A DNA stretch of 64,000 nucleotides from Hoeflea sp. Lineage in GTDB: Bacteria > Pseudomonadota > Alphaproteobacteria > Rhizobiales > Rhizobiaceae. Shown here in pieces: positions 1-64,000 of the stretch (positions within the stretch are counted from its first letter, which is position 1; every line of letters starts with the position of its first letter). Below the pieces are notes generated by a model, which worked only from the letters and a program-made list of their open reading frames with translations, did not search any database and was not told the origin of the DNA. The stretch is taken from the NCBI RefSeq assembly GCF_030682515.1, contig NZ_JAUXOD010000004.1:1-64000 (forward strand). The letters are read 5' to 3'. A program made the translations under genes and the position numbers.

Positions 1-36
1 GGCGGGCGGCCTGTCGCGCCGTGCCGAAAAACAGTG

Positions 37-65
37 TGGACAAGCCCCGCCATCCGGTCTATACG
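37..65 (+). promoter_or_regulatory. Probable promoter of tRNA-Lys
   Basis: A -35-like TGGACA (37-42) and a -10-like TATACG (60-65) are separated by 17 nt. The -10 lies 26 nt before the first tRNA base, a suitable distance for a short 5' leader. The call rests only on motif match and spacing. Confidence 0.45.
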
Positions 66-91
66 CCCCCTCGTTCCCTCGGGAACAGGTG

Positions 92-167
<76 letters not shown>

Positions 168-197
168 TCTTTTTTCAGTAAATTCCGTGTGTGAATG

Positions 198-222
198 CCT
201 GCCCTTCGGGGTGGGATTTTTT
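198..222 (+). terminator. Rho-independent terminator after tRNA-Lys
   Basis: CCTGCCC (198-204) and GGGTGGG (209-215) form a 7-bp stem with two G-T wobbles around a TTCG tetraloop. An A and six T residues (217-222) follow. This is a good intrinsic terminator about 30 nt after the tRNA. The remaining gap to 366 holds no gene that I can support. Confidence 0.75.
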
Positions 223-366
223 GCGTTTTTTACAGTATCAGGACTTTTTGCAGGTCTGTTCACGTCTTGAGCCCGTCCCAGGGCGCTGGCGACTGCCTCG
301 GAGGCGAGGTCGTGGCGGCGGGGGATGGCTTCGGCGGGGTCGCGGCTGGCGACCGGCAGGCGGGTG

Positions 367-1104
367 TCAGCGCTCGTCGGTGCGCATCCGCCGCTCGAGC
401 CAGCGCACGCCCGCCGAGACGATCAGGATCAGCACGAGATATTCGAGCACCAGGAAGGTGTAGATCTCCAGCGGCCGGTACTCGGTGACGACAAGTTCGT
501 TGGCCTTGCGGGTCAGTTCCTGCATGCCGATCACCGAGACCAGCGACGACATCTTCAGCATGTAGACGATCTGGTTGCCGATCGCGGGCAGGATGCGCCG
601 GATCGCCTGCGGCAGGATCACGTAGCGCATCGTGTCGCGGTAGTTGAGCGAGATGGAATAGGCGGCCTCATACTGCCCGCGGGCGATCGACTGGATGCCG
701 GCGCGGAAGATCTCGGCCTGGAAGGCGCTGTCGGAGAGCGCCAGCGCGATCACGCCCGCCCAGAACACGCCGATCGTCAGCCCGGTGATCTGCGGCAGGC
801 CGTAATAGACCCAGAGCACCAGCACCAGGATCGGCACCGCCCGGACGATCTCCACATAGATGCGGCTCGCCCAGCGCAGGGCGGGCCTGCTGGACAGGCC
901 GGGCAGGGCGACGAGAAGGCCGGCAAGGATCGAGATGGAGATCGCGGTCGCCGACAGCAGGATGGTGTATTGCAGGCCGCTCAGCAGGAAGCGGACATTG
1001 GTGTAGCCGTTGGGCGTCGTCGGATTGACGACGTACCATCCCCAGTTTCCGGAGCATCCCGTCAGCACCACTGCGACGGCGACGAGAACAAGGGCCTTGC
1101 GCAT
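367..1104 (-). CDS. Amino-acid ABC transporter permease
   Basis: Inner-membrane subunit of a polar-amino-acid (HisM/GlnP-type) ABC importer, 245 residues. Several hydrophobic segments are visible, and the region around RGQYEAAYSISL..ILPQAIRRILPAIGNQ matches the cytoplasmic EAA loop that contacts the ATPase. The ATG at 1104 is chosen because GAGGA lies 8 nt upstream. A TTG at 1119, overlapping the stop of the ATPase gene, is the alternative and adds five residues. The N-terminus carries LTGC, which looks like a lipobox but is more likely the start of the first membrane segment. It is cotranscribed with the ATPase just upstream. The substrate cannot be read from the sequence. Confidence 0.9.
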   Translation of the reverse strand: MRKALVLVAVAVVLTGCSGNWGWYVVNPTTPNGYTNVRFLLSGLQYTILLSATAISISILAGLLVALPGLSSRPALRWASRIYVEIVRAVPILVLVLWVYYGLPQITGLTIGVFWAGVIALALSDSAFQAEIFRAGIQSIARGQYEAAYSISLNYRDTMRYVILPQAIRRILPAIGNQIVYMLKMSSLVSVIGMQELTRKANELVVTEYRPLEIYTFLVLEYLVLILIVSAGVRWLERRMRTDER

Positions 1105-1115
1105 GGACGGGGTCC

Positions 1116-1880
1116 TCAATGGTTCAGGATCTTCTGCAGGAAGTCGCGGCAGCGCTGGCTCTTAGGCGCCGAGAAGAACTGTTCGGGCGGCGCGGTCTCC
1201 ACGATCTCGCCGTGGTCCATGAACATGATCCGGTCGGCGACGCGGCGCGCGAAGCCCATCTCGTGGGTGACGCAGATCATGGTCATGCCGGTGCCCGCGA
1301 GTTCGGCCATCACGTCCAGCACCTCGTTGATCATCTCGGGGTCGAGCGCGGATGTCGGCTCGTCGAACAGCATGATGCCGGGTTCCATGCACAGCGACCG
1401 GGCGATGGCGACGCGCTGCTGCTGGCCACCCGAGAGCTGGCGCGGATACTTGTCGGCCTGCTCCGGGATCCGCACGCGCGCCAGATAGCGCCGCGCGATC
1501 TCCTCGGCCGCCGCGCGGTTCATGCCGCGGGCGCGCATCGGCCCGAGCATCAGGTTCTCAAGCACGGTCAGATGCGGGAAGAGGTTGAACTGCTGGAACA
1601 CCATGCCGGCCTTGCCGCGCACGGCGCGACGGCTCGCTTCATCGGTTCCGAGCGCAAGGCCCCCGACCCGGATCTTTCCCGAATCGTAGGTTTCCAGGCC
1701 GTTGATGCAGCGGATCAGTGTCGACTTTCCGGAGCCCGAGGGCCCGCAGATCACCACGCGTTCGCCCGCGGCGATGGAGAGCGAAATGCCCTTCAGAACC
1801 TCGAAGTCGCCGAACGACTTGGACACGTTTTCGAACAGGATGATTGGGTCATCATTTTGCACCGTAACTTCGATCCTCAT
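1116..1880 (-). CDS. Amino-acid ABC transporter ATP-binding protein
   Basis: Cytoplasmic ATPase of the same importer, 254 residues, normal for the GlnQ/HisP family. Walker A is GPSGSGKST, the ABC signature is LSGGQQQR, Walker B is IMLFDEP, and the switch histidine lies in CVTHEMGFA. Longer upstream starts exist in the open frame, but family homology begins close to [19 protein letters not shown], so the ATG at 1880 is used. The stop overlaps the alternative TTG start of the permease. The gene diverges from the binding-protein gene at 2012 across a 131-bp promoter region. Confidence 0.93.
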
Positions 1881-2011
1881 TGTCGCAGATGTCGCCGGTG
1901 GCCAGCCGCCCCGCCTCGGAATAGGGCATAAGTTTCGCTTGCATTGCAACTGATTTCGGACAAGGATCGGTGGTCCCAAGATTATCGCCGAACGAAGGTT
2001 GGAGATTCCCC

Positions 2012-2788
2012 ATGAGCATGCTGAAATCGCTTGTCCTGTTCGCGGCGCTTGCGCTGTCGCCCGCACCCGCACTGGCGCAATCCGCGCTGAGCGACATCCT
2101 CAACGGCGGAGTCCTGAAGGTCGGCACCACCGGCGACTGGAACCCGATGACCATGAAGGATGTGGCGACCAACAGCTACACCGGCTACGACATTGACGTG
2201 ATGAACCAGCTTGCCGCCGATCTCGGCGTCACCGTCGAATTCGTGCCGACCGACTGGAAGACACTGGTGTCGGGCGTCTCGGCGGGAACCTATCACATCA
2301 CCGGATCGGCTTCGATGTCGCCGGCGCGCGCCAAGGCCGCAGGCTACTCGATGAGCTACTTCTCGCTCGCCACCGTGCCGCTCATCAACAAGAAGGATGC
2401 GGAGCGCTTCAAGGACTGGGCCGACCTCGACAAGGCCGACGTCACCGTGGCGGCGACGCTCGGCACGACCCAGGAAAAGCAGGTCAAGGAGTTCTTCCCC
2501 AGCGCCCAGTACAAGATCGTGGAAGCGCCGGCGCGTGACTTCCAGGAGGTCCTGGCCGGCCGCGCCCAGGCGCACATCACCTCCAATGTCGAAGCCTACA
2601 AGCTGGTCGCGCAGTATCCCGAGCTGATGATCGTGCCCGTCTCCCAGCCCCGCGCCCGCACGCCGGTCGCCATGCTTACCAAGCAGGATGACCAAGTCTG
2701 GATCAACTATGTCAACACCTGGATCACCCTGAAGAAGGAAGCGGGCTTCTTCGACGAACTCGCCACGAAGTGGCAGATCCAGAACTGA
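2012..2788 (+). CDS. Periplasmic solute-binding protein (SBP family 3, PheC-like)
   Basis: Secreted binding protein of 258 residues. The signal peptide (about residues 1-22) ends in ALAQS. The body starts [19 protein letters not shown] and runs through [15 protein letters not shown], the classic SBP_bac_3 pattern. The W.TL..GV..G..HI..S..S sequence and overall length also recall periplasmic cyclohexadienyl dehydratase (PheC), a catalytic offshoot of this fold, so an enzymatic role is possible. GGAG lies 8 nt before the ATG at 2012. It is divergent from the ATPase and permease genes and is probably their binding protein. Confidence 0.88.
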
Positions 2789-2831
2789 TCGGGGCTTGCG
2801 CTGAGCGCCAGCGGCGCTTGGCGGTCCTTCC

Positions 2832-3479
2832 ATGCTGACGATCTACGCCATCCCGCCCAGCCTCTACTGCGCCAAGTTGCGCATCGTGCTTCGGCACAAG
2901 AGGCTCGAATGGCGCGAACTGCCGCCGCCCGGCGGCTACGGCTCGGCGGCCTACAAGGAAATCGTGCCGAGCGGCAACCTGCCGGCCATGGTCGACGACG
3001 ACCTGCTTCTGGCCGACGGCGAGGCGATCGCCGAGTATCTCGAGGAGCGGCATCCGCAGCCGTCTCTCCTGCCGCAGGATCCGGCGGCGCGCGCCAAGAT
3101 GCGCGAGCGCGGGCGCTTCCACGACACGCGGCTTGAGCCCGCCCTGCGGGCGCTGTTCGGGTCGATCGAACCGCACAATCGCGACACTGACCTCAATGTG
3201 CGCCAGTCGGCCCTCCTGTCGGAGAAGCTCGGCCAGCTTGCCCGCATGCTGGAGGCCGGGCCGGAGCTGTCCTTCGGGCTCGGCGATTGCGGCTATCCGA
3301 TCAGCTTCGCCTGGATGGACGCCTTGACGCCGCCGCTGTCGCTCGCGATCACATGGCCCGACACCGTCGTGGCCTACCGCGCCCGTCTCGAGGCGGAGCC
3401 GGCGGTGGCTGCGGAACTGGCGGCCTATCGCCCGATCCTGCATGGCTGGGTGGAGCGGACCGCGGGCAGCGCCGCGTGA
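2832..3479 (+). CDS. Glutathione S-transferase family protein
   Basis: A 215-residue protein with an N-terminal thioredoxin-like GST domain. MLTIYAIPPSLYCAKLRIVL contains the S-x-Y-C-x-K/R-LR pattern, followed by PSGNLPAMVDDD (cis-proline region) and LLADGEAIAEYLEE (glutathione gamma-glutamyl site). An alpha-helical C-terminal domain follows. In catabolic clusters such proteins often act as glutathione-dependent isomerases or lyases (maleylacetoacetate or maleylpyruvate isomerase types), which would fit this neighbourhood. The next gene begins within its stop codon. Confidence 0.88.
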   Translation: MLTIYAIPPSLYCAKLRIVLRHKRLEWRELPPPGGYGSAAYKEIVPSGNLPAMVDDDLLLADGEAIAEYLEERHPQPSLLPQDPAARAKMRERGRFHDTRLEPALRALFGSIEPHNRDTDLNVRQSALLSEKLGQLARMLEAGPELSFGLGDCGYPISFAWMDALTPPLSLAITWPDTVVAYRARLEAEPAVAAELAAYRPILHGWVERTAGSAA

Positions 3480-4213
3480 GGCTCGACCTGATGACCTGGC
3501 TGGAAGTCGAGGCGCATCTCGGCGCGGCGGGCGGAATCGTGCTTCCCGTCGGATCGACCGAGCAGCATGGGCCGATGGGGCTCATAGGCACCGATGCGCT
3601 CTGCGCCACGACGATTGCCGAACGCGCCGCCGCGCGCTGCGGGGCGATCGTGGCGCCGACGCTGGCGCTCACGCCCGCGCCGTTCAACACGGGCTTTCCC
3701 GGAACCATCTCCATCTCCGTCCCGCTGTTTAAGGCGCTGGCCGGCGAAATGATCGACGGTCTCGCCGCGCAGGGCTTTGCCCATGTGTATCTGCTCAACG
3801 GTCACGGCGCCAATCTCGCGCCGCTGAGCGAGGTGATCGCGGCAAGGCCCGACCTGCGCATCCGGTTGAAGAGCTGGTGGGATTTCGAGGCGGTCAACGT
3901 CTTGCGGCGAGAGTGGTACGGCGAGTGGGAAGGCATGCACGCCACGCCCTCGGAAATCGCGATCACCATGGCCGCGCATCGTCGCCCGCCGGTGCCGGCT
4001 GAGGCACTGTCGCCGCCGCGCGCGCTGTCGGTGGACTATGTCCGCGCCCATTCCGGCGATCGGCACGGACCGCCGGACGAGCACCGGCGCGACTTCCCCG
4101 ATGGCCGCGTAGGCTCGCATTCGGCGCTGGCCACGCCCGAGCAGGGGGCAGAGCTGATCGAGGCCGCGGCGATGGCGGTCGCCGAGGACTACCGGGCCTT
4201 CACGGCATCCTGA
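3476..4213 (+). CDS. Creatininase-family amidohydrolase
   Basis: A 245-residue protein of the creatininase/FAPy-hydrolase family, metal-dependent hydrolases of cyclic or linear amides. The family signature is clear: GGIVLPVGSTEQHGPMGLIGTDAL (metal ligands E, H and D), then LLNGHGANLAPL, and E in WEGMHATPSEIA. The GTG at 3476 overlaps the GST stop and gives the usual RLDLMTWLEVEAHL opening. The ATG at 3491, with GTGAGG upstream, is the alternative. It converges on the M29-like gene with a 14-bp overlap of the two 3' ends. The substrate is unknown; homologues hydrolyse creatinine, formamide-type or mycofactocin substrates. Confidence 0.88.
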   Translation: MRLDLMTWLEVEAHLGAAGGIVLPVGSTEQHGPMGLIGTDALCATTIAERAAARCGAIVAPTLALTPAPFNTGFPGTISISVPLFKALAGEMIDGLAAQGFAHVYLLNGHGANLAPLSEVIAARPDLRIRLKSWWDFEAVNVLRREWYGEWEGMHATPSEIAITMAAHRRPPVPAEALSPPRALSVDYVRAHSGDRHGPPDEHRRDFPDGRVGSHSALATPEQGAELIEAAAMAVAEDYRAFTAS

Positions 4214-5336
4214 CGACTGGGGCCGCGAGCCGGCCGTCCGGCGCCAGGCCGATTGCCTGCGCGGGACTTGCAAAGGCCGCGGCGACCAGCGGCTCGGCGG
4301 CAAGGATCTCGGCGCCGCCCGGCACCCGCTCGGGATGCAGCCTGCCGTTCTCCCAGACCGCGACCCCATCGATGCGAATCGTCGGATCGACGACGTTCCA
4401 GCAGATCTCGCCCGGCGCATAGGCGCCGCAGGTGTGGACATGAAGCAGGCGCGGATTGCCGAAGGCCGCGCCGCTCCAGCGCTCCAGGTTGTCGCCGGCC
4501 TGGCATGGAAAGGCGCAGCCGGGATGGATGCCGGCATGCCAGGAATGCACGAAGTCCCGCTCGATGCCGAAGCGGTCCGCCACGAAGGCATAGTGCCGCC
4601 GCGCCGTCTCGACATCGTCGGCATCGCCTTCGAACCCGGTGATGCGGTTGCCGTCAAAGGCGATGAAAAGCGTGTTGCTGAGCGCCACCCCATAGGGCTC
4701 ATAGTATCTCGAGCCCGTGCCAACGAGGAATCCGGCTTGCGCGACGCGGCCGCGATAGGCTGCCGCGGGCGCCGGCGTGAAGACCGACATGGGAAAGCGC
4801 GCGACCGAGACGTCTCCGACCGTCCCAGGGAAGGCCACGCCCGGACCCGAAAAATCCGTTCCGAGCGGGCAGGTCACGCGGATTGTCGAGGCCCTGCCCA
4901 GCGCCGTGTCGATGCAGGCCTTCAGGGCGACGAAGGCGCGGTAGGGGGCGCGGCCGAAGGGAGACCCGAGCATTTCCCGGTCGAGCGCGTAGCAGACGAT
5001 CGGCCGCACGGAGCTGAGCTCGGCATTGAACCGCAACTGGTCGCCCATGCGGGCGATGAACAGCGTGCGGTCTGCCGCAAGCATGGCGCGGCGAAGATCC
5101 TCGGGCGGCGCGTCGACATCGGGGTCGAAGGGGATCCGGCATTCCGTCGCCCGAATGCCCATCGCGGCGGCGGCCTCGATGATCGCCTCCGCAAGGCCCG
5201 GCCCGTAGTAGCCGAGCCCCGGATCCTCGTGCAGCACCAGCAGCGTCTCGCCCGGACGCATCCCGGCGCAATTGGCGAGCAGATTGCGCGCACCGGCCAG
5301 CACGGCCGCGTCGTCGGTCTTGTCCGCCTGCGTCAT
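4200..5336 (-). CDS. M29 aminopeptidase / 2,5-dihydroxypyridine dioxygenase-like protein
   Basis: A 378-residue soluble protein. The layout recalls the peptidase-M29/NicX fold: an N-terminal Rossmann-like half (GMRPGETLLVLHED, AIIEAAAAMGIRATECRI), then a C-terminal half with NTLFIAFDGNRITGFEGD, HSWHAGIHPGCAFPC and LLHVHTCGAYAPGEICWN. NicX, the non-haem iron 2,5-dihydroxypyridine dioxygenase, has a similar sequence of segments. The His-rich motifs here could bind a metal, but the NicX iron ligands cannot be aligned with certainty. The ATG at 5336 begins MTQADKTDD; an upstream extension is poor. It diverges from the LysR gene at 5432, which probably controls it. Confidence 0.6.
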   Translation of the reverse strand: MTQADKTDDAAVLAGARNLLANCAGMRPGETLLVLHEDPGLGYYGPGLAEAIIEAAAAMGIRATECRIPFDPDVDAPPEDLRRAMLAADRTLFIARMGDQLRFNAELSSVRPIVCYALDREMLGSPFGRAPYRAFVALKACIDTALGRASTIRVTCPLGTDFSGPGVAFPGTVGDVSVARFPMSVFTPAPAAAYRGRVAQAGFLVGTGSRYYEPYGVALSNTLFIAFDGNRITGFEGDADDVETARRHYAFVADRFGIERDFVHSWHAGIHPGCAFPCQAGDNLERWSGAAFGNPRLLHVHTCGAYAPGEICWNVVDPTIRIDGVAVWENGRLHPERVPGGAEILAAEPLVAAAFASPAQAIGLAPDGRLAAPVVRMP

Positions 5337-5431
5337 GCCCGTCCTCCCGCGCCCGCCTGCTGCTCCAAACGGCGCATCAGCCACGGTGGAACGATTTGAC
5401 TTCGACTAAGCGCTTCATTAGGAGCACTTAT

Positions 5432-6370
5432 ATGAAGGCAAATCTTCCATTTGCGGCGCTGAGAACCTTCGAGTCTGTCGTGCGGCTTGAAGGATTCGGC
5501 CGTGCGGCCGAAGAACTGGGCGTCACCCAGAGCGCCGTCAGCCAGCATGTGCGGACGCTGGAGGACTGGCTCGGTCGCCGGCTGGTCATTCGCGGCGGCG
5601 GTCGGGCCACGGCCAACGAGGACGGATTGATGCTGGCGGCCGCGGTGGCGGCGGGGTTCGGCGAGGTCGCGCAGGCGTGCAATGCGCTGCGCGTGCAGCC
5701 CGGCGAGAGCCTGACGATCGGCATCTCCTGCCTGCCGGGATTCGCCTTCATCTGGCTGATGCCGCGCCTGATCGACTTCGACCAGCGCTACCCGGATTTT
5801 CCGGTCTCGATCCTGACCTCCGGCACGCTTGCCAATTTCGCCACCGACGAGGTCGACGTGGCTATCCGCTACGGGCTGGGCAACTATCCCGGCCTCCATG
5901 TCGAGCCGCTGATGACGGAGCGGGTCTTTCCGGTTTGCGCGCCGAGGCTGCTGGAAAAAGGCCCGCCGATCCGGACGGTGGAGGATCTCGCCGGTCATAC
6001 GCTGCTCTATGACGAGGTCGCCGAGATCGGAGGGCGCCCTCCCACCTGGCAGTACTGGGCCGAGGAAACCGGCCGGACACTTCCCAGACCGCAGAGGACG
6101 AGGCGTTTCGGGCAGTCCAACATGGTGGTGCAGGCGGCCACCAACGGCTATGGCGTGGCGCTGGGACGCGAGCCGCTGGTCATTGACGCGCTGTCCGACG
6201 GGCGGCTGGTCCGTCCTTTCCCCGAACTCGTTCAATCGCAATTCTCCTATTGGTTCGTGTGCCCGCCTGCAGCCTTGCGAACGGAACGGATCCGGGTCTT
6301 CCGCGACTGGCTGCATCACGAGGTCGAGCGTCAGCCGGCCATCACCGACGCCTCGCTCGCGGTGGCCTGA
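5432..6370 (+). CDS. LysR-family regulator (GcvA-like)
   Basis: A 312-residue DNA-binding regulator. The N-terminal winged helix-turn-helix reads LPFAALRTFESVVRLEGFGRAAEELGVTQSAVSQHVRTLE. The pairing of PFAALRTFE with a co-inducer domain containing FPVCAPRLL places it in the GcvA subgroup, which controls amino-acid and aromatic catabolic genes. AGGAG lies 8 nt before the ATG at 5432. It is divergent from the M29-like gene (95-bp gap) and its 3' end overlaps the Rieske gene by 40 bp in a convergent arrangement, so it probably regulates one or both catabolic units. Confidence 0.92.
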   Translation: MKANLPFAALRTFESVVRLEGFGRAAEELGVTQSAVSQHVRTLEDWLGRRLVIRGGGRATANEDGLMLAAAVAAGFGEVAQACNALRVQPGESLTIGISCLPGFAFIWLMPRLIDFDQRYPDFPVSILTSGTLANFATDEVDVAIRYGLGNYPGLHVEPLMTERVFPVCAPRLLEKGPPIRTVEDLAGHTLLYDEVAEIGGRPPTWQYWAEETGRTLPRPQRTRRFGQSNMVVQAATNGYGVALGREPLVIDALSDGRLVRPFPELVQSQFSYWFVCPPAALRTERIRVFRDWLHHEVERQPAITDASLAVA

Positions 6371-7401
6371 GCCGCCTCGCTGGCAACCCGTCGCTCGACC
6401 TTGCGCCGGAAGCGCAACGCGCCGGCGTCGAGCCCGAGATTGATGCTGGGCGTGCGCGGGTTCTTCATGCCGCGGTGGACGGATTCCAGAACGTCCTTGT
6501 CCTCGTTGAAGGCCATCGTCGCGCCCGCGAACATGCGCTCCGACATGGCCGTGTCGTCGGGCCTCTGGTTGCGGTGCTGGAACCAGAAATAGAGCGAGTT
6601 GTCCTCGTCCACCGGCGTGATGAAATTGTAGGACACATTGACGAAGGATCCGTCGGGAATGTCGCTGCCCGACGCGCCGGAGCCGCCCGGAGCATAGACC
6701 GACATGTTCAGCGCGATGGCCGGGAGCCGCATCTCGTAGTGCTGCTTGCGATCGCAATTGTCGGCGAAGGCAAGAAACGGGGCATAGTAGGGGGGTGCAG
6801 GCTTTTCGTGGATCCAGCGGTAGACGATCACGCTGTCGTCGTCCTCCGTCATCTCCAGCGGCAGCGTGTCCGATCCCGCCCCGGCAAAGGAGGTGACATG
6901 CACCCAGGCGACATGCGAGGGGTCAAGCAGGTTGTCGGTGATCCAGAGATAATTGCAGGCGATCGGCAGCGCGCCGCGGGCCGTGCGGCCCCAGCTGGGG
7001 TCATCGAAGTGCGGGATGTCGATCAGGGCGGACACCTCGGCCTTTGCCGGATCGCCGGGCCAGACCCAGACGAAACCGTAGCGTTCGAGGACAGGCCAGG
7101 ACGCGACGCGCGCCCGCTTCGGGATCATCTGCTCCTGGGTCGGCGCCGCCACACAACGGCCCGATCCGTCGAAGGTCAGGCCGTGATAGCCGCAGACGAC
7201 CGTGTCGCCCTTGAGTTCGCCCTTGGAGAGCGGAAGCTTGCGGTGCGGACAGGCATCCTCCAGTGCCGCCACCGAACCGTCCTGCCTGCGGAAGAAGACC
7301 ATTGCCTCGCCCAGCAGCGTCAAGGGCGTGAGTTCGCGGCCGAAATCCTCGCTGCGGCCGGCGACATACCAGCTGTTCCTGATAAATGCTGAAGCGTGCA
7401 T
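6331..7401 (-). CDS. Rieske aromatic ring-hydroxylating oxygenase (VanA/PaO-like)
   Basis: Oxygenase component, 356 residues. The Rieske [2Fe-2S] ligands are C51 and H53 in CPHRKL and C70 and H73 in CGYHG. The mononuclear iron site is D160-x2-H163-x4-H168 in LLDPSHVAWVH. Length and layout match single-component oxygenases such as vanillate O-demethylase VanA or PaO-type enzymes rather than two-subunit dioxygenases. No reductase is encoded nearby, so electrons must come from elsewhere. GGAG lies 6 nt before the ATG at 7401. It diverges from the amidohydrolase at 7490. The likely chemistry is hydroxylation or O/N-demethylation of an unknown aromatic or betaine-like substrate. Confidence 0.92.
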   Translation of the reverse strand: MHASAFIRNSWYVAGRSEDFGRELTPLTLLGEAMVFFRRQDGSVAALEDACPHRKLPLSKGELKGDTVVCGYHGLTFDGSGRCVAAPTQEQMIPKRARVASWPVLERYGFVWVWPGDPAKAEVSALIDIPHFDDPSWGRTARGALPIACNYLWITDNLLDPSHVAWVHVTSFAGAGSDTLPLEMTEDDDSVIVYRWIHEKPAPPYYAPFLAFADNCDRKQHYEMRLPAIALNMSVYAPGGSGASGSDIPDGSFVNVSYNFITPVDEDNSLYFWFQHRNQRPDDTAMSERMFAGATMAFNEDKDVLESVHRGMKNPRTPSINLGLDAGALRFRRKVERRVASEAAQATASEASVMAG

Positions 7402-7489
7402 GAGAATCTCCGGTGGCAAGACTTGCCGAGGACATTAGCATGGGGTTTAGTGAAACTGAAGTACGGCTTTCGGATCGGGAACGAGCGAC

Positions 7490-8494
7490 ATGGACCTTTC
7501 GCGCTGCATCGACATGCACGCTCATTTCTACGGCGGCGGGCTCGACCAGATGCTGGCCGGCCGGGCGTCGCGACCCTGCCTGCGCGAGACGCCGGGCGGG
7601 CCGGTGATGCTCGCCATGAACGGCGAATTCCCCTTCACGCCGGCGCATCACGATCACACGCTGGGGCTTGCCGAGATGGCGCGGCAGGGGGTGAGCCGGC
7701 GCATGCTCACATTCCCCGGCGCGCTGTGCGCCGACGTACTTCCGCTCCAGGAATCCCATGCGGCCATCCGCGCCTTCAACGACCACCTGGCGGAGCTGAG
7801 GAGCCTGACCGGAGGCCGCCTGACGGGGCTCGCCGGCCTGCCGCTCGTCGACATGGACGAGGCGGCGCACGAACTCGTCCGGGTCCGCCGCGACTTGCGG
7901 CTGCCGGGTGCGATCCTGCCGTCGAACTATTTCAGCTCGATCGCAGAGGCGCGCGCGCTCGAGCCGGTGCTCAGGGCCGCCAACGAGACCGGCGCCCTGC
8001 TGATGCTGCATCCCGGGCTGAAGGTGGGCGAGGCGGCCGCGGTGCTTGCGGACGACCATCCGCAATACCGCACCTCGGCCGTGGCGCTGCAGGCGCAGGC
8101 CTCCCAGGTCGTGCTCACGCTGATCCTCTCGGACCTGCTTGACAGCTTCCCCGACATTGCGTTCCAGGTCATCAATCTCGGAGGCACGATCCCCTTCATC
8201 TTCGAGCGGATGGAGAGCATCGGGCGGCATCGCAACGCCGACCAGCCGTTCCCGACAGACAGGCTGAAGCGGATCTGGTATGACGCGGCCTCGCTGGGGC
8301 CGCGGGCGCTGGAAGCCGCGGTCAAGCTCTACGGCGCCGATCGCATCATGGCCGGTTCGGACTATCCGATCTTCCACGACAGCCCGCTCGACGCCATCCG
8401 GGCCGCGGCGATCACCGATGACGAGAAGGAGCAGGTCGCCTGGCGCAGCGCCGAAGCCCTGCTGGACCGGCAGGACGCCTTTGTCGCTGGCTGA
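7490..8494 (+). CDS. Amidohydrolase-2 family protein (ACMSD-like)
   Basis: A 334-residue metal-dependent TIM-barrel protein. It begins DLSRCIDMHAHFYGG (H-x-H metal site), continues with GALLMLHPG (barrel His) and ends with the Asp site in RIMAGSDYPIF. This pattern belongs to the aminocarboxymuconate-semialdehyde decarboxylase / gamma-resorcylate decarboxylase group, which acts on ring-cleavage or hydroxybenzoate intermediates. It is transcribed away from the Rieske oxygenase across an 88-bp gap, so the two probably share regulation. Whether it decarboxylates or hydrolyses cannot be decided from the sequence. Confidence 0.88.
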   Translation: MDLSRCIDMHAHFYGGGLDQMLAGRASRPCLRETPGGPVMLAMNGEFPFTPAHHDHTLGLAEMARQGVSRRMLTFPGALCADVLPLQESHAAIRAFNDHLAELRSLTGGRLTGLAGLPLVDMDEAAHELVRVRRDLRLPGAILPSNYFSSIAEARALEPVLRAANETGALLMLHPGLKVGEAAAVLADDHPQYRTSAVALQAQASQVVLTLILSDLLDSFPDIAFQVINLGGTIPFIFERMESIGRHRNADQPFPTDRLKRIWYDAASLGPRALEAAVKLYGADRIMAGSDYPIFHDSPLDAIRAAAITDDEKEQVAWRSAEALLDRQDAFVAG

Positions 8495-8624
8495 TGCCGC
8501 CTGAGCGGCGGTCGCCGTGCTGCCTGTCCCGAAGTCGGGGACTTCCTGGCTGACTATTCCGGCTGCAGGAGCCGGGAGAGCTTTGCGGCTCCCCCGGCGA
8601 TCCGATCGCCTCGCAGGCCGTGGC

Positions 8625-9128
8625 TCAGTGATGGCCCTCGGCCTCGCCGTTGCCGCCTCCGGCTTCGCCGCCGATCTGGCGCGGCGGCGGCGGCAAGGGG
8701 CGTGTCGACTTGGTCTTGGCGCGGTCCTTGGTCTCCTGCAGGCGGCGGAGGTCACCGCATTCGCCCCTTCCCATGCAGCCGCTGACCGCCTCGTACCAGT
8801 CCCGTTTCGCTTCCCACTCGGCCTTGCCGGGATAGGCGGTCTTTTCCGCCATGTCATTGGCCAGATGCCATTGGCTGTCCGCCCAGGCCTTGAGCGCCAC
8901 CTTGGTGGCCTGCGGCGAATCGGCGAGCACTTCGACCGCGGTCCCGGCGGGTCCCAGCGGTTCGAGCGTCAGGTTCTGCAGAACGCTCTTGAGGAACTCT
9001 GTCGTGTAGGAGGGTTTTGGCGGCGGCGGCGGCTCCGGGGGGTTGGGCCTGCAGGCCTGCACGACCAGCAAGGCTGCGCAGACGCCGATTATCCTCACAC
9101 TCGAGGACAGTGACAGTGTCCGGTTCAT
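8625..9128 (-). CDS. Hypothetical lipoprotein
   Basis: A 167-residue predicted lipoprotein of unknown function. The signal peptide is followed by a VVQAC lipobox and a proline-rich linker (RPNPPEPPPPPKP). The mature part contains two Cys in SGCMGRGECGD, possibly a disulphide, and a basic/Pro-rich C-terminal tail. The ATG at 9128 has a strong GAGGAGG Shine-Dalgarno, which rules out the longer start at 9155. The 130-bp gap downstream (8495-8624) contains short GC hairpins but no convincing terminator. Confidence 0.75.
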   Translation of the reverse strand: MNRTLSLSSSVRIIGVCAALLVVQACRPNPPEPPPPPKPSYTTEFLKSVLQNLTLEPLGPAGTAVEVLADSPQATKVALKAWADSQWHLANDMAEKTAYPGKAEWEAKRDWYEAVSGCMGRGECGDLRRLQETKDRAKTKSTRPLPPPPRQIGGEAGGGNGEAEGHH

Positions 9129-9488
9129 TCGATGCCTCCTCAATCCTGCTGACACGCGGTTGCGAGCGGCGGTCAGTCCCTTGTCCGATCCAACCCCGCC
9201 CCGAAAACGATCCCGGAAAGCGTCGGCTAATTTAGTATTTTATTGGAATTTTCTGGAGGGTTTTTGACGGATATCAAGATCGGCTTTGCTGCGTGAGCGC
9301 GGTCTCGGGCCGGATGGACGGACGCAGTCCGGGCCTCCCATGGCATATTTGTCACAACAACGGTGAATCGTGACGGAGGCTCGGGAGCATAAACTTGAGT
9401 TCAAAACTCAGGTATGCGAAGAGGCCCCCGAGGCAGCCAGACCATGCAGTCAAGCCACCAGATCCGCGTATCTTTTGGGGGCTTTCGC
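9129..9488. other. Intergenic region between lipoprotein and TonB receptor
   Basis: A 360-bp non-coding stretch. It holds an AT-rich patch (about 9228-9260), which is likely promoter DNA for one or both flanking genes, and the iron-box candidate at 9396-9410. Small open frames that start here are shadows with no ribosome site. No RNA gene was recognised. Confidence 0.6.
9396..9410 (+). promoter_or_regulatory. Candidate RirA/IRO iron-responsive operator
   Basis: The 15-nt sequence TGAGTTCAAAACTCA is a perfect inverted repeat (TGAGTT/AACTCA) and fits the TGA-N9-TCA consensus described for iron-responsive operators bound by RirA in rhizobia. It lies 78 nt before the start of the TonB receptor, followed by a siderophore ABC operon, so repression in iron-replete cells is a reasonable inference. 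Confidence 0.5.
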
Positions 9489-11459
9489 ATGAAATCGGTC
9501 TTTCTTCTCGCCAGCACAGTCAGTGTCCTCTCGCTCATCAGCGCCGCTGAGGCGCAGGACGTGTTCGAGCTCAACCGCATCGTCATCGGCATGGGCCAAG
9601 CCGGCAAGGACAAGAACGCCGGCGAGAACTCGGTCGACGTCGCGGACGAGGATCTTGTCCGGATCAACCCGACCGACTTGAAGGACCTGTTTGCGTCCGA
9701 GCCGACCATCGCGGTGGGAAGCTCGCTTCCGATTTCCCAGAAGCTCTATGTCAACGGCGTCGAGGAGACCAATCTGTCGGTCACCATCGACGGCAGCCGC
9801 CAGAACAACAAGATCTTCCACCACAGTGCCACCACGCTGATCGACCCCTCGCTGCTCAAGGCGGTCTCGATCGAGCCGGGCGTCGCGCCCGCGGATGCGG
9901 GACCGGGCGCGCTGGCCGGCGCGGTCCAGTATGAAACCAAGGACGCGCGCGATCTGCTGGAGGAGGGCAAGTCCTTCGGCGGCTACACTATGAACGAGTA
10001 CAGCACCAATGGCGGCGTGTTCGCCACCAGCAATGCGCTCTACGGTCTCGTGGACGGGTTCGAGTATCTCGGTTTCGTCAAATACGCCAAGGGCGGCCTG
10101 CAGGAGGACGGCGACGGCAACACCATCACCGGGTCGGGAACGCAGATCCTGAGCGGCCTCGGCAAGTTTGCCTTTGAGAGCCAGGACGGCCACCGGCTGG
10201 AGTTCTCCTACGAGCGCGTGGGCGACGACGAAGCCCGGCCCTACCGCGCCAATGTCGGCCAGATCCTGGGCGGCCGTCCGCTTCCGCTGACCCGCAACTA
10301 CGACATGACGCGCCAGAACTTTGCCGTGACCTACACAAATGAAGCGCCGACCGGCCTGTGGGATCCAACGATCCAGCTCGCCTACAGCGTCACCAATCTG
10401 GACATCCTAGAGACGACCCAGACCAGCGTCGCCAAGACCGACAGTCTCAACGGCAAGATCGAGAACCGGTTCGCGCTCGATAACGGCTCGGTCACCGCCG
10501 GCGTCGATTTCTTCTCCGACACGGGCGACATGGATTATCGCCTGCTCAGCAACGCCGCCTCCAACTACACGGCCGTGGAAAAGATCGCCAATGTCGGCGC
10601 CTATGCTCAGGCCCGTCTCGAACTGACGGAGCAGTTCCGCACCTCCTTCGGCGGCCGCGCCGATTTCCAGCGCTTCACCGGCGTCAATGGCTATTCCACC
10701 AACGTTGAGGGTCTGTCCGGCAACCTGTCGGCCGAATACGACCTCACCGAATTCCTCACCGCCAGCGCCGGCGCCTCGCATGTGTTCGGCGGCGTGCCGT
10801 TGGCCGAGAACTTCATCGCCAATCCGGCCTGGACCTACTCGACCGGCGTGGAGAGCGTGACGGCGAACAATGTCTATGCCGGCCTGAGCGCGCGCATGGG
10901 CGATTTCGACCTGAGCGGCAAGGTGTTCAAGACGGCGATCAAGAACGCCCGCACCCCGACCTGGGCCGGCGGCGGCGGCCTGACCAAGGACATGGACTCC
11001 ACCGGCTTCGAACTGGGCCTGGGCTACACCTGGGCGAGCGGCTTCGCCCGCCTGGGCTACGCCGACATCGACACCAAGATCGACGGCCTGACGTCGGATT
11101 CCTACACCGGCAACTACCTGACGACGCCGATCGGCCAGATCTTCACGCTGGAAGCCGCCCATACCTTCGTCGATCAGGGGCTGACGATCGGCGCCAGCGG
11201 GCAGATCGTGCTCAAGGAGACCGACACATCGGATTCCGCCGGCGGCAGGGGCCAGCCGCTGCCGGGCTACGAGGTCTTCAACGCCTATGCCGAGTACACG
11301 CCGCTTCAGTACAAGAACATGACGTTCCGGGCCTCGGTGGACAACATCTTCGACCAGACCTACACCGCGCGCGCCACCTATGGCCAGGAATTCGCCACCG
11401 TCATTCCGCTGCGCGAGGCCGGCCGGAACGTCAAGTTCTCGCTCAAGCTCAAGTTCTAG
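9489..11459 (+). CDS. TonB-dependent siderophore/haem-type outer-membrane receptor
   Basis: A 656-residue outer-membrane receptor. The signal peptide (MKSVFLLASTVSVLSLISAAEAQ) is followed by a TonB-box-like ELNRIVIG. The plug domain (LKDLFASEPTIAVGSS...KLYVNGVEETNLSVTIDGSRQ) comes next, and then a beta-barrel ending in a terminal phenylalanine (NVKFSLKLKF) as the assembly signal. The C-terminal TFRASVDNIFDQTYTARAT matches the conserved last strands of haem/siderophore receptors. The ATG at 9489 follows a GGGGG ribosome site. It leads the siderophore ABC genes and is probably the outer-membrane step of the same uptake system. The ligand is not predictable from sequence alone. Confidence 0.92.
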   Translation: MKSVFLLASTVSVLSLISAAEAQDVFELNRIVIGMGQAGKDKNAGENSVDVADEDLVRINPTDLKDLFASEPTIAVGSSLPISQKLYVNGVEETNLSVTIDGSRQNNKIFHHSATTLIDPSLLKAVSIEPGVAPADAGPGALAGAVQYETKDARDLLEEGKSFGGYTMNEYSTNGGVFATSNALYGLVDGFEYLGFVKYAKGGLQEDGDGNTITGSGTQILSGLGKFAFESQDGHRLEFSYERVGDDEARPYRANVGQILGGRPLPLTRNYDMTRQNFAVTYTNEAPTGLWDPTIQLAYSVTNLDILETTQTSVAKTDSLNGKIENRFALDNGSVTAGVDFFSDTGDMDYRLLSNAASNYTAVEKIANVGAYAQARLELTEQFRTSFGGRADFQRFTGVNGYSTNVEGLSGNLSAEYDLTEFLTASAGASHVFGGVPLAENFIANPAWTYSTGVESVTANNVYAGLSARMGDFDLSGKVFKTAIKNARTPTWAGGGGLTKDMDSTGFELGLGYTWASGFARLGYADIDTKIDGLTSDSYTGNYLTTPIGQIFTLEAAHTFVDQGLTIGASGQIVLKETDTSDSAGGRGQPLPGYEVFNAYAEYTPLQYKNMTFRASVDNIFDQTYTARATYGQEFATVIPLREAGRNVKFSLKLKF

Positions 11460-11506
11460 GCGAGCCACGGGAGTGGTCATCATGCTCATGTCCGGAGGGC
11501 CGGCAA

Positions 11507-12415
11507 ATGATTGAACCGGCGAGACTGTTCATCGCGGTGGCGATTGCCCTCGCCATGGCTTGCTCCCCAGGCCATGGCGCTGAAGTGCAGACCTATCAAG
11601 GTCCGCGGACGGTGGCCGACGCTCCCGCGAAGATCGCGGTGTTCGACATCGCCGCCATCGACACGCTGACCGCGCTGGGCGTCAATGTCGATGGCGTGCC
11701 GAGCAATCTCTACATCGACGCGCTCCGGGAGCCGCACACATCGGCCCAGACGGTGGGAACCCTGTTCGAGCCGGACCTTGAGGCGCTGAACGCGCTTGCG
11801 CCCGACCTGATCATTGTCGGCGGCCGGTCCTCGGGGCAGATCACGCAGACAGAGCGCGTGGCGCCGTCCATCGACATGACGATCTGGGGGGACGACCTGC
11901 TCGGCCAGGCCCGCCAGCGCATTCTCGATTATGGCGCGATCTTCGGCGTGGGCGCGAAGGCCGAGGCGCTGGTTGCGGAGCTCGACACGCGGATAGAGGC
12001 GGCCAGACGCGCCGCGGAAGGCAAGGGAACCGCGCTGATCCTGATGACCAACGGGCCGAAGATCTCGGTCTACGGCCCGAAATCACGCTTCGGCTGGGTT
12101 CATTCGACGCTTTCCATTCCGCCGGCCGATCCGAACATCGATGCCGGCAATCACGGCGATGCCGTGTCCTTCGAATTCGTGGCCGATCTCGATCCGGACT
12201 GGCTCATCGTCGTCGACCGGGCATCGGCGATCGGCTCGAACGAGCAGAACGCGAGAGCCACGCTCGACAATGCGCTGCTGCGGAGGACCAAGGCCTGGCA
12301 GGCGGACCGGGTCATCTACGTACCGTCCGCAAGCCTCTACATCGCCGCGGGCGGGGCCCGGGCGACCATGGATGTTCTCGACAGCCTCGCCGCCGGCTTC
12401 TCCAAGACCCAATGA
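11507..12415 (+). CDS. Siderophore ABC transporter substrate-binding protein (FatB/CeuE type)
   Basis: A 302-residue periplasmic binding protein with an N-terminal signal (LFIAVAIALAMACSPGHGAE). An alternative lipid attachment Cys lies in ALAMACS. The core pattern AKIAVFDIAAIDTLTALGV..VDGVP and VGTLFEPDLEALNALAPDLIIVGGRSS closely follows the FatB/CeuE/YclQ group, which binds catecholate or petrobactin-like ferric siderophores. GGAGGG lies 6 nt before the ATG. Its stop overlaps the start of the first permease (ATGA), so the transporter is translationally coupled. Confidence 0.93.
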   Translation: MIEPARLFIAVAIALAMACSPGHGAEVQTYQGPRTVADAPAKIAVFDIAAIDTLTALGVNVDGVPSNLYIDALREPHTSAQTVGTLFEPDLEALNALAPDLIIVGGRSSGQITQTERVAPSIDMTIWGDDLLGQARQRILDYGAIFGVGAKAEALVAELDTRIEAARRAAEGKGTALILMTNGPKISVYGPKSRFGWVHSTLSIPPADPNIDAGNHGDAVSFEFVADLDPDWLIVVDRASAIGSNEQNARATLDNALLRRTKAWQADRVIYVPSASLYIAAGGARATMDVLDSLAAGFSKTQ

Positions 12416-13389
12416 CCGGGCCGCGGCGCCGCTCCTTCGTGGTACGAAACCCGCTCGCGGCGGAACTTGTGCTCCTGCTGGCGCTGCTTGCGCTCAGCCT
12501 TGGCGTGGGTGTCGGAACCGTGACGAGCGGCGACTGGGCCGCCAATCTCGATCTGCTGCTGACCAGCCGCCTGCCGCGGACGCTCGCCGTCATTCTCACC
12601 GGGTCGAGCCTGGCGATTGCCGGGCTGGTGATGCAGAGCCTTGCCCGCAACCGCTTCGTCGACCCGATGACCGCGGGGACCGGGCAGAGCGCCGCACTCG
12701 GAATCCTGGCCGTGACGATCCTGGCGCCCTCGGCGTCGATCCTCATCAAGGTGCTGGCGGCCAGTGCCGCGGCCTTCGCCGGCACCGCGCTGTTCCTCGG
12801 CCTGATCCGGCGGCTGTCGCCGCGGGATCCTTATGTGGTGGCGCTGTTTGCGATCGTCTATGGCGGCATTGTCGGATCGCTTGCGGCGGCAATTGCCTGG
12901 CATTACGACCTGCTGCAGTATCTCGACATCTGGATGAGCGGCGAGTTCTCCGGCATCATGCAGGGCCGCTACGAGGTGCTGTGGCTGATCGCGGTGGCGC
13001 TCGCCGTCGTCTGGTGGGTGGCCGACCGGCTGACCATTCTCTCGCTCGGCCATGCGACCGCCACCGGACTCGGGCTCAACCACCGGGCAACACTGCAGAT
13101 CGGGCTGGTCGTCGTCTCGGCGGTGTCGGGGCTCACGGTCGCCACGGTGGGGGCCTTGCCGTTTGTCGGCCTGGTGGTGCCGGCGGCGGTGTCGCGGATT
13201 CTGGGCGACGATGTGCGCCGCGCGATCCCGATGGTGGCGCTCGGCGGGGCGTTGCTGGTGCTGATGTCGGATATCGCCGGCCGGCTGGTCCGCTATCCCT
13301 ACGAGATCCCGGCGGGCACGGTGATGGGCGTCGTCGGCGCGGCGGCCTTCCTTGGCCTCATCTTCAACCGGTCGTTCCGCCTTGCATAG
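12412..13389 (+). CDS. Iron-siderophore ABC transporter permease (FecCD family, CeuB/FatD type)
   Basis: A 325-residue inner-membrane permease with about nine hydrophobic segments. It contains the FecCD hallmarks: LPRTLAVILTGSSLAIAGLVMQSLARNRFVDPMTAGTG near the N-terminus, and the coupling region VGALPFVGLVVPAAVSRILGDDVR near the C-terminus. Its start overlaps the binding-protein stop and its 3' end overlaps the second permease. The two permeases would form a heterodimer. Confidence 0.94.
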   Translation: MTGPRRRSFVVRNPLAAELVLLLALLALSLGVGVGTVTSGDWAANLDLLLTSRLPRTLAVILTGSSLAIAGLVMQSLARNRFVDPMTAGTGQSAALGILAVTILAPSASILIKVLAASAAAFAGTALFLGLIRRLSPRDPYVVALFAIVYGGIVGSLAAAIAWHYDLLQYLDIWMSGEFSGIMQGRYEVLWLIAVALAVVWWVADRLTILSLGHATATGLGLNHRATLQIGLVVVSAVSGLTVATVGALPFVGLVVPAAVSRILGDDVRRAIPMVALGGALLVLMSDIAGRLVRYPYEIPAGTVMGVVGAAAFLGLIFNRSFRLA

Positions 13390-14323
13390 GCGGCGCCTCC
13401 TCCTGCTCGGGTTGGCGGCCATCGCTTCCATCGTGCTGTTCATGACGGTGAACCTGCGCGGCGATCTGTGGTTCGCGATGGAGTTGAGATCCGTCCGCCT
13501 GCTGGCGCTCATGCAGGTGGCGGTTTCGGTGGCGCTGTCGACGCTGGTGTTCCAGACGATCACCGGCAACCACATTCTCACGCCCTCGATCATGGGCATG
13601 GATGCGCTCTACATTCTCATCCAGACCTCGCTTGTCTTCGCGCTCGGCGGGCTCGGCTATGCGGGCCTCAACGCGCAATCCAAGTTCGGCGTCGAGGTGG
13701 TGCTGATGGCGGCCTTGGCCTGGGGCCTGTTCCTGCCGCTGCTGCGCTATAGCCATGCGCTTGTGCTGGTGCTGCTGGGCGGCATCGTGCTCGGCGTGCT
13801 GTTCCGCAGCCTGTCGTCGCTGCTGGCAAGGCTGATCGATCCCAATGATTTCGCCGTCGTGCAGAGCGTGAGCTATGCCGATTTCAACACGGTGAACGGG
13901 GAGCTGCTTCTCCCGGGCCTGGCGCTGACGCTGGTTGCGCTGATCGTCTCCTGGCGCGCGCGCCACCGGCTCGACATCGTGCTCCTGGGCATGCCCACGG
14001 CAATCGGGCTCGGGATCGACTGGCCTGTCCTCGCCGTCGGTCTCATGCTCATGGTGGGAACGCTGGTCGCAGTATCGACCGCGATGGTTGGGCCTGTGAC
14101 CTTTCTTGGCCTGCTGGTGGTGGCGCTCAGCCGCAGGATCGTGGGCAGCGACCGGCACGGGCCCCTGATCATCGGCAGCGTCCTGGTCAGCATCATCCTG
14201 CTGGTCGGCGGGCAGACGCTCGTCGGATCCTATCTCGGCAATGCCCTGCCGCTCGGCGTCGTCATCGAGTTTGCCGGCGGCATCGCCTTTGTCCTCATGC
14301 TCTTTTACGGGAGGCGCCTGTGA
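13382..14323 (+). CDS. Iron-siderophore ABC transporter permease, second subunit (CeuC/FatC type)
   Basis: A 313-residue FecCD-type permease paired with the preceding gene. FQTITGNHILTPSIMGMDALYILIQT and VGPVTFLGLLVVALSRRIVGSDRH are the conserved membrane and ATPase-coupling regions of the FatC/CeuC branch. No ATG exists upstream of the first membrane helix. The TTG at 13382, overlapping the previous stop, gives a full-length N-terminus (LHRRRLLLLG). A TTG at 13352 is a longer alternative, and the ATG at 13442 would remove the first helix. Confidence 0.92.
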   Translation: MHRRRLLLLGLAAIASIVLFMTVNLRGDLWFAMELRSVRLLALMQVAVSVALSTLVFQTITGNHILTPSIMGMDALYILIQTSLVFALGGLGYAGLNAQSKFGVEVVLMAALAWGLFLPLLRYSHALVLVLLGGIVLGVLFRSLSSLLARLIDPNDFAVVQSVSYADFNTVNGELLLPGLALTLVALIVSWRARHRLDIVLLGMPTAIGLGIDWPVLAVGLMLMVGTLVAVSTAMVGPVTFLGLLVVALSRRIVGSDRHGPLIIGSVLVSIILLVGGQTLVGSYLGNALPLGVVIEFAGGIAFVLMLFYGRRL

Positions 14324-15078
14324 TCAGTCTCGAGACGGTCTCGGTCTCGCTGTCGGGGACACCCGTCCTGCACGATATCAGTCTTGACCTGCCCAGGGGC
14401 GGGATCACGGCTGTGATCGGACCCAACGGCGCCGGAAAGTCGACGCTGGTCTCGGCGATCGCCCGCCTGACGCCGCTCAGGTCCGGGCGGATCTGCGTCG
14501 ACGGGCTCGATGTGTTCCGGGCGCCCACGCGGAACCTGGCGAAGATTCTCGCGGTCATGCCGCAGGACAACGCCGTCGCGGGCCGCTTGCGGGTCGGGGA
14601 ACTGGTCCAGTTCGGCCGCTTTCCGCATCACCAGGGCCGGCCGACACAGACCGACGTCGCGCTGGTCGAGGCGGCGCTCAGGACCTTCGACCTGTGGGAC
14701 ATCCACGACCGCTTCATCGACACCCTGTCGGGCGGGCAGCGGCAGCGGGCGCGCGCGGCCATGTGCTATGCCCAGGGCACCGACTACATGCTCCTCGACG
14801 AGCCGCTCAACAATCTCGACATCTATTATGCGCGCGAGCTGATGCGCACCCTGCGCCAGGTGGCGGACACGACCGGCCGCAGCATCGTCATCGTCCTGCA
14901 CGACCTCAACCATGCGGCGGTGCATGCCGACCGCATCATCGCGCTGCGCGACGGCAGGGTGGTCGCCGACGGTCCGGCGGCCGAGGTGATCCGTCCCGAT
15001 GTTCTCGACGCCGTCTTCGGCTTTCCGATCCGGGTGGAAACAATCTCCGGCAAGCCGATCAGCCTGCATTTCCTGTGA
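14320..15078 (+). CDS. Iron-siderophore ABC transporter ATP-binding protein
   Basis: A 252-residue ATPase that completes the siderophore importer. Walker A is GPNGAGKST, the signature is LSGGQRQRARAA, Walker B is YMLLDEP, and the switch His lies in VIVLHDLNHA. The GTG start at 14320 overlaps the permease stop. The 172-bp gap after the gene (15079-15250) shows no clear terminator, so read-through into the membrane protein is possible. Confidence 0.95.
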   Translation: MISLETVSVSLSGTPVLHDISLDLPRGGITAVIGPNGAGKSTLVSAIARLTPLRSGRICVDGLDVFRAPTRNLAKILAVMPQDNAVAGRLRVGELVQFGRFPHHQGRPTQTDVALVEAALRTFDLWDIHDRFIDTLSGGQRQRARAAMCYAQGTDYMLLDEPLNNLDIYYARELMRTLRQVADTTGRSIVIVLHDLNHAAVHADRIIALRDGRVVADGPAAEVIRPDVLDAVFGFPIRVETISGKPISLHFL

Positions 15079-15250
15079 TAGGGTGGGTGTCAGCGGACCG
15101 TCGTTGACCTCGCCATCGGACCTCTGCAATGGCTGTCCTGAAGCCGCATCCGCGAGCGGCGCGATTAACCACGCCAAGGCCTCTTCATTGACCCCGGCCT
15201 TGTCCATCGACGAAGATCAGACTTCGGGGAATCACACGCAGGGAAGCACG

Positions 15251-16972
15251 ATGCGCGCGCACATCACAGCTGTCGACGAGACACCCGGTCACGGGCCCTC
15301 CAGCCGCCGCGCGCTGGTTTGGCTCTATCCGCTGCTGGCGGGCTTTGTCGCGATCCTCGTGGTGCTGCAGATGCTGCCGCTGGTGCTGCCCATCGGACCG
15401 ATGTACTGGGACGTGCTGATCTACTACGACGCGATCGGCCGCATCGCGCAGGGCCAGTGGCCTGGGATCGATTTCTTCACGCCGGTGGGGCCGCTCGAGT
15501 ATTTCCTGGCGGCGTTCTCGGCCCGGCTGTTTCCCGAGGCGCAGCCGGTGCTGCTCACGCAGTGGATCTGGCTGCCGGTGACGGTTCCGGTGATGGCGCT
15601 GATCCTTTGGGACACGGTCCGACGCGGATCCTGGGTCGCGCTGTGGCTGCTCGTGCCGTTCATGCTGTTCACCGCGCTGCCGTTCACCGAGATCGATTTT
15701 TATCCCTATCCGGGCACCGACGCCTTCGGCATCTACAACCGCCACGGCGCCATCCTGCTCTATCTCGTGGCGGCCACCGTGCTGTTCGTGCGCGGGCCGG
15801 TCATCCAGACGATCTGCCTGAGCGTGCTCCTGCTGGGGCTCGCCTTCTGCAAGGTCACGGCGTTTCTCGCGGCCGGTCCGATCCTGCTGTTCGGGCTGAT
15901 CCTCGGCCGCATCTCGCTGGCCACGGCGATCGCCACGGCGCTGGTCTGCATCGGCGCAACGGGGATCGTCGAGCTCACGACGGGGCTCGTCGTTCCCTAT
16001 GTGCAGGACATCGTCCTCCTGGCGTCGCAGAACACCGAGGCCATCGCGTCGCGGTTCCTGACGGCGGCGTCGCAGCATTTCAACGTTTTGGGCGCGGGCG
16101 GGATGCTCGCCATCGTGCTGCTGGTCGCAGCCCTGTCCGGGCACGAGGCTGCGGGCGGGCGGGAATCGGGCCACAGGCTGGCGCGCAGCTTCGACGCGCC
16201 CTGGTTCTGGGTCGGCCTGCTGTTGGTCTGCGGCCTGTTCTACGAGACGCAGAACACCGGCGGTCAGGCCTTCCTGATGCTCTGGCCGGCGCTGCTCCTG
16301 ATCCTGATGCGGCCGCTTGCCGGCTACGGCCGGTTCGGCGTGGCGATCCTGGTGCTGATCGGGTTCACCGCGGTGCCCAATGTCTCGACCATCCTGCACA
16401 AGGCGGCGCGGGCCGCAGCCGTGGCGCCGGGCTACATCGCGCTCGACGCGCCGGATCTCGGGCCTGTCGGGCGCGTCTCGGTCAAGGATGTGTTCGCCGA
16501 GCAGGCGGAGCGGATGCGCGGCATCTACATCGCCCACCGCGACACCTATGAGGCCATCGCCGAAACCGAGGCGCTGCCCTCGTTCCTCTTGTTCTCGGAC
16601 CCGGACTACCAGTACCTGCTGCTCCGCGAAATGCAGGACGCCACGGTGGCGATCAGGGCGCTGGAGGCGAGCTCCGGCCGCCGGTTCGAGCGCGTGCTCA
16701 ATCTCGATTTCGCCAACCCGTTTCCCTTCTTCCTCGGTATCAAGGGCGCCGACCATGTGGCGATCGGCGCGGACCCGAGCCGGGCGCTGCCCGCGATGGA
16801 CGAGGAGACGCGCGCCGCCGTGGCTGGGACCGATCTGGTGCTGGCGCCTGGCTGCCCCTACCATCGCGCCCGCAAGCAGCTCTTCGAGCACTATCAATCG
16901 GCGCTCACCGGGCATGTGAAGATCGCGCTCACGCCCTGTTTTGACGCCTATGTGCTGCCGTCCCGGCCATGA
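15251..16972 (+). CDS. Polytopic membrane protein, GT-C glycosyltransferase-like
   Basis: A 573-residue inner-membrane protein with roughly ten or more hydrophobic segments in the first 400 residues and a soluble C-terminal part. The first extracytoplasmic loop YWDVLIYYDAIGRIAQGQWPGIDFFTPVGPLEYFL, with acidic residues just after the first helix, resembles GT-C-fold glycosyltransferases that use lipid-linked sugars. I do not recognise a specific family. AGGGA lies 7 nt before the ATG at 15251; the open frame extends further upstream but without a ribosome site. The role is unknown; cell-envelope glycosylation is only a guess. Confidence 0.7.
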   Translation: MRAHITAVDETPGHGPSSRRALVWLYPLLAGFVAILVVLQMLPLVLPIGPMYWDVLIYYDAIGRIAQGQWPGIDFFTPVGPLEYFLAAFSARLFPEAQPVLLTQWIWLPVTVPVMALILWDTVRRGSWVALWLLVPFMLFTALPFTEIDFYPYPGTDAFGIYNRHGAILLYLVAATVLFVRGPVIQTICLSVLLLGLAFCKVTAFLAAGPILLFGLILGRISLATAIATALVCIGATGIVELTTGLVVPYVQDIVLLASQNTEAIASRFLTAASQHFNVLGAGGMLAIVLLVAALSGHEAAGGRESGHRLARSFDAPWFWVGLLLVCGLFYETQNTGGQAFLMLWPALLLILMRPLAGYGRFGVAILVLIGFTAVPNVSTILHKAARAAAVAPGYIALDAPDLGPVGRVSVKDVFAEQAERMRGIYIAHRDTYEAIAETEALPSFLLFSDPDYQYLLLREMQDATVAIRALEASSGRRFERVLNLDFANPFPFFLGIKGADHVAIGADPSRALPAMDEETRAAVAGTDLVLAPGCPYHRARKQLFEHYQSALTGHVKIALTPCFDAYVLPSRP

Positions 16973-17140
16973 CACCGGCCGCGCCCGATCTGTCCATTTC
17001 GCGCCTCCCGCCGGGTGCGCGGAGCTGACGCGGGGCCGGCGCAGGGCAATCCGGTGGATGCGGCATTTGTCATCTTGACGGCACCATCGGGGCACAGGAC
17101 AGTGGCTGCCTGAAACCAGTCCAAACGTCCGGAGTAAGTG

Positions 17141-18154
17141 ATGGTCATCGATCCGCCCTATCTGATTTTTCTTGGTGATGTGCCCGACGCGCTGGCGGCG
17201 AAGACTGGCCTTGGCATCGTCGACTGGCGGCCGGACTGGTGCCTCGGCCAGATGCGGCTCGAAGGCTGCCAGGCCGATGCGGGCATTCCCGACCTGTCGA
17301 TCGAGGCGGCCGCCAAGGCGGGCGTCAGGACCATGGTGGTGGGGGCGGCCAATGCCGGCGGCGTGCTGCCCGCGCACTGGATCGCCTCGATCGTCGCGGC
17401 GCTCGACGCCGGGATTGCCGTGGCGACCGGACTGCATGTGCGCCTCGCCTCGATCCCCGAGATCCGCGACGCCGCCGCAAGGAGCGGCGCGAAGCTGCAC
17501 GACGTGCGGTTCTCCGACCATCGCTTCGACACCGGCAAGGGGACCAGGCGGCCGGGGCTGCGCTGCCTGACGGTCGGCACCGACTGTTCGGTGGGCAAGA
17601 AATACACCGCACTCGCGCTCGAGCGGGAAATGCGGGCGCGCGGCATGAACGCCGATTTCCGCGCCACCGGTCAGACCGGGGTGTTCATCTCCGGCCGTGG
17701 AGCCGCGATCGACGCGGTGGCGGCGGATTTCATTTCCGGCGCGGTGGAGTGGATCGCGCCTGCGGCGGAGCCCGATCACTGGGACCTCGTCGAAGGCCAG
17801 GGCTCGCTGTTCCATCCGAGTTTCGCGGGCGTGACGCTCGGTCTCCTGCATGGCGCGCAGGCCGATGCCTTCGTGGTCTGCCACGAGCCGACGCGGACGA
17901 CGATGCGCGGCGTCAAGCATAAGCTTCCGAGCATCCGCGAGGTCATCGACATGACGATCGCCTGCGGGCGCCTGACCAATCCCGCCATTGCCTGCACCGG
18001 CATTTCTGTCAACACCCAGAAGCTCGGCGAGGCCGAGGCGAAGACACTGCTGGAAGGGCTTGCAAGCGAGTATGGCGTGCCCGCCACCGACCCAATCCGC
18101 TTTGGCGTCAGCGAGCTCGTCGACCGGCTGGAGACGATCGGAAAAAAAGCGTGA
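17141..18154 (+). CDS. dgcN: D-glutamate N-acetyltransferase DgcN (DUF1611)
   Basis: A 337-residue DUF1611-family protein. The N-terminal Rossmann-like half (YLIFLGDVPDALAAKTGLGIVDWRPDWCLGQ) is followed by a P-loop NTPase-like half starting RCLTVGTDCSVGKKYTAL, with DLVEGQGSLFHPSF and CHEPTRTTMRG further on. DgcN proteins acetylate D-glutamate, and a partner DgcA then deacetylates it after racemisation. No dgcA-like epimerase gene is adjacent. GGAG lies 7 nt before the ATG at 17141. A long frame on the opposite strand here is a shadow. Confidence 0.85.
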   Translation: MVIDPPYLIFLGDVPDALAAKTGLGIVDWRPDWCLGQMRLEGCQADAGIPDLSIEAAAKAGVRTMVVGAANAGGVLPAHWIASIVAALDAGIAVATGLHVRLASIPEIRDAAARSGAKLHDVRFSDHRFDTGKGTRRPGLRCLTVGTDCSVGKKYTALALEREMRARGMNADFRATGQTGVFISGRGAAIDAVAADFISGAVEWIAPAAEPDHWDLVEGQGSLFHPSFAGVTLGLLHGAQADAFVVCHEPTRTTMRGVKHKLPSIREVIDMTIACGRLTNPAIACTGISVNTQKLGEAEAKTLLEGLASEYGVPATDPIRFGVSELVDRLETIGKKA

Positions 18155-18173
18155 CATGTTCCAAAAGTAGCAT

Positions 18174-18222
18174 TTGCAACTTGGAGAAAGGCGCATAAAG
18201 TAAACGAGCGTTCATTTAATTG
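18174..18222 (+). promoter_or_regulatory. Promoter and TetR-type operator of the ligase/liv operon
   Basis: A -35 TTGCAA (18174-18179) and a -10 TAAAGT (18196-18201) are 16 nt apart. Overlapping and following the -10 is a 28-bp block (18195-18222) with the near-palindrome TAAACGAGCGTTCATTTA at its centre. The block matches 26 of 28 bases of the site at 26090-26117 in front of the TetR gene. Repression by that TetR protein is the natural inference. Confidence 0.65.
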
Positions 18223-18392
18223 ATGCGACGCTTCGAGGCCCGGATGGTGAGAGGACATCATCCGGATTACCTTCGAACCAACACCGGCGCAGACCGGTGC
18301 GAGACTGGCCAAGGGAGAGGCCACAAGCGTGGATTGGGATCCACGCGCCGGACCGGCTTGATGCCGTTCGGTCAAGGAGGAGAGTGGAGGAC

Positions 18393-20378
18393 ATGGAAGC
18401 CACAGGCGTCACTGCCGGCGGCAAGCCGGTTACGTTTCCGCAGTATCTACTGCTCAACGCCAAGCGCTTCGCGGCCCGGCCGGCGATGCGGTTCAAGGAT
18501 TACGGCATCTGGCAGAGCTGGAGCTGGTCCGAGCAGCGCGACGAGATCCGCGACCTGGCGCTCGGGCTCAAGGCCATGGGCCTTGCCGAAGGCGAGCGCA
18601 TCGCCATTGTCGGATCCAACCGGCCGCGGCTCTACTGGGCCTTTTGCGCGGCGCAATCGCTCAAGGCCATACCGGTTCCCGTCTACGCGGATTCGGTGGC
18701 CGAGGAGATGGCCTATGTGCTGCACCATGCCGCGGTGCGCTTCGCCATCGTCCAGGACCAGGAGCAGGTCGACAAGATCGTGTCGATGGCTGCCGACATT
18801 CCGCAACTCACCGACATCATCTTCGACGAACCCCGCGGCCTGCGCGACTACGAGCGTACGCGTCTTCATGACTTCGCCGAGGTGCAGGAGAGGGGCCGGA
18901 AGGCGGCCCAGGCCGACGCATCGGCGGTCGCCGACTGGGAGGCGGGAATCCGCGCTTCCGACGGCAGCGAGATCTCGGCCATTCTCTACACCTCCGGCAC
19001 CACCGGTCGCTCCAAGGGCGTGATGCTCACGGCTTCGGCGTCGGTGAAGGCCGCGGAGGACACCGCCGTCTTCGATCACATGAGCGAGCATGACGAAGTG
19101 CTGGCCTACCTGCCGCTCGCCTGGGTCGGCGACCATTATCTCAACTACGCCCAAGGCTATGTGGTGGGGCTGTGCATGAGCTGCCCGGAAAGCCCGGAGA
19201 CGGTGGCGCAGAACCTGCGCGAGATCGGGCCGACCTTCTATTTCGCCCCGCCCCGGGTGTTCGAAAGCCTGCTCACCAGCGTCATGATCCGCATGGAGGA
19301 CGCGAGCCGTCCGAAGAAATGGCTGTTTGACCATTATCTCGGGGTCGCCAAGGCCTATGGCGAGAAGATCCTCGAAGGAAGGCCGGTGCCGCTGTGGGGC
19401 CGGATCTCCTATTTCATCGGCGACAAGCTGATCTACGGGCCTCTCAGGAACGTGCTCGGCTTCACCCGCATCCGCACCGCCTATACCGCGGGCGAGGCGA
19501 TCGGGCCGGACCTGTTTTCGTTCTTCCGCTCGCTGGGAATCAACCTCAAGCAGCTCTACGGCCAGACCGAGGCGTTCCTCTATGTCACATGCCAGAAGGA
19601 TGGCGATGTGCGACCCGACACGGTGGGGCCGGCGGCGCCCGATGTCGAGATCCGCATCACCGAGGTCGGCGAGGTGCAGTTCCGCTCGCCCGGAATGTTC
19701 GCCGGCTACTATGCCGACGAGGAGAAGACCCGCGAGACCATCACGCCTGACGGCTGGGTGATGACCGGCGACGCGGGCATCTTCGACGCGCGCGGCCATC
19801 TCAAGATCATCGACCGGGCCAAGGACGTGGGCAAGCTCACCACCGGCGCGCTCTATGCGCCCAAATACATCGAGAACAAGCTCAAGTTCTTCCCCAACAT
19901 CAAGGAGGCTGTGGCCTTCGGCGACGGGCGGGACTTCGTCGCGGTGTTTCTCAACATCGATCTGACGGCGGTGGGCAACTGGGCCGAGCGCAACAACATC
20001 TCCTATGCGTCCTACCAGGAGCTTGCCGGCCTGCCACAGGTCTACGAGATGATGGCCGGCCATATCGACAAGGTGAACCGGGACCTTGCCGCCGAGCCGA
20101 TGATGGCCGGCGCGCAGATCAGCCGGTTCCTGGTGCTGCACAAGGAACTGGACGCCGATGACGGCGAGCTGACGCGGACCCAGAAGGTGCGGCGGAGCTT
20201 CATCGCCGATCGCTACGCGCCGCTGATCGAGGCGCTCTACAATGGCGCGGACGAGCAGTTCATCGAGACCGAGATGACCTTCGAGGACGGCCGCAAGGGC
20301 GTGATCCGCGCCACGATCAAGATGATGGACGCGAAGGTCCATCCCGCCGCCAAGCCGTTGCCGGAGGCCGCAGAATGA
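18393..20378 (+). CDS. AMP-forming acyl-CoA synthetase (long-chain/branched-chain type)
   Basis: A 661-residue adenylate-forming ligase that activates a carboxylic acid to its CoA ester. The P-loop ILYTSGTTGRSKGVML, the acid-binding YTAGEAIGPD, the A5 motif LYGQTEAF and the DGWVMTGDAGIFDARGHLKIIDR hinge are all present. It leads an operon with a complete LivGHMKF transporter, an arrangement that suggests import of the acid followed by activation. The ATG at 18393 follows AAGGAGG and GGAGG; the longer upstream frame lacks support. The substrate could be a branched, aromatic or medium-chain acid. The TetR-linked leucine degradation genes downstream favour a branched-chain acid. Confidence 0.92.
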   Translation: MEATGVTAGGKPVTFPQYLLLNAKRFAARPAMRFKDYGIWQSWSWSEQRDEIRDLALGLKAMGLAEGERIAIVGSNRPRLYWAFCAAQSLKAIPVPVYADSVAEEMAYVLHHAAVRFAIVQDQEQVDKIVSMAADIPQLTDIIFDEPRGLRDYERTRLHDFAEVQERGRKAAQADASAVADWEAGIRASDGSEISAILYTSGTTGRSKGVMLTASASVKAAEDTAVFDHMSEHDEVLAYLPLAWVGDHYLNYAQGYVVGLCMSCPESPETVAQNLREIGPTFYFAPPRVFESLLTSVMIRMEDASRPKKWLFDHYLGVAKAYGEKILEGRPVPLWGRISYFIGDKLIYGPLRNVLGFTRIRTAYTAGEAIGPDLFSFFRSLGINLKQLYGQTEAFLYVTCQKDGDVRPDTVGPAAPDVEIRITEVGEVQFRSPGMFAGYYADEEKTRETITPDGWVMTGDAGIFDARGHLKIIDRAKDVGKLTTGALYAPKYIENKLKFFPNIKEAVAFGDGRDFVAVFLNIDLTAVGNWAERNNISYASYQELAGLPQVYEMMAGHIDKVNRDLAAEPMMAGAQISRFLVLHKELDADDGELTRTQKVRRSFIADRYAPLIEALYNGADEQFIETEMTFEDGRKGVIRATIKMMDAKVHPAAKPLPEAAE

Positions 20379-21199
20379 ACGCGCGCGTCAAACATGTCGA
20401 ACTGCATGCCGATGATGACGGGCTCAATCCGGGCGACGTGATGCTCAAGCTCGAGAACGTCTCGCTGTCGTTCGGCGGGGTGAAGGCCATCTCGGACATC
20501 TCCTTCGACATCCTGAAGGGCGAGATCCGCGCCATCATCGGCCCCAATGGCGCGGGCAAGACCTCAATGCTCAATGTGATCAACGGGTTCTACCACCCGC
20601 AGCAGGGGGTGATCACCTTCCGCGGCCAGGCGCGGTCGCACATGCAGCCCTATGAGGCGGCGGCGTCAGGCATCGCCCGCACCTTCCAGAACGTGGCGCT
20701 GTTCAAGGGCATGTCGACGCTCGACAACATCATGTCGGGACGGACGCTGAAGATGCACCGGAACTTCTTCTGGCAGATGATCAACATCGGCCCGGCACGC
20801 AACGAGGAGATCGAGCACCGGCTCAAGGTCGAGGAGATCATCGACTTCCTCGAGATCCAGCACATCCGCAAGACCCCCGTCGGCAAGCTGCCCTACGGAC
20901 TGCAGAAGCGGGTGGAACTCGGCAGGGCGCTGGCGATGGAGCCGGACCTGCTGCTGCTCGACGAGCCGATGGCGGGCATGAACCTCGAGGAAAAAGAGGA
21001 CATGAGCCGCTTCATCCTCGATGTGAACAGCCAGATGGGGACGACGATCGCGCTGATCGAGCATGACATGGGCGTGGTGATGGACATTTCCGACCGCGTG
21101 GTGGTGCTCGACTACGGGCGCAAGATCGGCGACGGCACGCCCCAGGAGGTGAAGAACAACCAAAACGTCATCGACGCCTATCTGGGAGTGTCGCACTGA
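20375..21199 (+). CDS. livG: Branched-chain-type ABC transporter ATP-binding protein LivG
   Basis: A 274-residue ATPase with Walker A GPNGAGKTS, the LivG-type degenerate signature LPYGLQKRVELGRAL, Walker B LLLLDEP and the LivG landmark MAGMNLEEKEDMSRFI. The long N-terminal extension before the ABC domain (about 24 residues) is unusual but shares the ATGA overlap with the ligase stop. It is probably part of an importer for the ligase substrate. Confidence 0.94.
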   Translation: MNARVKHVELHADDDGLNPGDVMLKLENVSLSFGGVKAISDISFDILKGEIRAIIGPNGAGKTSMLNVINGFYHPQQGVITFRGQARSHMQPYEAAASGIARTFQNVALFKGMSTLDNIMSGRTLKMHRNFFWQMINIGPARNEEIEHRLKVEEIIDFLEIQHIRKTPVGKLPYGLQKRVELGRALAMEPDLLLLDEPMAGMNLEEKEDMSRFILDVNSQMGTTIALIEHDMGVVMDISDRVVVLDYGRKIGDGTPQEVKNNQNVIDAYLGVSH

Positions 21200-22158
21200 T
21201 GGATATTCTCTATTCCGTTCTCATCGATCCCTTCGTGCAGATGGCCGACATGCCGGATTTCCTGCTGCAGGTGCTGTGGGAAGGCTTCGTGGCGGGCGTG
21301 CTCTACGCGCTGATCGCGCTCGGCTTCGTGCTGATCTACAAGGCCTCGGGCGTGTTCAACTTCGCGCAAGGCATCATGGTGGTGTTTGCGGCGCTGACGC
21401 TGGTGGGCCTGCACGAGAAGGGGGTACCGGCCTATCTGGCGCTGATTCTCACCATCGGCGTCATGGGCATCCTGGCGCTGACGGTCGAGCGGTTCGTGAT
21501 GCGGCCGCTGGTCAACCAGCCCGACATCATCCTGCTGATGTCGACCATCGGCCTCACCTATTTCCTGGTCGGTTTCGGCGAGTTCGTCTTCGGCGGCGAA
21601 CCCAAGCAGATGATCACCTCGCAGCTCGGGCTGCCGACCGGATCGTCGGCGATCGAAATAGGCGACGGAGGCCTGCTGATCCTCCAGCACATCGACATCG
21701 CCGCGGCGGTGATCGCCATCATCATGGTGGCCGTGCTCGCCGTGTTCTTCAACAAGACCCGGATCGGGCGGGCCTTGAGGGCGGTGGCCGACGACCATCA
21801 GGCAGCACTCTCCGTGGGGATCTCGCTCAACCAGATCTGGGCCATCGTCTGGTTCGCCGCCGGCATCGTGGCGCTGACCACGGGCATCATGTGGGGGGCG
21901 CGCTCGGATGTCTCCTTCGCGCTCGAGATCATCGCCTTCAAGGCGCTGCCGGTGCTGATCCTGGGCGGCTTCACGTCGATCCCCGGCGCCATCGTCGGCG
22001 GGCTGATCATCGGCATCGGCGAGAAGATCGGCGAGATCTACTGGGGGCCGCTGGTGGGCGGCGGCATCGAAAGCTGGCTGGCCTACATGATTGCCCTGAT
22101 CTTCCTGCTGTTCAGGCCGCAGGGCCTGTTCGGCGAACGCATCATCGAGAGGGTGTAG
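21199..22158 (+). CDS. livH: Branched-chain-type ABC transporter permease LivH
   Basis: A 319-residue polytopic permease. GFVAGVLYALIALGFVLIYKASGVFNFAQG is the LivH opening, and RALRAVADDHQAALSVGISLNQIWAIVW plus KALPVLILGGFTSIPGAIVGGLIIGIGEK are the coupling and C-terminal signatures. The ATG overlaps the livG stop by one base. Confidence 0.95.
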   Translation: MDILYSVLIDPFVQMADMPDFLLQVLWEGFVAGVLYALIALGFVLIYKASGVFNFAQGIMVVFAALTLVGLHEKGVPAYLALILTIGVMGILALTVERFVMRPLVNQPDIILLMSTIGLTYFLVGFGEFVFGGEPKQMITSQLGLPTGSSAIEIGDGGLLILQHIDIAAAVIAIIMVAVLAVFFNKTRIGRALRAVADDHQAALSVGISLNQIWAIVWFAAGIVALTTGIMWGARSDVSFALEIIAFKALPVLILGGFTSIPGAIVGGLIIGIGEKIGEIYWGPLVGGGIESWLAYMIALIFLLFRPQGLFGERIIERV

Positions 22159-22160
22159 CC

Positions 22161-22538
22161 ATGCACAAGAGCCGTCTTTCCGCCATCGTCATCGATGTCC
22201 ATGCAGGCCATATCGAACAGGCGGCCGGGTTCTGGTCGCAGCTCCTGGGCCAGCCCGCACAGGTCAATGATGACGGAAGGCAGGCCACGATCCTGGCCGC
22301 CGAAAAGGGTGTGACCCTGGTGATCGAGGCGGTTGCCGACGAGGCGCGGATCCATTTCGACATCGAAACCGACGATCTGGCCGCCGAGATCCACCGCATC
22401 GAGCAGCTCGGCGGCCGCAAGGTCAGCGTCGTCGACCACACGGTGCTCATGGAGGCGCCGACCGGGCACCGGTTCCGCCTGACGGGTCCGAATTCGCACC
22501 TTCTGCCGTCGAGCGGCAATGTCTGGGGAGACGACTGA
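22161..22538 (+). CDS. VOC-family (glyoxalase-like) small protein
   Basis: A 125-residue protein with the beta-alpha-beta-beta-beta layout of the vicinal-oxygen-chelate/glyoxalase-bleomycin resistance fold (RLSAIVIDVHAGHIEQAAGFWSQLLG...IHFDIETDDLAAEIHRIEQLGGRKV...DPxGH-like EAPTGHRFRLTGP). It starts 3 nt after livH and its stop overlaps the livM start, so it is a fixed part of the transporter operon. It may bind or isomerise the imported compound. It is easily overlooked because its frame continues from a shadow frame within livH. Confidence 0.85.
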   Translation: MHKSRLSAIVIDVHAGHIEQAAGFWSQLLGQPAQVNDDGRQATILAAEKGVTLVIEAVADEARIHFDIETDDLAAEIHRIEQLGGRKVSVVDHTVLMEAPTGHRFRLTGPNSHLLPSSGNVWGDD

Positions 22539-23617
22539 TGCTCTACCGCGAATCCGGCCAGTACAAGACCAGCTACATTGCCGACCAGGCTATCTTCCCG
22601 ATCCGGGAAGACCGGATCGGCATGGCGGTCATTGGCGTGGTCGCGCTGGCGATCCCGTTCTTCGCGAGCGATTTCTTCCTCAACGCGATCATGACGCCGT
22701 TCCTGATCCTGGCGCTGGCGGCCATCGGGCTCAACATCCTGACCGGCTATGCCGGCCAGCTGTCGCTCGGCTCGGGCGCCTTCATGGGGGTCGGCGCCTA
22801 CAGCTGCTACAAGCTGACGACGTATTTCCCGGATGTGAACATCGTCATCCTGGTGTTGATCTCCGGGCTGTTCTCGGCGGGCATCGGCGTCATCTTCGGG
22901 CTGCCGTCGCTTCGGATCAAAGGGCTTTACCTGGCAGTGACGACGCTCGCCGCGCAGTTCTTCCTCGAGTGGTGCTTCATCCGCATTCCGTGGCTCTACA
23001 ACTACAATGCGTCGGGCGCCATCGAGGTGCCGGTGCGGCGCGGCTTCGGCGACATCATCCTCACCGGTCCGTCGGCCTCGGCGATGACCCAGTATTTCGT
23101 CGTCCTCGGCATCGTCGTGGTGGTGACGCTCGTGGTCAAGAACATCGTGCGCGGGCGGATCGGGCGGCAGTGGATGATGATCCGCGACATGGACATCGCC
23201 GCCGAGCTGATGGGTGTCCGGCCGCTGACGGCCAAGCTCTCGGCATTCGCGGTGTCGTCCTATCTGTGCGGCGTGGCGGGCGCGATGTTCATCTTCTTCT
23301 ACCTGGGGGCGGCCGAGCCCTCGGCGTTCTCGATCACGCTGTCATTCCAGATCCTGTTCATGGTGATCCTGGGCGGGCTCGGCAGCCTGGTCGGCTCGTT
23401 CTTCGGCGCGGCCTTCATCTGGGGGCTGCCGATCGTGCTGCGCGCGGGGTTTCCGGCGCTGGGCCTGAATGTCGGCGCGGAAGTGATCTTTCACGTCGCG
23501 CAGATGGTGGTCGGCGCGCTCATCATTCTCTTCCTGATCACCGAGCCGCATGGCCTGGCAAGGCTGTGGCAGATCGGCAAGGAGAAACTCAGGGTCTGGC
23601 CATTCCCCTACGCCTGA
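22538..23617 (+). CDS. livM: Branched-chain-type ABC transporter permease LivM
   Basis: A 359-residue permease with the LivM core LNILTGYAGQLSLGSGAFMGVGAYS, LPSLRIKGLYLAVTTLAAQFF and the coupling segment GRIGRQWMMIRDMDIAAELMGVRPLTAKLSAFAVSS. The N-terminal 25 residues before the first helix include YRESGQYKTSY, typical of the LivM proteins found with acyl-CoA ligases. The start overlaps the VOC stop (TGATG). Confidence 0.95.
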   Translation: MLYRESGQYKTSYIADQAIFPIREDRIGMAVIGVVALAIPFFASDFFLNAIMTPFLILALAAIGLNILTGYAGQLSLGSGAFMGVGAYSCYKLTTYFPDVNIVILVLISGLFSAGIGVIFGLPSLRIKGLYLAVTTLAAQFFLEWCFIRIPWLYNYNASGAIEVPVRRGFGDIILTGPSASAMTQYFVVLGIVVVVTLVVKNIVRGRIGRQWMMIRDMDIAAELMGVRPLTAKLSAFAVSSYLCGVAGAMFIFFYLGAAEPSAFSITLSFQILFMVILGGLGSLVGSFFGAAFIWGLPIVLRAGFPALGLNVGAEVIFHVAQMVVGALIILFLITEPHGLARLWQIGKEKLRVWPFPYA

Positions 23618-23733
23618 CCATGAACGCCATGCCCGGCCGATCCGGGCATACGAGGGGGGCGCCGGGCCCGAGAGCCAAGTCCGGATGTCAACACAAGGCT
23701 CTGAAACTGTCGACGCGATCATGGGAGGAAATC

Positions 23734-25053
23734 ATGAGATTGCACACACTGACAGCCGGCGCATTTGCACTCGCACTTACAGCGGGCGCGGCGCTTCCAG
23801 TCCAAGCCGAGGATTCGGTCTATATCCAGCTCGCCACCTACCGCACCGGGGCGTTCGCCGGGTCGGGCATTCCAGTCGCCAATGGCATGTTCGATTATCT
23901 GACCATGCTCAACGAGAGGGATGGCGGCATCAACGGCGTCAAGATCACGCTTGAGGAGTGCGAGACCGGTTACGACACCCAGAAGGGCGTCGAATGCTAC
24001 GAGCAGGCCAAGTCCAAGGGCACGCTGGTGTTCAATCCCTACTCGACCGGCATCACGCTGCAGGTGATCCCGAAAGCTTCGGTCGACAAGATTCCGGTGT
24101 TGTCGATGGCCTACGGCCTGTCGGCAGCGGCGGACGGCAACACGTTCCCGTGGGTGTTCAATCCGCCGCTCACCTATTGGGACGGCGCATCGGGCATCAT
24201 CAAGTACATCGGCGAACAGGAAGGCGGCATGGACAAGCTCGCCGGCAAGAAGATCGGATACATCTTCCTGGACGCCGGCTATGGCCGTGAGGCGATTCCG
24301 CTCCTGGAAAGCATGGCGGCGGAATACGGCTTCGAGATGGTCCAGTACCCCGTGCCCGGCAAGGAAATGCAGAACCAGGCGTCGCAGTGGCTCAATGTGC
24401 GCCGCGACAAGCCGGACTACATGGTGATGTGGGGCTGGGGTGCAATGAACCCGACTGCGGTCAAGGAAGCCACCAAGATCCGCTATCCGATGGACAAGTT
24501 CATCGGTGTCTGGTGGTCGGGTGGTGAAGATGACGCGCGCGCCGGCGGCATGGACGCCAAGGGCTACAAGACGCTCAACTTCAACGGCGTGGGCGCCGAC
24601 TATCCCGCCATCCAGGACATCAAGAAATATGTCGTGGACGCAGGCAAGAGCCAGGTCGAGCCGGCGAAACTGGGTGAGAACCTCTACAATCGCGGCGTGA
24701 TGAACGCCGTGCTCATGGCCGAAGCCATCCGTGTGGCCCAGGAGAAAACCGGCAAGACGGTGATCAACTCCGAAGACATGCGGCTGGGGCTTGAAAACCT
24801 CAACATCGACGAGGCCCGGCTGGAAGCCATTGGATTGACCGGGTTCATGGCGCCGATGAAGACCAGCTGCGAGGCGCATTCCGGCCACCATGCCATGTAT
24901 GTGCAGCAGTGGAACGGCGAGGCCTGGGAAAAGGCCTCCGACTGGTTCGAGCCGATGACCGACAAGGTCAAGCCGCTGCTGGCGGCCGCTGCCGAGGAGT
25001 ACAAGACCTCGAACGCGCCATGGCCGGCCAGGACCGAGCCCTGCGCCAACTGA
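23734..25053 (+). CDS. ABC transporter substrate-binding protein (LivK-like, ligase-associated subgroup)
   Basis: A 439-residue periplasmic binding protein with signal peptide MRLHTLTAGAFALALTAGAALPVQAE. The periplasmic-binding fold type I is visible (GMFDYLTMLNERDGGINGVKITLEECETGYDTQKGVECYEQ...KIGYIFLDAGYGREAIPLL). It is longer than typical LivK and belongs to the group found with acyl-CoA ligases, which often bind hydrophobic carboxylates rather than amino acids. GGAGG lies 7 nt before the ATG. It is the tail of a much longer frame that is otherwise antisense or out-of-frame to livM. Confidence 0.92.
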   Translation: MRLHTLTAGAFALALTAGAALPVQAEDSVYIQLATYRTGAFAGSGIPVANGMFDYLTMLNERDGGINGVKITLEECETGYDTQKGVECYEQAKSKGTLVFNPYSTGITLQVIPKASVDKIPVLSMAYGLSAAADGNTFPWVFNPPLTYWDGASGIIKYIGEQEGGMDKLAGKKIGYIFLDAGYGREAIPLLESMAAEYGFEMVQYPVPGKEMQNQASQWLNVRRDKPDYMVMWGWGAMNPTAVKEATKIRYPMDKFIGVWWSGGEDDARAGGMDAKGYKTLNFNGVGADYPAIQDIKKYVVDAGKSQVEPAKLGENLYNRGVMNAVLMAEAIRVAQEKTGKTVINSEDMRLGLENLNIDEARLEAIGLTGFMAPMKTSCEAHSGHHAMYVQQWNGEAWEKASDWFEPMTDKVKPLLAAAAEEYKTSNAPWPARTEPCAN

Positions 25054-25143
25054 TTGGCATGACGAACAGCTGCCGCGCGGGGCTTTGTCCTCGCGCGGCG
25101 GCGGCCGCCCCAAAGCCTTGTGAGACCGGAGAGGGTCCAGACC

Positions 25144-25980
25144 ATGTCCGCTTCCGTATCGGCCGACTCGACAACGCCGCAGAACATCCTGGCGGTGAAC
25201 AATATCGAGGTGATCTATGATCACGTCATCCTGGTGCTCAAGGGCGTGTCGCTCACGGTGCCGGAAGGCGGAATCGTGGCGCTGCTGGGCGCCAATGGCG
25301 CGGGCAAGACGACGACGCTCAAGGCGATCTCGAACCTGTTGCGCTCCGAGCGCGGCGAGGTGACGAAGGGATCGATCGAGTTCGAAGGCAAGCGGATCGA
25401 GGCGCAGACGGCCAATGAGCTGGTCAAGCGCGGCTGCATCCAGGTGATGGAAGGCCGGCATTGCTTCGGACACCTGACGGTGGAGGAGAACCTGCTCACC
25501 GGCGCCTTCACGCGGCGCGACGGCAATGCGGCGATCAAGCGCGACATCGAGATGGTCTATGACTATTTCCCGCGATTGCGCGAACGCCGCACCAGCCAGG
25601 CGGGCTACACGTCGGGCGGCGAACAGCAAATGACGGCGATCGGCCGGGCGCTGATGAGCCGGCCGAAAATGATCCTGCTCGACGAGCCGTCGATGGGGCT
25701 GGCGCCGCAATTGCAGGAAGAGATCTTCGAGATCGTCAAGAAATTGAACGAGCAGGAGGGCGTGTCCTTCCTTCTGGCCGAGCAGAACACCAACATCGCG
25801 CTGCGCTACGCCACCTACGGCTATATCCTGGAATCGGGCCGCATCGTCATGGACGGCGTCGCCAAGGACCTGCGCGAGAACGAGGACGTCAAGGAATTCT
25901 ATCTTGGCGTGGGCGGCGAGGGACGCCGCTCGTTCAAGAACGTCAAGCACTATAAACGCCGCAAGCGCTGGCTGGCCTGA
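25144..25980 (+). CDS. livF: Branched-chain-type ABC transporter ATP-binding protein LivF
   Basis: A 278-residue ATPase with Walker A GANGAGKTTTL, signature TSGGEQQMTAIGRAL, Walker B MILLDEPSMGLAP and the LivF-specific FLLAEQNTNIAL. The ATG at 25144 has GGAGAGG upstream; a GTG at 25120 is less likely. The C-terminus is extended by a basic tail (FKNVKHYKRRKRWLA). It closes the ligase/liv operon. Confidence 0.94.
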   Translation: MSASVSADSTTPQNILAVNNIEVIYDHVILVLKGVSLTVPEGGIVALLGANGAGKTTTLKAISNLLRSERGEVTKGSIEFEGKRIEAQTANELVKRGCIQVMEGRHCFGHLTVEENLLTGAFTRRDGNAAIKRDIEMVYDYFPRLRERRTSQAGYTSGGEQQMTAIGRALMSRPKMILLDEPSMGLAPQLQEEIFEIVKKLNEQEGVSFLLAEQNTNIALRYATYGYILESGRIVMDGVAKDLRENEDVKEFYLGVGGEGRRSFKNVKHYKRRKRWLA

Positions 25981-26067
25981 CGGGCCGGCCTCGCCTGGCC
26001 GGCGCTCGCTGACCTTGCGACGGATCTCAGGCGGTCTGCCGCCAGTCGGGCCAATTACGGCAGGGCC

Positions 26068-26117
26068 TTGCGGTCCGCGGCGGAAGGCGATAAAATAAAC
26101 GAACGTTCATTTAATTG
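26068..26117 (+). promoter_or_regulatory. Promoter and operator of the TetR gene
   Basis: A -35 TTGCGG (26068-26073) and a -10 TAAAAT (26091-26096) have 17-nt spacing. The 28-bp block 26090-26117 carries the palindrome TAAACGAACGTTCATTTA (one mismatched pair) just downstream of the -10. The same block, with two substitutions, overlies the ligase promoter at 18195-18222. The ATG of the TetR gene follows 9 nt later, consistent with autoregulation. Confidence 0.68.
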
Positions 26118-26125
26118 TGTGGGCC

Positions 26126-26728
26126 ATGGCGCGACGGGCGGGATCATCTGGGGCAGAAACAGCGGAGAAGGTGCGCAATGCCGCCCTCGAGCTGTTCGCG
26201 CGGTCCGGCTATGCGGCGGTGTCGATGCGGGCGATCGCGGCCGAGACCGGCGTGCAGGCCGGCGCGATCTACAATCATTTCCCCACCAAGCAGCATCTGC
26301 TGCACGACCTGCTGGTGGTGCACATGGAGACGCTGCTCCAGGCCTGGGCCGAGGCTGACCAGCCTGACCTCGCTCCGCATGCGGCGCTTGAGCATTTCGT
26401 CCGGTTCCACATCCGCTATCACCTCGACCGGTCGCGCGAAGTGTTCATCTCCTACATGGAGCTCCGGAGCCTCGAGGACGAGAATTTCAGCACGATCGAG
26501 CGGCTCAGGCGCAGCTATGAGGCGGTGCCGCGCGCCATCCTGGAACGCGGCGCGGCGGATGGCAGCTTCTGCATCATCGATCCGCAGATCACCACCATGG
26601 CGATCATCGCCATGCTCACCGGCATGACCACCTGGTACCGCGAGAACGGGCGGCTGTCGCTCGACGAGATCGAGGCGGTCTATATCCGCCTGGTCCGGCG
26701 GCTGGTGGGGCAGAAAGAGGAAGACTGA
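26126..26728 (+). CDS. TetR/AcrR-family regulator
   Basis: A 200-residue repressor. The N-terminal HTH reads [48 protein letters not shown], the standard TetR pattern. The C-terminal ligand domain is helical. The ATG at 26126 is preferred over an in-frame GTG at 26117, which would lie inside the operator. It is followed after one base by ivd, so it is cotranscribed with leucine degradation genes. It probably senses an acyl-CoA and controls both its own operon and the ligase/liv operon. Confidence 0.92.
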
Positions 26729-26729
26729 C

Positions 26730-27893
26730 ATGTTCACCACCAGCATGAATTTCGGCCATGGCGAAGAGATCGATGCGCTCAGGGACATGGTGGCGCGGTT
26801 TGCCCGCGACCGCATCGCGCCCGTGGCAGACCAGACCGACCGGGAAAACGCCTTTCCGATGCATCTGTGGGAAGAGATGGGCGGGCTCGGCCTGCTCGGC
26901 ATGACGGCGGACCCGGAATTCGGCGGCACCGGCATGACCTATCTCGCCCATGTGGTGGCGATGGAGGAGATCAGCCGCGCCTCGGCCTCGATCGGCCTGT
27001 CCTACGGCGCGCATTCCAACCTCTGCGTCAACCAGATCAACCGCTGGGGCTCCGAGGTGCAGAAGCAGCGCTATCTGCCCAAACTCTGCTCGGGCGAGCA
27101 TGTCGGCGCGCTGGCGATGAGCGAGCCGGGCGCGGGCTCGGACGTCGTTTCGATGAAGCTCCGTGCCGAGAAGCGCAACGACCGCTATGTGCTCAACGGC
27201 AGCAAGATGTGGATCACCAACGGGCCGGACGCCACCACGCTGGTGGTCTATGCCAAGACCGACCCGGAGGCGAAATCGCGCGGCATCACCGCCTTCCTGG
27301 TCGAGAAGGGCATGGCCGGTTTCTCCACCGCGCAGAAACTCGACAAGATGGGCATGCGCGGCTCCAATACCTGCGAACTGGTGTTCGAGAACTGCGAGGT
27401 GCCGTTCGACAATGTGCTGGGCGGCGAAGGCCAGGGCGCGAAGATCCTGATGTCGGGGCTCGACTACGAGCGCGTGGTGCTGGCCGGAGGGCCGCTCGGC
27501 ATCATGGCGGCGGCGATGGACGTGGTCGTGCCCTACTGCCACGAGCGCAAGCAGTTCGGCGAGCCGATCGGCAATTTCCAGCTGATGCAGGGCAAGCTCG
27601 CCGACATGTACACGACGATGAACGCCTGCCGTGCCTATGTCTACGCGGTGGCGCAGGCCTGCGACCGGGGCGAGACCACCCGCAAGGACGCCGCCGGCTG
27701 CATCCTCTATGCCGCCGAAAAGGCCACGCAAGTGGCGCTCGAAGCGATCCAGGCGCTGGGCGGCAACGGCTACATCAACGACTACCCGACGGGACGGCTT
27801 CTGCGCGACGCCAAGCTCTACGAGATCGGCGCGGGAACGAGCGAGATCCGCCGGATGCTGATCGGGCGGGAGATGATGGCGGAGACGGCGTGA
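26730..27893 (+). CDS. ivd: Isovaleryl-CoA dehydrogenase
   Basis: A 387-residue FAD-dependent acyl-CoA dehydrogenase that converts isovaleryl-CoA to 3-methylcrotonyl-CoA in leucine catabolism. [42 protein letters not shown] and [18 protein letters not shown] are family signatures. The catalytic base is in the isovaleryl-specific position, Glu247 in [14 protein letters not shown], which separates it from short- and medium-chain enzymes. It begins one base after the TetR stop. mccB, normally next, is 2.2 kb away, separated by an insertion. A second copy of this gene's last 51 bp occurs at 29479-29529. Confidence 0.95.
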
Positions 27894-27897
27894 TGGC

Positions 27898-27911
27898 ATT
27901 GTATATGCAAT
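27898..27911 (+). promoter_or_regulatory. Possible operator upstream of AbrB-like gene
   Basis: A 14-nt imperfect palindrome (ATTGTATATGCAAT, 12 of 14 positions symmetric) lies 5 bp after the ivd stop, about 70 nt before the AbrB-like start. It could be an autoregulatory site of that DNA-binding protein. The evidence is symmetry and position only. Confidence 0.3.
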
Positions 27912-27980
27912 CAGCGCTGGTATTGGGCGTGTTTGTTCACTATAAGTTCTTGTCTGTCCCTTTTTAGGAGATAAGCACCG

Positions 27981-28319
27981 ATGAGCATCTTCGATCCGCC
28001 AAGAATATCAAGTTCCAGTGAATTTGAGCGCGTTGACATGCCGTTCTTCAAGCTTGCTGTTGATGAAGAAGGCCGCGTCACAATCCCTGCCGACCTTTTG
28101 TCACCGCTGCTCGTCGAACCGGGAAGGCCGCTAATAGCTGAAGTCGTTGACGGCGAGTTGCGGATGATCTCGCCGAAGGCCGCAATCCGAAAGGTGCGAA
28201 GGCTTGTATCTGAGCAGGACTGGGGAACTGTTTTTGCTTCGGATGAACTCATATTCGAGCGCCGAGCAGAAGCTTTGCGGGAATATGCGGAATCGATGTT
28301 GCCGACCTATGAGTGGTGA
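27981..28319 (+). CDS. SpoVT/AbrB-like (MazE-fold) protein
   Basis: A 112-residue protein. FFKLAVDEEGRVTIPADLLSPLLVEPGRPLIAEVVDGELRMIS is a swapped-hairpin AbrB domain, as found in antitoxins and transition-state regulators. The C-terminal part (KVRRLVSEQDWGTVFASDELIFERRAEALREYAES) is helical and could bind a toxin. AGGAG lies 10 nt before the ATG. No PIN or MazF partner is adjacent; the next gene is the deoxyribosyltransferase-like protein 18 bp on. Base composition is clearly AT-richer than the ivd gene, suggesting transfer. Confidence 0.7.
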   Translation: MSIFDPPRISSSSEFERVDMPFFKLAVDEEGRVTIPADLLSPLLVEPGRPLIAEVVDGELRMISPKAAIRKVRRLVSEQDWGTVFASDELIFERRAEALREYAESMLPTYEW

Positions 28320-28337
28320 GCGGTGCTGCTGACAAGA

Positions 28338-29336
28338 ATGGAAACGCCGATGAAGAACACGACATGCCCCATATGGGGAACACCATCGCAGGACAATCTG
28401 GCTTCATTCGACGGAGGTGACATATTTTCGCCGCGCGCTGGCGGACGTTATCACATTACTGGATCGGCCTTGAGCAGGATACAAGAATCCCTTTCCACCG
28501 ATGCACTTAAAGCAAAATTGTCATTGCGCATTTCGGACAGCCAAGGGTTGGAACCGCCATTTCGAATTACAACAGAAACGCTCCGGGACGTTGCGAACTG
28601 GCCTGACATCAGGCCATTTGACAAAGCGAACAGGCTACTTCGGTTCATCGAACGCAATACGCCTTCGATTAGTATCGCTGGCTTGCGTTGGGGCGGCGAA
28701 AGTGGCTTTACCAACTTAGATAGTGCCTTGGCCGCATCCGGCTTGGTGGATCGTTCAGAGCTTGAGTTGGTAATTGAGTATCTCGTGCGAAAGGGATTTT
28801 GCACCAGTGCCATTTCTAATTACAGCGGAACGGGATCAGTATGGATTACATTGGAAGGCGCGGAAGAGGTTGCTGCACCTGTACCGCCATATTTGTCCAA
28901 TCAAGCCTTTATCGCCATGTGGTTCAATGCCGAGATGCAAGCGGCTTTCGATGAAGGAATAAGGCCTGCATTGGAAACGCTTGGATTTGAAGCGCGCCGA
29001 ATCGATCAAAAGGAACATAACAACAAAATTGACGATGAGATCATTGCCGATATTCGACAATCTCGTTTCCTCGTTGCGGACTTCACCTGCGGGATAATCG
29101 ACGCAGACGGAAAGGGGACAGCGATCACCCGAGGCGGCGTTTATTTTGAGGCCGGTTTTGCCATGGGTCTCGGAATTCCAGTCATTTGGTGTTGTCGGGA
29201 AGATTTGATTAATCAAGTCCATTTTGACACGCGCCAGTACAATCACATCACTTGGAAGACACCTGAGGAATTGCGCGAAAAGCTGAAAAATCGGGTCGGT
29301 GCGGTCATCGGCTCCTACAGAGAAATGAAATACTGA
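28338..29336 (+). CDS. Nucleoside 2-deoxyribosyltransferase-like protein
   Basis: A 332-residue protein with two parts. The N-terminal half begins with CPIWGTP (a degenerate CPxCG zinc-ribbon-like start) and has helical wHTH-like stretches (ELELVIEYLVRKGFC). The C-terminal domain, QAFIAMWFNAEMQAAFDEGIRPALETLGFEARRIDQKEHNNKIDDEIIADIRQSRFLVADF, followed by RGGVYFEAGFAMGLGIPVIWCCRED and FDTRQYNHI, matches nucleoside 2-deoxyribosyltransferase-like proteins. These share the flavodoxin-like fold of TIR NADases. Glu in YFEAGFA would be the catalytic acid. Starts at 28323 (GTG) or 28350 (ATG) are alternatives. The AT-rich composition and the place between housekeeping genes suggest a mobile, perhaps defensive or toxic, gene. 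Confidence 0.7.
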   Translation: METPMKNTTCPIWGTPSQDNLASFDGGDIFSPRAGGRYHITGSALSRIQESLSTDALKAKLSLRISDSQGLEPPFRITTETLRDVANWPDIRPFDKANRLLRFIERNTPSISIAGLRWGGESGFTNLDSALAASGLVDRSELELVIEYLVRKGFCTSAISNYSGTGSVWITLEGAEEVAAPVPPYLSNQAFIAMWFNAEMQAAFDEGIRPALETLGFEARRIDQKEHNNKIDDEIIADIRQSRFLVADFTCGIIDADGKGTAITRGGVYFEAGFAMGLGIPVIWCCREDLINQVHFDTRQYNHITWKTPEELREKLKNRVGAVIGSYREMKY

Positions 29337-29461
29337 TGACCGTCATCCACTCAAAGATTTTCACCAACTCCCAAGCCATCCGCGAGAACGCCATCGCCTT
29401 GACCGCCGACCGCAATTGGGCCGACCTCGACCTGCCCTGCAAAGTGGAGCTGATCAGATAA
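29336..29461 (+). pseudogene. mccB 5'-end remnant
   Basis: A 41-codon frame overlapping the previous stop. Its start MTVIHSKIFTNSQAIRENA aligns with [19 protein letters not shown] at the start of intact mccB (30088), and the nucleotide match is strong over the first 60 or so bases. After codon 24 the similarity stops and a short unrelated tail ends in TAA. I read it as the front end of a second mccB copy cut off by recombination. Confidence 0.6.
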
Positions 29462-29478
29462 TGTCCATCAATCAGTGC

Positions 29479-29529
29479 GAAATCCGCCGGATGCTGCTCG
29501 GGCGGGAGATGATGGCGGAGACGACATGA
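29479..29529 (+). pseudogene. ivd 3'-end remnant (51-bp repeat of 27843-27893)
   Basis: This 51-bp block encodes [16 protein letters not shown] followed by a stop and differs from the end of the intact ivd gene ([16 protein letters not shown]) at only a handful of bases. It has no ivd body in front of it. The DUF1622 gene starts inside its last four bases, which reproduces the kind of junction expected between an ivd stop and a following gene. Confidence 0.75.
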
Positions 29530-29945
29530 CCAGTCCCGAAGCGATGAAGGGCTTCTTTGGCGTGGTCGCGCCCTGGCTGGATCACCTCTCTGGCGCGATC
29601 GATCTGTTGTCGATCGCTGTCCTGCTGATCGGCGCGGTGCGGTTTTCATTCAAGATGTTGCGCGCCGAGTTCGCGTCGAAGGATGTCGGTCGACTGTCGA
29701 TCATGAATGCAGCCCGCCGCGAGTTGGGCAGTTACATCCTCGCCGGGCTCGAGCTGCTGATTGTCTCGGACGTCATCCACACAGCCATCACACTCAATCT
29801 TGATGGGCTGTTGTTCCTCGGCGGCCTTGTGATCATTCGTGCGGTCATCGGTCTGTTTCTCGAGCGCGAGATCAGGGTGCTCTCGGAGGTGTCCTATGCC
29901 AGTGCGGCGGACGAACAGGAACAGGGAAAAGACCGTGCTTCCTGA
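29526..29945 (+). CDS. DUF1622 membrane protein
   Basis: A 139-residue protein with three or four hydrophobic segments (LDHLSGAIDLLSIAVLLIGAVRF, RRELGSYILAGLELLIVSDVIHTAI, LLFLGGLVIIRAVIGLFLEREI), the usual DUF1622 layout. The function is unknown. The ATG overlaps the end of the ivd remnant. Its composition is nearer to the host than that of the two preceding genes. The 142-bp gap to mccB contains no recognised element. Confidence 0.82.
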   Translation: MTSPEAMKGFFGVVAPWLDHLSGAIDLLSIAVLLIGAVRFSFKMLRAEFASKDVGRLSIMNAARRELGSYILAGLELLIVSDVIHTAITLNLDGLLFLGGLVIIRAVIGLFLEREIRVLSEVSYASAADEQEQGKDRAS

Positions 29946-30087
29946 CGACACGCGAAAGCAGCCTGTTGCTGAATCCGGGGGTTGCCTAGAGGTCCCGACG
30001 GCCCCGTTCATCGACAGGGCTGGCACAAGGGATGCGGGGAAATGACCATGTCGATCCATCACCATATTTAGAACCGGACAGCACATC

Positions 30088-31704
<1,617 letters not shown>

Positions 31705-31706
31705 CT

Positions 31707-31730
31707 AATCTCCCCCTGGAGGGGGAGATT
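31707..31730. repeat. Perfect palindrome after mccB (possible terminator or rhizobial intergenic repeat)
   Basis: AATCTCCCCC and GGGGGAGATT form 10-bp perfect arms around TGGA, starting 2 nt after the mccB stop. The same kind of CTCCCCC/GGGGGAG hairpin is common in intergenic repeats of Rhizobiales. There is no clean T-tract, so whether it terminates transcription or stabilises mRNA is open. Confidence 0.6.
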
Positions 31731-31783
31731 GGGCGCGACGGGGTTCGAGTATTTTGAATGTGATGGAAAGGCAGCACAGAAAA

Positions 31784-31802
31784 TGATATCATTTTGATAT
31801 CA
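31784..31802 (+). promoter_or_regulatory. Twin TGATATCA operator of the toxin-antitoxin pair
   Basis: Two identical 8-bp palindromes, TGATATCA at 31784-31791 and 31795-31802, are separated by TTT, giving 11-bp centre spacing (about one helical turn). They lie just before the ribosome site of the antitoxin (31818). Ribbon-helix-helix antitoxins bind such paired palindromes, so autorepression is likely. Confidence 0.65.
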
Positions 31803-31817
31803 ACCGGAGTGATTAAG

Positions 31818-32069
31818 ATGGGCCAGATTGTGGTGCGGCAGTTGGAAGATGCGGTGCTTGAAGCATTGAGGCAGCGTGCGAAGACGAACAACCGCTCCAC
31901 GGAAGCGGAGGTGCGGGCCATTATTTCGCAAGCTGTAGAGACACCGTCCGTGAAACCGCCGAAGTCGCGAAAGCGCCTGAGCGAGTTGGTCGGATCCGTC
32001 TCATCTGGGAGAACATCCGAGGAGATCGTGGCGGAGATCAGGGCGCTGCGCGATGAATGGGAGGACTAA
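31818..32069 (+). CDS. Ribbon-helix-helix antitoxin (FitA/VapB type)
   Basis: An 83-residue antitoxin. The N-terminal MGQIVVRQLEDAVLEALRQRAKTNNRSTEAEVRAIISQAV is an Arc/FitA-like ribbon-helix-helix DNA-binding domain. The C-terminal tail (SELVGSVSSGRTSEEIVAEIRALRDEWED) would block the PIN toxin active site. GGAG lies 8 nt before the ATG at 31818; the upstream in-frame start lies inside the operator. The toxin gene starts 3 nt after its stop. Confidence 0.88.
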   Translation: MGQIVVRQLEDAVLEALRQRAKTNNRSTEAEVRAIISQAVETPSVKPPKSRKRLSELVGSVSSGRTSEEIVAEIRALRDEWED

Positions 32070-32072
32070 GGG

Positions 32073-32504
32073 GTGCGCGATGGCGATCAGGTATATCTCG
32101 ATTCCAATACCGTGATCACTATCCTTGAGCACAAGGCTCCCCTGAACGATGCACAAAAGCGGTTCATCGATGCACTTGAAACAGGGCGGATATCCGCAGT
32201 CTCAAGTGAGTTCACGCTTGCGGAATGCCTGGTCAAACCCATGCGTGAAAACAGCAAAGAGGATGTAGACGCGGTTCTTCAGTTTCTTGAAAATCAGGAG
32301 CATGTGGAATTGTTGCCGGTTGGCAGGGACATTCTGGTGAAAGCTGCTCAGATCCGTGCAGTGGTAAGGGTCAAAATGCCGGACGCGATCCATCTGGCCA
32401 CGGCCGCGGCAGCACAATGCAACATCTTCCTCAGCGACGATAAGGGCATCCGCGTGCCCCCCAATGTCGCCAGGATCGGATTCGCCGATTTGACGTTCGA
32501 CTAA
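32073..32504 (+). CDS. vapC: PIN-domain ribonuclease toxin (VapC family)
   Basis: A 143-residue PIN-domain RNase. Acidic active-site residues are visible in YLDSNTVITILE (first Asp), FTLAECLVKP (Glu), MPDAIHLATA (Asp) and FLSDDKGI (Asp). The GTG start at 32073 has GAGGA 7 nt upstream, within the antitoxin end. With the preceding antitoxin it forms a complete VapBC module inserted between mccB and mccA. VapC toxins cleave tRNA or rRNA when the antitoxin is degraded. Confidence 0.9.
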   Translation: MRDGDQVYLDSNTVITILEHKAPLNDAQKRFIDALETGRISAVSSEFTLAECLVKPMRENSKEDVDAVLQFLENQEHVELLPVGRDILVKAAQIRAVVRVKMPDAIHLATAAAAQCNIFLSDDKGIRVPPNVARIGFADLTFD

Positions 32505-32517
32505 CTAAAGGTTCATC

Positions 32518-34515
32518 ATGACCATCACCAAAATCCTCATCGCCAACCGGGGCGAGATTGCCTGCCGGATCATTCGCACCGCGCGCAAGATGGGCATCGC
32601 CACGGTGGCGGTCTATTCGGAAGCCGACGCGGACGCGCTGCATGTCGAGATGGCCGACGAGGCGGTGCTGATCGGCCCGGCTCCGGCGTCCGAGAGCTAC
32701 CTCAGGGGCGAGGCGATCCTTGATGCGGCGCAGCGCACCGGCGCGGATGCGATCCATCCGGGCTACGGCTTCCTGTCGGAGAACCCGGATTTCGTCGAGA
32801 AGGTCGAGAAGGCGGGGCTGATCTTCATCGGGCCCTCGGCCAAGGCGATCCGCGCGATGGGGCTCAAGGACGCTGCCAAGGCGCTCATGGAAAAGGCCAA
32901 GGTGCCGGTGGTGCCGGGCTATCACGGCGAGGCGCAGGACCTGGTGGTGCTCGCCGGCAAGGCCAGCGAGATCGGCTTTCCGGTGCTGATCAAGGCGCGC
33001 GCCGGCGGCGGCGGCAAGGGCATGCGCAAGGTCGATGCCCAGGCCGATTTTCCCGCGGCGCTGTCCTCGGCGCGGCGCGAGGCCAAGGCCTCGTTCGGCG
33101 ACGACCGGGTGCTGGTGGAGAAATATGTCACCACCCCGCGCCACATCGAGATCCAGGTGTTCGGCGACAGCCACGGCAATGTCGTGCATCTGTTCGAGCG
33201 CGACTGCTCGGCGCAGCGCCGCCACCAGAAGGTGATCGAGGAGGCGCCCGCGCCGGACATGCCCGACGAGATGCGCGCCGCCATGGGGGCTGCGGCGGTG
33301 CAGGCGGCGAAGGCGATCGACTATGCCGGCGCGGGCACGGTGGAGTTCATCGTCGATGCCAGCGAGGGGCTCAGACCCGACCGGTTCTGGTTCATGGAAA
33401 TGAACACGCGGCTGCAGGTCGAGCATCCGGTCACCGAGCTGATCACCGGGCTCGACCTGGTCGAATGGCAGATCCGGGTGGCCTCGGGCGAGGCGCTGCC
33501 GCTCGGCCAGGAGGAGCTATCGATCAACGGCCATGCGGTGGAGGCGCGGATCTATGCCGAGGACGCGGGCAAGGGCTTCCTGCCGGCCGTCGGGCGGCTG
33601 GTGCATCTCGAGTTTCCGGACGGCGACATCCGCGTCGATGCCGGGGTGCGCGAAGGCGACGAGATCACGCCGTTCTACGATCCGATGATCGCCAAGGTGA
33701 TCGCCCACGGCAAGACCCGCGCCGAGGCGCTGTCAAAGCTCGCGGGCGCGCTCGGACGCACCGAGATCGCGGGCACCGTCACCAACACGGCGTTTCTGGC
33801 AAAACTCTGCCGCGACGCGGATTTCGCCGCCGGGCGGCTCGACACCGGACTGATCGAGCGCAACCTGGCGAGCCTGACGGAAGCCGCGCCCGCGCCGGAT
33901 CCCATTGTGGCGCTGGCGGCGCTGGCGGCCTCGGACATGGTCGCGGCCAAGGCCGCGGACGACGCGGTCGGCGCCATCGGTCCCTTCGAGATCTGGGGCG
34001 CGCCCCGGCGCAGGGTCGTGATCGAGATCGATGGAGCTGCACAGGCCTTCCAGGTCGAACGTCGCGGCGCGCGGCATTTCCGGGTTTCAGGAGCGGGACT
34101 TGGCGCGGGAATCGACATGGAGGCCGTTTCGGCCGAGCGCCATGACTGGGCGTTCCGCACAGGCGGCGTGGCGCGGCGCTGCCGCGTGGCGCCGACGGAC
34201 ACGAGCGTTGCGGTGTTTTTCGAAGGCCTCACCCATCTGTTCGGCAAGCCGCAAGGCAGCCGCAGCGATGATCTGGCGGCGGGTGGCGACCAGGTGGTCT
34301 CGGCGATGCCGGGCATCGTCAAGCATGTGCTGGTGGCCGCGGGCGACAGCGTCCGGTCGGGCGACCCGATGGTGATCATGGAAGCCATGAAGATGGAAAT
34401 GACGCTGACTTCGCCGCGCGACGGCGTGGTGGCCGAAGTCCTGGTGGCCATCGGCGCGCAGGTGACCGACGGGGTCAGCCTGGTCACGCTTCGCGCCGAG
34501 GCGGACGCGGCGTGA
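32518..34515 (+). CDS. mccA: 3-methylcrotonyl-CoA carboxylase, biotin-containing (alpha) subunit
   Basis: A 665-residue biotin carboxylase plus biotinyl-carrier subunit. The N-terminal ILIANRGEIACRIIRTARKMGI, the ATP-grasp loop KARAGGGGKGMRKV, FMEMNTRLQVEHPVTE and the C-terminal biotin site EAMKMEM (biotin lysine 625) are all intact. It works with MccB on 3-methylcrotonyl-CoA. Methylglutaconyl-CoA hydratase and HMG-CoA lyase genes, often next in liu clusters, do not follow here. Confidence 0.96.
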   Translation: MTITKILIANRGEIACRIIRTARKMGIATVAVYSEADADALHVEMADEAVLIGPAPASESYLRGEAILDAAQRTGADAIHPGYGFLSENPDFVEKVEKAGLIFIGPSAKAIRAMGLKDAAKALMEKAKVPVVPGYHGEAQDLVVLAGKASEIGFPVLIKARAGGGGKGMRKVDAQADFPAALSSARREAKASFGDDRVLVEKYVTTPRHIEIQVFGDSHGNVVHLFERDCSAQRRHQKVIEEAPAPDMPDEMRAAMGAAAVQAAKAIDYAGAGTVEFIVDASEGLRPDRFWFMEMNTRLQVEHPVTELITGLDLVEWQIRVASGEALPLGQEELSINGHAVEARIYAEDAGKGFLPAVGRLVHLEFPDGDIRVDAGVREGDEITPFYDPMIAKVIAHGKTRAEALSKLAGALGRTEIAGTVTNTAFLAKLCRDADFAAGRLDTGLIERNLASLTEAAPAPDPIVALAALAASDMVAAKAADDAVGAIGPFEIWGAPRRRVVIEIDGAAQAFQVERRGARHFRVSGAGLGAGIDMEAVSAERHDWAFRTGGVARRCRVAPTDTSVAVFFEGLTHLFGKPQGSRSDDLAAGGDQVVSAMPGIVKHVLVAAGDSVRSGDPMVIMEAMKMEMTLTSPRDGVVAEVLVAIGAQVTDGVSLVTLRAEADAA

Positions 34516-34627
34516 GCGGGGAGCACGCACAAAATCCCGGGTTCCGGGTGGCAATCGGGCGCCGAATGGTTGAAGTTACGCCCGAGATCGCCAAATCGGC
34601 GTGACGCCATCGAGAACAGGACACACC

Positions 34628-35173
34628 ATGACCGAAACACCCGAAACCGTGCTCGATTTCTGGTTTGGCGGACTCACGCCAAAGCAGTGGTTTGTCAAGG
34701 ACCCGGAGCTGGACCGGAAGATCACGGAGCGGTTCTCCGGCCTGCATCTGGCGCTGTCGCGCGTCATTCCGTCCGAATGGCGGGCCTCGCCGGAGGCGCG
34801 GCTGGCGCTTGTCATCGTGCTCGATCAGTTCCCGCGCAACATCTACCGCGGCTCGCCCATGTCTTTTGCCACCGACACCCTTGCCCTCAACGCGGCCAAG
34901 GCGGCTCTCGCGGTCGGCGCCGACGCGGCTGTCGGCGAAGAGCGCCGGATCTTCTTCTACATGCCGTTCGAGCATGCCGAATCCCTCACCGAGCAGGATC
35001 GCGCGGTGGCCCTTTTCGAGGCATTGGGTGATGATACCTATCTCGACTACGCCCGGCAGCATCAGGATATCATCCAGCGCTTCGGACGGTTCCCGCATCG
35101 CAACTCGATCCTCGGGCGGACCTCGACGGCGGAGGAAGAGGCTTATCTGGCCGAACCCGGTGCGGGATTCTAG
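34628..35173 (+). CDS. DUF924 family protein
   Basis: A 181-residue soluble helical protein with the DUF924 hallmarks VLDFWFGGLTPKQWFVKDPELDRKI, LALVIVLDQFPRNIYRGSPMSFATD and FFYMPFEHAESLTEQD..FGRFPHRNSILGR. Members fold like TPR-type proteins, and their function is unknown. The ATG at 34628 is preferred over an upstream 34601 start because family homology begins at TETPETVLDFWF. Confidence 0.88.
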   Translation: MTETPETVLDFWFGGLTPKQWFVKDPELDRKITERFSGLHLALSRVIPSEWRASPEARLALVIVLDQFPRNIYRGSPMSFATDTLALNAAKAALAVGADAAVGEERRIFFYMPFEHAESLTEQDRAVALFEALGDDTYLDYARQHQDIIQRFGRFPHRNSILGRTSTAEEEAYLAEPGAGF

Positions 35174-35306
35174 CCGCCGGTTCACGCCTGGTGCCGCCCG
35201 TCCGCCAGGATCGCAAGCGTCTCGCGCCCGGGCAGCAAAACCGATTCCGGTCTGATGGCTTATGCGCTAAGGATGAACCGGCTGTGTGCAACGGGGTAAG
35301 GATTTC

Positions 35307-37922
35307 ATGCGTTTCGACGGGTTGACGGCATTGGTCCTGGCTGGCCTCATGATCATGGGGTCGGCGGGCTCAGCCCATGCCCAGACGGCAAACCCGTCGC
35401 TGGTCCCGACCGTGGAGCAAGCCGCTCCGCTTGTCGCCCCGGCGGACACTGCGTCGCCGGCGATCACCGCGGCGGAAGAGAAACTGGCCGCCGCCGAAGC
35501 CAATATCGTCCGCCTGAGAGCGCGCGTGGGTGAAAACGCCGACAATGACAGCGCCCTGGTGGAGCTCAAGCTCGAACTCGAGACGCTGGCGCGCGGCATG
35601 CTCGACATCGGCGTCTCGCTCAGGCCGCGACTCACCGAGATCAAGGCGCGGATCGAAGAACTTGGCCCGGTGCCGGCCGAAGGAGAGGCGGCGGAGCCGG
35701 AGATCATTGTCGAGGAGCGAGCCAGGCTCGCCACCGAGCGCGCGCGGATCAACACCCTCACCGGCCGGGCGGAAACCGTCACGGTCCGGGCGAACGAGCT
35801 TGGCAACCAGGTCACCGATGCGCGCCGGGAGCTTTTCTCAACCACCTTGTTCAAGCGCACGGAAATCGGCCCCTCGATGCTCTCGGAAGCGCTCACCGCC
35901 ATGGGCGACGAGGTCAATGCTTTCTTTCGCACTTACGGATCCTGGGCGAAATTCGTCTGGGCGTTCAAATGGCATGCGCTCCTGGGATGGATGTTCTTCT
36001 CGCTGCTGGCGGCGCTGATCCTGATATCGGGCGCCTACAGGCTGTTCGGCGGCCTGATCGAACGCGATCCCGGCGTGGAGGACCCGCCCTATACCAGCCG
36101 CTTGTCGGTTGCATTCTGGTCCACCATCATCCCGACGGTCGCCATGACGGCGCTTATGGGCACGGTCTATGTTCTGGCGGGGAGTTTCGCGGTCCTGCGG
36201 CCCGATGTGGCCCCGGTCATCAGCAGCCTGCTCGTGGTCATCGTCGCGGTGTTCTTCGTCAGCAAGCTTGCCCGCGGAATCCTGGCGCCGCATATGCCCG
36301 CCTGGCGGCTGGTCGATCTGTCGAACGGCGGCGCCAACCTCCTGTACCATCTCGTTGTGGCGCTGGTGATCGTCAACGGTCTCGACTATGTGGCGGGCGA
36401 GATCGGCCGCTCGCTCGGATCGCCCGTGGTGCTGACGGTGTTCAAGGGCGTCATCTCGGTCTGCCTGATGGCGTTGATCCTGATCGGCATGGCGATGGTC
36501 AGGCCGATGCTGCCCAGATCCGGCGATCCGGCGGATCCGGGAACACCCTGGCCGCGGGTGATCTGGACCACGCTGCTGATCGGCGGCCTCGGGCTCCTGG
36601 CCACCGTCGCGCTCGGCTATGTCGGCCTCGCCCGGTTTGCCGCGACGCAGATCGTGGTCACCGGCGCGATCCTCACCACCATGTATATCGGTTATCTCTC
36701 GGGCAAGGCCATCTCCGAACCGGGCGCCTTCGCCGATACCGTGGTCGGCCGCTGGGTGGGGAAAAGGTTCGAGATCGGCCATATCGGCCTCGACCAGGCA
36801 GGGCTTGCCGCGGGACTGCTGATCAGCCTCATGGTGCTGCTCCTGGGCGCGCCGGTGATCCTGCTGCAATGGGGTTTCCAGATCCAGGACATCGAATTGT
36901 GGTTCTACCGCTTCCTCACGGAAATCCGTATCGGCGGCATCACCATCTCGATCGTCGGCATCTTCTTCGGCATCCTGCTGTTCATCGCAGGCCTGCTCGC
37001 GACGCGCTGGTTCCAGCGCTGGCTCGACGGCAATGTGATGGCGCGCGGGCAGATGGACACCGGTGTGCGCAATTCGATCAAGACCGGGATCGGCTATCTC
37101 GGCGTCGCGGTTGCCGGACTGGTGGGCGTTTCGGCCGCTGGCATCGACCTGTCGAGCCTGGCGCTCGTTGCCGGCGCGCTGTCGCTCGGCATCGGTTTCG
37201 GGCTTCAGAACATTGTCAGCAATTTCGTCTCCGGCCTGATCCTGCTCGCCGAACGGCCGTTCAAGGTCGGCGACTGGGTGGTGACCGGCTCGACCGAAGG
37301 CTTCGTCAAGAAGATCTCCGTGCGTGCCACCGAGATCGAGACCTTCTCCCGCCAGACGATCATCGTGCCGAATTCCGAACTGATCAACTCGCCGGTCGGC
37401 AACTGGACCCATCGCAACAGTCTTGGGCGCATCAATGTGCCCATCGGCGTGACCTACGGCGCGGATCCGCGCAGGGTGATGGAGATCCTCGGCGAGGTCG
37501 CCAACGGTTGTGAGTTGGTCATGAACAACCCCCCGCCCGTTGTGTATTTCGCCGGGTTCGGGGATTCGTCGCTCAATTTCGAAGTGAAGGCGCATCTGGC
37601 CGATGTGCTCAGCGGACTTGCGGCGCGGACGGATCTGCGCCTGCGCATCTTTGAACGGCTCAAGGAAGAGGGGATCGAAATTCCTTATCCGCAGCAGGAC
37701 CTCAACATCAAACTCGGCGAGGACTCCGCGGGGCTTGCGGAACTGATCGAAAAGCTCGTCGCAAATCAGGCGCGGCCCGCGCGAGGCGAGAAGCCTTCGC
37801 CTGAAGCCGCGGTCTCCGGGACCGGAACTCCGCCGGCCAAGCGAACCCGGCGCAGGCGGCCGTCCAAGACCGCGCAGGATTCGATGGACGATGATTCCGG
37901 TCCGGGCGGGGGTGACCGGTGA
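35307..37922 (+). CDS. MscS-family mechanosensitive channel with DUF3772 N-terminus
   Basis: An 871-residue large MscK-like channel. The order is signal peptide (to AHAQ), periplasmic coiled-coil region of about 170 residues (DUF3772-like), roughly ten membrane helices, then the pore and beta domain GIDLSSLALVAGALSLGIGFGLQNIVSNFVSGLILLAERPFKVGDWV. The C-terminal domain and a basic tail (PAKRTRRRRPSK) follow. It would release solutes on hypo-osmotic shock. TAAGGA lies 5 nt before the ATG. It stands alone; the next gene starts 110 bp downstream. Confidence 0.93.
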   Translation: MRFDGLTALVLAGLMIMGSAGSAHAQTANPSLVPTVEQAAPLVAPADTASPAITAAEEKLAAAEANIVRLRARVGENADNDSALVELKLELETLARGMLDIGVSLRPRLTEIKARIEELGPVPAEGEAAEPEIIVEERARLATERARINTLTGRAETVTVRANELGNQVTDARRELFSTTLFKRTEIGPSMLSEALTAMGDEVNAFFRTYGSWAKFVWAFKWHALLGWMFFSLLAALILISGAYRLFGGLIERDPGVEDPPYTSRLSVAFWSTIIPTVAMTALMGTVYVLAGSFAVLRPDVAPVISSLLVVIVAVFFVSKLARGILAPHMPAWRLVDLSNGGANLLYHLVVALVIVNGLDYVAGEIGRSLGSPVVLTVFKGVISVCLMALILIGMAMVRPMLPRSGDPADPGTPWPRVIWTTLLIGGLGLLATVALGYVGLARFAATQIVVTGAILTTMYIGYLSGKAISEPGAFADTVVGRWVGKRFEIGHIGLDQAGLAAGLLISLMVLLLGAPVILLQWGFQIQDIELWFYRFLTEIRIGGITISIVGIFFGILLFIAGLLATRWFQRWLDGNVMARGQMDTGVRNSIKTGIGYLGVAVAGLVGVSAAGIDLSSLALVAGALSLGIGFGLQNIVSNFVSGLILLAERPFKVGDWVVTGSTEGFVKKISVRATEIETFSRQTIIVPNSELINSPVGNWTHRNSLGRINVPIGVTYGADPRRVMEILGEVANGCELVMNNPPPVVYFAGFGDSSLNFEVKAHLADVLSGLAARTDLRLRIFERLKEEGIEIPYPQQDLNIKLGEDSAGLAELIEKLVANQARPARGEKPSPEAAVSGTGTPPAKRTRRRRPSKTAQDSMDDDSGPGGGDR

Positions 37923-38032
37923 GGAAAAACCGTTCAGACTGCGTTCAGTTTCGCGATGCTAAACAAGCATCCATACCGGGCAGAAGCGGCCCGACAGCGT
38001 TTAACAGGGAGCGGCGAGATCGCCGAAGACCG

Positions 38033-38317
38033 ATGAAGACAACTCTTTCTGGACTGACGAGCCTGGCCCTGGTTCTGGGCATGGGTATGGCGATGACCGG
38101 CGGCGCTGCCGCGGCGAGCATCACCAACAAGGACGCCCAGGCCCAGGTGCTCAGCGTCACCGAAAACGGCGACAAGATCGACGTCGTCGTCGAGCCTGGC
38201 GCCACCGTGACGATCTGCCCGGGCGGCTGTTTTGTCACCATGCCGTCAGGCGACCGCGAAACGCTCTCCGGCAACGAGACCATCGACATCGTCAATGGCG
38301 GCGCGGTGATCAAGTAA
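38033..38317 (+). CDS. Small secreted protein of unknown function
   Basis: A 94-residue protein with a signal peptide (MKTTLSGLTSLALVLGMGMAMTGGAAAAS). The mature domain of about 65 residues contains one CPGGC motif, possibly a disulphide or metal site, and a repetitive beta-like pattern (VLSVTENGDKIDVVVEPGATVTICPGGCFVTMPSG). I do not recognise the family. It is followed directly by a strong terminator. Confidence 0.7.
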   Translation: MKTTLSGLTSLALVLGMGMAMTGGAAAASITNKDAQAQVLSVTENGDKIDVVVEPGATVTICPGGCFVTMPSGDRETLSGNETIDIVNGGAVIK

Positions 38318-38362
38318 GCCGCCCGCCCCGAGTGGGGCTGCCAATGGCCATGGACTGAAAGG

Positions 38363-38387
38363 CGCGATCCGCAAGGGTCGCGTTTTT
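38363..38387 (+). terminator. Rho-independent terminator
   Basis: CGCGATCC (38363-38370) pairs with GGGTCGCG (38375-38382) around a GCAA tetraloop, with one T-G wobble, followed by TTTTT. It ends the small secreted protein transcript and lies just before the convergent Lrp gene. Confidence 0.85.
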
Positions 38388-38407
38388 CGTTGTCGTGCAG
38401 ACCCGCC

Positions 38408-38890
38408 TCAGCCCCCTTGCGGAACCGGCAGTCTCAGGCCGCGCTTGAGGGTCTTGAGCGCCACGCTGGTGGTGAATTTGCGGATGTTGCGGTTCTGCTC
38501 CATCATCCGTTCCGCGAGACTGTCAAAATCCTCGACCGAGCCCGCGACCACCACGAGCACCAGATCGCCGCGGCCGGTCACCTGCCAGGCCTGCTGGACG
38601 GAGGCGGTTGCCGAAATCCAGGCCTGAAGCGCGGGCATCAGTTCGGGCCGGTCTCGCTCCAGTTCGAGTTCGACCAGAAGGGTGATCGGGTTGCCGAGCT
38701 TCCTGGGATCCAGAACGCTGATGTCGCCCTGAATGATCTTGAGTTCGCGCAGGCGCTGCACCCGCCGGTGCGTGGCGGAGCTTGACAGGCCCGCTGCCTC
38801 CGACAGGGCCTCGATCGTCATCCTTGCGTTGGTCTGCAGCAGGTCGAGCAATTTGCGATCGGCGGCGTCGAGCCGATGATTGTCCTGCAT
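38408..38890 (-). CDS. Lrp/AsnC-family regulator
   Basis: A 160-residue regulator. The N-terminal HTH is LDAADRKLLDLLQTNARMTIEALSEAAGLSSSATHRRVQRL, and the C-terminal RAM ligand domain is WQVTGRGDLVLVVVAGSVEDFDSLAERMM. It diverges from the PLP-dependent dehydratase gene across a 99-bp gap, the usual arrangement when an Lrp protein controls the neighbouring amino-acid enzyme. The frame continues upstream for a long way but only as antisense to the dehydratase. Confidence 0.93.
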   Translation of the reverse strand: MQDNHRLDAADRKLLDLLQTNARMTIEALSEAAGLSSSATHRRVQRLRELKIIQGDISVLDPRKLGNPITLLVELELERDRPELMPALQAWISATASVQQAWQVTGRGDLVLVVVAGSVEDFDSLAERMMEQNRNIRKFTTSVALKTLKRGLRLPVPQGG

Positions 38891-38989
38891 GGGGGCCTCC
38901 AGACGCGAAAATATCCCGAAATTGATTTGAGAGCAGAAAATTCTCCCGATCTCAAGGGCTAGTCTGCGAGCATGATCATGGAGCATGGA

Positions 38990-39997
38990 ATGACAGCACA
39001 CGACGCAATGCCGCTTCCGGAGGACGCCCATCCCGAACACCGGCTCAAGCTCGAGAGCATCCGCCGCGCCATGGAGGTGATCGATCCTGTGTTTCTTCAC
39101 TCGCCGCAGTATGACTGCGAGGCGTTGAGCCAGGCGCTTGGCTGCCCGCTCACCATCAAGCTCGAGACCGCCAATCCGATCCGCAGCTTCAAGGGCCGCG
39201 GCGCGACCTTCCTGATCCGCGAACGGCTCGCGCGCGGAGAGATCGACGGGCGGCGGCTGGTGGGCGCAAGTGCCGGCAACTGGGGCCAGGCGCTGGCCTA
39301 TGCCTGCCGAAGCCATGGATTGCCGCTCATCCTTTATGCCGCGACGTCGGCAAATCCGCTCAAGGTGGAGCGCATGCGCGGGTTCGGCGCCGAAGTCCGG
39401 CTTGCGGGCGATGATTTCGATGCCGCCAAGCAGGAGGCGGAGGCCTATGCGATGGAATCCGGCGGCATGATGCTGGCCGACGGGCTGGATCCCGAGGCCT
39501 CGGAAGGCGCGGGCACGATCGCGCTCGAGCTGATGGCAGGGCCGACGCCGCCCGACTGCATCGTGGTTCCGCTCGGCAATGGCGCGATGCTGACCGGCAT
39601 CGCGCGCTGGGCCAAGGCGGTCCATCCCGCAATCGAGATCATCGGCGTGCAGGCCGCAGGCGCCGACGCCATGGAGAAATCCTGGCGTTCGGGCAAGCTG
39701 GTGTTCCCCGAGACGGTATCGACCATCGCCGACGGTATCGGCGTGCGGGTGCCGATCGCTGAAGCCGTCGAGGACATGAACGGCCTGGTCGACGATGTTC
39801 ATCTCGTGGAAGAGGCGGCGCTGGTCGAGGCGATGAAGCTGTTTCACGCCAAGGCCGGGCTGGTAGCCGAGCCCTCGGGCGCCGCGGGCCTGGCGGCCAT
39901 CCTGTCGCGGCCGGAACACTTCCGGGGCAGGCGGGTGGCGACGATCCTGTGCGGGGGAAACCTGACCGGGGAGCAGATGCGCACCTGGCTCGGATGA
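38990..39997 (+). CDS. PLP-dependent threonine/serine dehydratase-like enzyme
   Basis: A 335-residue fold-type II PLP enzyme. The Schiff-base lysine is in NPIRSFKGRGA, the phosphate-binding Gly-rich loop is VPLGNGAMLTG and the cofactor serine/glycine region is ILCGGNLTGE. Family members deaminate threonine, serine or hydroxyaspartate. The catabolic (not IlvA-type) form is suggested by the lack of a C-terminal ACT domain. GGAG lies 6 nt before the ATG at 38990; an ATG at 38972 adds six residues. Control by the divergent Lrp protein is likely. Confidence 0.85.
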   Translation: MTAHDAMPLPEDAHPEHRLKLESIRRAMEVIDPVFLHSPQYDCEALSQALGCPLTIKLETANPIRSFKGRGATFLIRERLARGEIDGRRLVGASAGNWGQALAYACRSHGLPLILYAATSANPLKVERMRGFGAEVRLAGDDFDAAKQEAEAYAMESGGMMLADGLDPEASEGAGTIALELMAGPTPPDCIVVPLGNGAMLTGIARWAKAVHPAIEIIGVQAAGADAMEKSWRSGKLVFPETVSTIADGIGVRVPIAEAVEDMNGLVDDVHLVEEAALVEAMKLFHAKAGLVAEPSGAAGLAAILSRPEHFRGRRVATILCGGNLTGEQMRTWLG

Positions 39998-40078
39998 ACC
40001 GTGCGAAGCGCCCGTTGCGCGTGGGCCGGGCTCTGCACACGCGCGGTGCGCCCGACTGGTCGTGCAGCATGGAAAGAA

Positions 40079-40089
40079 TGTCGTAGACA
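40079..40089 (+). promoter_or_regulatory. Short palindrome upstream of the DMGDH-type gene
   Basis: TGTCGTAGACA is an 11-nt inverted repeat (TGTC/GACA) 62 nt before the flavoprotein start. ACGACA occurs again about 20 nt downstream. It may be an activator or repressor site; the sequence alone does not show which regulator uses it. Confidence 0.25.
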
Positions 40090-40151
40090 GGCTCTGGTTT
40101 TGCCACGACAGATCCTAAATTCTGCGCAAAGCACACACAGGGTCAAAGACA

Positions 40152-42716
40152 ATGGCAGCAGGGTTTCCGCAAAAGGCAAAGGTCGTCATCATCGGGCTCG
40201 GCGGCATCGTCGGCGCATCGATCGCGCATCACCTGATCGAGCGCGGCTGGGACGATATCGTCGGCATCGACAAGTCGGGCATCCCGACCGACATCGGCTC
40301 GACCGCGCATGCCTCGGACTTCTGCTACACCACGTCCCACGATTATCTCTCGGTCTGGACCACGCAATACTCCATCGATTTCTTCGAGAAGATGGGCCAT
40401 TACGCCCGCATCGGCGGGCTTGAAGTCGCCCGCACCGGCGACGACACCTGGATGGAGGAGATCAAGCGCAAGCTGTCCGCGGCCAAGGCCTTCGGCACCC
40501 GGGCGCATTACGTCTCGCCGGCCGAGATCAAGGAAAAGTTCCCGCTGATCGAGGAAGACCAGGTGATGGGCGGGATGTTCGATCCCGATGCCGGCCTCGT
40601 CATCCCGCGCAGCCAGACGGTGGCCGGCAAGCTCGTCGACGCAGCCGAAAAGTCCGGCAAGCTCAAGATGTTCGCCAACACGCCCGCTCAGTCGCTGATC
40701 GTTGAGGGCGGGCGGATCAAGGGCGTCGTCACCCATCGCGGCACGATCATGGCCGACCATGTCGTGGTCTGCGCCGGCATCTGGGGCAGGCTGATTGCCT
40801 CGATGGTGGGCGAGGACCTGCCGGTGATGCCCGTCGACCATCCGCTGACCTTCTTTGGCCCGTACACTGAATTCGAAGGCACCGGCAAGGAAATCGGCTT
40901 CCCGCTTTTGCGCGATCAGGGCAACTCCGCCTATATGCGCGACACCGGCGACCCGAAGACCACCGAGGGCGGCCAGATCGAATGGGGCTATTACGAGACG
41001 ACCCATCCGCGCCTGTGCCATCCGCGCGAGATCCTGGAGAAGCACGAATCCCGCCTCTCGCCCTCGCAGCGCGATCTCGAGATGGAGCAGATTATTGCCC
41101 CGCTCGAGCGCGCCATGGAACTCACGCCGATCCTCGGCGAACTCGGCTACAACGAGAGCCACAGCTTCAACGGGCTGCTGCAGGTCTCGGCCGCGGGCGG
41201 GCCCTCCTGCGGCGAAAGCCAGAACGTGCGGGGCCTCTGGTACTGCGTCGCCATCTGGGTCAAGGACGGCCCCGGTTACGGCAAGCTGATTGCCGACTGG
41301 ATGACCGACGGCCGCACCGAGATCGACCACAACTCGATCGACTATGCCCGGTTCTACCCGCACCAGCTGACCGAGGAATTCATCGAAGGCCGCTGCTTCG
41401 AGGCGGCGCAGAAGATCTATTTCCCGGCCGTTCACACCCGCGAACCCTATGGCACCGGCCGCAATATCAAGCGCTCGCCGATGTATGAGCGCGAGGTCGA
41501 GCTCGGCGGATATTTCATGGAACTGGGCGGCTGGGAGCGGGCCCATGGCTACAAGGCCAACGAGCACCTGCTGGAGAAGTATGGCGATCGCGTGCCGGTG
41601 CGCGAAAACGAGTGGGACAGCCGCCATTTCTGGCGCGTCTCCAATGCCGAGCACCTGGCGATGAGCGAGGATTGCGGCATCGTCAATCTCTCCCATTTCC
41701 ACATGGTCGACATTGAAGGCCCCGACCATGTCGAGCTGCTGGAATGGCTCTGCGCCGCCAAGATCGGCGGCGACGGCAATATCGGCAAGGGCATCTACAC
41801 CCACTTCCTCGACGACGAGGGCATGGTGCGCGCCGACTTCACCGTGTTCCGGCTCAACGACCGCTGCCGGCTGGTCAACGGCGCCGACGCCGGCCCGCGC
41901 GACTTCCACTACATGAAGCGCGTGGCGCAGGACCGCGGGCTGAACGTCACCATCACCGACACGTCGGAAAAATACATCACCATCGGCATCTGGGGGCCGA
42001 ACGCGCGTCAAAACCTCAAGAAGGTGGTGGCCGACCCGGCCGGTCTCGACGTGGAAAACTTCGCCTTCGCCGCGATCAAGCCGATCGAGATTGCCGGCAA
42101 GCACGTCTCCGCCTTCCGCATCTCCTATGTCGGCGAGCAGGGCTGGGAGCTGCACATGAAGTATGAGGATGGCCTCGCCGTGTGGGACGCGCTGCGCTCC
42201 ACCGGCGTCATGGCCTTCGGCGTCGAGACCTATGCCAATTCGCGGCGCATGGAAAAGAGCCTGCGGCTGCAGAACGGCGATTTGCTCACCCAGTACAATC
42301 TGATCGAGGCCGATCTCGCGCGTCCCAAGGTCAAGGAAGCCGATTTCCGCGGCAAGGCCAGGCATCTGGAATACAAGGCCCGCGACAAGCAGCCGGCGAT
42401 GCTCTGCACGCTGGTGATGACCGACAATGTCGATGCCAAGGGCGTGGCCCGCTACCCGGTAGGCTCGATGCCGGTGATGGACCCCGCGACCGGCGAAGTG
42501 CTGATCGACAGCCTCGGCCGCCGCTCCTACACGACCTCGGTCGCCTATGGCCCGACCATCGGCAAGAACATCGCGCTCGCCTATCTGCCGGCGGACTATT
42601 GCGAGGTGGGGCGCAAGCTCAATGTCGAGTATTTCGCCGAGACCTATCCGGTGGAAGTGGCGGCCGTTGGCTACAAGCCGCTGTATGACCCGGAGAATCT
42701 GAAGCCGCGGAGCTGA
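40152..42716 (+). CDS. Dimethylglycine/sarcosine dehydrogenase-type flavoprotein
   Basis: An 854-residue fusion of an N-terminal FAD-dependent amine oxidase (VIIGLGGIVGASIAHHLIERGW dinucleotide fold; GSTAHASDF with the His used for covalent FAD in this family) and a C-terminal GcvT-like tetrahydrofolate-binding domain (MVRADFTVFRLNDRCRLVNGA...YVGEQGWELHMKYED). Such enzymes demethylate dimethylglycine or sarcosine and pass the one-carbon unit to tetrahydrofolate as methylene-THF. The length is normal for the family. It fits a glycine-betaine-like demethylation route together with the corrinoid cluster at 51-62 kb. An alternative methylated amine substrate cannot be excluded. Confidence 0.9.
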   Translation: MAAGFPQKAKVVIIGLGGIVGASIAHHLIERGWDDIVGIDKSGIPTDIGSTAHASDFCYTTSHDYLSVWTTQYSIDFFEKMGHYARIGGLEVARTGDDTWMEEIKRKLSAAKAFGTRAHYVSPAEIKEKFPLIEEDQVMGGMFDPDAGLVIPRSQTVAGKLVDAAEKSGKLKMFANTPAQSLIVEGGRIKGVVTHRGTIMADHVVVCAGIWGRLIASMVGEDLPVMPVDHPLTFFGPYTEFEGTGKEIGFPLLRDQGNSAYMRDTGDPKTTEGGQIEWGYYETTHPRLCHPREILEKHESRLSPSQRDLEMEQIIAPLERAMELTPILGELGYNESHSFNGLLQVSAAGGPSCGESQNVRGLWYCVAIWVKDGPGYGKLIADWMTDGRTEIDHNSIDYARFYPHQLTEEFIEGRCFEAAQKIYFPAVHTREPYGTGRNIKRSPMYEREVELGGYFMELGGWERAHGYKANEHLLEKYGDRVPVRENEWDSRHFWRVSNAEHLAMSEDCGIVNLSHFHMVDIEGPDHVELLEWLCAAKIGGDGNIGKGIYTHFLDDEGMVRADFTVFRLNDRCRLVNGADAGPRDFHYMKRVAQDRGLNVTITDTSEKYITIGIWGPNARQNLKKVVADPAGLDVENFAFAAIKPIEIAGKHVSAFRISYVGEQGWELHMKYEDGLAVWDALRSTGVMAFGVETYANSRRMEKSLRLQNGDLLTQYNLIEADLARPKVKEADFRGKARHLEYKARDKQPAMLCTLVMTDNVDAKGVARYPVGSMPVMDPATGEVLIDSLGRRSYTTSVAYGPTIGKNIALAYLPADYCEVGRKLNVEYFAETYPVEVAAVGYKPLYDPENLKPRS

Positions 42717-42746
42717 GGCATAGCGTCTGGTTCAATGGGGAATGGA

Positions 42747-42775
42747 CCCGTCGGTCGCGAGGCCGGCGGGTTTTT
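42747..42775 (+). terminator. Rho-independent terminator after the DMGDH-type gene
   Basis: CCCGTCGG (42747-42754) pairs with CCGGCGGG (42763-42770) with one wobble, around an 8-nt loop, followed by TTTTT (42771-42775). It lies 30 nt after the stop codon. Confidence 0.85.
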
Positions 42776-42790
42776 GCCTAGAAAACGCAT

Positions 42791-42819
42791 TTGAAAATTG
42801 TGCCACCTAATCGTGTATT
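42791..42819 (+). promoter_or_regulatory. Possible promoter of the HigBA-like module
   Basis: TTGAAA (42791-42796) and TGTATT (42814-42819) have 17-nt spacing in a locally AT-rich stretch. It lies about 130 nt before the toxin start, so a long leader would be needed. Tentative. Confidence 0.35.
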
Positions 42820-42950
42820 GTAGTGCGCGATCAAGGCTGTCTCCCTGCCATGGTGGAAGACTGCAGGAGCGACGGTCGTGTTGCAGAAACACCCTGCCAG
42901 TTTTCAGATGCTCATTCCACTTGCGGCCTTGTATCTCATGGGATACATTT

Positions 42951-43262
42951 ATGGTCATTCGCCGACACCCGTTCTTTGACCACTGGATGCGCTCGCTTCG
43001 AGACAGACGCGCCGTCTCGAAGATTATATTGCGGATCGAACGGATCGCCGACGGCAACTTCGGCGACCACAAAAGTGTCGGAGAGGGCGTTCAGGAACTG
43101 CGTATCGACCAGGGTCCCGGCTACCGGGTCTATTATGTTTAGCGTGGTTCCCTGGTCGTGATGCTTCTCTGCGGCGGCGACAAGAGCAGCCAGGCGAGAG
43201 ATATCGAGACCGCCAGACGGCTGGCTAAGGAATTGAAGGATTGGCCCAATGACCTCCATTAA
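42951..43262 (+). pseudogene. higB: HigB/RelE-type toxin broken by an in-frame amber codon
   Basis: The frame starts MVIRRHPFFDHWMRSLRDRRAVSKIILRIERI and runs into QELRIDQGPGYRVYYV, the known 'addiction module killer protein' pattern. A TAG stop follows at 43140-43142. The same frame then continues RGSLVVMLLCGGDKSSQARDIETARRLAKELKDW to TAA at 43260-43262, exactly the rest of the family's C-terminus. One substitution (for example CAG to TAG) explains the break. The truncated product lacks 40 of 103 residues, including the CGGDKS segment, and is probably inactive. The antitoxin start overlaps the original end. Confidence 0.85.
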
Positions 43263-43548
43263 GAACATGCCCCGCTTCGACGCGGCTGACTATCTCGGAA
43301 GTCCCGAAGCGCGCGCCGATTACATGGCCGCAACACTTGAGGAGGGCGATGCCGTTGAAATCCGGCGGGCGCTTTCGACAGTCGCCCGCTCGCTCGGCAT
43401 GACGGCGGTCGCGGAAGAGGCGGGGCTCGGGCGCGAGAGCCTGTACAAGGCGCTGGGCGAGGACGGCAATCCGGAATTCATGACCGTTCTCAAGCTGATG
43501 AAGGCCATGGGCCTCAAGCTCTCGGCGCTGCCGATCGAGGCCGACTAG
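43249..43548 (+). CDS. higA: HigA-type antitoxin (addiction module antidote protein)
   Basis: A 99-residue protein with an Xre-like HTH: RRALSTVARSLGMTAVAEEAGLGRESLYKALGEDGNPEFMTVLKLMKAMGLKL. The opening RFDAADYLGSPEARADYMAATLEEGD is the usual antidote N-terminus. It overlaps the end of the broken toxin gene by 14 bp, the normal toxin-first arrangement. It is intact although the toxin is not, so it may survive as a DNA-binding regulator or against a toxin encoded elsewhere. Confidence 0.9.
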   Translation: MTSIKNMPRFDAADYLGSPEARADYMAATLEEGDAVEIRRALSTVARSLGMTAVAEEAGLGRESLYKALGEDGNPEFMTVLKLMKAMGLKLSALPIEAD

Positions 43549-43695
43549 GCCGGGAACACCGGCTCGCCGTGGCAGGCGGGAGACGCACCGGTTCCTCGGA
43601 CTCTCGCCCTTGCGGCAAAGAAGCCGGCGCATCTCCTCCCTCGTCGTGGGAGAAACCGGCTTCGGCCTGTCTGTTCCGCGTGGTAGACTTTCGCC

Positions 43696-44526
43696 ATGGC
43701 AAGATGGATCACGGCGCTTATCACGGCTGCGGGTCTGCTTGGGGCCCTTCCGGGTGCGCAAGCCCGGGAGCCTGTGGATGTGGCGCTGGTGCTGGCCGTC
43801 GATGTGTCGCGGTCGATGTCGCCGCGCGAGCTTACGATCCAGCGCGACGGCTATGCGGCCGCGCTCAATCATCCCGATGTCGTGCGCGCCATCGCCCAGG
43901 GCGCCTATGGAAGCATCGCCATCACCATGTTCGAATGGGCCGGCGACGGCTCGATCCGCGAGGTGTTCGACTGGACGCTGGTGGCAAATGCCAATGATGC
44001 GGACCGGCTGTCGGCCATCGTGAGTGCGTCCGTGCCCATCGGACAGCGGCGCACCTCGATTTCCGGCGCCCTCAAGCATGCGGTGAAGCGGCTGGAGGAG
44101 GCGCCGTTCGAGGGCTTTCGCAAAGTCATCGATGTGTCGGGCGATGGCCCCAACAATCATGGCGGGCCGGTGCTGAACGCGCGGGAGGAGGCGCTGGCGA
44201 GCCGCATCGTCATCAACGGCCTGCCGCTGATGACCAGCGACGGGCCGGGCGGCGGCTTCAACATCGGCGATCTCGACACCTATTACGCGGAATGCGTGAT
44301 CGGCGGGCCGGGGAGTTTTCTCGTGCCGGTCAGGAGCTGGGACCAGTTTCCCGAGGCGGTCCGGCGAAAACTGATCCTCGAGATCGGCAGCCTGCCCCTG
44401 GACGTGCCGGATGTGGTGCCCGCCCAGGCGCTGCCGCAGCCCTTGCGGCCGTCTACCGAGCCCTATGATTGCCTGATTGGCGAGAAGATCTGGGAACAGC
44501 GGCGGTGGATGTTTGACGAGCCGTGA
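43696..44526 (+). CDS. DUF1194 von Willebrand-type secreted protein
   Basis: A 276-residue secreted protein with a signal peptide (MARWITALITAAGLLGALPGAQA) and a VWA-like domain with the MIDAS motif DVSRSMS (D-x-S-x-S) near residue 36 and VIDVSGDGPNNHGG further on. DUF1194 proteins are found mostly in alphaproteobacteria and lack a known function. The start is the ATG at 43696; a shadow frame runs alongside. It stands alone between the antitoxin and the response regulators. Confidence 0.85.
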   Translation: MARWITALITAAGLLGALPGAQAREPVDVALVLAVDVSRSMSPRELTIQRDGYAAALNHPDVVRAIAQGAYGSIAITMFEWAGDGSIREVFDWTLVANANDADRLSAIVSASVPIGQRRTSISGALKHAVKRLEEAPFEGFRKVIDVSGDGPNNHGGPVLNAREEALASRIVINGLPLMTSDGPGGGFNIGDLDTYYAECVIGGPGSFLVPVRSWDQFPEAVRRKLILEIGSLPLDVPDVVPAQALPQPLRPSTEPYDCLIGEKIWEQRRWMFDEP

Positions 44527-44831
44527 CGATCGGCCGGGACCGGAGCAGAATTACCAGGACAGTGCCTCCCGGGGTCCAGATGGTTAAGACCCGCCGCCGC
44601 GCGAGCGGCCAGGGTCTAACGGCGGGCGGTGGGCGGCAGGACCGAGCTTAACCCTCTGATAACGCCAAGACTATAGCAGAAAACTTGCGTCCAATGACGC
44701 GGCGTCCCGGTGAGCGGGGACGCTCGGCCGGCAGGGCTCGAGCCGGGGCGGGTGGCAGGTCCTTGCGCTCAACCGTTAACTGAAATTCAATTGCCGTGTG
44801 GTTAGCCTTCGTCAAATGAAGGGGTAGGCGC
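44527..44831. other. Intergenic region before response-regulator pair
   Basis: 305 bp without a supportable gene. A GC-rich hairpin lies at 44702-44723 (GCGTCCC/GGGACGC, 8-nt loop) with no T-tract. The last 60 bp before 44832 are AT-richer and probably contain the promoter of the response-regulator gene, but no clear -35/-10 pair stands out. Confidence 0.5.
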
Positions 44832-45677
44832 ATGTTCATTGGTCTTTCAGGTATGCAGTATTCCGGCGGGTCTCTTGGCGAGCATCGCATCATCGTGGCG
44901 GAGGACTCCAATGTCTTCACCTCGATGATCGGGCAGACGCTCAAGGAGAACTTCGATATCGACATCGAGGTGTGCCGCAGTTTCGAAGAGCTCCAGCTGG
45001 CGTTCGAGTACAACGAGCGCCCGATCAAGCTGGCGATCTCCAACATCAACCTGCCCGGCGCCGAGAACGGCGAGGCGCTGAAATACCTGGCGGATCTCTC
45101 GATCCCGATCATCGTCTTTACCGGCACCTTCCACGAATCCACGCGCGAGGGCATCCTGGCCCGCGACATCGTCGACTACGTGATCAAGGACAATATCCTG
45201 GCGATCGACCTGCTCGCGGAATCGGTCTGCCGCTTTCTCACCAATCACCGCCACCATGTGCTGATCGTCGATGACAGCGCCACCGCGCGCGCGCTGCTGC
45301 GCAGCCGGCTTGAGCGGTTCAACTTCAAGGTCAGTGTCGCCGAAAACGGCGCCCGGGCGCTCGACATCCTAAAGGTCACGCCGGATATCGGCCTGGTGAT
45401 CACCGACTACAATATGCCCGACATCGACGGCTTCGAATTGACGCGACGCCTGCGCGCGGTGCGCGGCAGCCACGAGCTCCGGATCATCGGCGTGTCGTCG
45501 TCGGACAACCGGATGCTGTCGGCCCGGTTCCTCAAGGCCGGTGGCAACGACTTCATGCTCAGGCCCTATATCGACGAAGAATTCTACTGCCGCGTCAATC
45601 AGAACCTCGACACGCTCGACCAGATCAAGTCGGCGCGGAAATGGATGGGAAGCCGCGCTGCGGCAAAGGTCGCCTGA
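44832..45677 (+). CDS. Double-receiver response regulator (first of a tandem pair)
   Basis: A 281-residue protein made only of two receiver domains with no output domain. The first (about residues 18-135) has acidic VAEDSN but LAISNINLP at the phosphorylation site, where Asn replaces the usual Asp; it therefore looks inactive. The second (about 138-260) is canonical: LIVDDSATAR, VITDYNMPDIDG (phospho-Asp) and the switch Ser/Thr in GVSSSD with a K-P-like RPY end. It may act in chemotaxis or as a phosphate sink. Position and layout match the next gene, a paralogue. Confidence 0.88.
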   Translation: MFIGLSGMQYSGGSLGEHRIIVAEDSNVFTSMIGQTLKENFDIDIEVCRSFEELQLAFEYNERPIKLAISNINLPGAENGEALKYLADLSIPIIVFTGTFHESTREGILARDIVDYVIKDNILAIDLLAESVCRFLTNHRHHVLIVDDSATARALLRSRLERFNFKVSVAENGARALDILKVTPDIGLVITDYNMPDIDGFELTRRLRAVRGSHELRIIGVSSSDNRMLSARFLKAGGNDFMLRPYIDEEFYCRVNQNLDTLDQIKSARKWMGSRAAAKVA

Positions 45678-45738
45678 CCTTGTCAGGGCAATTTTCTCAG
45701 CCGTGCGGCGGGTGCCGCGCGCAATAGGAGTGGATGCT

Positions 45739-46596
45739 TTGCCAAGAGCGAAAAAAGACGCCGGGATCCGCGCCAGTCTCGCCGCCGCGCCGGAGCGGCT
45801 GCGGGTTCTGCTGGTGGAAGATTCGCGGATGTTCACCTCGGCGCTGAAATACCGGTTCGAAACGGATCTCGGCGTGGCGGTCGTGACCTGCAGTTCGCTG
45901 GCCGAGATGCGCCAGGCCGCTGCCGATCCCAATCATGGGTTCTTCGTCGCAGTGACCGACCTCAACCTGCCCGACTCGCCCCACTGCGAGGCGCTGGACT
46001 ACGCGCTGGAAATCGACCTGCCGACCATCGTCTTCACCGGCAAGTTCGACTTCAATACCCGCGCGAGCATCCTGAAGAAGAACGTGCTCGATTACGTCAT
46101 CAAGGACACCGACCGCGCCTTCGATGAAATCGTCATGGCGGTCGGCCGGATCATCTCCAACCGCGAATTTCGTATCCTGGTGGTGGACGACACCAAGACC
46201 CAGCGCAGCATTCTCTCGTCCATGCTCAAGGCACAGAAGTTCGACATCGTCGAAGCCTCCTCAGGAGAGGAAGCGCTCCAGGCCATGGAGGCCAACCCGG
46301 ACATCCAGCTTGTGCTGACCGACTATCACATGGGCGACATGGACGGCTATCAACTGACCCGCAAGCTGCGTCGGAAATATTCCGACGACGTGCTGCGCAT
46401 CATCGGCATTTCCAACTCGAACGACCCCGCGCTCTCGGCGAGTTTCCTCAAGGCCGGCGCCAGCGATTTTCTCTATCGCCCCTTCGTGCAGGAGGAATTC
46501 CAGTGCCGGATCGCGCAGAACATCGGCATCCTGGTCAAGATGGAAGCCCTCAGGAAAGCCGCGTCGATGCTGCCGATCGTGGCTGTCTCGGCCTGA
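45739..46596 (+). CDS. Double-receiver response regulator (second of a tandem pair)
   Basis: A 285-residue paralogue of the preceding protein. The first receiver, VLLVEDSRMF...AVTDLNLPDSP, keeps the Asp. The second, LVVDDTKTQRSILSSML...VLTDYHMGDMDGYQL, has the Asp but MGD in place of MPD. No output domain is present. No ATG fits; the TTG at 45739 with AGGAG 8 nt upstream (LPRAKKDAGIR) is the best start, and a GTG at 45730 is an alternative. Together the pair looks like a stand-alone phospho-signalling module without a kinase nearby. Confidence 0.85.
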   Translation: MPRAKKDAGIRASLAAAPERLRVLLVEDSRMFTSALKYRFETDLGVAVVTCSSLAEMRQAAADPNHGFFVAVTDLNLPDSPHCEALDYALEIDLPTIVFTGKFDFNTRASILKKNVLDYVIKDTDRAFDEIVMAVGRIISNREFRILVVDDTKTQRSILSSMLKAQKFDIVEASSGEEALQAMEANPDIQLVLTDYHMGDMDGYQLTRKLRRKYSDDVLRIIGISNSNDPALSASFLKAGASDFLYRPFVQEEFQCRIAQNIGILVKMEALRKAASMLPIVAVSA

Positions 46597-46703
46597 GTCG
46601 CGAACCCTGACCGCAGCGATGCGCATCCGCCGGATGCGAATCACTGCGGATCAATCCATCAATCAATCCCGGTTATTGCTCGGCTGGTCCAGGTCGGGCA
46701 CGA

Positions 46704-46730
46704 CAGGCCTCAGGCCTCAGGCCTCAGGCC
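46704..46730. repeat. Tandem 7-bp repeat CAGGCCT (3.9 copies)
   Basis: CAGGCCT is repeated at 46704, 46711 and 46718, followed by CAGGCC. The array covers the stop codon and the last base pairs of the GbdR-like gene, so length changes could alter its C-terminus (now QAAA). It is short and possibly polymorphic. Confidence 0.7.
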
Positions 46731-47725
46731 GCGGCCTGGTACTGCTTGCGCTCGGCGCGCTCCTGCTGGGGCGAGCGGTTATAGAGCTCGCGGTAGCATT
46801 TGGAAAAATGCGAGGCCGAGACGAAGCCGCAGGCGACCGCCACCTCGACCACCGGCATGGGTGACTGGATGAGCAGGTGCCGCGCCCGGTCGAGCCGGAT
46901 CTCCAGGTAATAGCGCGCCGGCGAGCGGCCCATTTCCTGGCGGAACAGCCGCTCGATCTGGCGCCGCGAAAGTCCGGCATCGTCGGCGATCTCGATCAGC
47001 GACAGCGGTTCGGACAGGTTGGCTTCCATCAGTTCGATGATCGACAGCACCTTGGCGTTCTGCACGCCCAGGCGCGCGCGCAGCGGCAGGCGCTGGCGGT
47101 CATGGGCGTTGCGGACACGGTCGGTCAGCGCCATCTCGCAGATGCGGTTGACCAGCGTGTCGTCATGATCCTCGCCGATCAGGCTCAGCATCATGTCGAG
47201 TGCCGCGGTGCCGCCCGCGCAGGTGTGGATGTCGCCGTCGATCTCGTAGAGGTCGGCATAGACATGGGCCTTGGGGAAGGCTTCGGAGAAGCCCGGCAGG
47301 TTTTCCCAGTGGATGGCGCAACGCCGGCCCGACAGCAGCCCGGCCTTGGCCAGGATGTGGGCGCCGGTGCACAATCCGCCGATGGCCACGCCGCGATTGT
47401 GCTCCTCGCGCAGCCAGGCCAGCACCGACTTGTTGTCGAAGCGCTCGACATTGACGCCGGAACAGACGAACACCATGGTCGGCCGGTTCTCGCCCGCCAG
47501 GTTGCGGCGTTCGTCGGCGAGCGAGGTGTTGACGGCGACCACGACCTGGTTCGATGCGGGCACCGGGGCGCCGTCATAGGACGCCAGGCGCCATTTGTAG
47601 CACTCGTAGCCCAGCATCCGGTTGGCCAGGCGCAAGGGTTCGATCGCCATGGAAAAGGCGATCATGGAGAATTCCGGTACCATGTAGAAGACGATCGACC
47701 GCATATGCTTCGTAGTTGAGAGCAT
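46724..47725 (-). CDS. GlxA/GbdR-family AraC-type regulator
   Basis: A 333-residue activator. The N-terminal DJ-1/PfpI-like (GATase1) domain contains GLCTGAHILAKAGLLSGRRCAIHWE with the conserved Cys. The C-terminal double HTH of AraC type is EPLSLIEIADDAGLSRRQIERLFRQEMGRSPARYYLEIRLDRARHLL. This layout is that of GbdR, which activates glycine-betaine and dimethylglycine catabolism in pseudomonads, and of related quaternary-amine regulators. The ATG at 47725 is used; a TTG at 47731 is weaker. It lies between the DMGDH-type flavoprotein and the corrinoid cluster and could control both. Confidence 0.88.
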   Translation of the reverse strand: MLSTTKHMRSIVFYMVPEFSMIAFSMAIEPLRLANRMLGYECYKWRLASYDGAPVPASNQVVVAVNTSLADERRNLAGENRPTMVFVCSGVNVERFDNKSVLAWLREEHNRGVAIGGLCTGAHILAKAGLLSGRRCAIHWENLPGFSEAFPKAHVYADLYEIDGDIHTCAGGTAALDMMLSLIGEDHDDTLVNRICEMALTDRVRNAHDRQRLPLRARLGVQNAKVLSIIELMEANLSEPLSLIEIADDAGLSRRQIERLFRQEMGRSPARYYLEIRLDRARHLLIQSPMPVVEVAVACGFVSASHFSKCYRELYNRSPQQERAERKQYQAAA

Positions 47726-47842
47726 GCCCAAATCCCTGTGCGCGCCCCCGCGAGGCCCATGTCGCGATCAGGCCATAAATTTCGCGATTTGTCACTGGAG
47801 CAAAAGCGGAATTTTTCGCCATGCGACATGGATCCGGCGGCT

Positions 47843-48031
47843 CTAAAGCAGGGGGCGGGCAGGCATGGAGCCCAGGAGCGCGCGCCGTGCGGGAAGATCA
47901 CCGGGCGCGGGCCAGCCGATGTCCTTCCGAAGCTCCCGGGGAAGGTCCATCAGGGCGCTTTCCATGGCGGCGCGCTTGTGGTCTGCCCGCCACTGGCGGG
48001 CCTTGCGGGCGATGTATGAGAAACCGAACAT
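47843..48031 (-). CDS. DUF1127 small protein
   Basis: A 62-residue basic protein. RKARQWRADHKRAAMESALMDLPRELRKDIGWP is the DUF1127 (YjiS-like) motif, ending in the L-x3-L-x-DIG pattern. Such proteins occur in many copies in Rhizobiales; several are RNA-binding and affect small-RNA turnover and phosphate or carbon metabolism. AAGGAG lies 8 nt before the ATG. It diverges from the LysR gene, a recurrent pair. Confidence 0.85.
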   Translation of the reverse strand: MFGFSYIARKARQWRADHKRAAMESALMDLPRELRKDIGWPAPGDLPARRALLGSMPARPLL

Positions 48032-48057
48032 GTGCGTGTCTCCTTGATCGGGTTTGA

Positions 48058-48070
48058 CCAGTCAGACTGG
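48058..48070. promoter_or_regulatory. Palindrome in the DUF1127/LysR divergent region
   Basis: CCAGTCAGACTGG is a perfect 13-nt inverted repeat in the 118-bp gap between the divergent genes, directly in front of the TTGACA of the LysR promoter. It is a candidate binding site for the LysR protein, though it does not show the T-N11-A layout. Confidence 0.35.
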
Positions 48071-48071
48071 A

Positions 48072-48100
48072 TTGACAACAGCATCGCTCCGATGCATGAT
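48072..48100 (+). promoter_or_regulatory. Promoter of the LysR gene
   Basis: A consensus -35 TTGACA (48072-48077), a 17-nt spacer and a -10-like CATGAT (48095-48100) lie 50 nt before the LysR start. Confidence 0.5.
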
Positions 48101-48149
48101 TCAATCAAACGAAATGAATTGACCTAAATCATCAACGGAATTGAACGAC

Positions 48150-49058
48150 ATGAACGCACCTCTCAACCACCCCCTGGTGATGCTCGATCCGGACGTGCTG
48201 CGCAGCTTCGTCGCCATTGCCGAGACCGGCAGCTTCACCGCGGCCGCCGCCAGGATCTACCGGACGCCCTCGGCGGTCTCCATGCAGATCAAGCGGCTCG
48301 AGGAACAGCTGGGCGTCTCGGTGTTCCTGAGGGACGCGCGCAATGTGGCGCTGACCCAGGACGGCGAGGTGCTGCTGGGCTATGCGCGGCGGCTGATCGC
48401 GCTCAACCGCGAGGCGATCTCGCGCTTCGTCACCTCCGAGGTCTCGGGCGTGGTGCGGATCGGCTCGCCGTCCGACTATGGCGAGGCGGTGCTGCCCTCG
48501 GTGCTGAAGCTGTTTGCCAAGTCGCACCCGTCGGTGGTGGTCGATGTGGTGATCGACCAGTCCTCGAGCCTTCTCAAGCGGTTTGCCTCGGGCCATATCG
48601 ACATCGCGCTGATCAGCTGCATGAAGAACCAGATGCCGGATCCGGGCGAGGTGTTGATGACCGACGACATCATCTGGGCCGGCGCGAAGGGCGGCCAGGC
48701 CTGCCTGATGGACCCGCTGCCGGTGTCGATGTGGGACGAGGGCTGCGTCTGGCGCGAGAGCGCGCTTGCCGCACTCGAGAAGGTGGGCCGATCCTACCGG
48801 GTGGCGTTCATGACCTCGCATTCGGCGGGGCAACGGGCGGCGATCCTCGCCGATCTTGCCATCGCGCCGATGGGGCGGAGCTTCGTCGGCCCTGACATCC
48901 AGGTTCTGGACGAGGATTGCGGGCTTCCGGCGCCCGGCAAGTACCACCTGCTGCTCAAGGTGGCGGCGGACCCGTCGCCGCAGGTCCTGGCGCTGAGCGA
49001 CCATTTCCGGGCCCGGTTCGAGCACTTCAATCAGACGGGAGTATTTGAAGCCCGGTGA
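48150..49058 (+). CDS. LysR-family regulator
   Basis: A 302-residue regulator. The HTH is LDPDVLRSFVAIAETGSFTAAAARIYRTPSAVSMQIKRLEEQLG. The effector domain begins VVRIGSPSDYGEAVLPSVLKLFAKSHPSV. The sequence belongs to the LrhA/DUF1127-linked subgroup seen beside DUF1127 genes in rhizobia. The ATG at 48150 is preferred over a TTG at 48141. It probably regulates the divergent DUF1127 gene. Confidence 0.9.
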   Translation: MNAPLNHPLVMLDPDVLRSFVAIAETGSFTAAAARIYRTPSAVSMQIKRLEEQLGVSVFLRDARNVALTQDGEVLLGYARRLIALNREAISRFVTSEVSGVVRIGSPSDYGEAVLPSVLKLFAKSHPSVVVDVVIDQSSSLLKRFASGHIDIALISCMKNQMPDPGEVLMTDDIIWAGAKGGQACLMDPLPVSMWDEGCVWRESALAALEKVGRSYRVAFMTSHSAGQRAAILADLAIAPMGRSFVGPDIQVLDEDCGLPAPGKYHLLLKVAADPSPQVLALSDHFRARFEHFNQTGVFEAR

Positions 49059-49182
49059 CCGCCTGGGTCGTGGTCATGGAGTGAACCCTGGCTGAACGGA
49101 GCATTCAGGGAGAATACAGGCATGGCTTTCTAGTTTGCGGGCATTGGCGCACCTTTCGCGGCGCCGCAAGGGAGACACGATC

Positions 49183-49542
49183 ATGAAACCGTCCATTCGC
49201 ATCCTGCTGGCCGTTGCGGCCGCGACCGTCGCCACCGTTCCTGCCCAATCCTCGGCGTTTACCGCCGGCACCGTCACCGCGATCGCGCCCGACGACGGGC
49301 TGAACATCCGCAAATGGCCGGGCGCCAATTCCAAGATCATCGACGTGTATCTGCTGGGTGAGCCGATCAGCCTGACCGGCCGCTGCAAGAACATCATCAC
49401 CAATGTCTCGTTCCGGATCGATGGTGGCGGCAGCGCGGCGTGGAAATACGCGAAAATGAAGAAGGCCAATGTCTGGTGCCAGGTGATGACCGACGCCGCC
49501 GAGCTCGGCTGGGCGCGCGGCACCTATATCTGGCCGGAGTGA
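49183..49542 (+). CDS. Small secreted SH3-like protein
   Basis: A 119-residue protein with a signal peptide (MKPSIRILLAVAAATVATVPAQSSA). The mature part, GTVTAIAPDDGLNIRKWPGANSKIIDVYLLGEPISLTGRCKN, has the LNIRxxPGxxSxxI pattern of bacterial SH3 domains that bind cell-wall material. Two Cys residues could pair. The function is otherwise unknown. It is monocistronic, convergent with the MFS remnant. Confidence 0.8.
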   Translation: MKPSIRILLAVAAATVATVPAQSSAFTAGTVTAIAPDDGLNIRKWPGANSKIIDVYLLGEPISLTGRCKNIITNVSFRIDGGGSAAWKYAKMKKANVWCQVMTDAAELGWARGTYIWPE

Positions 49543-49555
49543 GGTTGACGCCGCT

Positions 49556-50745
49556 TCAGCCTTGATCGGACGTCATGCGGGCATGGACGGCCCGGCTCCG
49601 CGCCATGGCCAGATGGACGGCGATGGCCGAGACGTAGCAGGCGATCAGCAGCACCGGCAGGCCGGCGGCAGCGCCGGTGGCGGTGACGGCCAGCAGCACC
49701 GGGGTGCCGAGCGCATTGCCGATGTTGCCGGTCTGGGCGATGCCGCCATTGGCGAGCGCCCGGTCGGGCAGCGCGGCATTGAGTTCGGGCACCGCTGCAA
49801 AGCTCGCGCCCTGGACCAGCCCCAGCGCCGCAAACAGCGCGATGAACAGCCAGGGGCTCGGGCCCGCCATCAGGAACACCAGCACCAGCAGCGTGGCCGA
49901 GGCAAAGCCCGCGACGATGACGGTGACCGGCGACAGAAATCTCAACAGCAGTGTGCCCAGTGTCATGGAGGAGGCGATGCCGGGATCGGCATGGCGGCGA
50001 TGACGAAGGGGCGCAGGGTCGGGTCGAGCATCGAGGGCAGGATGGCGAGCATCGAGACGTAGGTCAGCGTGTAGAACAGCCAGCCGAGCGCGGGCGCGGC
50101 GATGAACGGCGAGGAATAGACCGCGAGGTGACGCCGCGCGATGTCGCCGGGCGATGGCCATGGCGGAGTGTCGCTTCGGTCGATGGCGGGCAGCGCCCAG
50201 GTCAGCAGGGCGGCGATGGCCGCCATGTAGACGGCATGGATCGCCGGCAGGCCGGGCAGGCCGAACTCCGCAAGGACTGCGGGGGCCGCAAGCGCGATGA
50301 CGGCGAAGGCGACCCCGAAATAGCTGCCCCACAGCGTCAGCGCCATTCCCTGATGGCGCCGCGCCGACAATTCAGCGATCAGCGTCGGGGCGGTGACGAC
50401 GATCGCCAGATGCGACAGGCCTTCGACGAGCCGGCTCGCCAGCATCCATTCGAACCCGGGCAGGGCTGACTGCCAGGCGGAGATGAGAGCCCCCAGCCAG
50501 AGGCCCGACAGCAGCAGCCGGCGGATGCCGATCTGGATGGCGATGATGCCCGCGATCAGGCCGAGCACCATGCCGACGACGGAGATCAGCGACACCAGAT
50601 AGCCCGAGGCCGCGCCGGTCTCGCCGTAATGGGCTTGCAGTTCGGGGAAGATCACCACGATCTTGGCAAATTGCGCGGCGGCCCCGAGCCCCGCCGCCCA
50701 GAGGGCGAGAACCAGAAACAGCGGGGAGCGGAGGAAAAGGGGCAT
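49556..50745 (-). pseudogene. MFS transporter with a frameshift
   Basis: Two adjoining frames make one CynX/MFS-like transporter. The N-terminal part starts at the ATG at 50745 (MPLFLRSPLFLVLALWAAGLGAAAQFAKIVV) and continues to LRPFVIAAMPIP, then ends early at 49963. The next helices (GIASSMTLGTLLLRFLSPVTVIVAGF...PSPWLFIALFAALGLVQGASFAAVPE) continue in the -1 frame to a stop at 49556. The shift lies near 49973-49985 and is explained by loss of one base in the codons before GIASS. It may be a recent inactivation or a sequencing error. About 12 helices would be restored. Confidence 0.8.
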
Positions 50746-50905
50746 GGCAAACGCCGTAGCCGCAGGATCGATTCGGGTAAAGGGCGGGTGTCGCCCAGAG
50801 ACACGAGGGTGCAGCCGCTGAGGACGACGCGGCCGCCACGCGTTCCGACCTACGCCAGGGACGCAGACCTTCGCCAGGGACGGCCGACCCCCGCCACGCC
50901 GTCCT

Positions 50906-50924
50906 CCTCGGGCTTGTCCCGAGG
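50906..50924. repeat. Palindromic intergenic repeat CCTCGGG-N5-CCCGAGG
   Basis: A 7-bp perfect stem around CTTGT. The sequence CTCGGGCTTGTCCCGAGGATC resembles a widespread short interspersed repeat of Rhizobiales and Brucella-like genomes. There is no T-tract. Confidence 0.6.
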
Positions 50925-50983
50925 ATCTGCCGGCCCATCGGTTTCAAGACTGGACCCACGATTGCGGAGCCTGCCCCTGTAGA

Positions 50984-51004
50984 CCCTCGCCACAAGGGCG
51001 AGGG
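50984..51004. repeat. Palindromic intergenic repeat CCCTCGCC-N5-GGCGAGGG
   Basis: An 8-bp perfect stem around ACAAG, followed by TGACG. This is a second repeat-type hairpin of the kind often scattered in alphaproteobacterial intergenic DNA. It may also dampen read-through at the end of the RACo-like gene. Confidence 0.6.
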
Positions 51005-51089
51005 TGACGAACCTTGGGGCGACGGCGACGAACCGTGGGGTGAGGGCAACGGCCGCAAATCGTCCGGGTGACGGCCGGTCGACCCCGCC

Positions 51090-53129
51090 CTAGTCCCGGT
51101 TGCGGCGTCCGCCGCGCCTGCGGCCGGCGCCGGGTTCGATGCCCGCGGCGGCGTCGGTGTCCATCGAGCGTTCCGGCAGCTTGACCACTTCGGTGAGCTT
51201 GGGGAAGGCGTCGATCTTGTTGGGGAAAGCCATCGCGTTGACGAAATGCTCCTGGAATTTGGGCTCCAGCGCGGTTTCGATCTTCTCGATGCGGGTGACG
51301 GTGTGCTCGATCTCGCGGCGGTGGTCGCGGTTCAGGAGCGCCATGCGTGCGCCGGTGCCCGCGGCATTGCCCACCGCCTTGACACGCTCGAGATCGCAAT
51401 CGGGGACCAGCCCGAGCACGAGGGCGTATTTCGGATCGATGAAGGAGCCGAAAGCGCCGGCCAGCCCGATGCGGTCGACGCTGGTGATGCCCTGCTTGTC
51501 CATCAGAAGCTTGACGCCGGCATAGAGGGCTGCCTTGGCGAGCTGGATGGCGCGGACATCGGTCTGCGTCACCATCAGCTTCTGCTCGCCGTCGCGCAGC
51601 AGATAGGAGAAGGTGCGGCCATTGCCGACAATGCGCGGGCTTTGGGAGGCGAGATCGCCATTGATGACGCCGTCCTCGGTGATAATGCCGGCCAGATACA
51701 TCTCGGCGATGATCTCGATGATGCCCGAGCCGCAGACGCCGGTGACGCCCACGGTCTTGGCCAGCTCCTCGAAACCGGGCTCATCCGACCAGGGCTCGAT
51801 GCCGATGACGCGGTAGCGCGGCTCGAAGGTTTGGGCATCGATGCGGATGCGCTCGATGGCGCCGGGGGCGGCGCGCTGGCCGCAGGAGATCTCGGCGCCC
51901 TCGAAGGCGGGGCCGGTGGGCGAGGAGGCGGCCACGGTGCGGATGGAATTGCCGAGCACGATCTCGGCATTGGTGCCGACATCGACGAGCAGCATCATCT
52001 CGTCCTGGCGGTGCGGGCCTTCGGTCAGCGTTGCCGCCGCCGCGTCGGCGCCGACATGGCCGGCGATGCAGGGCAGCATGTAGACGCGCGCGCCGGGATT
52101 GAGCGGAAGACCGATCTCGGAGGACTTGACATTGACCGCGCCGGAGACGGCGAGCGCGAAGGGGGCGCCGCCAAGTTCGGTCGGGTCGATGCCCAGGAAC
52201 AGGTGGTGCATGATCGGGTTGCCGACGAAGACGGCGTCGAGAATGTCGGTGCGGCTGATCTCGCCCTCGGCGCAGACCTTGTCGATCAGCCCGTTGAGCG
52301 CCTCGCGCACGGCCGTGGTCATGCCCTCGCGGCCCTCGGGGTTCATCATCACATAGGAGACGCGGCTCATCAGATCCTCGCCGAAGCGGATCTGCGGGTT
52401 GGATGTGCCCGACGAGGCGAGCGTGCGTCCCGACAGCAGCGAGCTGAGATGCATGGCGATGGTGGTCGAGCCGATGTCGCAGGCGATGCCATAGGCTTCG
52501 TTCTTGAGGCCCGGATAGAGCGCCACCAGTGCGACCGGTCCGCCGTCGACGGGTTCGTGCACCGCGGCGGTCACCGTCCAGTTGCCCTTGCGCAGGATCT
52601 GCTGCACCTGGCCCAGAAGATAGGTGTCGATGGAAAGGTTCTTGAAGCCCCAGTCGGCCTCGATCGCCATGAGCAGCCGGTCGAGATCGCCCAGCGGCTT
52701 GTGCATGTCGGGCTCCTCGACCTCGATATAGCACATGTGGATCGCCGGATTGCGCGCGATGACGCGGCCGTCGGAATCCTTGCGCACCACCTGTGCGTTG
52801 ACCACGGCATCCTGCGGGATGTCGATCACCAGGTCGCCCAGGATCTTCGCCGAGCAGGAGAGCCTGCGGCCGGGCTTCAGGTCCCGCTTCTCGGCGTAGC
52901 GGACCTCGTTGCCGCCAAAGGCCGAGATGTGGTCGTTGGACGAGGTGATGCCGTGCTTGGCGAAGACGCCTTCCTGCACATCGACCTGGCAGCGCCCGCA
53001 AATGCCGCGGCCTCCGCACACGCTTTCCACATGAACGCCCAGCTGCCGGGCGGCGTCGAGCACGGGGGTATCTGTGGGAAAGCGCCCGCGCTTTCCCGAC
53101 GGCATGAACAGGACGAGGTGGTCGGTCAT
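51090..53129 (-). CDS. RACo/RamA-like corrinoid-activating ferredoxin-ASKHA protein
   Basis: A 679-residue protein. The N-terminal [2Fe-2S] ferredoxin has ligands C38, C44, C47 and C92 (VCGGRGICGRC and RLSCSAK). A linker precedes the ASKHA-type ATPase region with GIACDIGSTTIAMHL, MMLLVDVGTNAEIVLGN and VCGSGIIEIIAEM. RACo/RamA proteins use ATP and low-potential electrons to reduce inactive Co(II) corrinoid to Co(I). The start is the ATG at 53129, 7 bp after the MtrH-like gene. The C-terminus has a basic tail GRRRGGRRNRD. It is the last gene of the operon. Confidence 0.9.
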   Translation of the reverse strand: MTDHLVLFMPSGKRGRFPTDTPVLDAARQLGVHVESVCGGRGICGRCQVDVQEGVFAKHGITSSNDHISAFGGNEVRYAEKRDLKPGRRLSCSAKILGDLVIDIPQDAVVNAQVVRKDSDGRVIARNPAIHMCYIEVEEPDMHKPLGDLDRLLMAIEADWGFKNLSIDTYLLGQVQQILRKGNWTVTAAVHEPVDGGPVALVALYPGLKNEAYGIACDIGSTTIAMHLSSLLSGRTLASSGTSNPQIRFGEDLMSRVSYVMMNPEGREGMTTAVREALNGLIDKVCAEGEISRTDILDAVFVGNPIMHHLFLGIDPTELGGAPFALAVSGAVNVKSSEIGLPLNPGARVYMLPCIAGHVGADAAAATLTEGPHRQDEMMLLVDVGTNAEIVLGNSIRTVAASSPTGPAFEGAEISCGQRAAPGAIERIRIDAQTFEPRYRVIGIEPWSDEPGFEELAKTVGVTGVCGSGIIEIIAEMYLAGIITEDGVINGDLASQSPRIVGNGRTFSYLLRDGEQKLMVTQTDVRAIQLAKAALYAGVKLLMDKQGITSVDRIGLAGAFGSFIDPKYALVLGLVPDCDLERVKAVGNAAGTGARMALLNRDHRREIEHTVTRIEKIETALEPKFQEHFVNAMAFPNKIDAFPKLTEVVKLPERSMDTDAAAGIEPGAGRRRGGRRNRD

Positions 53130-53136
53130 GGGTGGG

Positions 53137-54096
53137 TCACGCAGCTCCCGAGCGGCCGGCGCGGCCGCCGCGGCGGCGGCTGTCGCCGCCCGAGGGCGCC
53201 TGGGACTGGGGGGCGGGTGCGGAGCCCGCCACATGCGGCTGGTAGTCCTTGTAGGTCTTGATCCAGTTGGTGCAGTTGGGATCGGTGCCATTGAGCACAT
53301 TGGCGGCGCGCACGGCCTCCATTTCCTGCGGACGGCAGGGGTTCATGATCGCCGAGGTCATGCCGGCGCCGATCACCATCGGGATGAAGCCGGCATTGAT
53401 GCCGTGGCGGTGGGGCAGGCCGAAGGAGACGTTGGACAGGCCGCAGGTGGTGTTGACCTTGAGCTCGTTGCGCAGCCGGTAGAGCAGCGCGAAGACCTGG
53501 CGGCCGGCGTCACCCAGTGCGCCGATCGGCATGACCAGCGGGTCGACGACGATGTCGCAGGGCTTGATGCCGTAATCCATGGCGCGCTCGACGATCTTCT
53601 TGGCCACGGCGAAGCGCACGTCGGGATCCATGGAAATGCCGGTCTCGTCGTTGGAGATCGCCACCACCGGCACGTCGTATTTCTTGCACAAGGGCAGGAT
53701 CGCCTCCAGCTTTTCTTCCTCGCCGGTCACGGAGTTGACCAGCGGGCGGCCCTTGGCGACCTTCAGCGCGGCCTCGATCGCGGCTGTCACCGAGCTGTCG
53801 ATCGACAGCGGGATGTCGACCAGGCCCTGGACGATCTCCATGGTCTGGACCAGCAGGCCCGGCTCGGTCTCGTTCGGGTTGACCGAGGTCACGCCGGCGT
53901 TGACGTCGAGCATGGTGGCGCCGGCTGCGACCTGTTCGAGCGCGTCCTTGATCACGGTCTCGAAATTGCCGGCGATCATCTCGGCGGCCAGCTTCTTGCG
54001 CCCGGTCGGGTTGATGCGTTCGCCGATCACGCAGAAGGGCTGGTCAAAGCCGATGATGACTTCGCGGGTGGCGGAGGCGACGATAGTGCGGGTCAT
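53137..54096 (-). CDS. Methyltetrahydrofolate:corrinoid methyltransferase (MtrH/pterin-binding family)
   Basis: A 319-residue TIM-barrel pterin-binding protein. FCVIGERINPTGRKKLAAEMIAGN, GATMLDVNAGVTSVNPNETEPGLL, DIPLSIDSSVTAAIEAAL and NSVTGEEEKLEAILPL follow the MetH/AcsE folate domain. It would move methyl groups between a methyl-corrinoid protein and tetrahydrofolate. The acidic pterin-binding Asp and Asn residues (DVNAG, DSS, NSVTG) are present. A Gly/Arg-rich C-terminal tail (SGGDSRRRGGRAGRSGAA) is unusual. The ATG at 54096 is chosen over a longer 54120 start. Confidence 0.92.
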   Translation of the reverse strand: MTRTIVASATREVIIGFDQPFCVIGERINPTGRKKLAAEMIAGNFETVIKDALEQVAAGATMLDVNAGVTSVNPNETEPGLLVQTMEIVQGLVDIPLSIDSSVTAAIEAALKVAKGRPLVNSVTGEEEKLEAILPLCKKYDVPVVAISNDETGISMDPDVRFAVAKKIVERAMDYGIKPCDIVVDPLVMPIGALGDAGRQVFALLYRLRNELKVNTTCGLSNVSFGLPHRHGINAGFIPMVIGAGMTSAIMNPCRPQEMEAVRAANVLNGTDPNCTNWIKTYKDYQPHVAGSAPAPQSQAPSGGDSRRRGGRAGRSGAA

Positions 54097-54177
54097 GTTC
54101 GATCCTTGCAGTGAAGACATAAAGACTTGTTTATATCGTTATAGAATTTCGGCCCGCGATGCAAGCCTCCGGGCCTG

Positions 54178-55275
54178 TCAGGGCGTCTCGGCGTCGCCGA
54201 CCGCGCCGGCCATCTCGTGGGGCATCTGCCGCGGATTCTCGAGGATTTCCTCCATGCGGGCGGCCACCATACCGTCCACAGGATTGGGCTCCTTGCGCCA
54301 GGGCCGGCGGCCCTTGAGCACGCCCGATTCGTGGACAATCTCGGCCACGAATTCCTCCTGGCGGTAGGCCATGACGTGAATGCCGGAAACGCCCGCGATC
54401 TCCTTGACCTCGTTGATGATGTCGATGCAGAGCTGCTTGCCTTCCTTCTTCTGGTCCTGCGCGCCTTCGAGCCGCGCGATGATCGCGTCGGGAATGTGCA
54501 CGCCGGGCACGTTGGAGCGCATCCATTTGGCTGTCCGCGCCGAGGCCAGCGGGCCCACGCCGCAGAGGATGAAGCACTCCTTGTCGAGCCCCATGTCGCG
54601 CACCTTCTGCATGTAGGTCCTGAACATCGGCACGTCGTAGCAGTACTGGCTCTGGACGAACTGCGCGCCGGCGGCGATCTTCTTGGCCAGACGATGCGGC
54701 CGGAAATCATAGGGCGGGGCGAAGGGGTTGATGGCGGCGCCGAGGAAGACGGTGGGCGGGCTGGTGAGCTTGCGCCCCGACAGGAACTTCGAATTGTCGC
54801 GCATGATCCTTATGGTTTCCAGCAGCGACATGCAGTCGAGATCGAACACCGGCTTGGCGCCGGGCTGGTCGCCCGCCTGGACGCCGTCGCCGGTCAGGCA
54901 CAGGATGTTCTGCACGCCCATCGCCGCGGCGCCGAGCACGTCGCCCTGGATGGCGATGCGGTTCTTGTCGCGGCAGGAGATCTGCATGATCGGCGCATAG
55001 CCCATGCGGGTCAGCAGCGCGCAGATGCCGACCGACGACATGTGGGCATTGGCGCCCGAGGCGTCGACGGCGTTGATGCCGTCGACCCAGCCGTCGAAGA
55101 TCGCCGCGCGTTCATAGACATCATGCGGATCGGCGCTGTCGGGTGGGTTGAGCTCGGCGGTGACTGCGAATTCGCCGCGGCGCAGGATGCGCTCGAGCCG
55201 TCCCCGCGAGGAATGGCCGGGCAGGGGGTCGAGTGAGGCGCCGGGATCAAGCGGATTGGTGTCGGCCTGGCTCAT
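54178..55275 (-). CDS. MetF-like methylenetetrahydrofolate reductase
   Basis: A 365-residue flavoprotein-type MTHFR barrel. It starts GRLERILRRGEFAVTAELNPPDSADPHDVYERAAIF, has NILCLTGDGVQAGDQPGAKPVFDLD (folate/FAD-binding), and YDFRPHRLAKKIAAGAQFVQSQYCYDVPMF, matching MetF. In this cluster it would oxidise methyl-THF to methylene-THF or run the reverse. The stop of the following Cys-rich partner gene (55272) overlaps its start by 4 bp. Much of its upstream open frame is antisense shadow. Confidence 0.9.
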   Translation of the reverse strand: MSQADTNPLDPGASLDPLPGHSSRGRLERILRRGEFAVTAELNPPDSADPHDVYERAAIFDGWVDGINAVDASGANAHMSSVGICALLTRMGYAPIMQISCRDKNRIAIQGDVLGAAAMGVQNILCLTGDGVQAGDQPGAKPVFDLDCMSLLETIRIMRDNSKFLSGRKLTSPPTVFLGAAINPFAPPYDFRPHRLAKKIAAGAQFVQSQYCYDVPMFRTYMQKVRDMGLDKECFILCGVGPLASARTAKWMRSNVPGVHIPDAIIARLEGAQDQKKEGKQLCIDIINEVKEIAGVSGIHVMAYRQEEFVAEIVHESGVLKGRRPWRKEPNPVDGMVAARMEEILENPRQMPHEMAGAVGDAETP

Positions 55276-55862
55276 TGCTGGGCTCCGGGATTGGCGGCGG
55301 CTTCGCGGCTGGCGGCGGCGCTGGCGGTGACCCTGAGCCACGAGGAGGTTTCGCGCAGCGACTGGTCCACCGGCTTCTGCACATTGAGGATCATGTCGCG
55401 GCCGTTCATCTGCTGAGCGCCGGACCAGGCCTGAACCCAGACGCAGGGCATGTCGGGCTCGACCTCGCAATTGCCGTTGGCGCGCACGCCGCCGCAGGGG
55501 CCGTTGCGCAATTGTTTCGGGCAGTTCATCGGGCAGGACATGCCGGTGGAGGACAGCACGCACTGGCCGCACATGCGGCAGTCGAAGAGGAAGCCCTTGA
55601 CGTGCTTCTCGACGAACTTGACCGGTCCCTCGGCGCGCTGGTAGCCGATGGCCTTCCACATCGGATGCAGCTTGAGGAAGATATCGGCGAAGTGGGCGTA
55701 GAACCACTCGAGCGCGCGGGAATGGCGCACCGACCACAGCCGGATGGCAAAGCTGCGGGCATTGCGGCCGGTGGCCGAGACGCCCGACGGCTTGTAGGCT
55801 GTCGTCGTCGCGGCCTTCTTGTTGAGGCTCGCCTGAGTCGGCTTGGTCGGTTCGTCAGCCAT
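55272..55862 (-). CDS. MTHFR C-terminal domain (MTHFR_C) Cys-rich partner protein
   Basis: A 196-residue protein with no MetF barrel. It has a Cys-rich core, FDCRMCGQCVLSSTGMSCPMNCPKQLRNGPCGGVRANGNCEVEPDMPCVW, able to bind one or two Fe-S clusters or zinc. This is the pfam12225-type MTHFR_C module, found with MetF-like proteins in corrinoid pathways of acetogens, where it provides an electron link. Its start is the ATG at 55862; it overlaps both neighbours, so stoichiometric expression with MetF is likely. Confidence 0.88.
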   Translation of the reverse strand: MADEPTKPTQASLNKKAATTTAYKPSGVSATGRNARSFAIRLWSVRHSRALEWFYAHFADIFLKLHPMWKAIGYQRAEGPVKFVEKHVKGFLFDCRMCGQCVLSSTGMSCPMNCPKQLRNGPCGGVRANGNCEVEPDMPCVWVQAWSGAQQMNGRDMILNVQKPVDQSLRETSSWLRVTASAAASREAAANPGAQQ

Positions 55863-56160
55863 GGGTGTCCCTGCCTCCGCCCTTGACCAGCGCCACCAGG
55901 CGGTCCTTGTCATAGGCTGCTTCAAGCGCGGCCGCTGCCTTGTCGGCCTCGGCTTCCAGATCGTCGGAGACTTCAACCGGGTCGGCGCGGCGCCATTCGG
56001 CGAGGTAGTCATCGGTCTCGGCGGCGCCGGTGCGCATGGCGCACATGTCGATGGCTTCGGTGAACCTCAGCGACAGCTCCCGCTTGGCGGTCGCGCGTCC
56101 CTTCTTGATGATCACCTGGGCGGGAATGTCGCGCCAGTAGACGATGATGCAGTTGGCCAT
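55855..56160 (-). CDS. 'Virulence factor' family small protein
   Basis: A 101-residue protein, MANCIIVYWRDIPAQVIIKKGRATAKRELSLRFTEAIDMCAMRTGAAETDDYLAEWRR, matching the pfam 'Virulence_fact' family, a name without known mechanism. It is the first gene of the methyl-transfer operon and overlaps the Cys-rich protein by 8 bp. It is compact and basic in the first half. Its constant place in such clusters suggests a role in the pathway, for example protein stability or electron transfer, not in virulence. Confidence 0.85.
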   Translation of the reverse strand: MANCIIVYWRDIPAQVIIKKGRATAKRELSLRFTEAIDMCAMRTGAAETDDYLAEWRRADPVEVSDDLEAEADKAAAALEAAYDKDRLVALVKGGGRDTHG

Positions 56161-56314
56161 GGGGGTCTCCTTGGGGGCTACAATGCGCATGGGGATTTTT
56201 GGCCGCTTCGCTCACGACGACGCGCGGCGCGTCAAAAACGACCTGCAGTGCCGCGCATCCATTTGGATGCGCGAAGGACGCTGTAGTTCTTGAAACAATG
56301 CCTGTTCGTTATCG

Positions 56315-56323
56315 CTCAAATGA
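56315..56323 (+). promoter_or_regulatory. CTCAAATGA motif upstream of the virulence-factor/metF/mtrH operon
   Basis: The nonamer CTCAAATGA, within ATCGCTCAAATGA (56311-56323), lies 155 bp upstream of the operon start. The same nonamer recurs at 58896 and, on the other strand, at 59955. It is a candidate shared regulatory element in an otherwise GC-rich sequence. Confidence 0.35.
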
Positions 56324-56405
56324 ACCCATGGGAGCGCGACAGGCATCAGACGACAACGGAGGTAATCGGGATGGCAGGCGGGGTCAATTCCGGAGCCGAC
56401 CCCGG

Positions 56406-57176
56406 CTACCAGATGCCTTTGCCAAGGCCGGTTGCAAGATAGGTCCAGATCGGCGGATGGAAGCGCTGCACCGAGGGCAGTTGGCTCTGGACGGTCTCGA
56501 CCTTGCCGTCCAGCACGTTCTGCACGGCCTGGATGACCATCGCGCGGGAGCCTGCGGCCATGGCGAGCGAATCGGTCAGGAGCGTTTCGCGCGGATGCGG
56601 CTCGAGGAAGGCCTGGCTGAGCGTGGCGCCGGTATCGACGCCTGAGTCGACGAGGTGCACGGTGGTGCCGTAATTCGCGCCGTCGCCGGTGGCGCGCGCC
56701 CACCAGCCGCCTGCCAGGCCGCGATACTTGGGATTGATCCCGGAATGGTAGTTGAGCACCGGGCAGGGGATGGCAGCCAGCGTCGCCCTGGACAGCATCC
56801 GGCAGCCGGCGAGGAACACCAGGTCCGGCTTGCGCGCGGCGATCAGAGCCAGGCAATCGGCGCCATTGGCGGAGGAGACGGGCGTGATCGCCAGCGAAGG
56901 CAGCGGTTCGGTTCGAAGATCATGGGTTGCGATGATCTCGTTTGTCCGCGCCACGGCAAACCGCTTGCCGAACCGGGAGACCATCATGGTGAAGAACTGC
57001 CCGATGGTCTGCACCCAGCCCACCTTGCGGGCGCGGCGCCTGAGAAACAGGCTCTTGGGCTCGGCCTGCTCGAGTGCCACCTCGACGCCGGCAAAGCGTA
57101 AGGCCAGCGCATTGACGATGACCCAGGCATAGGCGCCGCCCGCGGTGATGATGAGGAGTGTCGGTTTCTTGGTCAT
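56406..57176 (-). CDS. Formyltransferase-family protein
   Basis: A 256-residue formyl_trans_N protein. The formyl-THF site motifs are CPVLNYHSGINPKYRGLAGGWWA (Asn and His of the active site) and TTVHLVDSGVDTGATL (catalytic Asp). The first 100 residues include a basic stretch (LFLRRRARKVGWVQTIGQFF). It is related to methionyl-tRNA or phosphoribosylglycinamide formyltransferases, but length and divergence point to a sugar- or amine-formyltransferase. A link to the folate pathway is possible; it may equally be an envelope-sugar enzyme. The ATG at 57176 is used. Confidence 0.75.
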   Translation of the reverse strand: MTKKPTLLIITAGGAYAWVIVNALALRFAGVEVALEQAEPKSLFLRRRARKVGWVQTIGQFFTMMVSRFGKRFAVARTNEIIATHDLRTEPLPSLAITPVSSANGADCLALIAARKPDLVFLAGCRMLSRATLAAIPCPVLNYHSGINPKYRGLAGGWWARATGDGANYGTTVHLVDSGVDTGATLSQAFLEPHPRETLLTDSLAMAAGSRAMVIQAVQNVLDGKVETVQSQLPSVQRFHPPIWTYLATGLGKGIW

Positions 57177-57318
57177 GCGGTTTCCGCCCAGATCAAGGCC
57201 TGAGGCTACCACGGCGAGGTTAAGAACCAGCTACGGCGCGGACCGGGCAGGGTTTGCGCGGGGGGGAAGGCCGCGGCCGCGCGCGGACAGCGCCGGTTCG
57301 CTCTTGTGCGTGACAGGA

Positions 57319-57963
57319 TCAGAACAGGAGCATCAGCACCGCGCCGGTGAATCCCACGACAAGGGCCGCCACCGTGATCGAGACGATGCCGGTGAACACG
57401 CCGAGCGCCAGGCAATTGCCGTCGCGCTCGGTGTGGGCGACGCCCAGCACGGCCACCGCGAAGGCTGGCAGCCAGTTGCCGAAGGGGATTGGCAGCACGC
57501 AGGTGATGCCCAGCAGCAGCGAGAAGATCCCGAACAGACGTTCACGGATCGGGCCGTTGAGCGGCCAGTTGCGGGGCCGCACCCAGGTCTCCGCGTTGCG
57601 CAGCCAGGGCGAGACACGCGTGACCATTCGCAGGAAGGTGGCCCGATCGACGGAGTAGTTGGCAAGCACGCGCGGCAGCCAGACCTTGTTGTAGCCGATC
57701 ACCATCTGCCAGGCGACGAACACCATCGGCAAACCCAGCACCATGGTGGCGCCCGGCGGCAGCGGAATGAGATTTGGAATGGCAAAGACAAGCAGGAAGG
57801 CGCCGAACGACCGGTCGTCAAGCGCGGTGGCGATCTGGCCCATGCTGACGCGGTCCCCCGCATCGCGCGCCAGGCGCTCGAGCAGCTCCGAGAGTTTTTC
57901 AGGGTGTTTGGGGTCGCTGTGGGCGATGGAAGGTAGGGGAGACAAGGCGGACTGCGGATTCAC
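57319..57963 (-). CDS. exoD: ExoD-family exopolysaccharide-related membrane protein
   Basis: A 214-residue membrane protein. SMGQIATALDDRSFGAFLLVFAIPNLIPLPPGATMVLGLPMVFVAWQ and the hydrophobic C-terminal half follow ExoD, first described in Sinorhizobium meliloti as needed for exopolysaccharide production and alkali tolerance. The only start before the conserved domain is the GTG at 57963. It is monocistronic; the gap to 58074 contains a TAAGCA-N5-TGCTTA palindrome (57997-58013). Confidence 0.88.
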   Translation of the reverse strand: MNPQSALSPLPSIAHSDPKHPEKLSELLERLARDAGDRVSMGQIATALDDRSFGAFLLVFAIPNLIPLPPGATMVLGLPMVFVAWQMVIGYNKVWLPRVLANYSVDRATFLRMVTRVSPWLRNAETWVRPRNWPLNGPIRERLFGIFSLLLGITCVLPIPFGNWLPAFAVAVLGVAHTERDGNCLALGVFTGIVSITVAALVVGFTGAVLMLLF

Positions 57964-57996
57964 TGGGGATACCCTGAATTTCGATCTCCTGATATG

Positions 57997-58013
57997 TAAG
58001 CATGGTTTGCTTA
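57997..58013. promoter_or_regulatory. Palindrome in the exoD upstream region
   Basis: TAAGCA and TGCTTA flank TGGTT, giving a perfect 6-bp inverted repeat 34 nt upstream of the exoD GTG and within its probable promoter. It may be an operator; no regulator is assigned. Confidence 0.3.
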
Positions 58014-58074
58014 AGAATTATGGCTGTCCGAAAATATATTTGGAGCGTGCCCGGGAAGCGCGTGCATGGCAGGC

Positions 58075-58692
58075 TCACAGCCGCGCCAGGGCATCCGTCA
58101 GATCGCCATACCCGGTCATTCTGCGCTCAAAGCGAAGCCCCAGACGCTCGGCCGCGGCGCGGGCCTTGTCCTCCAGCCCGGGATCGTCGGTCTGGGCCAG
58201 ATACAGCGCCCGCTCGTAATGGCCGAAATAGGTGTCGCGCAGTTCGGGAAAGCGGTCGAGACCCAACGGCCGGATCAGGAAGGCGTCGAAATGCCGGGCG
58301 AGGAAGTCGGTGATGAAGAATGTCGTCATCATCTCGTCGCCGGAGGCCTCGAAGGCGGCATTGCCCATGTAGAAGGAAAAGCAGTGCGGGCCGGCGATCC
58401 GCTCGACGCCGTGGGCGGCGCACACCTTGTCCAGGTCGCCACCGGTGCCGCAATCGGCATAGCCGATGAAGATGTGCTCATATCCCTCCTGGCGGGCGGC
58501 CTGGATGGCCCGCTCCACGGCCGGAGCGATGCGTTCGGGATGATGATGATAATTGGCGTCGATGCATTTGAGGTCGATGTGATCCCGGCCGAGCTGCGCG
58601 TTCACCGCCAGCACCTCGCGCGCGATCATGCCGCAGGCGATCACGCGAACCTTATGCGCGACTCGATCTGACTGCGTTTGCGGCTTGAACAT
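58075..58692 (-). CDS. DUF1638 domain protein
   Basis: A 205-residue protein with VIACGMIAREVLAVNAQLG near the start, a NYHHHPERIAPAVERAI core, and IFIGYADCGTGGDLDKVCAAHGVERIAGPHCFSFYMGNAAF. The conserved Cys and His residues (ACGM, NYHHHPE, ADCGTGG, GPHCFSF) suggest a metal or corrinoid site. DUF1638 proteins occur beside MttB-family methyltransferases. The function is unknown; a cobalamin- or methyl-handling role is an inference. The ATG at 58692 is chosen; a GTG at 58722 is possible. Confidence 0.85.
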   Translation of the reverse strand: MFKPQTQSDRVAHKVRVIACGMIAREVLAVNAQLGRDHIDLKCIDANYHHHPERIAPAVERAIQAARQEGYEHIFIGYADCGTGGDLDKVCAAHGVERIAGPHCFSFYMGNAAFEASGDEMMTTFFITDFLARHFDAFLIRPLGLDRFPELRDTYFGHYERALYLAQTDDPGLEDKARAAAERLGLRFERRMTGYGDLTDALARL

Positions 58693-58756
58693 CAAATCGC
58701 CTTGTATGCGGTGAACGGTCACTCGGCGTGAATTTCAACGCCAAGGATGAAGCCCG

Positions 58757-58885
58757 ATGAATATTACCAAAATCACTACAGTCATGTTGGTTACACTGAT
58801 GCTTGCATCTTGCGCAAACACCGTTCGCGGTGTCGGTCGCGATGTCAACCAGACGGTGGATGCGGTCGAAGATTCGATCAACTGA
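58757..58885 (+). CDS. Entericidin-like small lipoprotein
   Basis: A 42-residue peptide, MNITKITTVMLVTLMLASCANTVRG and on to VEDSIN. The lipobox LASC and the CANTVRGVGRDVNQTVD sequence match entericidin A/B-type lipoproteins. These small membrane lipoproteins are linked to stationary-phase or stress-induced envelope effects. It is transcribed opposite to the flanking methyl-transfer genes. Confidence 0.85.
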   Translation: MNITKITTVMLVTLMLASCANTVRGVGRDVNQTVDAVEDSIN

Positions 58886-58892
58886 GACTTTA

Positions 58893-58918
58893 TCACTCAA
58901 ATGAGGCCATTTGAGTGA
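58893..58918. repeat. Perfect hairpin between entericidin and corrinoid-protein genes
   Basis: TCACTCAAATG and CATTTGAGTGA are 11-bp perfect arms around AGGC. It lies in the convergent gap between the entericidin stop (58885) and the corrinoid gene end (59027), so a bidirectional terminator is plausible even without a good T-tract. Its arm contains the CTCAAATGA nonamer found upstream of the two methyl-transfer operons. Confidence 0.6.
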
Positions 58919-59026
58919 CACTACGCCTGACGACAGACTTGTCCCACCATGAGCTTTGCGCCTCCGCGCCATGGCGGCAGGCTCCACACAGGCGCCTTAC
59001 GCGGCGCCTGTGCAGCTCCCTTGACG

Positions 59027-59728
59027 TCAGACCCCGGCAGCGAGCCGGTTGTGGCGGCGCTTGATCAGTTCCTTGGCGGTCTCGACCGCGACGGCGGCAT
59101 CCCGGCAATAGGCGTCGGCGCCCACGGCCTTGCCGAATTCCTCGTTCAGCGGCGCACCGCCGACCAGCACGATGAAGTCGTCGCGGATGCCCTTTTCCTT
59201 CATCGTGTCGATGACGACCTTCATGTAGGGCATGGTCGTGGTCAGAAGCGCCGACATGCCGAGAATGTCGGGTTGTTCGCGCTCGATGGCCTCGATGTAT
59301 TTTTCCACCGGGTTGTTGATGCCGAGATCGATGACATCAAAGCCCGCGCCTTCCATCATCATGCCGACCAGGTTCTTGCCGATGTCGTGGATGTCGCCCT
59401 TGACGGTGCCGATCACCATCTTGCCGAGCTTGGGCGCGCCGGTCTCGATCAGAAGCGGGCGCAGGATGAACATGCCGGCCTTCATGGCATTGGCGCTCAT
59501 CAGCACTTCCGGCACGAAGAGAATGCCGTCGCGGAAGTCCTCGCCCACGATGCGCATGCCTTCGACGAGCGCCTCTGTCAGCAGGTCGTAGGGCGTCCAG
59601 CCGCGGCTCAGGAGAATGTTGGTGGCTTCCTCGATCTCTTCCTTGAGCCCGTCATACAGATCGTCATGCATCTGCTGGACAAGTTCGTCGTCGGAGAGTT
59701 CGGAAAGGATGATTTCATCGTCAGACAT
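59027..59728 (-). CDS. Corrinoid protein (MtgC/MttC-like)
   Basis: A 233-residue B12-binding carrier. A helical cap domain (LSRGWTPYDLLTEALVEGMRIVGEDFRDGILFVPEVLMSANAMKAG) is followed by a Rossmann-like domain with GTVKGDIHDIGKNL, where His114 in D-x-H-x-x-G ligates cobalt, and GFDVIDLGINNPVEKYIEAI, PDILGMSALLTTTMPYM and VGGAPL. It carries the methyl group from the MttB-like enzyme to the MtrH-like enzyme. It is divergent from the MttB-like gene across 252 bp. Confidence 0.95.
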   Translation of the reverse strand: MSDDEIILSELSDDELVQQMHDDLYDGLKEEIEEATNILLSRGWTPYDLLTEALVEGMRIVGEDFRDGILFVPEVLMSANAMKAGMFILRPLLIETGAPKLGKMVIGTVKGDIHDIGKNLVGMMMEGAGFDVIDLGINNPVEKYIEAIEREQPDILGMSALLTTTMPYMKVVIDTMKEKGIRDDFIVLVGGAPLNEEFGKAVGADAYCRDAAVAVETAKELIKRRHNRLAAGV

Positions 59729-59860
59729 CGGTCACTCCCTTGAATTTACTTGTCCGGCGGTTCGGCGCACCAGATCGATCCTGCATAGCGATATAGGCGA
59801 TCGTTTGCAAAACGTTCCTTGAATGCGACGCGCACCACGGAAAAAGCGACGGCGTCTCAT

Positions 59861-59905
59861 TAATGCATTATTCCTTGAGCGCCAAGGCTTGGCGCTCAGA
59901 GGAAT
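59861..59905. promoter_or_regulatory. Large palindrome in the corrinoid/MttB divergent promoter region
   Basis: ATTCCTTGAGCGCCAAG (59870-59886), a central G, then CTTGGCGCTCA and, after one bulged G, AGGAAT (to 59905) form an almost perfect 17-bp inverted repeat. The palindrome TAATGCATTA (59861-59870) adjoins it. It lies in the gap between two divergent genes, so it is more likely an operator or structural element than a terminator. The bound regulator is unknown; the GbdR-like or LysR proteins in the window are candidates. Confidence 0.6.
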
Positions 59906-59954
59906 GTGCGCGGAGCGGTTTTGGCTAGCATGGCCCGATCGGCGCGATTGGGCG

Positions 59955-59963
59955 TCATTTGAG
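59955..59963 (-). promoter_or_regulatory. CTCAAATGA motif upstream of the MttB-like gene (reverse orientation)
   Basis: TCATTTGAG, the complement of CTCAAATGA, lies 18 nt before the MttB-like start. The motif occurs also at 56315 and in the hairpin at 58896. This recurrence within the cluster is why it is reported; function is unproven. Confidence 0.35.
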
Positions 59964-59980
59964 AATATGCAGGCACAGTA

Positions 59981-61570
59981 ATGGCTCATCCAGACACTTT
60001 CCCCACCCCAGACCTGGCTCAAGAGGCTTCGCCCGAGGCTGCCGGCGGGCGGCGCGGCAAGGGCGCCGCGGGCCGACGCGCGCTCAGAAGCGGCGGCGGG
60101 CCTGGCGAGTCCATGCCTTACATCCTGCGCAAGCTCGGCAATTACGAGGTGCTGGACGAGGAAGGCCTGAGCCTGATCGAGCGCAATGCCGACACGGTGC
60201 TTCAGGAAATCGGCATCGAGTTCCGCGATGACGCCGAGGCGCTTCAGCTGTGGCGCGAAGCGGGCGCCGATGTGAAGGGCGAGAGGGTCCGGTTTCCCAA
60301 GGGGCTTTGCCGCGAGCTCTTGAAGACCGCGCCAGAGGTGTTCACCCAGCATGCGCGCAATCCGGCGCGCTCGGTGCAGATCGGCGGCAAGGCCACCGTG
60401 TTCGCACCGGTCTACGGGCCCCCCTTCGTGCGCGATCTCGATGGCGAGCGGCGCTATGCGACGATCGAGGATTTCCGCAATTTCGTCAAACTGGCCTATA
60501 TGGCGCCGGCCATGCACCATTCCGGCGGCACCGTGTGCGAGCCGGTCGACGTGCCCGTCAACAAGCGGCATTTCGACATGGTCTACAGCCACATGAAATA
60601 CTCCGACAAGCCGTTCATGGGCTCGGTGACCGCGCCTGAGCGGGCCCAGGACACGATCGAGATGTGCAAGATCCTGTTCGGCGCCGAGTTCGTCGACCAG
60701 AATTGCGTCACGCTCAACCTGATCAACGCCAATTCGCCGATGGTGTTCGACGAGACCATGCTCGGTGCGTTGAAAGTCTATGCCCGCAACAACCAGGCCT
60801 GCGTCGTCTCGCCGTTCATCCTGGCGGGCGCCATGAGCCCGGTGACGGTGGCGGGCACGCTCACGCAAATTCTGGCCGAAGTGCTGGCCGGCGCCGCCTT
60901 CACGCAGCTGATCCGTCCGGGCGCGCCGGTGCTGTTCGGCACATTCGCCGCCTCGATCTCGATGCAGTCGGGCGCGCCGACCTTCGGCACGCCGGAGCCG
61001 TCGCTGGTCTCCTATGGCGCGGCGCAACTGGCGCGGCGGCTCAAGATCCCGTTCCGCACCGGCGGCTCGCTCTGCGGCTCCAAGGTTCCCGACGCGCAGG
61101 CGGCGCACGAGAGTGCGGCGACGCTCAACATGACGCTGCTGGCCGGCACGAACTTCGCGCTGCATTCGGCCGGATGGCTCGAGGGCGGGCTGGTCAGCTC
61201 CTACGAGAAGTTCATGATCGACATCGACCAGCTCGGCATGCAGCAGCGCTTCGCCGAGGGGATCGACCTGTCGGAAACCGGCCAGGCGCTCGACGCCATC
61301 GCCGAAGTGGGACCCGGCAGCCACTATCTCGGCTGCGCCCATACCCAGGCCAATTTCCAGTCGGCCTTCTACCGCTCGACGCTGGCCGACAACAATTCCT
61401 ACGAGCAGTGGCTCGCCGAAGGCGAAAAGCGCATCGAGGAGCGGGCGCGGGTCCTTTGCCGGTCCTGGCTCGACTCCTATGTCGGCCCGGATCTCGACCC
61501 GGCAATCGACGCGGCGCTGCTCGAGTATATCGCAAGGCGCAAGGGCGAGATGCCCGACGCCTTCACTTGA
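59981..61570 (+). CDS. Pyrrolysine-free MttB-family (trimethylamine/glycine betaine) methyltransferase
   Basis: A 529-residue COG5598 methyltransferase. It has an N-terminal Gly/Arg-rich extension (residues 1-43), then LDEEGLSLIERNADTVLQEIGIEFRDDAEAL and the barrel with HARNPARSVQIGG, TVFAPVYGPPFVRDLDGERRYATIEDFRNF and LAGTNFALHSAGWLEGGLVSSYEKFMID. No in-frame TAG occurs, so it is not the pyrrolysine-dependent TMA enzyme. Characterised members without pyrrolysine demethylate glycine betaine, proline betaine or carnitine-type substrates. The ATG at 59981 is the first in the frame. It gives its methyl group to the divergent corrinoid protein. Confidence 0.9.
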   Translation: MAHPDTFPTPDLAQEASPEAAGGRRGKGAAGRRALRSGGGPGESMPYILRKLGNYEVLDEEGLSLIERNADTVLQEIGIEFRDDAEALQLWREAGADVKGERVRFPKGLCRELLKTAPEVFTQHARNPARSVQIGGKATVFAPVYGPPFVRDLDGERRYATIEDFRNFVKLAYMAPAMHHSGGTVCEPVDVPVNKRHFDMVYSHMKYSDKPFMGSVTAPERAQDTIEMCKILFGAEFVDQNCVTLNLINANSPMVFDETMLGALKVYARNNQACVVSPFILAGAMSPVTVAGTLTQILAEVLAGAAFTQLIRPGAPVLFGTFAASISMQSGAPTFGTPEPSLVSYGAAQLARRLKIPFRTGGSLCGSKVPDAQAAHESAATLNMTLLAGTNFALHSAGWLEGGLVSSYEKFMIDIDQLGMQQRFAEGIDLSETGQALDAIAEVGPGSHYLGCAHTQANFQSAFYRSTLADNNSYEQWLAEGEKRIEERARVLCRSWLDSYVGPDLDPAIDAALLEYIARRKGEMPDAFT

Positions 61571-61683
61571 ACACAGCCCGATAGAGCCAGGGAGACAGGC
61601 GGTCAGGAGAAAGTAGCAGGCCTCATCCACAAGGAGGTCTGGAGATCCGCGTTCCGCGACGGCGGATCGGGCGGCTGAGGCCT

Positions 61684-62397
61684 GTGGCCGGCGCCAGCGG
61701 GATCGACACGCTCGGGGCGGGACTTGCCCCCCACGGGCTCAGCTTGCGCGGATGGGTGTTTCCCGATGCGGACTCGGCACCCCGGCTCGCTGCGGGCGGG
61801 TCCGCATCGGCCGTCGGGCTGATCGGCCATGAAGGCGGCGGCTTCTGGCCCGTCTTTCAGGTCTGGCATGAGCGGCATCCCGGCGTCGACCATCCGCTCG
61901 ACACGTGGTCGAAAGCGGTGATCACGCCGCTCGCGATCGCGGCGGGCGGCGAGGCGGTGTTTCCGTCCGACCGGCCGTGGCATCCGTTCCAGCAATGGGC
62001 CATGGCGGCCCAGGGCCTGCGGCCCTCGCCCTTGGGGATGCTGATCCATCCGGTCTGCGGGCTATGGCACGGATATCGTGGCGCGATCCTGCTCGATGAC
62101 GCGGCGCTGGCGCGGCTCGGGGTTTCGGATCAGGCGGGCCCTGGTGCCGCGCCGCCGCCCGCTCCCGCGCACCCCTGCGACACCTGCACCGACAAGCCCT
62201 GTCTTTCCGCCTGTCCGGTGGGCGCCTTCGCCGCCGATGGCTTCGACGCCGCCGCCTGCCGCGCCCATCTCAGGACCGATGTCGGCCGGCAAGGCTGCAT
62301 GAGCACGGGGTGCCTGGCGCGCGACGCCTGTCCCGTCGGGCGCGACTCTCGCTACAGCGACGCGCAGATCCGCTTCCACATGGCGGCTTATTCATAA
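61684..62397 (+). CDS. QueG-like 4Fe-4S ferredoxin protein
   Basis: A 237-residue protein. The N-terminal half resembles the N-terminal domain of epoxyqueuosine-reductase-like proteins (LAPHGLSLRGWVFPDAD, KAVITPLAIAAGGEAVFPSDRPWHPFQQW). The C-terminal half has a 4Fe-4S site CDTCTDKPCLSACPVGAF and further Cys residues in GRQGCMSTGCLARDACPVG. No corrinoid-binding site is seen, so it is probably an electron-transfer protein. It follows the MttB-like gene by 113 bp and may supply electrons to the pathway. No ATG fits; the GTG at 61684 is a provisional start. Confidence 0.7.
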   Translation: MAGASGIDTLGAGLAPHGLSLRGWVFPDADSAPRLAAGGSASAVGLIGHEGGGFWPVFQVWHERHPGVDHPLDTWSKAVITPLAIAAGGEAVFPSDRPWHPFQQWAMAAQGLRPSPLGMLIHPVCGLWHGYRGAILLDDAALARLGVSDQAGPGAAPPPAPAHPCDTCTDKPCLSACPVGAFAADGFDAAACRAHLRTDVGRQGCMSTGCLARDACPVGRDSRYSDAQIRFHMAAYS

Positions 62398-62448
62398 ATC
62401 TGTGTCACAACACCCAAGGATTGCCAGATCGGTAACGTCAAAGCTTCA

Positions 62449-63036
62449 ATGATGGAGACGCGTGCCTGCATGGAACCGAAGACCCGGAGCGGAGAGCCGG
62501 CGGATGACACATTGGCGGAGCGGGCGTCTGTTGGCGACCGTGAAGCCTTCGCTATGCTTGTCGAGCGCCACTATGCCTTCATCCATCGCGTGGCCTGGAA
62601 ATGGTGCCGTGACAGGTCCGCGGCCGAGGACATTGCGCAGAATGTGTGTGTGAGGCTTGGATTTGCGATCCGCAAATGGCGCAACGAGAGCGCGTTCAGG
62701 ACCTGGCTCTACCGGATCACCATCAATGCAGCCCATGACCATGCCAGGTTCATTGCCCGCGAGTTGCGCAAGGCGGAAGCGCTTGCAGTCCACGTCACGG
62801 CTCTCGGGGAAGAGATAACATCCTACAAGCCAAGCCACAGCGATTATGTGTGGGATGCGGTGCGCATGCTGCCGGACAAACAGCGTGATGCCGTGCTTCT
62901 GGTTTACGGCGAGGAATTGAGCCACGCCGATGCCGCAGCCGTGATGGGCTGTGCCGAATCGACGGTTTCCTACCATCTGCACACCGCACGGAAGCGGCTG
63001 GAAACGCTGCTGCGCGGGACTGGAGACGAACAATGA
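62449..63036 (+). CDS. ECF-type RNA polymerase sigma factor
   Basis: A 195-residue sigma factor. Region 2 is VGDREAFAMLVERHYAFIHRVAWKWCRDRSAAEDIAQNVCVRL...FRTWLYRITINAAHD, and region 4 is LPDKQRDAVLLVYGEELSHADAAAVMGCAESTVSYHLHTARKRLETLL. The ATG at 62449 is used; 62452 and 62470 are alternatives. Its stop overlaps the start of a membrane-bound VWA protein in the place where an anti-sigma factor normally lies. Confidence 0.92.
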   Translation: MMETRACMEPKTRSGEPADDTLAERASVGDREAFAMLVERHYAFIHRVAWKWCRDRSAAEDIAQNVCVRLGFAIRKWRNESAFRTWLYRITINAAHDHARFIARELRKAEALAVHVTALGEEITSYKPSHSDYVWDAVRMLPDKQRDAVLLVYGEELSHADAAAVMGCAESTVSYHLHTARKRLETLLRGTGDEQ

Positions 63037-64000
63037 TCGACAAGGATCTCAAGAGACTGGCGCGCAGCGCGCCACCTCCGCTTGAGGATGCCAAACGCCA
63101 AGCGCTCGACAGCGCGCTTCAGGCCTTCGACAAGGCAGGGCCGGAAAAACAACGCCCCGCCCAAGGATCGCCCGCTGTCGGACGTCTTACACGTATCGCA
63201 ACCTCGATACGGAGTGGACTGATGAACCAGCGCTACATGGCGGGCACTGCCCTTGCCACCTTGATGCTCCTGCCTGCGGCAGCCTACATGACCTGGCAGA
63301 TTGCCAGCGACCAGCACGGCTTTGCGCCGGAATTGCTGGCGCCGCTGGAAATGGGCCGATCCGCCCAGCCGGAGATGGCGATGGAGGCACCATTTCCACC
63401 TGCTCCTGAACCGAAAGACATGGAGCTCGCGGATGCGGTGCCGTCGCCCCAGCTGGCCGCACCGCCTGCGGCCAGACAGATCCTGGGATCGCGCGGCGCA
63501 GTGTCAAAGCAGTCGATCGGTCAGCCTATGGGCGCGCTCGCGCGGCAAGATCTCGCAGGTTCAGTCAATCAGCAGGGTTTCGCCGGTGCAGGCGAGGCCT
63601 ATCCCGCGCCCCCTCTTGGAGAAGGGCGCGACCGGGTCGAGGCGGTGGAAAGCCACGGCGTCAAGTCCGTGCTCGAAGAGCCGGTGTCCACCTTCTCGGC
63701 CGATGTCGACACCTCCTCCTATGCGATGGTGCGCCGGGCCCTCAGGCAGGGCGTTCTGCCCGAGCCGGAGACGGTGCGGGTGGAGGAGATGGTCAATTAC
63801 TTCCCCTATGGCTATCCCGGTCCCGACACCGCCGCCACGCCGTTCCGAGCCACCGTCACGGTGACGCCGACGCCGTGGAATGCGCACACCAGGCTCCTGC
63901 ATGTGGGCGTGAAGGGCTACGACATCGCGCCGGCTGAACGGCCGCGGGCCAATCTGGTGTTTCTCATCGACGTGTCGGGATCGATGCAGGAGGATGACAA
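63033..64000 (+). CDS. Membrane-anchored VWA protein (YfbK-like), truncated at window edge
   Basis: The first 322 residues of a protein that continues past the window. A cytoplasmic N-terminus with anti-sigma-like features (MIDKDLKRLARSAPPPLEDAKRQALDSALQAFD) is followed by one membrane helix (YMAGTALATLMLLPAAAYMTW). A Pro/Ala linker precedes the YfbK-type domain (EPVSTFSADVDTSSYAMVRRALRQGVLPEPETVRVEEMVNYFPYGYP) and the beginning of a VWA MIDAS, FLIDVSGSMQ. The ATG overlaps the sigma-factor stop (ATGA). The joint layout suggests an anti-sigma factor with an external VWA sensor. Confidence 0.85.
   Translation, partial: MIDKDLKRLARSAPPPLEDAKRQALDSALQAFDKAGPEKQRPAQGSPAVGRLTRIATSIRSGLMNQRYMAGTALATLMLLPAAAYMTWQIASDQHGFAPELLAPLEMGRSAQPEMAMEAPFPPAPEPKDMELADAVPSPQLAAPPAARQILGSRGAVSKQSIGQPMGALARQDLAGSVNQQGFAGAGEAYPAPPLGEGRDRVEAVESHGVKSVLEEPVSTFSADVDTSSYAMVRRALRQGVLPEPETVRVEEMVNYFPYGYPGPDTAATPFRATVTVTPTPWNAHTRLLHVGVKGYDIAPAERPRANLVFLIDVSGSMQEDD

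What the first reader, a model, noticed from the sequence alone, without database searches (positions are those of the whole stretch)
51090..62397. Corrinoid/folate methyl-transfer system in an apparently aerobic alphaproteobacterium
The genes make a full demethylation route: pyrrolysine-free MttB methyltransferase, corrinoid carrier (DIHDIG), MtrH-like folate methyltransferase, MetF-like reductase plus MTHFR_C partner, RACo-like reactivator, with a 4Fe-4S protein nearby. In acetogens and methanogens this logic moves methyl groups from quaternary amines into one-carbon metabolism. Here it sits among oxygen-using genes (Rieske oxygenase, leucine catabolism), and the substrate is not fixed by known enzymes. 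The low-potential corrinoid must be kept reduced in the presence of oxygen.
Basis: partly seen in the sequence, partly recalled or inferred. Interest (0 to 1): 0.78.

Follow-up and report, generated by a model that had tools for sequence, protein, structure and literature searches.

The report
Split B12 betaine-demethylase and methionine synthase
This gene cluster of a Hoeflea-like bacterium most likely takes methyl groups off glycine betaine and also makes methionine with the same vitamin B12 protein; that kind of system was described in 2025, but one of its constant members, a small protein labelled 'virulence factor', seems to have gone unnoticed.

Summary
In detail: MttB-type methyltransferase, corrinoid carrier, pterin methyltransferase, MetF-like reductase with MTHFR_C partner, RACo-like reactivase and a dicluster 4Fe-4S protein lie at 51090-62397. 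It is the MtgBCD(E) system known from Ruegeria (PMC12478193, 2025) and Phaeobacter (PMC5764234, 2018): one corrinoid protein shared by glycine-betaine demethylation and a split methionine synthase. No MetH was found in the genome. MttB has a near relative of known structure (4yyc) and matches glycine betaine MtgB; the substrate is still inferred. New here: the PF13769 protein ('Virulence_fact', 55855-56157) tracks DUF1638 in 314 genomes of the class (both 61, one alone 3 and 3) and lies near DUF1638 or MtgD in 57 of those 61. DUF1638 keeps Cys20, His49, Cys81 and Cys104 in 13 of 13 sequences aligned from across the phylum sample. The system is a new member of a known kind; these two proteins deserve a test.

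The parts
51090..53129 (-). RACo/RamA-like ATP-dependent corrinoid reactivase (2Fe-2S + ASKHA domains)
   Evidence: Pfam RACo_C_ter 2.7e-89, Raco_middle, RACo_linker, Fer2; phmmer to 3zyy 8.4e-94 over residues 1-643 of 679; start
53137..54120 (-). MtgD: methyl-H4F:corrinoid methyltransferase (Pterin_bind)
   Evidence: PRK07535 389 bits, cut-off 259; in 70 of 73 rhizobial loci
54178..55275 (-). MetF2: methylene-H4F reductase homologue, predicted to run in the oxidising direction
   Evidence: PF02219 7.2e-35; a second MetF (303 bits) is elsewhere in the genome
55272..55862 (-). MTHFR_C / MetV-like Cys-rich partner of MetF2 (8 Cys)
   Evidence: PF12225 4.1e-27; overlaps MetF2 by 4 bases and the PF13769 gene by 8 (coordinates); 8 Cys
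55855..56157 (-). PF13769 'Virulence_fact' small protein (100 aa): unrecognised constant member of the system (start could be 56190)
   Evidence: Pfam 2.8e-26; co-occurrence and linkage
56406..57176 (-). formyltransferase-fold protein, role here unknown; probably inserted between the two halves of the operon
   Evidence: PF00551 1.2e-14; in 46 of 73 loci
57319..57963 (-). ExoD-like membrane protein, probably unrelated
   Evidence: label recalled, no profile search was run on it; in 26 of 73 loci
58075..58692 (-). DUF1638 protein, predicted accessory of corrinoid reactivation, with invariant Cys20, His49, Cys81, Cys104
   Evidence: PF07796 1.9e-27; conservation; mutant phenotype in Phaeobacter, PMC5764234
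59027..59728 (-). MtgC: corrinoid carrier protein (DIHDIG motif)
   Evidence: B12-binding and B12-binding_2; best NCBIfam model an MtgC, 219 bits, below its cut-off of 370; only strong PF02607 match in the genome
60047..61570 (+). MtgB: pyrrolysine-free MttB-family methyltransferase, predicted glycine betaine:corrinoid methyltransferase (start may be 59981 or 60113)
   Evidence: PF06253 769 bits; 4yyc 1.2e-291, glycine betaine methyltransferase 9yce 7.7e-123
61684..62397 (+). dicluster 4Fe-4S protein without a known family, candidate electron carrier
   Evidence: 8 conserved Cys; 68 of 73 rhizobial loci; class-wide association but rarely adjacent; no Pfam match, only a weak NapG match in NCBIfam, no PDB match
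46724..47704 (-). GbdR-like GlxA/AraC regulator (choline/betaine regulator family)
   Evidence: NF052371 361 bits, below its cut-off of 480; in the 10 kb flank of 11 of 73 loci
40152..42716 (+). dimethylglycine oxidase/dehydrogenase-like FAD + GcvT protein, candidate next step after MtgB
   Evidence: PF01266, PF16350, PF01571; dimethylglycine oxidase 1pj5 1.2e-105; a similar gene in the flank of only 2 of 73 loci, at 24% identity

Best explanation
The cluster is an MtgBCDE system. Glycine betaine enters (predicted through the ABC transporter just past the window); MtgB moves one methyl group to Co(I) on MtgC, leaving dimethylglycine; MtgD moves it on to tetrahydrofolate; MetF2 with its Cys-rich MetV-like partner oxidises methyl-H4F to methylene-H4F for the C1 pool; dimethylglycine is oxidised by a flavoenzyme. 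In the other direction methyl-H4F from the canonical MetF goes through MtgD and MtgC to MtgE and homocysteine, giving methionine; with no MetH found this should be the main methionine synthase. RACo restores Co(I) with ATP when the corrinoid is oxidised to Co(II), helped by DUF1638. The PF13769 protein is a further constant member of unknown action. Shown here: gene content, order, family membership, conservation, no MetH found. Carried over from work on Ruegeria and Phaeobacter: the dual role. Inferred: substrate, direction of MetF2, roles of PF13769 and of the 4Fe-4S protein.
For: Family matches for the steps; MtgE above its curated cut-off, 561 v 338 bits, on the same contig at 66018-67028; betaine/choline-type ABC transporter, cobQ, cobU/P and cobW next to it; MtgB-type match; dimethylglycine oxidase-like gene; GbdR-like regulator. 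PF02574 only in two stand-alone frames, PF02607 strongly only in MtgC, PF02965 not found in the genome. The six core genes together in 66 of 73 named rhizobial loci, with MtgE too in 56 of 73. Two MetF genes, as reported for Ruegeria. Literature genetics: mtgC and mtgD mutants of Ruegeria lose methionine synthesis and growth on betaine; Phaeobacter mutants in the RamA-like and DUF1638 genes are rescued by methionine.
Against: No experiment in this organism. MtgC and MttB score below the curated cut-offs of the characterised NCBIfam models (219 v 370; 273 v 525), so the names rest on context. Three more MttB-family genes in the genome could take glycine betaine instead. The GbdR-like regulator, transporter permease and binding protein are below their cut-offs; transporter genes are in the flank of only 18 to 33 of 73 loci and cobQ of 9 (flanks may cut them off). 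A core-MetE-like frame exists (PF01717, 94.5 bits) and could be a second methionine synthase. Bmt/MtgE of Phaeobacter can methylate homocysteine directly from betaine or DMSP in vitro (PMC12366255, abstract and passages seen).
Confidence: 0.85

Rival explanations
1. The core (MtgC, MtgD, MtgE, RACo, DUF1638) is the methionine synthase only, and this MttB homologue feeds it from another methylated compound (proline betaine, carnitine, gamma-butyrobetaine, a DMSP-like compound), not glycine betaine.
For: Four MttB-family genes in one genome with one clear MtgC; MttB-family members with different substrates share one carrier in Eubacterium according to PMC12478193 (Discussion). The GbdR-like and dimethylglycine-oxidase-like genes are 12 and 17 kb from MtgB and seen in the flanks of only 11 and 2 of 73 loci, though 10 kb flanks would not reach those distances.
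Against: This paralogue is the one divergent from mtgC, with MtgC near it in 72 of 73 loci; betaine/choline-type transporter beside MtgE; of the four it scores highest against glycine betaine methyltransferase 9yce (414 bits v 395, 338 and 193), by a narrow margin over the second.
Confidence: 0.2
2. Glycine betaine is demethylated directly by the BHMT-like MtgE/Bmt with homocysteine, and the corrinoid genes serve only methyl-H4F-dependent methionine synthesis.
For: NF005718 names MtgE betaine-homocysteine S-methyltransferase; Phaeobacter Bmt makes methionine from betaine and DMSP without folate or cobalamin in assays (PMC12366255, abstract and passages).
Against: Would leave MtgB, MetF2 and the MetV-like protein without a role; mtgC mutants of Ruegeria cannot use betaine even with methionine.
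Confidence: 0.1
3. A decaying anaerobic methylotrophy island acquired by transfer, without present function.
For: The logic is typical of anaerobes (family knowledge).
Against: Intact frames, gene overlaps, 59-91% median identity of the core genes over 73 loci, and no MetH found.
Confidence: 0.02

Closest known systems
MtgBCDE of Ruegeria pomeroyi DSS-3 (PMC12478193; abstract, Results, Discussion and Bioinformatics sections read)
   Same: MtgB (pfam06253), MtgC, MtgD, MtgE, a MetF2 besides MetF, RamA-like and DUF1638 proteins
   Different: Here nearly all genes sit in one cluster (as the paper reports for Sinorhizobium meliloti); a MetV-like partner of MetF2 and the PF13769 protein are present; the paper's main text has no hit for 'virulence' (MetV was not searched); substrate untested
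Split methionine synthase of Phaeobacter inhibens (PMC5764234; section 11 and passages seen)
   Same: three separate pieces plus RamA-like (DUF4445) and DUF1638 proteins
   Different: described for methionine; in the parts seen no MttB link is made
Glycine betaine:corrinoid methyltransferase MtgB (PDB 9yce; near-identical chain 2qne; organism Desulfitobacterium recalled)
   Same: match at 7.7e-123 over residues 30-502 of 507, Leu at the pyrrolysine column
   Different: from an anaerobe (recalled); its MtgC is a separate lineage from the alphaproteobacterial one according to PMC12478193
RACo (PDB 3zyy; organism Carboxydothermus recalled)
   Same: 2Fe-2S, linker, middle and ASKHA domains, match over residues 1-643 of 679
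   Different: serves the CODH/ACS corrinoid protein in an anaerobe (recalled)

Membership tests
MtgBCDE dual system | MtgB-type MttB homologue, MtgC and MtgD together | tested here: met
   MtgC below the cut-off of the MtgC models
MtgBCDE dual system | MtgE (stand-alone homocysteine S-methyltransferase) in the genome | tested here: met
   NF005718 561 bits, cut-off 338; contig position 66018-67028
MtgBCDE dual system | no canonical MetH (typical, not universal) | tested here: met
   PF02965 not found, PF02607 strong only in MtgC, PF02574 only stand-alone; genome 98.86% complete
MtgBCDE dual system | RamA-like reactivase and DUF1638 | tested here: met
MtgBCDE dual system | mutants lose betaine use and methionine synthesis | not testable with these tools
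   needs genetics
Glycine betaine methyltransferase (MtgB) | MttB family without pyrrolysine | tested here: met
   open frame without TAG; Leu aligned to the X of 7xcl
Glycine betaine methyltransferase (MtgB) | methylates Co(I)-MtgC with glycine betaine | not testable with these tools
   needs enzyme assay
TMA methyltransferase TIGR02369 (pyl MttB) | score above curated cut-off and in-frame amber | tested here: not met
   273 bits v 525; no TAG
RACo/RamA corrinoid activators | 2Fe-2S plus ASKHA ATPase domains | tested here: met
   below the cut-offs of the AcsV (380 v 800) and RamA (109 v 500) models
GbcAB Rieske glycine betaine monooxygenase | GbcB over its curated cut-off in the genome | tested here: not met
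   best 144 bits v 500; GbcA itself was not searched genome-wide
PF13769 Virulence_fact | profile match over cut-off | tested here: met
   92 bits v 25
PF13769 Virulence_fact | any role in virulence, as the name suggests | not tested
   nothing in the gene context points to it

The most novel reading that the evidence does not exclude
The 100-residue PF13769 protein, known only by the family name 'virulence factor', is an unrecognised required part of the alphaproteobacterial split corrinoid methyltransferase (a docking, folding or redox partner between MtgC/DUF1638 and MetF2/MtgD), and DUF1638 is a metal- or cluster-binding protein (Cys20, His49, Cys81, Cys104) that works between RACo and MtgC, which is how the system keeps Co(I) in oxygen. 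If so, an mtg system could not be rebuilt in a new host without them.
Probability: 0.55. Interest if true: 0.6.

Novelty: new member of a known kind. Interest (0 to 1): 0.42.

Why it matters
As a system it adds a compact, Hoeflea-like example, in a genome where no MetH was found, to the 2025 finding that one B12 carrier serves both betaine demethylation and methionine synthesis. It also turns two proteins of unknown function, each present in about a fifth of a class-wide genome sample (64 of 314), into candidates for the open question of how a low-potential corrinoid is kept active in aerobes, and it corrects a misleading 'virulence factor' label.

Tried and rejected
Rieske link: the window's Rieske protein is VanA_C type, 44 kb away, so it was dropped. 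Formyltransferase and ExoD-like genes: in 46 and 26 of 73 loci; treated as insertions. DUF1638 as a universal partner of PF13769: not so. In the phylum sample 12 of 53 DUF1638 genomes lack PF13769, 11 of them outside the class (three of the 11, G336, G341 and G374, are weak matches in long frames); the control genomes show DUF1638 in Methanosarcina without PF13769 and PF13769 in Bacillus subtilis without DUF1638. 4Fe-4S protein as a fixed member: associated (52 of 64 DUF1638 genomes against 18 of 250 others, counting the 70 genomes with rows at E<=1e-20 of 76 with any match), but within 10 kb of DUF1638 in only 5 of 52, the window's own genome included. DUF1638 against the MetH activation domain: 32 of 64 with DUF1638 have it, 153 of 250 without (p 0.12), so no exclusion of MetH across the class.

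Papers: PF13769 in no paper of the held library; DUF1638 in three, of which two were used and the third (PMC12542648, passages) only lists SMc04333 as a DUF1638 protein; guessed locus tags gave no paper. The listings showed nothing on PF13769 in titles and abstracts; none of those papers was opened for it. Subscription journals and preprints are not held, so 'not in print' means these searches only. A tree of MttB proteins with characterised outgroups was not built; the only substrate clue from sequence is the score ranking.

Rows dropped: 7 of 80 loci with short flanks; 3 of 15 stretches (L154-L156) in which my DUF1638 profile found nothing.
Full report
What is there. The window is positions 1-64000 of contig C34 (77,891 bases) of a 4.67 Mb, 98.9% complete genome. 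The closest named record in the one scan made is a Hoeflea MAG (97% identity over MtgB), so I call it Hoeflea-like. On the minus strand, in order of transcription: MtgC 59027-59728, DUF1638 58075-58692, ExoD-like and formyltransferase-like genes, PF13769 protein 55855-56157, MetV-like 55272-55862, MetF2 54178-55275, MtgD 53137-54120, RACo 51090-53129. The last five overlap or stand within 60 bases of each other. Divergent on the plus strand: MtgB 60047-61570 and a dicluster 4Fe-4S protein 61684-62397.

Past the window end, on the same contig, are MtgE (66018-67028, NF005718 561 bits against 338), genes for a betaine/choline-family ABC transporter (ATPase over the proV subfamily cut-off, 344 v 327 bits; permease and binding protein below theirs), cobQ, cobU/P and cobW. 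Upstream in the window are a dimethylglycine oxidase-like gene (1pj5 at 1.2e-105) and a GbdR-like regulator (361 bits, cut-off 480). No MetH was found in the genome: PF02574 occurs twice, both in frames of under 400 residues; PF02607 strongly only in MtgC, plus a weak match in a 340-residue frame; PF02965 has no match. PF01717 gives a 349-residue core-MetE-like frame at 94.5 bits and a marginal second match. There is another MetF at 303 bits besides MetF2. GbcB is not found above its cut-off.

What it is. This is the architecture of the MtgBCDE system. In Ruegeria pomeroyi, MtgC and MtgD are needed for both methionine synthesis and glycine betaine use, and MetF2, RamA and DUF1638 proteins rise on N-osmolytes (PMC12478193). 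In Phaeobacter the three-part methionine synthase needs a RamA-like and a DUF1638 protein (PMC5764234). The 2025 paper reports that in Sinorhizobium meliloti the same genes and the cobalamin operon are together; the locus here looks like that arrangement. So the finding's surprise, a corrinoid demethylation route in an aerobe, is already explained.

Substrate. The window MtgB has a near relative of known structure, 4yyc (phmmer 970 bits), then glycine betaine methyltransferase 2qne/9yce (414 bits), then pyrrolysine MttB (128 bits). The three paralogues are 54.8, 43.0 and 26.6% identical to it, lie in other contexts and score 395, 338 and 193 bits against 9yce. Glycine betaine is the best guess for the window protein; the second paralogue scores nearly as high, so this is not settled. 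That 4yyc is from Sinorhizobium meliloti with an unknown ligand is recalled, not from a call.

Conservation. In these 73: DUF1638 73, MtgC 72, PF13769 71, MtgD 70, 4Fe-4S protein 68, RACo 67, MtgE 62, MetV 53, MetF2 52, formyltransferase 46, transporter genes 33, 27 and 18, ExoD 26, GbdR 11, cobQ 9, dimethylglycine-oxidase-like 2. These are close relatives, so synteny by descent is expected, and the outer genes can fall beyond the 10 kb flank; the contrast between 71 for PF13769 and 46 and 26 for the two genes beside it is the useful part. The mtg gene next downstream of PF13769 on its strand is MetV in 53 and MtgD in 18 of the 71 (only six mtg genes were considered).

PF13769. In 314 genomes drawn across the class (325 asked for; completeness at least 90%), DUF1638 is in 64, PF13769 in 64, both in 61, neither in 247; Fisher p 2e-57, without correction for kinship. 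The 61 belong to 33 families. In eight families (f16, f26, f36, f57, f68, f93, f99, f114) at least one sampled genome has both and at least one has neither (12 negative genomes, picked by hand from the labels that one search shows; one f68 genome has DUF1638 alone). The six discordant genomes are G107, G236, G244 (DUF1638 only) and G006, G093, G147 (PF13769 only). G093 and G147 have PF13769 near MtgD and RACo; G006 is a weak match at a contig end with only a weak MtgD-like match. PF13769 is within 1 kb of DUF1638 in 43 and within 5 kb in 47 of 61. Stretches for the 14 others were fetched: in 10, PF13769 is within 2 kb of MtgD, measured between midpoints. In one of these (L100) it overlaps a MetF-like gene followed by MtgD. 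Of the four without MtgD nearby, L103 has a MetF-like and cobalamin-synthesis-like genes next to it (names from reading, not a profile), L099 is a 4.8 kb contig with no mtg gene recognised, L105 showed nothing that I recognised as related and L107 was not read further. That makes 57 of 61 linked to DUF1638 or MtgD. In 338 genomes across the phylum (340 asked for; some shared with the class sample), PF13769 is in 41, every one with DUF1638, while 12 of 53 DUF1638 genomes lack it. One genome outside the class (L150) has MtgC, DUF1638, PF13769, MetV, MetF2, MtgD and RACo in a row, which suggests the ancestral order that the window shows with an insertion. Bacillus subtilis among the controls has PF13769 without DUF1638, so the domain also has another life; that the family name comes from a staphylococcal protein is recalled. 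No paper in the held library mentions PF13769.

DUF1638. Cys20, Cys43, Cys81, Cys104 and His49, His103 are invariant in 24 sequences (the window and 23 of the 40 stretches fetched, those with a match) and in 45 rhizobial ones. In 13 sequences (the window and 12 from the phylum sample), Cys20, His49, Cys81 and Cys104 stay 13 of 13; Cys43 and His103 are 5 of 13. The eight distant ones sit beside distant RACo and MtgC homologues (L142-L149). A metal or Fe-S site is my inference. The model is an alpha/beta, Rossmann-like arrangement without a decisive match.

How oxygen is handled. RACo here has the full 2Fe-2S, linker, middle and ASKHA set. As in other corrinoid methyltransferases, Co(I) is lost to Co(II) now and then and must be rescued; MetH does so with SAM and flavodoxin (general knowledge), and here the ATP-driven RACo is predicted to replace that. 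So an aerobic host is not a paradox. The electron donor is unknown; the dicluster 4Fe-4S protein is a candidate, weakened by its distance from the cluster in most of the class sample.

Verdict. Observation confirmed; interpretation partly supported; the system is known (2018 to 2025); PF13769 and the DUF1638 residue set are the parts worth a bench test.

Noticed in passing
L014:7202-11373 (C17, about 223-227 kb of the contig): An MttB paralogue (54.8% identical to the window MtgB) next to an Old-Yellow-Enzyme-type flavin oxidoreductase with a pyridine-nucleotide domain: a candidate two-step demethylation pair for another quaternary amine such as proline betaine.
   Followed up: partly
L012:4275-14145 (C88): A distant MttB paralogue (26.6%) between a betaine-aldehyde-dehydrogenase-like gene, two dimethylglycine-oxidase-like FAD/GcvT proteins and a second stand-alone homocysteine S-methyltransferase: looks like another methylated-compound operon.
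   Followed up: partly
L013:9458-11056 (C17): Third MttB paralogue (43%) beside a multi-PAS hybrid histidine kinase; no strong corrinoid protein on that contig in the own-genome search.
   Followed up: no
L142-L149: Outside the class, DUF1638 sits with distant RACo and MtgC homologues in genomes without a PF13769 match: a separate corrinoid system of unknown substrate.
   Followed up: partly
61684-62397: Dicluster 4Fe-4S protein with 8 conserved Cys and no Pfam or PDB match; in 52 of 64 DUF1638 genomes and 18 of 250 others of the class sample, mostly unlinked.
   Followed up: partly
56406-57176: Formyltransferase-fold protein inside the cluster, in 46 of 73 rhizobial loci; weak similarity to PurN, Fmt and PurU, role unknown.
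   Followed up: no
43249-43548: HI1420-type addiction-module antidote gene (PF21716); no partner gene was looked for.
   Followed up: no
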